A stretch of 25,291 bases of DNA from a virus. This document shows, piece by piece, positions 1-25,291 of this stretch (position 1 is its first letter; the number at the start of each line of letters is the position of its first letter). The stretch is taken from positions 1 to 25,291 of IMG/VR virus record IMGVR_UViG_3300025082_002101. The stretch is one strand, 5' to 3'. The notes under the pieces were generated by a model that worked only from the letters and a program-made list of their open reading frames with translations, was not told the origin of the DNA and did no database searches. Made by a program: the position numbers and the translations under genes.

Positions 1-3000
1 CAAGGAACACCAGCATCCCACGCCCCTAATATTTCTAAATTTCCATTTATAACTCCGCCAACCTGTAGATCACCAGTAACATCTAAATCACCAGTAACAT
101 CTAAATCACCGGTATTAACTTTACCCCAACCTGACATACTATTACCATAAAAATTAAACTCACCGCCGGTGCTTGTTCCGAAAAATATATTATTTGTTGG
201 ATCATCAAGTCTTGTGAATGGTTTTCCTCCTAAATAGATATTACTATCTAAGGGCATTGAAAAATGTCCACCTAATTTTAAATCATAAGAAGCATTACCA
301 GCAATACCTATACCTACTTGACCACCGTCAATAATATCTACTCCTAAATTTCCTCCATCGTCTTTTAAAGAAAGACCAGAAGCATCGTTAGCTTGTACTA
401 TCTCTGTATAGATTATTGTTGCATCGTCTGGTGTACCATTTGCTGTGGTTTCGGTTGCACTATCTTGTTCAAATATATCAACAGCTAAAACCTCTGTATA
501 AATAGTTGGTGTTTCTCCTACCTTTGTTACTTCCGCATCTGTTAATCCACGTTCTACATTACTCTTTGGATCTTCTACCCAACTACTCCAAGAACCATAA
601 ATAGCAACATCTGAAGTGATGGTTTGTGCTGCTCCTTTATCGGCTGTAAATCCAAAAGTTCTTTCCGCAGCGTCACTACCGGAGAACGTTAAAGCAATAG
701 TGTGTCCTCCACCAGCATCTATTGTAAACTTGTTTGTACCTCCATTGTATGTTACTGTCCAAGTAATAACCCCACCAGTGATAGCGGCATTGGCTTGCAT
801 TCTTGTTTCTAATTCTGTAGCCACCTCATCGGCGGTATATGCACCATTATTTACTGTAATAGTTGCCGAACCTTGGTCAGAGGTAAATATCATTTCATTA
901 TTTGAAGAAGTAACAGTGAAACAATCATCCACCGCTGTTCTTGTTTTGTACCCTTTTAAATCTTTATCCGTGTTAGGTGGCCACGAGAATATCACCCTCT
1001 TATATTGTGGTACAGCAGTTATGGAACCAACGTTTGCCGGTACACTGTTTGTTATTGTTACCGTATCTGAATTTGCTGACCATTGTTCCGACCTATTTTG
1101 AGCTTTACCATAATATGTATATGTTACTGGAGAAGTGGGTGGATCAGTTATATTAAAGTTTGTCGCCAAGCCCTGATATATTTGGTGAGAGTCTTCTGTT
1201 CCCCAATTTGCATCTTCGTCTCTTATCTCGTATACAATAATATCTCCATACGTTGCTTTTATAGCTCCCCAACTTACAAGTATTTCTCTAAAGAAACTTG
1301 TTAAATCAGAAGGTACTGGTGGAACTGTTGGTTGGACAAAAGTTATATCTCCAGGTACACCAGGGTTACCAACAACGGTTACTTGTGTGGCGTCTAACCA
1401 GTCACTTTTTGTACCAAGATTACCACTTGATCTAATTCTAAAATCATAAGTTGAACCAACGACCGGTGTTGGGTATCTATAAGCCACTCCGTCTTCCTCG
1501 TCCAAGTTTACTTCCACCGGTACATAGTCTCCACTATCTTTTGATACTTGTAATTCATAACCACTAAACCACCGCCAGCTTACTCCTTTCCACGTTAAAT
1601 CTATCCACGTTACCCATCCTTTATCGCCTTGTAGCTCACCATCCTCTGTTGCTGTTATCCATTGTACTTCCGGTGGTGGTGATAAAGCGTTCTGTATCTG
1701 CTGGTTATTATCTATTGTTGCGGTTGCTTGAACACCATCCTGATTCTGTGTGTAAACTTCCGAATTATGCTCCCTTAGAGTTAATTCTACTTCGTTATTT
1801 TCTAATTCCTCTATTTGTATTACCCTGAATTTTTTAGTTGTCCATTGTGGTATATCGTGTGTTACTGTTATAATATCGCCAGGTACACAAATAACCGCAT
1901 CTATACCGGCAGTAAAAGAACAAAATATCCTATTGTATTGTGCAACGTTTAAGTATTGTCTAGCTATTCTTTGTGCTTGGAACTCATTATTTATTCCTAT
2001 TAACTCATACGTCTTATGGTTTAATCCTCTAGCATCAACATCCGGTTTATTAGTTGCGGGTGGGGTTTCGTTATTTATCCAGTTTTGTGTTGGATCTTTA
2101 TATAAAACACTTACACTATTATATCTAAGTTCGCTTGGTAATCTCCAGAAAGAGAAGGTATTAGCCTTGATATTATCCATATCAAAGGCTTGTATACTTG
2201 CTTCGTTTATATCCTCTTTTATAAAATATTTACCATCGGAATAAGACACGAAGGAATTAAAGTGAAGCACCATATTATCAATAATATCCATTGCTTGGTC
2301 TTCGGTATCTTGTGTGTAGTGCATTGTCCACCGGTTATAGCTTGCTGAGTCATAATCACTTGTTACGCCGGTATCGGAACTTGTAGCTAAGGTTTTAAAA
2401 CTATCGTCGTCTATATCGTTGGTTCTATCCAAATCCAAACCATATCTTGTATTCTCCATTACGTCCATAACTTGCCAAGCTGGATTATAGGAGTATATGG
2501 TTGAATAAGTGGCTCCTCCCCAAACAGGAACTTTTGTGCCTTTGATATGTGTTAAAACGTTTGGGAGTTGTGGTAACTGATTGCTTTGTGTCCATGTATT
2601 GGCAAGATAAGCTAAATTTCTTAATCCGCCAAGCTTGTCAACACCTATATCTTTACTTAATCTTATGTCATCAATACTAATTCTTGAAGCAACGCCACCA
2701 AAATTAGGTTTAATATTTATCGTCATTGTATCAACATCTGTTAGATCACAATCTACACCATTATTACCGTCTGGAGTACTTAGATCAAATGTGTGTTCGT
2801 CCCACTCGTTAGCATTAAAAGCAGGGAAATTCCAATAACTCATATCATTATTTGTATCTTCTAACTCTAACCTAAACCATGTATAGGTTGTGCTTGCTTG
2901 ATTCCAGGAATAAGACCACAACACCAAATCATCTGCAATGGAAAAGTCCCACGTTCCGGGCTGATCAAAAATAGCCTTATACTCCGTACCAAGAATTGCT

Positions 3001-3893
3001 GAGATAACCCAATGGAGTAGACTATATGTTCCGGTCTTTCTTACTGGGTGGTTTATATAAACGTTATTAATAACCGGACCAGGGTCAGCGGTCCAATTGT
3101 CAATCGTTTCACAATCCGTAACTTTCACATATTCTTTTACCCTATCGTCTAACGATTGTGCTGATGTTCCTGTATAGCCTGTGTAACTACAATCTCTCAA
3201 CGTCCAATTACCCGTGGTATACGTGCATTGTAGAGTAGCAAAACTTCCACTGTAAGGAAAACCAAAGTTTCTGTATTTAGCGTTTGTGGAAGCTAGTATT
3301 TTTAATTTAGAACCAGCGAAGTTTATATACTTATAATTTATTACCTCTGCTCTCCAGTCACCGGTGTCCCTACTATTTATCTCTTCCGCCACATCGTTTA
3401 TTGTCTTCTCTGCTATTGTTAAAGTGTAAACCACTGCCGCATCTATTTTAAGAAGAACTTGTGTAGCTGTTACCTCAACTTCTGCTGTAGTGCATGGACC
3501 TCTAAAATAAACCTTTAGTGCATCAACCTCGGAAGAAGCACTCTCATCTTTTAAAAGGATATTATTAGCATAAACATTTTCTATGGATTCTATTTCACCT
3601 TCACATAATCCTAAAAGCTGTGTCACTTTTTTACCTGGTGAAGAGGAATACATAGTGTTAGCGTTTAATAATGTTTCGCCATATACAACCGGTATAACAT
3701 ATTCACTGGATATAGTATTGGAAGGTACACCAAACCCCTGGTTTGGAGATTGGTTTGCTCTTTGGAGATTACGCATTAATCTACGTTGCTGACTTTTAGC
3801 CATAGTGTAACTAACAGCACCACCGATAATACCAGCAGTGATGGCTTTTACTCCACCAGCTTTTAACAGTCCAGCAATAATAGCACCAGCCAT
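1..3893 (-). CDS. Tail-tip host-specificity protein (lambda gpJ-like), C-terminus cut by window edge
   Basis: The frame is open for 1297 codons from an ATG at 3893 to the window edge. I walked the triplets and found no stop, so the C-terminus lies outside. Family knowledge: gpJ-like hubs sit at the tail tip and contact the host receptor. Visible parts: a Gly/Ala-rich hydrophobic N-terminus (1-30); the J-type signature IPVVYG (67-72) and LCEGEIESIENVY (96-108); a jelly-roll, carbohydrate-binding-like insertion at roughly 260-415; hub repeats; two or three fibronectin III-like domains (about 743-980); a beta-rich insert (about 985-1095) with a GAYTADE...TVTY pattern; and a fibre-like tail rich in Gly-Asp with LDVTGD repeats. 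The start overlaps the stop of the peptidase gene (TAATG), with AAGGAG 12 bases upstream. Identity as a tail-tip protein is firm; the domain limits are approximate. Confidence 0.88.
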   Translation of the reverse strand, partial: MAGAIIAGLLKAGGVKAITAGIIGGAVSYTMAKSQQRRLMRNLQRANQSPNQGFGVPSNTISSEYVIPVVYGETLLNANTMYSSSPGKKVTQLLGLCEGEIESIENVYANNILLKDESASSEVDALKVYFRGPCTTAEVEVTATQVLLKIDAAVVYTLTIAEKTINDVAEEINSRDTGDWRAEVINYKYINFAGSKLKILASTNAKYRNFGFPYSGSFATLQCTYTTGNWTLRDCSYTGYTGTSAQSLDDRVKEYVKVTDCETIDNWTADPGPVINNVYINHPVRKTGTYSLLHWVISAILGTEYKAIFDQPGTWDFSIADDLVLWSYSWNQASTTYTWFRLELEDTNNDMSYWNFPAFNANEWDEHTFDLSTPDGNNGVDCDLTDVDTMTINIKPNFGGVASRISIDDIRLSKDIGVDKLGGLRNLAYLANTWTQSNQLPQLPNVLTHIKGTKVPVWGGATYSTIYSYNPAWQVMDVMENTRYGLDLDRTNDIDDDSFKTLATSSDTGVTSDYDSASYNRWTMHYTQDTEDQAMDIIDNMVLHFNSFVSYSDGKYFIKEDINEASIQAFDMDNIKANTFSFWRLPSELRYNSVSVLYKDPTQNWINNETPPATNKPDVDARGLNHKTYELIGINNEFQAQRIARQYLNVAQYNRIFCSFTAGIDAVICVPGDIITVTHDIPQWTTKKFRVIQIEELENNEVELTLREHNSEVYTQNQDGVQATATIDNNQQIQNALSPPPEVQWITATEDGELQGDKGWVTWIDLTWKGVSWRWFSGYELQVSKDSGDYVPVEVNLDEEDGVAYRYPTPVVGSTYDFRIRSSGNLGTKSDWLDATQVTVVGNPGVPGDITFVQPTVPPVPSDLTSFFREILVSWGAIKATYGDIIVYEIRDEDANWGTEDSHQIYQGLATNFNITDPPTSPVTYTYYGKAQNRSEQWSANSDTVTITNSVPANVGSITAVPQYKRVIFSWPPNTDKDLKGYKTRTAVDDCFTVTSSNNEMIFTSDQGSATITVNNGAYTADEVATELETRMQANAAITGGVITWTVTYNGGTNKFTIDAGGGHTIALTFSGSDAAERTFGFTADKGAAQTITSDVAIYGSWSSWVEDPKSNVERGLTDAEVTKVGETPTIYTEVLAVDIFEQDSATETTANGTPDDATIIYTEIVQANDASGLSLKDDGGNLGVDIIDGGQVGIGIAGNASYDLKLGGHFSMPLDSNIYLGGKPFTRLDDPTNNIFFGTSTGGEFNFYGNSMSGWGKVNTGDLDVTGDLDVTGDLQVGGVINGNLEILGAWDAGVP
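69..104. repeat. Perfect 18-bp tandem duplication inside the tail-tip gene
   Basis: The unit ATCACCAGTAACATCTAA occurs twice head to tail (69-86 and 87-104), and a diverged third copy begins at 105. It is in frame and encodes repeated LDVTGD on the minus strand. Such short repeats are common in fibre-like shafts, where copy number sets the length. It is coding sequence, not a CRISPR or regulatory repeat. Confidence 0.85.
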
Positions 3894-4309
3894 TACTTAT
3901 CCAGTCTCCTTCTATATACCTTTTCCAACGAATTCTTCCATATTCTACGGTGAATATACTGGTTTGCTACACCTACCTTTGGCATAGCACTTACAAACAT
4001 GTTACCGCCGCAGTAAACGCCTATATGTGCCCTATTAAAAAGCTTAAACATAACTATGTCCAAAGGTTTAGCTTCTGATAACTTTACTTCGTCACAAAAC
4101 TTTTCAAATTCTATAGCAGACTCTTCTATTGACTTTTTAAACCAGTCCGTTGTTTTTCCTAAACTTTCCGGTATAGCTTCTGGAAAGTGTTCTTTATATA
4201 TTGTCAACAGGAGACCTATACAATCAACACCATCTTTATCTCTACCGTTTTCTTTAAACTTTAATAATTGGTATTTCTCAGCTATAAAAGCGTTAAACTC
4301 TTTATTCAT
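3893..4309 (-). CDS. NlpC/P60-like tail-tip peptidase (lambda gpK / GTA g14-like)
   Basis: 138 residues. Family knowledge: NlpC/P60 domains are cysteine peptidases that cut peptidoglycan stem peptides, and in tails they help DNA pass the cell wall. The likely nucleophile is Cys30 in GVDCIGLL, and the second catalytic residue is His95 in AHIGVYCGG. The third polar residue, normally a His about 12 positions after that His, falls on Ser107 in MFVSAM, so activity is uncertain. The gene starts with TAATG overlap on the gpL-like gene and ends with TAATG overlap on the tip gene, the expected L-K-J order. Its size matches the GTA peptidase and is shorter than lambda gpK, so the N-terminal metalloprotease half of gpK is absent. 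The family call is good; catalytic competence is open. Confidence 0.8.
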   Translation of the reverse strand: MNKEFNAFIAEKYQLLKFKENGRDKDGVDCIGLLLTIYKEHFPEAIPESLGKTTDWFKKSIEESAIEFEKFCDEVKLSEAKPLDIVMFKLFNRAHIGVYCGGNMFVSAMPKVGVANQYIHRRIWKNSLEKVYRRRLDK

Positions 4310-5202
4310 TATCCTTGCTCAAATTTCTGTGTGTATTGGGTTATAATAGTATTTGGTATGCTTAGAATTCCACCGTAATTCACCATGTTGTTATGTACAT
4401 CCGTGCAGGTCTTTGGTGTACCATCACAACCCTGTTCTATCGTGTAAGCTACTCCTATTCCTGGAGCTGTTGTTACGCCATAATCAAGTTCTATCGTTTG
4501 TGTTGCCGCTTGCGTAAACTTCTTTATCCTTCTTTTTTCACCAGCAATGGTAAGTATCCCAAACGTCCAATAATCTGTTGCTTCCGCCCTATCTGTTACA
4601 TTTATAGTAGTTGTAGTTGAACCAACTACCGTTACACCTGCCGCTGTTGGTGCTGGTACAATGGTGCATTCCACCGATGTTCCGAAGCGTTTTGCCCAGG
4701 GACAAGGTGCTTGGTAACGTCTACCAGGAAACATCTTAGTAATAGCCGATTGTTTTGAAATTATCTCCATTGTAAACGTCAATTGGTCTACGACCGGTTC
4801 CAACATTTTTCCATCAAACTTTATAACAGCATTCTTAGCGTCTCCGAGTTGATCCAAAAACACTTGCTGTACCAATAATCTTCTTTGATCAAACTCCACT
4901 CCTGAAGCAACTAAAGAAGCAAAAGCCGTAGTTACATCATCCAACTGTGCTTTTAAACTTTGTACCTGTAAATCTAATGTTCTTGTTATAGGGCTACGTT
5001 TTACACCAAGAGCCGTGTAAAGCTGTCCAGCAGTAGGGAAGGTAACATCTTCAGGATGGTTAACGTAGTAAACAGTACCACCATCCGCAGCGTCCAAGAA
5101 CAACGTGTATAAGTCTACCGGTCGGTTTTCTTCTAATTGTCTCTCAGCATCGTAGGCGGCACTGTATGCTGGATCTGCTGCTACCATCTGTGGTCGAGGC
5201 AT
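4309..5202 (-). CDS. Tail-tip hub protein with four-cysteine site (DUF2163/BR0599, lambda gpL-like)
   Basis: 297 residues. The C-terminus carries four cysteines: Cys167 (APCPWAKRFG), Cys179, Cys259 and Cys266 (GCDGTPKTC), followed by a NNMVNYGGILSIP segment. This matches the C-terminal pattern of the DUF2163/BR0599 family and of lambda gpL, where the equivalent cysteines hold an iron-sulfur cluster; a cluster here is inferred. The N-terminal half is beta-rich with VDLYTLFLDAADGGTVYY, typical of tail-tip proteins. It lies between the DUF2460-like and peptidase genes, exactly as in gene transfer agents (g12-g13-g14) and lambda (M-L-K). The ATG at 5202 sits 3 bases after the stop of the preceding gene, so translation is probably coupled. 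Confidence 0.8.
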   Translation of the reverse strand: MPRPQMVAADPAYSAAYDAERQLEENRPVDLYTLFLDAADGGTVYYVNHPEDVTFPTAGQLYTALGVKRSPITRTLDLQVQSLKAQLDDVTTAFASLVASGVEFDQRRLLVQQVFLDQLGDAKNAVIKFDGKMLEPVVDQLTFTMEIISKQSAITKMFPGRRYQAPCPWAKRFGTSVECTIVPAPTAAGVTVVGSTTTTINVTDRAEATDYWTFGILTIAGEKRRIKKFTQAATQTIELDYGVTTAPGIGVAYTIEQGCDGTPKTCTDVHNNMVNYGGILSIPNTIITQYTQKFEQG

Positions 5203-5205
5203 TAA

Positions 5206-5742
5206 TTATATCACCTCGATCATAGGTAACGTACCACGCCATAGGGCTAAACTAAACTCCTGGAAACCAAGTTCGTCTTGAACAAACCGCATTGTTATAT
5301 CGTGCTTGTAATCTGCTCTTATGTCTGCAAGATTAGGAACATTGACAACAAACGTTATAACACCAGTGGCGTCTACGATAGAATAATCACCGGGATCTGT
5401 TTGTATAACTTCGTCTACACGAATGATCTCACTAGCGGCAACAATGGGCGGGTCGTGAACAGTATAAATCTTTGTACCACCATCACCAGTACCAACATAT
5501 TGATAAGTAACGTTCCACCTAAAGGTAAACGATTCAAAAGAACCTTTACGGGCATCATAGAAGTCAAATATTTCTAATGCTTTTTGGTCTGTCCACGGAT
5601 CTAACCTAAGATTAAAAATTCTCCTTTTGCTAGTCCAAACAGCTCTCCGTTGTTCTTTACCACTCTCCATAGGAGTAATAAGAGTTTTCCATCTGTGTCT
5701 ACGTTCAGACAAGTAACTTTCTAATATATCAAGTGTTGCCAT
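5206..5742 (-). CDS. Distal/minor tail protein (DUF2460-like, lambda gpM position)
   Basis: 178 residues. The N-terminal half has the pattern ESGKEQRRAVWTSKRRIFNL followed by IFDFYDARKGSFESFTF. This resembles DUF2460-type proteins, in which a charged start leads to an R-rich strand and then a 'FF-ARRG-F-F' element. Family knowledge: these form the distal ring joining tail tube and hub. The C-terminal half is beta-rich (IKIYTVHDPPIV-like strands, then VTGVITFVV). The gene follows the tape measure gene by 18 bases and precedes the gpL-like gene, the usual position. Gene order strengthens the call; the sequence signal alone is moderate. Confidence 0.7.
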   Translation of the reverse strand: MATLDILESYLSERRHRWKTLITPMESGKEQRRAVWTSKRRIFNLRLDPWTDQKALEIFDFYDARKGSFESFTFRWNVTYQYVGTGDGGTKIYTVHDPPIVAASEIIRVDEVIQTDPGDYSIVDATGVITFVVNVPNLADIRADYKHDITMRFVQDELGFQEFSLALWRGTLPMIEVI

Positions 5743-5760
5743 TATTTACACCACCATATT

Positions 5761-8700
5761 TTAGTCATCAAAACTTTTTCTAATTCTTCTTGTTGAACCT
5801 CTTCTTAATGTATCTGAATTAATTATGTTCTTAACCACCCTTTGATTCCCGTTTGTGCTTAACCCTGCCGCTGTTATATCCTCGGCATCTATTACGTTCA
5901 TTATTACTATATCTCCACCTTGCTGGCTTCCGCCCAAACTCACCGGAACAGAACGACCGTCTGGAAGAGGTATAATGGCTTCATCGTCGTCCACGTTTAC
6001 TAATCCTTTTGATGTTCTTGGTGTACCTGTGTGGAATGAAGGGTGGTTTAATCCTGTGTCAAAAGACTCAAAACTTGCTCCAGCACTACCTACATTAACG
6101 AAACCTTGTGGTAGTTGTATTCCACCAGGTACAGCAAACTGAGTTATTCCCTGAGCTATATTTGTACCTATACCTGCTGCCGCTGTCGGTGTTATAGCAC
6201 CAGATAAAGCGTTAATACCGGCTTGTATCGGATCAAAACCAAATAACCCAACCATAGCTTTCTTTAATATTATCTTAGTCAACATTTTAAGAAACGATAT
6301 TTCTATATCCAATATTGTCTGTCTAAATATATCTCCTATTTTTCTTGTTCCTAAAACAACACCTTCAACCACCACATCTTCAAACGTTTGTGCTATACGC
6401 CCGAAGGATGTTTCTGCAAACTCTGTTACAAGTTGGTATTGGTTTTTTAGTTTAGAAAAGTAGTTTTGATAACCAAGTTCCGTTGCCGCTAAGAAGTTAT
6501 TTTGTGCTTGTATTTGTAACTGTAAGAATTCGTTTTGTTTTGTAAATTCAACACCCATTAAATGAATCCTTAACATAGATACTTCTCTGGCTTTTTCGGC
6601 TGTCATTCCTAATGATTTTAATCTAAATTCTAATATTTTTCTTTCTGATACAAGCTGTTTTCTTTGTGACATTTTTAATTGTTCAAAAGCTTCTAATTGT
6701 AGTCTAGTACTACCACCTTCTCCGCCTAAACCTCCTATTACTTCTTGAACAAACTTAACTTGAGCACGTCGAGCTTTTAATCTAGCTTGTTCTGTCAACA
6801 GTTCAACCATTCTTGTAAACTTACCAAAACCTATCTTCCATAATCTGGTTTGCTCAACAAGTTCTGCTTCCAAAGCTTCTTTTTGTGCTTTCGTAAACTT
6901 ATCACCACCAGCCGCAATATCATCTTCACGTTGTCTTACATAATCATTCCATGCTGTTTGTATAGTAGATGTTTGTTGTTCAAACTTCTTAACAGCACCC
7001 TTTTCTGGATCAAAGGTGGTTAAGAATCTAAGTTCTAATTTCTTCACCATTCCTAATGCCTGATTAAATAAGCTTAATCTTATCCGATGTTGGTTAAGAA
7101 AAACTGCTGTCCATTCTTTTTCTGACTGTTGTGCATCTTCTGTTTGACCTCTTAGATTCTCAAGTACCGCAGTAACCTTTTTACCTAAACCTTCAACACC
7201 AGAAGACTGGTTACTTAATTTCCTATTAAGCTCCAAAACTTCTTTTAAAAATACCAAACCTTTTTCCATTTCGGCGGACCAAAAACCAGAAGCATGTGCG
7301 GCTTTTAATAAACTTTTAGCTGTTTCTTCAAATCCTACCTCTGGATCTTTTAATTCTCTCAACGAAGATACTACATCTTCTGTTTCTGCCCGTTTCCTGA
7401 CTATTAAAGGTTTAGAAATTTTTACTAGAAAAGCACCAACTTTAACACCAGCAGTAGCAATGCCCACAGTTAGTTTAGATATTGCTTCTAATACAACTTT
7501 AGCGTCACCAAGGAAACCTAATATACTTTTTGAATTTTTATCTACCCAGACTGGTAATTTATCTAATTGTTCTGCAAACATCTCTACTAACCTAGTAAAA
7601 GCTTCGCTTACGGTCAATAATTTATCGCCACCAAACAACTTGTCTAAAGTTGGAAAGAAGCTTTCTATTAATACTGAAATTAAGCTTTGAGCACTCATGG
7701 TAATGGAATCTACCATAGAACTAAAAGCATTACTTATTCTTACAGACTGGTTGTCCACAAAATCTGCACTATCTACCCACTTTGAAAGAGCTTCAACAAC
7801 TCTTATTACTTGTTCTACAACAGCCTGATAAAAACCAGAACGTCCTATCAATATTGCAGCTTTCTCGAAGGCATCTGTTATGTTACCAAGCTGGATAGAA
7901 AGTTGTTTACCCATTGCTTCCAAGGTTGCCGCACCAATGTTCTGCTCAATAAACGTGCTAATAGCCTCAAGAAATACCTTTGGAGAACGTTTTAACTCCT
8001 GTACCGTTTTACCTATTGCACCAGCTACAACTTCAGGCATAAGGTTAAATCTAAATTGTAAGGATCTAAACTGTCCACTCAACGCTTCCCTTAACGCAAA
8101 CAAAGCTCCCTGCATACCCTGTTCTGGTGCTAATGACATTAATCCTAAAGCGGTATTCATTAATTTTCTTAGTGTCTTATTTAGATTATCCATATCTAAC
8201 AACATAGGTTTTAATTGTGGTATGATAGCAAAACCTTTTACAGCATCCACAATAGCTCTAAACGTTGTTGGGGCTGTAATAGCAAAGTCCTGGGCAAACT
8301 TTAGGATCTTATTAACTGCAGTCGTATCTTTTAAAGCACCTTTTAGAACTATCCTATATTTCTCAAACTGTTCTGTTAAAGTGAGTATACCTTTACCAAC
8401 TTTAACTAAACCGGTTGTAGTTAAAGCCGCTGTTGTAATAACTACCACTTGCCAAGCTAATGTAACAGCTATCAAAGCCTTAAAAGCAGACATTAAACCA
8501 CCAATTATAGGTGTTAATACTTTTAAACCGGTTTTCATTTCACCGAACAACTGTTTAGCTACTTTACCAAAAGCAGAAAAAGAATTAGACAACATACTCG
8601 CAAACCTGGTGCCCAACAACTTATCCATCTTATTTCTCATCTTTTGCCAACCGGAAGTCATCTCATCGGTGGTTTGTTTGGTATCCTTCTTAGCTTGTCT

Positions 8701-8787
8701 ATTAAAAGTCTGAAGGTTCTTCCCAAACTTTTTAAGCTGGACAGTACCATCGTCTTTGACTGTTAGTGTTAGTGTTATATCCGCCAT
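5761..8787 (-). CDS. Tail tape measure protein
   Basis: 1008 residues, the longest complete gene in the tail module. Family knowledge: the tape measure fills the tail tube, sets its length and is ejected ahead of DNA. Seen: an N-terminal ITLTLTVKDDGTVQLKKFG segment typical of siphovirus tape measures, long amphipathic helices throughout, a hydrophobic stretch at about 88-128 (LTPIIGGLMS onward) that could enter the host membrane, and a C-terminal motif with SFHTGTP, then DDDEAIIPLPDGRSVPV, a common end for this family. At about 0.15 nm per residue a tail near 150 nm is predicted (inference). The ATG directly follows the TAA of the frameshift product, and AAGG lies just upstream. Confidence 0.93.
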   Translation of the reverse strand: MADITLTLTVKDDGTVQLKKFGKNLQTFNRQAKKDTKQTTDEMTSGWQKMRNKMDKLLGTRFASMLSNSFSAFGKVAKQLFGEMKTGLKVLTPIIGGLMSAFKALIAVTLAWQVVVITTAALTTTGLVKVGKGILTLTEQFEKYRIVLKGALKDTTAVNKILKFAQDFAITAPTTFRAIVDAVKGFAIIPQLKPMLLDMDNLNKTLRKLMNTALGLMSLAPEQGMQGALFALREALSGQFRSLQFRFNLMPEVVAGAIGKTVQELKRSPKVFLEAISTFIEQNIGAATLEAMGKQLSIQLGNITDAFEKAAILIGRSGFYQAVVEQVIRVVEALSKWVDSADFVDNQSVRISNAFSSMVDSITMSAQSLISVLIESFFPTLDKLFGGDKLLTVSEAFTRLVEMFAEQLDKLPVWVDKNSKSILGFLGDAKVVLEAISKLTVGIATAGVKVGAFLVKISKPLIVRKRAETEDVVSSLRELKDPEVGFEETAKSLLKAAHASGFWSAEMEKGLVFLKEVLELNRKLSNQSSGVEGLGKKVTAVLENLRGQTEDAQQSEKEWTAVFLNQHRIRLSLFNQALGMVKKLELRFLTTFDPEKGAVKKFEQQTSTIQTAWNDYVRQREDDIAAGGDKFTKAQKEALEAELVEQTRLWKIGFGKFTRMVELLTEQARLKARRAQVKFVQEVIGGLGGEGGSTRLQLEAFEQLKMSQRKQLVSERKILEFRLKSLGMTAEKAREVSMLRIHLMGVEFTKQNEFLQLQIQAQNNFLAATELGYQNYFSKLKNQYQLVTEFAETSFGRIAQTFEDVVVEGVVLGTRKIGDIFRQTILDIEISFLKMLTKIILKKAMVGLFGFDPIQAGINALSGAITPTAAAGIGTNIAQGITQFAVPGGIQLPQGFVNVGSAGASFESFDTGLNHPSFHTGTPRTSKGLVNVDDDEAIIPLPDGRSVPVSLGGSQQGGDIVIMNVIDAEDITAAGLSTNGNQRVVKNIINSDTLRRGSTRRIRKSFDD

Positions 8788-9677
8788 TTACCTTTTAGCT
8801 CTATTCCTCTTTCTTTCTTTCCTTGCTTTTTCCTTACTTACTTGTAAATGAGCTATGTGCCTATGTAAACCTATTAACAACCTAAAAATATATTCCCAGT
8901 CTTTTTCGTCTACTCTTAGTATTTTAAATGCCACTAGAACCGATTCAAAACGTAAACCGAAACCAACACCAGACATCCCATCTATAACTGAGTATTGATC
9001 ATGCACAAGACAAAACAGGTCATACAGCAAATAATTATCTGGTAACAGTTCCGGTTTATCACATTTGCTTCTATCTTCAAAGCAAGGTGGATCTTGTTTT
9101 AAATAGGCATAATCATCCTCACATTTTCCACATGTGGGAGCACCGGTTAAGAACTCCCACTCTAACCTTTTTTTAGGTTTTCCAATAACTGCTTTTCTTG
9201 TGCTTTGTTAAATTCCTCAACGTCACTACATACATCGTTCAACCAAAGGCTAAACTCCATTGAGTTCTCTACCAACAGAGTCTTATTACCGGAATTACAT
9301 TTTATCTCTACCGGTACTTTACCTTCCACGCTGAGATTCACCGGCATCAGAGCTTTAAGTATATCAAGCGTTAAACCAGTCCAGTGTTTGATAGCCTTGT
9401 CTGCAAACAAGCGTACAAACTTCTGATCCTCGGCCTTGCTACTACGTCTCCGCTGTCTAAACCCTTTCTTCGGGCTAACTCCGACTTTATCGGCGATTTC
9501 TTCAAGTTCCTCTTTACCGATTAACGCAACTGTTACCTTGAAACTTGGAAAACCAGGATAATCCAGTACTAGACTGTCTGGAAGTACCTCTTTAGCACCC
9601 TTTACAAAATCCTTTAAGTCTAGCACCTTTTCTCCTCCTACTACTTGTTCCTTACTCACTTTATTCACCCTTTCCAT
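8788..9677 (-). CDS. Tail assembly chaperone, -1 frameshift fusion (gpGT-like)
   Basis: Predicted 296-residue fusion made by a -1 ribosomal slip. The first 170 residues are the short chaperone; after the slip (codons 9174-9169) the frame continues with 126 residues to the TAA at 8788. The -1 frame is open back to a stop at 9208-9210 and has no ATG of its own near the junction, so it is best read as an extension. The extension starts RLEWEFLTGAPTCGKC and has Cys183, Cys186, Cys199 and Cys206, a likely zinc site (inference). KPELLPDN and YSVIDGMSGVGFGL follow, patterns also seen in DUF1799-type T domains of siphovirus chaperones. Family knowledge: G and GT proteins coat the tape measure and recruit tail tube subunits. 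The segment 8788-9030 also looks like an 80-codon TTG gene, which I consider unlikely. Confidence 0.85.
9134..9174 (-). other. Programmed -1 ribosomal frameshift signal
   Basis: On the minus strand there are seven consecutive A (9174-9168) in the 0-frame phase CTA AAA AAA, giving the slippery heptamer A AAA AAA. A 7-base spacer (9167-9161) contains the 0-frame TAG stop. A perfect 7-bp stem follows, GTGGGAG (9160-9154) pairing with CTCCCAC (9140-9134) around a 13-base loop. Heptamer, spacer length and hairpin all fit the standard architecture. The stem is not followed by a U-run, so it is not a terminator. Confidence 0.87.
9162..9677 (-). CDS. Tail assembly chaperone, short form (gpG-like)
   Basis: 171 residues, ending ENLKKG then TAG just after the slippery A-run. 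It is charged and largely helical with no transmembrane segment, and is placed between the major tail protein and tape measure genes, the invariant position of gpG-like chaperones. The middle contains a basic SPKKGFRQRRRSS stretch and the C-terminal third is helical. The sequence itself is poorly conserved, so the call rests on position and on the frameshift signal at its end. Family knowledge: the short form is made in large excess over the fusion, and neither is in the mature virion. The ATG at 9677 lies 12 bases after the major tail protein stop. Confidence 0.85.
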   Translation of the reverse strand: MERVNKVSKEQVVGGEKVLDLKDFVKGAKEVLPDSLVLDYPGFPSFKVTVALIGKEELEEIADKVGVSPKKGFRQRRRSSKAEDQKFVRLFADKAIKHWTGLTLDILKALMPVNLSVEGKVPVEIKCNSGNKTLLVENSMEFSLWLNDVCSDVEEFNKAQEKQLLENLKKG

Positions 9678-9689
9678 ACTTCTTTTATA

Positions 9690-10874
9690 TTATACAAACG
9701 TAATGCTTAGCTCATCATTCAAGCTGGAACTTGCCGGACCATCAAAGTCCAACGTTCTCCGTATCTCTTCATCACCGGCATCGGCAGGAGCACGGAACTC
9801 CAACTGTGGTAGACTTGCCTGTACAATATCTCCAGCCACGTCACCTATTGGCACTATCAACGCACCGGACGTTCTCTGTAAAGCAAACCGGTCAAACTTC
9901 ACATCGTTCTGACGGAAAAGGATTTCCACCGTTCCAGCTACATCCCTAAAGCTAGGAGTTAGATGTGTTGCCGGAAACAGGTCTCCACTTTTCTCATCAT
10001 CAATGTATTTAACATTGTTAGTCAACGTCATCCGGAAAGAGGTTATCAAGTAGTTAGCCGCTCCGGAACCTTCATCCAACGTTGCTATACCGGGTTTACC
10101 ATGTAATGGATCACCAAGTTCTGTCTGTGTTGGAACCCATGGAGCTACAACAGCTTCGTCCGCCTGTGTAGTAGTAAGGTTAGGACTGATGGTTAAAACG
10201 TTGGTGGTGTAGTTTACTCCAGTTACCTGGAATCCAGCTCCACCGTTATCGTCCGACCCAATAGTGATATAAATACCACCAGACTCGCCGGCAAGATTAT
10301 ACTTTCTAGCATCAGCAACCGTAATAGTTCCAAGAGCAACGGAGGCACCGGCATGTTCACCATTTAGCTCATCCGTACCGGCGTAGAGCTGTTTAATAAA
10401 CTGCCCACTCCAGTTACACAAACCAGGTCCACCACCAGGAATATTCATCTCCAAAACATTCACGGTAGCACCTACACCGATATATAAGGTATGGTCTTTA
10501 AGGAACCACAAAGAGAAACTCTCTATATTGTTAGCCAGCGTATAAACAACACTCACGCCAGCGTTTGTGGTTTCTGTTCCGAGAGCTACCTTAAACAGGT
10601 TTGCCGCTTCCGGTTTAGTTCCCAAAGCACCAGACGGTTTAATATATGTAGGAAAGTTCCAAGCTCCTGCCTCATACCGTCCTGGAATAGGTGTTAATCT
10701 ACTACGTCCTGCCCTAATCTGCTCGTCCGGGATAACCTCTCTTGCCTGAACTATAGAACCGGGACCACTAAGCATCACCGTATCATCAGAAACCGCCTTA
10801 GCTGGTGTTCCTTTAGTTGCTTCAACAGCAATAAATACCTTTGTATTTCTCTTAATTGCAATCACATTTGCCAT
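9690..10874 (-). CDS. Major tail (tube) protein
   Basis: 394 residues, beta-rich, directly upstream of the chaperones. The N-terminus (IAIKRNTKVFIAVEATKGTPA) and the following segment with EVIPDEQIRAGRSRLTPIPGRYEAG are typical of phage tail tube subunits: a 'kV-iAvE-T-GT' strand, then a loop describing an asserted ring contact. The C-terminal part (RMTLTNNVKYIDDEKSGDLFP, then VAGTVEILFRQNDVKFDR) matches the second half of such folds. The middle (about 170-250, rich in Gly, Ala and Thr) may be a surface-exposed insertion domain (inference). GAGGAG lies about 11 bases before the ATG at 10874. Base composition looks slightly richer in GC than the surrounding genes, as expected for a highly expressed structural protein. 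Confidence 0.82.
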   Translation of the reverse strand: MANVIAIKRNTKVFIAVEATKGTPAKAVSDDTVMLSGPGSIVQAREVIPDEQIRAGRSRLTPIPGRYEAGAWNFPTYIKPSGALGTKPEAANLFKVALGTETTNAGVSVVYTLANNIESFSLWFLKDHTLYIGVGATVNVLEMNIPGGGPGLCNWSGQFIKQLYAGTDELNGEHAGASVALGTITVADARKYNLAGESGGIYITIGSDDNGGAGFQVTGVNYTTNVLTISPNLTTTQADEAVVAPWVPTQTELGDPLHGKPGIATLDEGSGAANYLITSFRMTLTNNVKYIDDEKSGDLFPATHLTPSFRDVAGTVEILFRQNDVKFDRFALQRTSGALIVPIGDVAGDIVQASLPQLEFRAPADAGDEEIRRTLDFDGPASSSLNDELSITFV

Positions 10875-10892
10875 GTCTATCTACTCCTCTCT

Positions 10893-11339
10893 TTACACGT
10901 TTTGAATACTTGCTTCAATGTCTATCCTAAAATTTATATCTCTCCCTAAAAGTGGGAACGGTTCCTCGTTATGTATTACACCCGGTGCTATACTTATTGC
11001 CACCGCTGTGCCGGAAACTCTAATATTATCACCCGCTAAGTCTCTTATGTCTTTTTCAACACCGTCTATCTGTGCCAAGTTACCAGCAAAAGTTACTATG
11101 TTACCTATTGATAACACCTTCATAATACCAAACACACTGTTCATGCTTTGCTGGCTTTCGTGGTATTCAATATCCTCTTCATTAGGTTTTAACCAAACAA
11201 TAGGCAAATCCTCTCTCTTAACATCGTGTCTTTCCATCTCGTCTTCACTATCTACAAGCCTAACAGTTTCAATACTGGATACAGTATTAAGTAAAGTTTC
11301 CCAGGCTTGTAACGCTAAGAGCTTCTTAGATGTTGCCAT
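10893..11339 (-). CDS. Probable neck/tail completion protein (tail-terminator-like)
   Basis: 148 residues. The start (LLALQAWETLLNTVSSIETVRLV) followed by REDLPIVWLKP and a final FRIDIEASIQNV strand resembles the layout of small tail terminator/completion proteins, in which an N-terminal helix leads to alternating strands and ends in a hydrophobic strand. There is no clear catalytic motif. Its position immediately before the major tail protein is the usual place of the terminator, which caps the tube and binds the connector. A second candidate with the same layout lies two genes upstream (11708-12166), so the roles cannot be assigned with certainty. Confidence 0.5.
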   Translation of the reverse strand: MATSKKLLALQAWETLLNTVSSIETVRLVDSEDEMERHDVKREDLPIVWLKPNEEDIEYHESQQSMNSVFGIMKVLSIGNIVTFAGNLAQIDGVEKDIRDLAGDNIRVSGTAVAISIAPGVIHNEEPFPLLGRDINFRIDIEASIQNV

Positions 11340-11347
11340 TTTAATCC

Positions 11348-11695
11348 CTAACTATGAAACCTTTTAACGAAGGACGTTCCATGTAATTTATCCATCATTT
11401 TTGCTAAATCTTTATTATTTTTAGCTGTTTGACCTTTTTGAATACGATGTTTAATTGCTAAACTTTGACTTTTACCACGTGCAGAATCTAATGCAGGATT
11501 TCTTTTAGTTCTTTTTATACCCTTACCAAAACTTGTATTAAACTGTTTACTAGAAGTACCAGCTAATATTGCTGATTTACCTTTTAACCTTTTTCCATCT
11601 TTAGTAATAAAAACTTTTGTTCCTTTAACTGTTACCCACTTTCCACCAGCCTTCTTAGCTTTCTTAGCTTCTTCTAATATCTGGAGTAATTTCAT
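11348..11695 (-). CDS. Small basic protein, probably virion-associated
   Basis: 115 residues, very rich in Lys (many KK and KR pairs), no Cys. The segment GGKWVTVKGTKVFITKDGKRLKGK resembles the short 'WVTV-G--VFI--DGK' element seen at ends of phage structural or head-morphogenesis proteins, but here it is the core of a stand-alone protein. The charge suggests contact with DNA or with an acidic partner (inference). It has a strong Shine-Dalgarno (AAGGAG, 8 bases before the ATG at 11695) and sits between two terminator-like genes inside the neck block. The function is unknown. Confidence 0.6.
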   Translation of the reverse strand: MKLLQILEEAKKAKKAGGKWVTVKGTKVFITKDGKRLKGKSAILAGTSSKQFNTSFGKGIKRTKRNPALDSARGKSQSLAIKHRIQKGQTAKNNKDLAKMMDKLHGTSFVKRFHS

Positions 11696-11707
11696 TTTAT
11701 TTTCTCC

Positions 11708-12166
11708 TTAGTTCACACTATAATATTCTATTTCACTCATCAAAATAATAGCCGCTTGTGGTGGATTAACTGTCTCGGTGTCCACCATTATGCTTGTTAT
11801 AAGTGTATTCCTTGCTTCATCGTTCCTCGTTGGATCGTCTAACAACGCTGTCTTTACATCTCCAATAAACAGGTTTATGGTTGTTGATAAAATTTCACTA
11901 GCTGCTAAAGTAGCTATATCTACATCGTTCACATATAAAACCATACCAACATGAAATATCACCTTAAATAAATCCTGTAACAACTGTGTCCTAACTTCCC
12001 TAATATCGTTTATATAAATACTTCTGTGTTCGTAGTCTCCAACTGGCGGTTCTTTAAACTGTCTGTCTACTTCACCTACATCACCATTGTAATTATTAGC
12101 AAGAGTTATTAGCTCTAAATCCTCTTCTATATTAACAAGTATTCTTTCTTTATTTCCTAGCGGCAT
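11708..12166 (-). CDS. Tail terminator-like protein
   Basis: About 152 residues from the ATG at 12166; a TTG at 12202 would add 12 residues but increases the overlap with the preceding gene from 17 to 53 bases, so I prefer the ATG. The C-terminal half has a signature seen in many phage terminator-like proteins: LFIGDVKTALLDDPTRNDEARNTLITSI followed by a final hydrophobic strand ending EIEYYSV. The N-terminal helix and a charged middle with YEHRSIYIND complete the layout. Family knowledge: terminators (lambda gpU type) form a ring that stops tube growth and docks to the neck. It lies directly downstream of the HK97 gp10-like gene, the normal order. Confidence 0.62.
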   Translation of the reverse strand: MPLGNKERILVNIEEDLELITLANNYNGDVGEVDRQFKEPPVGDYEHRSIYINDIREVRTQLLQDLFKVIFHVGMVLYVNDVDIATLAASEILSTTINLFIGDVKTALLDDPTRNDEARNTLITSIMVDTETVNPPQAAIILMSEIEYYSVN

Positions 12167-12695
12167 GTTTTGCTCTAACTCTTTTCTGTACACCTCTTGC
12201 AAATTTTAACGTAGCTTCCAATGTCTCTGGAAACGTATTACCTATCATCTTATATGGCTTAGTGCCTGGGTGATAAATAGGTTTATTTTTTGTGCTAACA
12301 AACATTAGAATTCTTCCATTTCTATCGAGCTTCGGATTCTTTGGTACTTTACCATGAAAATCACTTAACGCTACTGGAAACACAAGTAACCACGGTGGCT
12401 TCTTTGCTCTAATAGGATGAGCACGAGTACCCTCTTCCAAATAATGAATAACATCTTCTGGATCATAAGTGTTAAAGATAACCCCTTTTGAAATTAACCC
12501 TGTCTTCCTATCATACTCTATAAGCAATTTCCATTTTTCTCTAATACTACCTGTACCTGGTGTTCTTTGTTTTACTTTTACTAATGCTTCATTCAGTAAT
12601 CTTTCAAGTCCAACGTTCATAAACGTTTTAAACTTGATTCTACCTAATTTCTTTTCTGCTTTCTTAGCATCAACTTCTATTTCAAAACCTAACAT
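12150..12695 (-). CDS. HK97 gp10-like neck/tail completion protein
   Basis: 181 residues from the ATG at 12695. A GTG 9 bases further upstream is possible, but the ATG overlaps the previous stop as TAATG, a junction used elsewhere in this module. The pattern HYLEEGTRAHPIRAKKPPWL, then LVFPV and a late KPIYHPGTKPYKMIGNTF, is the hallmark of the HK97 gp10 family: 'EfGT--hP-Rp', then 'HPGT-p--f---a'. The C-terminus is a helix rich in Arg and Lys. Family knowledge: these proteins belong to the neck or tail completion complex. The position between a connector-like gene and a terminator-like gene agrees. Confidence 0.75.
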   Translation of the reverse strand: MLGFEIEVDAKKAEKKLGRIKFKTFMNVGLERLLNEALVKVKQRTPGTGSIREKWKLLIEYDRKTGLISKGVIFNTYDPEDVIHYLEEGTRAHPIRAKKPPWLLVFPVALSDFHGKVPKNPKLDRNGRILMFVSTKNKPIYHPGTKPYKMIGNTFPETLEATLKFARGVQKRVRAKHAARK

Positions 12696-13426
12696 TACAA
12701 CCACAACTTACTAAGCAACAAACATTCTTTCTTAAACTCTTCTAATTTCTTTTCGGACGTTTGTTTTAACGCTAAAGCTCCACCATAATCAATAGTTCCT
12801 CCAGAACGTGGTATACCGGAAAGCTTGTTCCTTCTGGACTCTATGGAATCTAAGGATTCGTGTTCTCCCCAAAGCATTATAGCTCTCTTAAACTCGTCCA
12901 TCTCAGCAATGCTTGTCCAATCCCATTGCTCACCGGCCATAAACCAAGCTTGGTCGCCACCGGATGAAGGTGCTGGTGATAATCTCACCTGATTGGTAGG
13001 TAATTCCAAAACCATGGTCACCGGTGTTAGTCTATCCATCTGCTTGAGTTTAGCTGTAGCCACGTTAAACAACGATGGATTATTAAAAACAGACAAGCCC
13101 CAAATATCACTCTCTCCTAAACCAGGTAGACGGTAATAGTATATCTGGTCTGCAAAGGTAGTAGCGAAGAATCCTGTTCTCGGCCAGTACACCTCAAGCA
13201 ACGTTCTAACTGTAGCTGGTACAGAATAGGTGGCTTGGTCTTTCACAGTAGTTATAAACCGTAAAGTTCTTACAGGTATAAACCGGTATAACTCCAACAG
13301 AGCGTTATCAAGATAACTACCCATTTGTGCAGTAGTTATCTCGTAAGAATTCTTAGTTGTGTCCCTGTTGGGCCTACCTAAATTAGCCCACAGTTCCTCT
13401 ATTAACGTTGCTCTTAGTAACGTCAA
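12695..13426 (-). CDS. Putative head-tail connector/adaptor protein
   Basis: 243 residues from a TTG start at 13426. The codon two positions upstream is the stop of the preceding gene, and a GAGG-containing purine-rich Shine-Dalgarno (GGAGAAAGAGGAATAAGAG) leads into the TTG, so a non-ATG start is credible. The N-terminal third is helical (MGSYLDNALLELYRFIPV) followed by a beta element ATYSVPATVRTLLEVYWP and a C-terminal Lys/Glu-rich helix. No motif gives a definite family. The position first among the neck genes and the helix-strand-helix plan suggest an adaptor attached to the portal (inference). No portal gene is in the window to confirm this. Confidence 0.45.
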   Translation of the reverse strand: MTLLRATLIEELWANLGRPNRDTTKNSYEITTAQMGSYLDNALLELYRFIPVRTLRFITTVKDQATYSVPATVRTLLEVYWPRTGFFATTFADQIYYYRLPGLGESDIWGLSVFNNPSLFNVATAKLKQMDRLTPVTMVLELPTNQVRLSPAPSSGGDQAWFMAGEQWDWTSIAEMDEFKRAIMLWGEHESLDSIESRRNKLSGIPRSGGTIDYGGALALKQTSEKKLEEFKKECLLLSKLWL

Positions 13427-13429
13427 CTC

Positions 13430-13687
13430 TTATTCCTCTTTCTCCTTTTTTGCTTTTCTCTTCACTCCACCAGGTCTACGAATTACTCTTTTCTTTTTAT
13501 CAAGTTTTGGCTTATTTTCTTTACCACTTTTTACTTCCTCAAATATCTCCGTGAGCTTTCCAGCTTCCGGGTCGGTGGTAGTTTCATCCGGTCTAACATG
13601 ACTAGAATTACCAAAACCATTACAAATCACCTGCAATATACCTGATACGTTCTTGTAAACCTTCTCTTTTTCTGCCACTTCTTTCAC
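13430..13687 (-). CDS. Small Lys-rich protein of unknown function, first gene of the neck block
   Basis: 85 residues from a GTG at 13687, preceded by a purine-rich GGAAAGGGA; another GTG three codons in is a possible alternative start. The central part (VSGILQVICNGFGNSSHVRPDE, then EAGKLTEIFEEV) has the look of short phage accessory structural proteins, and the last 30 residues are almost all Lys, Arg and Glu. It ends at 13430 and the connector-like gene starts 3 bases later. The gene follows the first long intergenic gap and so is probably first in its transcript. I do not recognise a family. Confidence 0.55.
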   Translation of the reverse strand: MKEVAEKEKVYKNVSGILQVICNGFGNSSHVRPDETTTDPEAGKLTEIFEEVKSGKENKPKLDKKKRVIRRPGGVKRKAKKEKEE

Positions 13688-13723
13688 TCCCTTTCCACCT
13701 ACATAGTTTCACTTTTTTGTATA

Positions 13724-13748
13724 TAATATCTACTAATATCTACAATCA
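13724..13748 (-). promoter_or_regulatory. Intergenic motif with tandem 10-bp repeat, candidate promoter/operator
   Basis: The 71-bp gap 13688-13758 holds a perfect tandem repeat of GTAGATATTA (minus strand, 13743-13724). The 23 bases at 13748-13726 match 20 of 23 bases of a site at 20595-20573 in the other long gap; the shared core is GATATTAGTA. The site lies 38 bases before the GTG of the neck block. A weak sigma70-like pair can be drawn (TTGTAG, 16 bases, TATACA). I see no terminator hairpin in this gap. Confidence 0.5.
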
Positions 13749-13758
13749 CATTACACTA

Positions 13759-14862
13759 TCATTTTAGACTTTTTATCTTATTTCTTATAACATCTACCAC
13801 CCTTTGAGCTGCACAACCATCCCACAATTTATCTAGTGGTGGTCTCATTTTTCCTCTCGCTGGATGTATTCTTAAAAATTTCTTTATATAATAAATTATG
13901 TTGTTAAGATTTTTGTAATCCGTACCATGTAAATAGTTTGTTCCAAAATTAACTGTTGCTGGTCGCTCTGTGTTATTTCTTAACGTTATACACGGTACTC
14001 CCAAAACGGTTGATTCCTCCTGTATACCACCACTATCAGTTATCACGACTACAGCACTTTTTATAAAACTAATGAAGCTTAAATATCCCATTGGTTCACA
14101 AAGCTCTATGTTCACCGGCATTATTATATTGTTATCTTTTATAAACTTTTTTGTTCTTGGATGAGCTGGAAATATAATTTTGTAACAGGATCTACCAAGT
14201 TCCTCCATCAGGTTTTTAAAGTTACTAACCTGATTTACGTTGGATGGTCTATGTATGGTAAGTAAACAGTATCTTTCGTTTGGTATTCTTACTGAGTCTA
14301 TAAATGTTATACTTGAGCAAATTCTTAAACTATCTGCTACCGTGTGGCCTGTTAAAAATATATCTTTACCTCTCCTGCCTTCCATTATTAAATTATTAAC
14401 TGCTCTTGGTTCTGTTGCTAACAACACTTGTGAACAAGCATCCCCAACAATTCTATTCCATTCTTCGGGCATCTCTTTATCGTTACTACGTAGTCCAGCC
14501 TCAAAGTGTATGAGTGGTATTCTAGGTAACATCTTTACCGTTGCTAAAGCTGTTGCCGGTACACAGTTTGTATCTCCTGACATTAGCACCATCTTTGGTC
14601 TATCTTTTAGTAATACCTTTTCTATACCTTGCATCATTTGTCCCACTTGGTAAGCCGGGGAACCAGAACCAACTCCTAAATTATAATCTGGTGTAGGTAG
14701 TGGTAATTGCTTAAAAAATACATCATTCATTGTCTCATCGTAGTGTTGTCCGGCATGTATAATGTTGAAACTTACACCTTGGTTTTTTAGCTCCAAAAAT
14801 ATAGGTAACAGTTTTATCCATGTTGGTCTTGCTCCAGCCACTATTACAAGTTCAGGTCTCAT
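13759..14862 (-). CDS. wecB: UDP-N-acetylglucosamine 2-epimerase (non-hydrolysing)
   Basis: 367 residues, full length for the family. The reaction interconverts UDP-GlcNAc and UDP-ManNAc in the cytoplasm. Seen: MSGDTN (Asp97), HFEAGLRSND (Glu121), EMPEEWNR (Glu133/134), TIHRPSN (His204), DSGGIQEES (276-284) and NNTERPATV (296-304). These correspond to the E. coli WecB residues Asp95, Glu117, Glu131 and His213 and to the nucleotide-binding loops. The first loop, normally GTRPE-IK, is GARPTWIK here (10-17), so the Glu is Thr and the next residue Trp; substrate preference may differ. It is the last gene of the sugar cassette and overlaps the FkbM-like gene by 11 bases. AAAGAG lies upstream of the ATG. 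Confidence 0.92.
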   Translation of the reverse strand: MRPELVIVAGARPTWIKLLPIFLELKNQGVSFNIIHAGQHYDETMNDVFFKQLPLPTPDYNLGVGSGSPAYQVGQMMQGIEKVLLKDRPKMVLMSGDTNCVPATALATVKMLPRIPLIHFEAGLRSNDKEMPEEWNRIVGDACSQVLLATEPRAVNNLIMEGRRGKDIFLTGHTVADSLRICSSITFIDSVRIPNERYCLLTIHRPSNVNQVSNFKNLMEELGRSCYKIIFPAHPRTKKFIKDNNIIMPVNIELCEPMGYLSFISFIKSAVVVITDSGGIQEESTVLGVPCITLRNNTERPATVNFGTNYLHGTDYKNLNNIIYYIKKFLRIHPARGKMRPPLDKLWDGCAAQRVVDVIRNKIKSLK

Positions 14863-15481
14863 GGTTTATCTCTTTCATTAATCTCTTCATGCCTTCTAAA
14901 AAAGTAATTTTTGGAGCTACGGTTCTGTGTTCTACATAATGAATATTATCTAATTCCATTCCTTTACATACGCTCTTATAAGCTTGCGGACAGTTCAACC
15001 ACTGCGGATGATGATAAAATCTAACCAAGATACTAAGATTAATATCTTTACATTCTTCACAATGTAAAATATCTTCTATAATATCAAACTCACCGCCGAC
15101 ACAATTTAGATGTAAAATTATCTTTTCATACTTATCTTTTAAAGGAAGTAGTAAATCGGTGGTTGATATTGTGTTAATAGAAAAAACTTTTTTCTGTTTT
15201 GAAGTTATCATTTCAGGTATTTCATTATGAAAAGTAGTTCCATCTGTATATTCTTTACCATCTATATCTCTTACGTATATTTTCTTTACTCCTGTTTTGT
15301 TAGATACCGCCCTATACCACATAGATATTTTTTTATTGTCACCAAACTTTTTTAACAAAAACTGGTAATTCTTCGGGTTTGGTTCTATCAACAAAAAATC
15401 CATGTTGCTCCATATCTTCATAGCACTAGAAAACTCACTGCCACGGCAGGTTCCTACATCTATAAATAATATTTTGTTCAT
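14852..15481 (-). CDS. FkbM-family methyltransferase
   Basis: 209 residues. Seen: an N-terminal SAM-binding loop IDVGTCRGSE (7-16), the acidic LIEPNP (31-36) typical of FkbM proteins, then SINTISTTDLL (101-111) and HLNCVGGEFDIIEDIL (124-139). The last motif normally reads 'lKiDvEG-E--vL'; here the Asp and Glu are changed, so it is a divergent member. Family knowledge: FkbM enzymes transfer methyl groups to hydroxyls of sugars and other small molecules. Its start overlaps the epimerase stop as ATGA, and its stop overlaps the wecB start, so the three are probably co-translated. Methylation of a sugar made in this cassette is inference. Confidence 0.8.
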   Translation of the reverse strand: MNKILFIDVGTCRGSEFSSAMKIWSNMDFLLIEPNPKNYQFLLKKFGDNKKISMWYRAVSNKTGVKKIYVRDIDGKEYTDGTTFHNEIPEMITSKQKKVFSINTISTTDLLLPLKDKYEKIILHLNCVGGEFDIIEDILHCEECKDINLSILVRFYHHPQWLNCPQAYKSVCKGMELDNIHYVEHRTVAPKITFLEGMKRLMKEINHET

Positions 15482-16533
15482 TTTCCAAGCCCTTTTAGAA
15501 AGTTTAATACATTCTCTAACTCTGTTCTACCACCATAAAATATATCTTCTGCTTGTGGTACATCGTGTGCCCAGGCAGGATCGTTAGCTTTTAATCTTTC
15601 GTTACAATAGTCTATTGTTTGCTTAATAACGTCTGGTGTTTCTTCTTGGTTATCTTCCTTCATATCTTTTAAACCAGATATAAGATCAAAATTAGGTTCC
15701 CATTTTATAAGTGTTTTTGCTCTCCTGTTGTCTCCTAAACTTTCTTTTATCTCACCTGGTCTGGTCGGTAGATATGTTATTGTTCCTCTAAAACATTCTG
15801 CTAGTTCAAGTATGCTATAATTCTTACCAGCACAAAGGTTTATTGGTATACCGTGTTTTACATCCCTTAAAGTTGCCTGGATAATACCACTGACTATATC
15901 CTTTACATAAGTAAAGTCTCTTCTCTGCTCACCGTCACCAACTACTGTTAAATGTTTCCCTTCACGCTCCTGCCGTTGGAATATACCTATAACGGAAGCA
16001 TAGTCACCCTCTGTTGCCTGATTAGGTCCAAACACGTTAAAGAAACGCAAACAGACGGTAGACAAGTTATATAAAGATGAGAACACTTGGCAATAAAGTT
16101 CTCCACAATATTTCTGTACACCGTATGGATTTAAAGCGGAATGTGGTGTGTCTTCTGATACCGGTAAATCAATAGCGTTACCATACACGGAAGCAGAACT
16201 GGCATATATAACTTTTTTCACCTTGGCTTCTTTTGACGACATTAAAACCTTTACCGTGTTACTAAGGTTGTTCCTGTGTGCAGACACCGGGTCTTTTATT
16301 GCTTTTACTATCCTCGGCACCGCCGCTAAATGGTAGACATAATCTATACCCTTAAAAAACCTATCACAGGAATCTTGTAAATCCACCTGGTGAAATTCTA
16401 TTTTTGGGTTTATGTTTTCTTTTTTACCTGTGCTGAGGTTGTCTAATCCCACAACTTCCCAACCAAGATCAATTAAAGCATTAGCCAAGTTAGAACCAAT
16501 AAAACCAGCGTTACCAGTTACTAAGACTCGCAT
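15478..16533 (-). CDS. NAD-dependent sugar epimerase/dehydratase (SDR, GalE/WbpP-like)
   Basis: 351 residues from the ATG at 16533; AAGAGG precedes it by 7 bases, better than the GTG six codons upstream. Seen: Rossmann loop GNAGFIGS (7-14), DNLSTG after strand 2, HLAAVPR, a catalytic SSASVYG (112-118) and YGVQK (Tyr137 and Lys141), then RFFNVFGP and a GDGEQRRDFTYVKDIV segment. This is a complete extended SDR of nucleotide-sugar 4-epimerase or dehydratase type; the exact sugar cannot be read from sequence. The C-terminus extends about 45 residues past the usual end (ending YGGRTELENVLNFLKGLGK), an unusual addition that may be a small interaction segment. It overlaps the WbqC-like gene by 13 bases. 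Confidence 0.88.
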   Translation of the reverse strand: MRVLVTGNAGFIGSNLANALIDLGWEVVGLDNLSTGKKENINPKIEFHQVDLQDSCDRFFKGIDYVYHLAAVPRIVKAIKDPVSAHRNNLSNTVKVLMSSKEAKVKKVIYASSASVYGNAIDLPVSEDTPHSALNPYGVQKYCGELYCQVFSSLYNLSTVCLRFFNVFGPNQATEGDYASVIGIFQRQEREGKHLTVVGDGEQRRDFTYVKDIVSGIIQATLRDVKHGIPINLCAGKNYSILELAECFRGTITYLPTRPGEIKESLGDNRRAKTLIKWEPNFDLISGLKDMKEDNQEETPDVIKQTIDYCNERLKANDPAWAHDVPQAEDIFYGGRTELENVLNFLKGLGK

Positions 16534-17216
16534 GTTATTTCCTCTTCCCACTTCTTAAATCCTTCTTTACCACAATTAAATATAAAATCTATTATTGATA
16601 ATCCTGGTATGAAGTCACCGTGTAACTGATTGTATTTGTTATTTGCAAACAGCAAATACATTAGTTCTATGTTGTTTTCTTTAAACTTATCTTCTTCCAA
16701 ATAATTTCTACCGCTGTTACCTGAGATATAAGTGGTAGCAGATATCCACTTTAAAATATTAACTAATAACTCCGTTGAACCGCCTTGTAAGTCTGGTATA
16801 CTGGAAGCTTTTATCATGTGTGTTTTTATTTCTAGGTATTCACATATAGCGTTTAATATACAAATATTAAAGCTTGATAATCTCTCCCACTCTTTGCTAT
16901 TATAAATAATCTCAAGTATTGGAAAGAAATCATCAAAGTATTCACACCTGCTGTAATTCTGTATTATTGATTTTAAATGTTTTTTTCTCCAACTGGTGTT
17001 TGAATTTATTATTGTTTTTTCTATTGCTTGTGTTCCTTTTAAAACCGGTACTGTTAGCCATTGTTTGCCCTGATGGGTTTTTATTTCTACTCTGTTTTGA
17101 TAACCGTTTTTTGAGAACTGTACTGTGTCTAATAGAACCAATATATTTGATCTTACCATTTTACAAAAGAAGCCCAACCATGGGAGAAACACCGGTTGGT
17201 GTATTGTAACTATCAT
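16521..17216 (-). CDS. WbqC-family protein
   Basis: 231 residues. The N-terminus (MIVTIHQPVFLPWLGFFCKM, then LLDTVQFSKNGYQNRVEI and KQWLTVPVLKG) is the diagnostic pattern of the WbqC family: 'HQP-f-PwlGfF-K', 'lD-vqf-k---qnR', 'WltvPv'. Members occur in O-antigen and other surface-sugar clusters. Their biochemical role is not firmly established; transfer of a small group to an amino-sugar is often proposed. The C-terminal third is helical and less conserved. It starts with an ATGA overlap on the deacetylase-like gene, which points to joint production with that enzyme and the epimerase. Confidence 0.88.
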   Translation of the reverse strand: MIVTIHQPVFLPWLGFFCKMVRSNILVLLDTVQFSKNGYQNRVEIKTHQGKQWLTVPVLKGTQAIEKTIINSNTSWRKKHLKSIIQNYSRCEYFDDFFPILEIIYNSKEWERLSSFNICILNAICEYLEIKTHMIKASSIPDLQGGSTELLVNILKWISATTYISGNSGRNYLEEDKFKENNIELMYLLFANNKYNQLHGDFIPGLSIIDFIFNCGKEGFKKWEEEITCES

Positions 17217-17917
17217 TGCGGATATGTCCTCCCTAAGTAGTAGTGTTTTTCATACCAGAGATAAGGATGAGTTAGCATCTGTATTTTGTTATGGTTGTTT
17301 AGGTGTTCACAAATACAACCTTCTTGCCAGATACCATTAGAATCTGATAAGTATATAAACTCTGAACCACCAAAAAACTCTGTAGAATAAACATGTTTTT
17401 CAAATATTCCGTGTTGGTCATACCTCATAAAATCCATTTCAAAGTCGCCCAATAAACTGTCTTTTTTTGCCCTGTTATCACCATGTGGTGCAACAGATAC
17501 AACATTTATATTAAAAAACTCGTCCATCATTTTCTTATCTTCTCTTAATGTTTGCACATACTCTCTATAATCACGTTTTATCCCCATTACATCCATAAAA
17601 AATAAACCCTCTGAATGTAAACCAATTTCGTGTCCTAATTCTATTATTTGATCAACAATATTAGTTGTATTAAACCCAAAAGCGTTATACTCGTTGGCGT
17701 GTAATCTGAGGAAGAAGGTTGAACTAACACCTACTTCTTTTTCTATCTTGGCAATTTCCAAAGCTCTTAAAGGATTAAACTCAATATCATGCCTTAATAT
17801 TAAAACTTTCCTCATATCCTTCTTATAATACCTAAATGGAACAAGTTCATAACCAGCCGCTTGAAACATATATAATGTCTTTCTATAATGATCAAAGGTA
17901 AAGTCTTTACAGCTCAT
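17213..17917 (-). CDS. Polysaccharide-deacetylase-like protein (NodB superfamily, RHDxD type)
   Basis: 234 residues. Seen: LRHDIEFNPLRALEIAKIEKE (41-61), GVSSTFFLRLHANEYNAFG, the metal-site motif GHEIGLHSE (95-103), APHGDNRAKKD (143-153) and a final MLTHPYLWY (214-222). These are the motifs of a NodB-like subfamily common in surface-polysaccharide clusters, in which the first motif usually reads RHDVD. Here the second acidic residue is Glu46. Family knowledge: such enzymes remove N- or O-acetyl groups from sugars with a divalent metal. There is no signal peptide, so the protein should act in the cytoplasm. ATGA overlaps on both sides indicate a shared transcript. A role on amino-sugar intermediates fits the WbqC neighbour (inference). 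Confidence 0.82.
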   Translation of the reverse strand: MSCKDFTFDHYRKTLYMFQAAGYELVPFRYYKKDMRKVLILRHDIEFNPLRALEIAKIEKEVGVSSTFFLRLHANEYNAFGFNTTNIVDQIIELGHEIGLHSEGLFFMDVMGIKRDYREYVQTLREDKKMMDEFFNINVVSVAPHGDNRAKKDSLLGDFEMDFMRYDQHGIFEKHVYSTEFFGGSEFIYLSDSNGIWQEGCICEHLNNHNKIQMLTHPYLWYEKHYYLGRTYPQ

Positions 17918-18780
17918 GTACTTAACACCCTCTCCAGCTCCTTACACCAATATTTATTCAAAGCCTTCTCATTGAAGTTTTCTTTTATATGTAACCATCT
18001 TTTTTCTGTTTCATCCTGAGTTGTATATTTAATAAAACTATCAACAGCACCAGGTATATTTTTTATTTTATCAACACTAAATATATTATCTTCATCCATG
18101 TTTAGGTAAATACACCACCTACCATAAGCCAATGCCTGGAAGGTGCTTCTACCAAAGTCCAATTGCTTTGATACCCTTACAAAACCATGTGCTTCAGGTA
18201 GATCGTTCCTAAAGTCAACTTTACCTCTCCATTTAACGTGCTGAAAACCACCATCAAACTTATAAAGTATAGTTCTAAAAGAAGATATGAGATGTATTTC
18301 AACATCGTACATATTTATAAATGCTTTTACTATTCTCCTCTGCATTTCTTCGTCCATGTAAGGATCATTATTATCTATCCAATACCAAAGTATCCTCCTG
18401 TTGTTTGGTATAGGTGGACACGTCTTAGGAATTACTAAAGCGTTCGGTCTATACATACACTTACACGGTATTTTTGGTAACCTATGTTTTAAGAGATATG
18501 CCGCTTGGTTTGAATTAGTCCATATCTCCGCCGGTGGATTATTGTTTATTTTAATTCTTAAATCTTCTCTATCTAATATTTTTCTGGTAGTACCACCACA
18601 GAGATAAACTATACTCTTTTTGTTATCCCTCACATCTATCCTATTATGTAGAACAACAGCGTCAAACTTGTTAGCATTAGAATCCTTTGTGAATTCTATA
18701 TCATGAGTAGGACGTAGTATTTGTCCTATTCGGTTTGCTCCCATGGTTGTTCTACCTGTTTTTACTATAGATACCTTCAT
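17914..18780 (-). CDS. Glycosyltransferase-like protein (GT-B type)
   Basis: About 288 residues from the ATG at 18780, which overlaps the previous stop (ATGA); a TTG six codons upstream is less likely. The N-terminal half has alternating strands with DAVVLHNRID and SIVYLCGGTTRK, and the middle has PNNRRILWYWIDNNDPYMDEE. The C-terminal half carries SKQLDFGRSTFQALAYGRWCIYL, similar to the nucleotide-binding region of GT-B enzymes in which an 'E-a-a-G-p-i' stretch holds the donor. The canonical Glu is not obvious, so the enzyme may be divergent or the class misassigned. The protein is shorter than usual two-domain GT-B enzymes. Context strongly favours a sugar-transfer role, but the acceptor is unknown. 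Confidence 0.6.
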   Translation of the reverse strand: MKVSIVKTGRTTMGANRIGQILRPTHDIEFTKDSNANKFDAVVLHNRIDVRDNKKSIVYLCGGTTRKILDREDLRIKINNNPPAEIWTNSNQAAYLLKHRLPKIPCKCMYRPNALVIPKTCPPIPNNRRILWYWIDNNDPYMDEEMQRRIVKAFINMYDVEIHLISSFRTILYKFDGGFQHVKWRGKVDFRNDLPEAHGFVRVSKQLDFGRSTFQALAYGRWCIYLNMDEDNIFSVDKIKNIPGAVDSFIKYTTQDETEKRWLHIKENFNEKALNKYWCKELERVLST

Positions 18781-19370
18781 TTTATACCGCTGATCCAAAC
18801 CTCCTTGTAAGCTTTACAATCAACTACTTCTGCCCATAAATTTATAAATCCTGCCGACAAAAACATTTCATGCATATACTTTCTTCCTGGTATAGCGTGA
18901 ACATGTTTGCTCCTTATTCCTTCTATTGGTACAATCAAATCTAACCTACCACCGGGTTTTAACACTCTGTAGAATTCCTTCAACGTTTCTAATGGCTTTA
19001 TCAAGTGTTCAAAGGTGTGTCGGTGATAAACCACGTCAAAGAAATCAAAACCATAAGGTAAATTATGTAGATCACAACACTTCGTTACATGTCCAGCTTC
19101 TTCCGCAACCCTTACCTTAGCTGGTTGGAAGTCTGCACCAAAAGGTATGTAACCATATTTCCTCATTACGTCCATAGCAAACCCGTCACCACAACCGGCA
19201 TCGAGAACCTTACAACCTCTTATCCAATTCTTTTTAAACTTCTTAACAGCATCTCTACACCGTTGCATATATACTGGATATTTTCTAGTCCAAATACAAC
19301 TACCCATCTGACCAGCTTTATAAGCCTTGTATGTCTTGAATTTCTTTACCACGATCTTTGGTTTCTTCAT
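18777..19370 (-). CDS. Class I SAM-dependent methyltransferase
   Basis: 197 residues. Motif I is VLDAGCGDGFA (55-65), motif II is at GADFQPAKV (78-86), CCDLHNLPYGFDFFDVVYHRHTFEHL (98-123) includes the post-II region, and LKPGGRLDLIVP (137-148) is motif III. This is the Methyltransf_11 layout; the N-terminal 50 residues are Lys-rich with a WTRKYPVYMQR segment. Family knowledge: such small enzymes methylate sugars, lipids or proteins. The FEHL motif is typical of this clade and gives no substrate. It overlaps its neighbours on both sides by 4 bases. It is the second methyltransferase in the cassette, from a different family than the FkbM-like one. Confidence 0.88.
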   Translation of the reverse strand: MKKPKIVVKKFKTYKAYKAGQMGSCIWTRKYPVYMQRCRDAVKKFKKNWIRGCKVLDAGCGDGFAMDVMRKYGYIPFGADFQPAKVRVAEEAGHVTKCCDLHNLPYGFDFFDVVYHRHTFEHLIKPLETLKEFYRVLKPGGRLDLIVPIEGIRSKHVHAIPGRKYMHEMFLSAGFINLWAEVVDCKAYKEVWISGIK

Positions 19371-19975
19371 TTTCTTATTTTTCCTCCTTTTGGTACGTCA
19401 TATCCATAATCATTTGCTAAACATATAATGTTCAACGTTAAGTTATAATCCTCTTTTAGTAAGTCTTCCCACGTCCAATTGCTGTGTCCTCTGCTACCGC
19501 TCTTCGGTATACCAGGATACTCAACACCATCTTTACCTATAAGTTTGCTTATTGTTTCCCAATTTTCTTCTACCTGCTCCAACTGATATCTAAAATGTGC
19601 TCTACCTTCAGCAAGTTTATTCCAGTAGAACCAATACTTCATACACCGTAGTAATAGTGAATCCTTCATTTTAACTGGGATATGTTTACAAACAAAATCC
19701 CAGGAGAACTGTTGTGCTGTTTGGAATAAACTAATACAATTAAGCGGATATCTTGTCTGGTGTAAAACGATATCATCATCTCTGTATTTTGTTCTTATTA
19801 CTCTTTTATATTTTTCTGGATCTAGTGGACTTCCATATCTAGGATCAGCCGCATAATACCAACTAGATACACCGTCTTTTCCCCATCTCTCGTGGCCAAT
19901 ACTTAATCCAAGAGATGTTAATAATTTAGAAGCTGACCTGGTGCCGCTTCGTCCACAACCGGTTATAATAATCAT
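19367..19975 (-). CDS. Sulfotransferase-like protein, copy 1 of a tandem pair
   Basis: 202 residues. The P-loop-like GCGRSGT at 6-12 matches the 5'-phosphosulfate-binding loop of PAPS sulfotransferases, and RYPLNCIS (75-82) matches the 3'-phosphate motif R-x-P-(x)-S. Family knowledge: such enzymes move sulfate from PAPS to hydroxyl or amino groups of sugars, lipids or peptides. Shared with the next gene: GHE(R/K)W, W(Y/E)YAADPR, KYWFYWNKLA and a late W(E/K)DL element, so the two are paralogues. There is no signal peptide or membrane segment, so the protein is cytoplasmic. It is about 60 residues shorter than typical sulfotransferases. A nucleotide-kinase-like P-loop role is a weaker alternative. 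Confidence 0.78.
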   Translation of the reverse strand: MIIITGCGRSGTRSASKLLTSLGLSIGHERWGKDGVSSWYYAADPRYGSPLDPEKYKRVIRTKYRDDDIVLHQTRYPLNCISLFQTAQQFSWDFVCKHIPVKMKDSLLLRCMKYWFYWNKLAEGRAHFRYQLEQVEENWETISKLIGKDGVEYPGIPKSGSRGHSNWTWEDLLKEDYNLTLNIICLANDYGYDVPKGGKIRK

Positions 19976-20553
19976 ATCTCGTACCCGTATCTCCTACCGA
20001 GCTTTATTATCTCTTTCATTAATGATTTATCTGTTCGTCTTAAATCTTTCCATGTTAATCTTGTTTCATAAGTTTTCTTTGAAAGTATAGGTACTTCACT
20101 TAAAAATTTATACTTTTTAATTTTAAAAACCTTCATTATTTCAGTCCAGTTTTTCTTTATTTGTTCTATCTGGAAAGTAAAAACAGATCTACCTGCCGCT
20201 AATTTATTCCAGTAAAACCAGTACTTCATTGCTTTTAAAGTTAAATCGTCGTCGTGATTGACCGGTATATGTTTTTCAATATATTGCCAGGAAATAGGAG
20301 AAAAACATCTCACAGAATTTATACAGTTAAGTGGCTTCCTAACAATGTGGATAACTATTTTATCCTCTGTTAAAGCTCTTATTGGTCTAGCTTTTTTAGG
20401 ACTAGCTATCCTTGGATCTGCTGCGTATTCCCACGACACGACACCGTGTTTACGCCACTTCTCATGCCCTATTTCTAGCCCTGCTTTTGTTCTTAATAGG
20501 TGTGTAACAGTGTTGGTTCCACTACGTCCACAACCGGTTATTATTCTAAGCAT
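19972..20553 (-). CDS. Sulfotransferase-like protein, copy 2 of a tandem pair
   Basis: 193 residues, paralogous to the gene that follows it and overlapping it by 4 bases (ATGA). The 5' loop GCGRSGT is at 7-13 and the 3' element RKPLNCINS at 72-80. Shared blocks: SWEYAADPR, HIPV, KAMKYWFYWNKLAAGRSVF and LTWKDLRR. The sequences between the blocks have diverged well beyond recent duplication, so the copies probably modify different positions or acceptors (inference). It is the first gene after the 246-bp gap holding the shared 23-bp motif (19 bases upstream of the ATG), so it may be first in its transcript. A GGA lies about 8 bases before the ATG; the Shine-Dalgarno is weak. Confidence 0.78.
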   Translation of the reverse strand: MLRIITGCGRSGTNTVTHLLRTKAGLEIGHEKWRKHGVVSWEYAADPRIASPKKARPIRALTEDKIVIHIVRKPLNCINSVRCFSPISWQYIEKHIPVNHDDDLTLKAMKYWFYWNKLAAGRSVFTFQIEQIKKNWTEIMKVFKIKKYKFLSEVPILSKKTYETRLTWKDLRRTDKSLMKEIIKLGRRYGYEI

Positions 20554-20572
20554 CTTATTTATCCAACCTTAC

Positions 20573-20595
20573 ATATTTACTAATATCCACATTCA
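20573..20595 (-). promoter_or_regulatory. Second copy of the 23-bp intergenic motif, candidate promoter/operator
   Basis: On the minus strand this site carries GATATTAGTA with flanks that match 20 of 23 bases of the 13748-13726 site. It ends 19 bases before the ATG of the first sulfotransferase-like gene. If it is a promoter, transcription would start within or just after it. A stand-alone TATAAT hexamer lies further upstream (20627-20622) without a convincing -35. No hairpin-plus-U terminator is visible in 20554-20650, which otherwise appears to be non-coding. Confidence 0.5.
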
Positions 20596-20650
20596 TTAAC
20601 TTATGCCACAAATAATGAAAAATTATATATATTACAGTATTTATTATTCC

Positions 20651-20800
20651 TCAAAAACAAGCATTACTTATTGCTCCAAGTTTAAATAAACACATCTCTA
20701 TTTGGAAATAAAAGAAAATGCTCATAGTACTTATAACAACTATTCTATAGATTATACTTTTAAAACAAAGATAACCAAGTGGTGATTCCATTTTTTCCAT
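20651..20800 (-). CDS. Small hydrophobic protein, 49 residues (possible membrane peptide)
   Basis: ATG at 20800 overlaps the TAA of the upstream glycosyltransferase gene as TAATG, the same junction used by three tail genes, and AAGGAG lies 11 bases before it (compare 12 bases before the tail-tip gene). The frame runs 49 codons to TGA at 20651. Residues about 15-34 (SIIYRIVVISTMSIFFYFQI) are hydrophobic with one Arg and could form a single membrane helix; three Cys are spread along it. The Shine-Dalgarno also lies inside the coding end of the previous gene, so it may be chance. No homology can be seen from sequence alone. Confidence 0.4.
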   Translation of the reverse strand: MEKMESPLGYLCFKSIIYRIVVISTMSIFFYFQIEMCLFKLGAISNACF

Positions 20801-21954
20801 TAGTTGTGAAACTCCTTTATTATCTTCCTGAAAAATCTATCCAATTTCCAAATGTAGTTTTCCATCACAATACTTTTTGAATACTTGTTATTTGCTAAAT
20901 CCTTTTCACCTTTATACTTCTTAATATCAAGCTTAACTCTATTTAGATTCTTACACTTAATCCCTATTCCATATCTGTTTGCTAACCTTATACAACCTTT
21001 GAAATTTATTATCACCGGTATAACACCAGCCGCTATATACTCCCAGTACTTATTAGGAGTTGTGTTATTGAGAAAATCGTAAGAACCAGGGTTTGTATCT
21101 CTAAAATTAAATCCTACTAAACCATAATGGAACTGCGTCATCTCTTTTAGTAATTTTAGATATGGCACCTGGTAGTGAAAGTGGAACAGCTTATTGTTTT
21201 TTCTCTCCTCCAGGTAGTCACCATAAGCCGCCTTATACCTGTTGCCACCATAAGCGTGGACATGTATCCCTTGCGCCATCAACTCCTTAAACAACGGCAA
21301 ATAATACCTATATTGATATGTTGGTGAATCGTTACTGTTCACCATTCCGCCTTCGTAAACAAAATGTATTCCGTTCTTTCTTTTTGGTAGTGGGTCTTTA
21401 GGTATCCAATCCTGAGGAACGTAACCATGTAAAGCCATCCACGGTGCTTTTATGTTGTATTTCATATTAGCAAATTTCATTACTTCTTCTGCTATTACTA
21501 TTATCCCTTGAGCAGTTTCAAAACCAGCTTTCTCAGCTTTTACGTCACCACTTTCACAACTCAAGTGGGGTCTACGGTAAGAAGACATATCATGAACAGA
21601 AAAAACTATTGGTAAACTGTCTCCAACCACTTCTCTCATCAACGTGTAAGCACTATTAGGTTCCTGGTGCGCTATTATAATGTCCGGTTTAACAGCTCTA
21701 ACATACTTTTTAAGTATCCTTATTTTTTCTCCTCTACTAGATGTTCTCTTTAGATCACAAACGTGTTTAAAACACCCTTTTACAAGGTCTCTATGAGCGG
21801 AAAAGCAGTTATCGTAGGCAATAGTGGACTCATAACCAAACATAGTCTTTAGAGCCTGTGTTTCCTTTGCCATTCTAATGCTAAAACATTTACGATATCT
21901 CATTACTCTTATTGGTTTTTTTGGTTTCTTATTTGAGAAATAGTTATCAAACAT
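20800..21954 (-). CDS. Glycosyltransferase (GT-B), paralogue of the last domain of the giant glycosyltransferase
   Basis: 384 residues. Seen: DIIIAHQEPNSAY (91-103), SVHDMSSYRRP (119-129), a HFVYEGGM strand (197-204), QYRYYLPLF then GIHVHAYGG (229-237), and NKYWEYIAAGVIPVI (301-315), a typical GT-B C-terminal donor-site layout. Each block recurs in the last 370 residues of the gene immediately upstream, as HQEPN, VHDMTSHRLP, IVYMGG, GINVHVYP, NRFWDFLGAGLPVI and the end motif (M)(D/E)N-WKLD, so the two arose by duplication. The start ATG overlaps the stop of that gene by 8 bases. Donor and acceptor sugars are unknown. The enzyme has no membrane segment and should be cytoplasmic. Confidence 0.8.
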   Translation of the reverse strand: MFDNYFSNKKPKKPIRVMRYRKCFSIRMAKETQALKTMFGYESTIAYDNCFSAHRDLVKGCFKHVCDLKRTSSRGEKIRILKKYVRAVKPDIIIAHQEPNSAYTLMREVVGDSLPIVFSVHDMSSYRRPHLSCESGDVKAEKAGFETAQGIIVIAEEVMKFANMKYNIKAPWMALHGYVPQDWIPKDPLPKRKNGIHFVYEGGMVNSNDSPTYQYRYYLPLFKELMAQGIHVHAYGGNRYKAAYGDYLEERKNNKLFHFHYQVPYLKLLKEMTQFHYGLVGFNFRDTNPGSYDFLNNTTPNKYWEYIAAGVIPVIINFKGCIRLANRYGIGIKCKNLNRVKLDIKKYKGEKDLANNKYSKSIVMENYIWKLDRFFRKIIKEFHN

Positions 21955-24900
21955 GATAATCCTCCATCACAAACCGGATCAACTTGTCTAGCTTCCAAGC
22001 GAAGTTATCCATCATAAATAGCTTTATCTTTTCATCTGGTATAGTTTTATTCTTACCAAAGTTGTTTATTTTTTCTTTTAACTTTTCTAAATCATCACAT
22101 TGGAAACCGAAACCATAATCTTCCGCTATCTCGCCTATAGTTGGATTATTATGAACTATAACAGGTAAACCAGCACCTAAGAAATCCCAAAACCTGTTCG
22201 GCATAGCTGTTCTAACAAAGTCTATTGTACTTTTACTGGAACTTTCTATGTTCCACGTGCAGATACCAAAATGATACTGTGTAATTGTTTCCATCAACTC
22301 ATCAAAAGGTAGTGGCGTATAAATATGTAATCTACTATTCTTCCTTGTTTCAGCACCGTATTCGACGTCCTTTATTAGGTTAAAACTGTTTGGATACACA
22401 TGAACGTTTATACCCTGTTTCGTTATCTCCTGGAATTGGGGTAGGTTATACCGGTATCTTATATCCGATCTCCAGTTCTGTGTTGACACACCACCCATAT
22501 AAACGATATGTGTTCCATCCTGTTTCTTTGGTAATTTGTTCTTAGGTAGCATGTTTAAAGACGGTGTACTGGGAATTGTTATCCACGGTGCTGTAATGTC
22601 GTATCTTTGTTTTGCCCAGGAAACGGTACTTGGAGTCACAACGATAATGCCATGTGATTCCTCAAAACCTACCTTTTCACCAAACAACTCTTTCTGAGAT
22701 ATCTGGTCCAATGGTAATCTATGGCTTGTCATATCGTGTACTTCAAATAACCACGGTATTTTTAAATCGTCACAAACCGTTTTTACAATAGGAACATACC
22801 AGTTTGGCTCCTGGTGAACTATTACTACATCCGGTTCTACCCTGTTTATTATTTCCAACAAAGATTCTTTAAAGACATCGGCACTTTCTCCCCAGTCAAT
22901 AATAAACACACCATCCATGTAACGCTTCGTTGGTGCCACCTCTTGCTTTAGTACCTTTTTACACATCAAATATGTTTTGTAACCATAGGTGTTGCGTAAA
23001 CCGTCTGAACTCTTACAAATCCTTATTTTCTGGTATCTTCTAACCCTTAATATAACCTTATGTTTTTTGAAACTTCTTTTTCTCATCCTTCTTATCTTAG
23101 CATCCGTTAAGGCTTTTCTATGTCCGTCTGCTTGTTCCTGTAAGTTCATTGAGCTACGTCCTTTATGAATTACATACAACGGTTTATCAATATATAAACA
23201 GCGGGTTACCTCCTCTAGTTTTAAAGCAAGATCAAAATCAACGGCTCCACGTAATTTAGGATTAAAACCATCCGTCTTATTATAAGATTCCCTTGACCAG
23301 ACTTTAAATTGGGAACTTATCATCTTCCGCTCTGAGTAGTTATTAAACGTGGTTGTTATCTGTTTGCTCTGCGTCCCAACAACACCGTCCTGGTTAATAT
23401 AATTGGTGTAGAAAAAACCTACAAATGGATTCTTATAATATACCTTTAAAACGTGGTGTACTGCTTTTGGTAAAAGCTCGTCGTCACTATCCAAACAACC
23501 TATTAGATCTGATGTCATATAATCCATAACTTTTCTGGACGTGAAGCCAATACCTTTGTTTTCTTTTGTTCTAATTAACCTTACGTTTTTTATACCTACC
23601 TCATTTTTTAGACGTTTTAAAGCCCGTTTAGCTATGGCAACGGTGTTATCCTCGGAACCATCGTCAATTAGTAAAACCTCGTCAGGTAAGCGTGTTTGTT
23701 TGGCTATACTATCTATAGCCCTCTCTACTGTTTTCTCCCTGTTCCAAGTGGTTATATAAATACCTATCGTTACGTCTTTAGCTTCCACACCTAATATACT
23801 TGAACCACATAAAAACCTTTTCCACCTTTTAAGGAATTTCTTTTTACTTTTTGCACCAACCTTCTGAGGATCAAAGTCTAACAACGTTTTATCCCTTAAC
23901 GTTGAATGAGCTATATGTTTTATATTTGAACCATGTAATACACCTATATTTAATCTTTCTCTTTTTGCTCTAAAACTAAAGTCGCTGTCCTCGTAATAAG
24001 CTGGTGAAAATATCTCATCAAAACCAGCAAGCTTGTTAAAGGTTTCTTTCTTCACCACCAAACCACCACCACCAACGTAATCGTATATATCAAAATCTTT
24101 CACGAACTTTACCGGTGTTGGGTTACCGTCCTCGTGCATTGTCCAATGTTCTATGCCAAGTAAATCAAAGCTATTTATCTTTGCTAAATATTTCTGTAGT
24201 GTGTTTTTACTAATTATCTGGTCGTTGTCTAAAAACAAAAGATAATCGCCGGTAGCGGCTTCGGCACCCTGGTTCCTTGCTTTAGCTACACCTTTGTTTA
24301 ATCCGTTACCTATAATCTTAACGTTACGGGTGCTCAACCATTTAATTGTACTGTCGCTGGAATGGTTATCAACAACTATGATTTCAACTTCCATACCACA
24401 GTCTTTATTGTTTTCTAAAGCCTGTATACACTTTTTGGTAACAGTTAATTGGTTCCTAGTGAGTACAATTATACTAAGTTTTTCGTTACCTATTTCAGTA
24501 GGAATAGAGGTTATAATGTCTTTTATGAAAACTTGTGTAAATCCGTCAGGTAATGATTTATCCCCACCCTGGACAAACCTAGTGTCTATTATTTCTCCCG
24601 GCGGAACCTTTATGTTTTCTCCTCTACCGCCCTGAAATATCTGGTCTATCTTTGTATCGTTACGGAAAAACATCCTCCTAACCTCCCTATTTATTGTTGT
24701 TACCGGTATAGAATTCATACACTTAGTTTGCTTGCTTCTGAGCATTCTTTCGTGGCATTCCGGTGAATAGTTGAACCAGCACGGTGAACATTTACATTTC
24801 CTTGCGTTTACAAACCTTATATAACTTAGGTAATCCTTAAAACGGTCACCTTTACGGCTTGGTCCCATTAAACCTATCGTTGGTTTCTGGAGTAATAAAG

Positions 24901-25291
24901 CTAGGTGTAATACTCCACTATCGTAAGCAACCACCGTATCAGCAGCAGCCACCGCACCTATCAACTGTCTTAGATCTAATAAACCACAGGTATTCATTAT
25001 CCCTTTATTTAAGATACCGTAGATACCAGACGTATCACCTACTAAAACCACCTGTGTATCTTCTGAAAGTTTATCTATCAAAGATTTTAACTTACCAAAC
25101 GGTAGTACCCTGTAATTACTTGTAGAACCAGCTTGGATAACAACTATCTTTTTATCCCGTGCTGATGTTTTAATATAATGTGCTACTTCTTGTACTTTTT
25201 GGTTTTTTTGTATCCAAACCTTTACGGCATAAAAGTAATCCTGAATGTCTTGTTTTGTTACTTCTACGTTAAGCTCTTTTCCCCACTCTTT
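21947..25291 (-). CDS. Giant four-domain glycosyltransferase (GT9-GT2-GT2-GT-B), N-terminus beyond window
   Basis: At least 1114 residues; the frame is open to the window edge, so the start is outside. Numbering from the first visible codon: the GT9-like domain (1 to about 205) shows VVIQAGSTSNYRVLPFGKL, YDSGVLHLALLLQKPTIGLMGP and a Cys-rich CKCSPCW...C end, as in heptosyltransferases. GT2 domain A (about 271-480) has SIIVLTRN, VVDNHSSD, the DxD-like LDNDQ (354-358), a GGGG loop and YYEDSDFSFR. GT2 domain B (about 505-735) has IGIYITTWNREKTV, LIDDGSEDNT, the acidic CLDSDDE (599-605) and GAVDFDLALK. The last part (about 745-1114) is a GT-B domain like the next gene. Four sugar-transfer modules on one chain could build a defined oligosaccharide in order (inference). 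A TTG at 25081 is only an internal codon. Confidence 0.85.
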   Translation of the reverse strand, partial: KEWGKELNVEVTKQDIQDYFYAVKVWIQKNQKVQEVAHYIKTSARDKKIVVIQAGSTSNYRVLPFGKLKSLIDKLSEDTQVVLVGDTSGIYGILNKGIMNTCGLLDLRQLIGAVAAADTVVAYDSGVLHLALLLQKPTIGLMGPSRKGDRFKDYLSYIRFVNARKCKCSPCWFNYSPECHERMLRSKQTKCMNSIPVTTINREVRRMFFRNDTKIDQIFQGGRGENIKVPPGEIIDTRFVQGGDKSLPDGFTQVFIKDIITSIPTEIGNEKLSIIVLTRNQLTVTKKCIQALENNKDCGMEVEIIVVDNHSSDSTIKWLSTRNVKIIGNGLNKGVAKARNQGAEAATGDYLLFLDNDQIISKNTLQKYLAKINSFDLLGIEHWTMHEDGNPTPVKFVKDFDIYDYVGGGGLVVKKETFNKLAGFDEIFSPAYYEDSDFSFRAKRERLNIGVLHGSNIKHIAHSTLRDKTLLDFDPQKVGAKSKKKFLKRWKRFLCGSSILGVEAKDVTIGIYITTWNREKTVERAIDSIAKQTRLPDEVLLIDDGSEDNTVAIAKRALKRLKNEVGIKNVRLIRTKENKGIGFTSRKVMDYMTSDLIGCLDSDDELLPKAVHHVLKVYYKNPFVGFFYTNYINQDGVVGTQSKQITTTFNNYSERKMISSQFKVWSRESYNKTDGFNPKLRGAVDFDLALKLEEVTRCLYIDKPLYVIHKGRSSMNLQEQADGHRKALTDAKIRRMRKRSFKKHKVILRVRRYQKIRICKSSDGLRNTYGYKTYLMCKKVLKQEVAPTKRYMDGVFIIDWGESADVFKESLLEIINRVEPDVVIVHQEPNWYVPIVKTVCDDLKIPWLFEVHDMTSHRLPLDQISQKELFGEKVGFEESHGIIVVTPSTVSWAKQRYDITAPWITIPSTPSLNMLPKNKLPKKQDGTHIVYMGGVSTQNWRSDIRYRYNLPQFQEITKQGINVHVYPNSFNLIKDVEYGAETRKNSRLHIYTPLPFDELMETITQYHFGICTWNIESSSKSTIDFVRTAMPNRFWDFLGAGLPVIVHNNPTIGEIAEDYGFGFQCDDLEKLKEKINNFGKNKTIPDEKIKLFMMDNFAWKLDKLIRFVMEDYHV

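Follow-up and report, generated by a model that had tools for sequence, protein, structure and literature searches.

A glycan cassette continuous with the neck and tail genes of an uncultivated tailed phage, a candidate locus for virion glycosylation

Introduction

Virion glycosylation of mycobacteriophages has been published (Freeman 2023, as cited in PMC12619734 and also in PMC11256854), and PMC12619734 cites capsid and tail-tube subunits that bear glycans at their C-termini. Mycobacteriophage Corndog (cluster O) carries an O-methyltransferase and three glycosyltransferases encoded between the portal and protease genes; a role in modifying the capsid was proposed by its authors (PMC4351075). 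Chlorovirus genomes specify most, if not all, of the machinery that glycosylates the capsid in the cytoplasm; in PBCV-1 this involves virus-made nucleotide sugars, a conserved core and variable glycosyltransferases (PMC5408694). In marine pelagimyophages, a hypervariable region at the tail fibres holds glycosyltransferases together with structural genes, and these enzymes were interpreted as modifying host LPS (PMC7029224). Streptococcal SRR adhesins show stepwise cytoplasmic extension of a protein O-glycan, in which Gtf3 elongates the glycan on a protein, Fap1 (PMC5207161).

The locus analyzed here lies in IMG/VR record IMGVR_UViG_3300025082_002101, a 25,291-bp fragment of an uncultivated tailed phage; the whole record is referred to as the window. 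As in Corndog, methyltransferase and glycosyltransferase genes are found inside a structural operon. However, the Corndog genes occupy a different interval and encode unrelated proteins, and the available part of the Corndog report describes no nucleotide-sugar synthesis, sulfotransferase or deacetylase, whereas the window cassette encodes the first and probably the other two. The likeness to PBCV-1 would lie in virus-encoded cytoplasmic glycosylation of virion proteins, in nucleotide sugars made by the virus and in core transferases that are conserved beside others that vary, but PBCV-1 is a eukaryotic virus with different enzymes, and a location in a capsid-tail operon is not known for its genes. 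The pelagimyophage genes differ in lying beside tail fibres, and neither a sulfotransferase nor an epimerase is mentioned in the available text. Gtf3 is the closest PDB fold for one of the window proteins, at only 13% identity, and no Gtf1/Gtf2 initiator was recognized in the window. The cassette is thus an expanded form of known phage virion-gene glycosylation loci, to which it adds nucleotide-sugar synthesis, probable sulfation and deacetylation and, in relatives, a recurrent head-neck site. With the Corndog precedent (PMC4351075) and the published mycobacteriophage glycans, the description 'possibly undescribed system', given in a sequence-only reading of this DNA, is too strong.

Results

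Nearly all credible genes of the window lie on the minus strand, where 11 sugar-related ORFs (25291 to 13759) are followed in the order of transcription by neck and tail genes (13687 to 3; Table 1). ORF and family assignments confirm the claim of the sequence-only reading that at least 11 overlapping sugar-related genes precede the neck and tail genes on the same strand: nine of the ten cassette junctions overlap, by 4-31 bp. The window edge at 25291 falls inside the first cassette gene, so that 11 genes is a lower bound. The sole non-overlapping junction is a 246-bp gap (20554-20799), the only sizeable one in the cassette and possibly a regulatory or lost-gene region.

The cassette runs into the neck and tail genes across a 71-bp gap with no compositional break. 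GC matches on both sides, the codon usage of the cassette cannot be told apart from that of the tail genes (RSCU r = 0.959, compared with 0.966 +/- 0.011 for random splits), and no terminator-like sites were found in 11500-25291, where seven were expected. Since codon usage is indistinguishable and terminators are absent, nothing points to an assembly junction near 13700, the event that the sequence-only reading had named against itself, and such a junction appears unlikely. A chimeric assembly, in which phage tail genes had been fused to a glycan locus of bacterial origin, would fit a fragmentary record with a 71-bp gap at the boundary, but strand, codon usage and GC are alike on both sides and the same arrangement recurs in independent contigs, which leaves it a very small chance. 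The claim that the cassette is phage-borne is likewise upheld by codon usage uniform with that of the tail genes and by equivalent cassettes in related phage contigs.

Table 1 Features of the window
Feature	Position	Strand	Basis
g01, multidomain glycosyltransferase, at least 1114 aa	21947..25291	-	Pfam: GT9 (5' open), GT2, GT2, GT4/Gtf3-like C-terminal domain
g02, GT-B (GT4/Gtf3-like) glycosyltransferase	20800..21954	-	AlphaFold model and Foldseek
g03, sulfotransferase-like	19972..20553	-	Pfam Sulfotransfer_3 E 0.0024, below cut-off; 5'-PSB motif TGCGRSGT
g04, sulfotransferase-like, tandem paralogue of g03	19367..19975	-	Pfam Sulfotransfer_4 E 0.028, below cut-off
g05, class I SAM methyltransferase (Methyltransf_11)	18777..19370	-	Pfam 6.6e-18
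g06, glycosyltransferase-like C-terminal by eye only	17914..18798	-	No significant family match
g07, polysaccharide-deacetylase-like	17213..17917	-	RHDIE motif; weak: NCBIfam PdaB 0.0022, Pfam 0.11
g08, WbqC family protein	16521..17216	-	Pfam 3.9e-72
g09, NAD-dependent nucleotide-sugar 4-epimerase/dehydratase	15478..16551	-	Pfam 3.9e-59; YxxxK by sequence; PDB relatives WbpP, WbgU, GalE
g10, FkbM-like methyltransferase	14852..15481	-	TIGR01444 3.3e-7, below cut-off; Pfam 0.013; FIDVGT motif
g11, non-hydrolysing UDP-GlcNAc 2-epimerase (WecB)	13759..14862	-	TIGR00236 equivalog; PDB 4neq 4e-78
Candidate head-tail adaptor, cassette/tail boundary	12695..13426	-	Pfam SU10_adaptor E 0.033, weak; position
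Tail protein, candidate major tail/tube protein	9690..10874	-	PHROG 290, 1.2e-14
Tape measure protein	5761..8787	-	PHROG 167, 1.5e-6
Distal tail module: DUF2460, BR0599, NlpC/P60, tail fibre J	3..5742	-	Pfam and PHROGs

Profile comparisons give solid assignments for the epimerase, WecB, GT9/GT2, WbqC and Methyltransf_11 proteins, and weak ones for the FkbM-like methyltransferase, the deacetylase and both sulfotransferases, whose profiles fall below curated cut-offs and are accompanied by motifs. WecB (g11) reached 279 bits with TIGR00236, for which the curated cut-off is 210 (Pfam 6.5e-88). In g01, Glycos_transf_2 was matched twice at E 4.5e-49, by domains that resemble GtrB (PHROGs), and GT9 at 1.4e-12; matches of GT9/GT2 and WecB in phage records were of low identity, many in unannotated and some in bacterial-named records. 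The C-terminal domain of g01 shares 32% identity over 379 aa with g02, a paralogue of that domain. The only cassette ORF with no significant match in family-profile searches was g06. The g03 and g04 products are 50% identical to each other and the 5'-PSB P-loop of PAPS-dependent sulfotransferases is present, while whole-domain profiles are below cut-off and the structure model of g03 has a pLDDT of 40. No relative of this tandem pair (19367-20553) appeared in scans of viral contigs and cellular genomes, a search of 50,697 phage records gave no match to g03, and a sulfotransferase-motif pattern scan returned two contigs without useful context. A meganuclease profile match of the pair was judged spurious.

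The AlphaFold model of g02 (pLDDT 84) has a clear GT-B fold. Its top Foldseek match was Gtf3 (3qkw; E 6e-11, TM 0.58-0.67), with other GT-B enzymes close behind, and fold matches in BFVD include a DNA alpha-GT. Phage glycosyltransferases often act on DNA, and together with the latter match this speaks for enzymes that would protect phage DNA from restriction by giving it glycosylated hypermodified bases. Nevertheless, the combination of hydroxymethyl-base synthesis with a base-specific glycosyltransferase, typical of DNA glucosylation, was not found: seven contigs, one of 97 kb and any of them possibly incomplete, contained no match to the thymidylate synthase family (base hydroxymethylase). 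Moreover, the cassettes adjoin structural rather than replication genes, and we know of no sulfo- or deacetyl functions on DNA glycans. DNA as the target is therefore very improbable.

No relatives were revealed when viral contigs were scanned for single proteins, namely the adaptor, WecB, DUF2460 and the two sulfotransferases. Alignment of the two GT4-like domains (g01 C-terminal and g02), and then of their relatives, led to six contigs, and a second glycosyltransferase family from those contigs (PF13524, CgeB-like) led to about a dozen more; gene order was read from profile labelling. The repeated order was terminase, portal, scaffold, decoration, capsid and fibre-like genes, followed by the cassette and then by adaptor, head closure, tail completion, a g02-type glycosyltransferase, tail tube, tape measure, NlpC and tail J. 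The search for the cassette in related phages, suggested at the outset, thus succeeded: it lies between the MCP and adaptor genes in all seven contigs holding both (G001, G002, G003, L025, L028, L034 and L038), a count that tells its location and not its frequency, as the contigs were fetched via glycosyltransferases. In G003, terminase, portal, scaffold, an Ig-type major tail protein and the tape measure were confirmed by PHROGs. The proposed position between head and tail modules accordingly holds for distant relatives, with terminase and portal upstream, whereas the head genes of the window phage itself are only expected, beyond 25291.

These seven cassettes comprise from three to about 13 genes, the first of which are conserved and the remainder variable: a GT9-like 'FELGW' gene, a CgeB-like glycosyltransferase and GT9 are accompanied by variable sugar genes. 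The smallest (L034 and L028) consist of three transferase genes. The G002 cassette includes radical-SAM, aminotransferase, hexapeptide/methyltransferase and several glycosyltransferase genes, and the largest, in G001, encodes an APS kinase, a sulfotransferase, an NDP-hexose dehydratase, a DegT aminotransferase, GT8 and methyltransferases. The capsid-adaptor interval is a cassette hotspot in these phages, with a small conserved transferase core and an exchangeable periphery, as expected of a virion coat under diversifying selection. Regarding the methylated, sulfated and deacetylated glycan first proposed, the Methyltransf_11 assignment is solid, and a sulfotransferase domain and APS kinase are clear in relatives (G001), but the sulfotransferase and deacetylase profiles of the window are weak. 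The APS kinase gene of G001 (L011, 14618-15055) adjoins a FELGW gene and lies upstream of a sulfotransferase gene, which suggests phage-made PAPS in G001. Many homing-endonuclease-like genes (KLTYDYVKSQFEKEGYTLLSKEY family) are scattered among the structural genes of G001, G002, G003 and L008.

Profile comparison showed the GT4-like family, NlpC and tail J to be common to the window and this group, and the tape measure C-terminus weakly so; no homology was recognizable for the adaptor, head closure and tail-tube proteins of the window to those of the related group (G001-G003 and others). Because homology of these neck and tube proteins could not be detected, the synteny of the window holds by analogy, in addition to the shared glycosyltransferase, NlpC and J, and the window phage is, on these profiles, a distant or parallel case. 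Neither its adaptor nor the GT4-like family, queried with a relative's protein, had a match among the 50,697 phage records, and the searches made revealed no isolate relatives of these phages.

When homing-endonuclease and HTH inserts are ignored, a g02-type glycosyltransferase gene lies immediately upstream of the tail-tube gene in five of six contigs, either directly (G003, L007 and L010) or separated by only a homing-endonuclease or HTH gene (L008 and G002), with G001 as the exception. This pairing suggests that the tube protein may be a glycan acceptor. In G002 (37098-39743; L014), the g02-type glycosyltransferase and tail-tube genes are positioned between the scaffold and decoration/capsid genes, that is, in the head module.

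WbaP, WecA, Wzx (PF13440) and Wzy gave no match above cut-off in the window and six related contigs, while control genomes responded; the expectation that flippase, polymerase and initiating lipid-linked transferase are missing was thus correct for these contigs. The window, incomplete upstream, does not present the initiating transferase (PF02397/PF00953), flippase and polymerase of a Wzx/Wzy-type locus. Gtr serotype conversion involves a GtrA flippase, GtrB and a polytopic GtrC, and of these only GtrB-like GT2 domains were found. Among about 50 cassette proteins there is no polytopic one; each has at most one hydrophobic segment. The absence of export and initiation families and of polytopic proteins implies an acceptor that is accessible on the cytoplasmic side, which could be a protein of the virion, a lipid of the inner leaflet or DNA.

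Discussion

The glycosyltransferases are phage-encoded and clustered with virion genes, as in mycobacteriophage-type virion glycosylation, and a co-directional, overlapping operon that lacks terminators continues into the tail genes. We consider it fairly probable that the cassette is a phage-encoded locus for cytoplasmic glycosylation of one or more virion proteins. A virion acceptor is favored over a host lipid by the position in the structural operon, the head-neck conservation and the pairing of glycosyltransferase and tail-tube genes. The best fold match of g02, an enzyme that elongates a protein glycan, also counts for virion glycosylation, as do the Corndog precedent, the reported mycobacteriophage glycans and the sulfation and sugar genes of the G001 cassette; against it stand the low identity of that fold match and the fact that no obvious protein O- or N-initiating transferase was recognized.

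Under the competing explanation, the cassette acts late in infection on glycans of the host surface (LPS core, O-chain or capsule), altering them so that superinfection is blocked or progeny no longer re-adsorb to debris. GT9, GT2 (GtrB-like by PHROGs), WecB, WbqC and deacetylase genes are typical of envelope polysaccharide loci, a GT9 (heptosyltransferase-type) domain could, with no flippase, act at the inner membrane on the core of lipopolysaccharide, and similar pelagimyophage genes were read as host-surface modification by their authors (PMC7029224). However, no cassette in the contigs searched contained a GtrA-type flippase, Wzx, Wzy, an initiating transferase or a polytopic protein, the cassette lies within the virion operon in many phages, and there is no sign of lysogeny, a scan of about 85,000 cellular genomes with the capsid alignment having revealed no relative of the MCP (close matches only). 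Host-surface remodelling is thus rather unlikely, although it deserves more weight than either alternative discussed above.

If the virion is the acceptor, the cassette would be expressed late, and nucleotide sugars would be supplied by WecB, producing UDP-ManNAc, and by the 4-epimerase/dehydratase, producing further donors. Cytoplasmic GT9, GT2 and GT4/Gtf3-like transferases would then build a short glycan directly on at least one virion protein, the likeliest acceptors being tail-tube, capsid or fibre subunits, and the methyltransferases, deacetylase and sulfotransferases may subsequently diversify it. A broader formulation, in which uncultivated tailed phages possess a dedicated, rapidly exchanged head-neck locus whose products synthesize nucleotide sugars as well as a sulfated/methylated glycan and link this glycan to proteins of the virion, as a counterpart of chlorovirus self-glycosylation, is put forward tentatively, at somewhat less than even chance.

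The particles of these viruses are probably coated with sugars that the viruses make themselves and that differ between strains. With the virion as acceptor, many uncultivated phages would carry such self-made coats, which would influence how particles adsorb, how they are masked from recognition and how stable they are, and phage genomes would offer new enzymes for assembling and sulfating glycans. The head-neck hotspot provides a simple genomic signature to seek in other phages.

Two minor observations concern other parts of these genomes. A 374-bp stretch of the window (8788-9161), between the tape measure gene and a gene for a chaperone-like protein of tail assembly, contains a small TTG-start ORF (8788-9030), possibly a programmed-frameshift chaperone extension. 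Genes for CgeB-like glycosyltransferases also occur in other contexts in several contigs (L027, L029-L033, L037 and L043), and L027, L029 and L033 represent a second phage group in which aminotransferase-radical SAM-GT8 cassettes (with GT_CgeB or FkbM) are located away from labelled structural genes.
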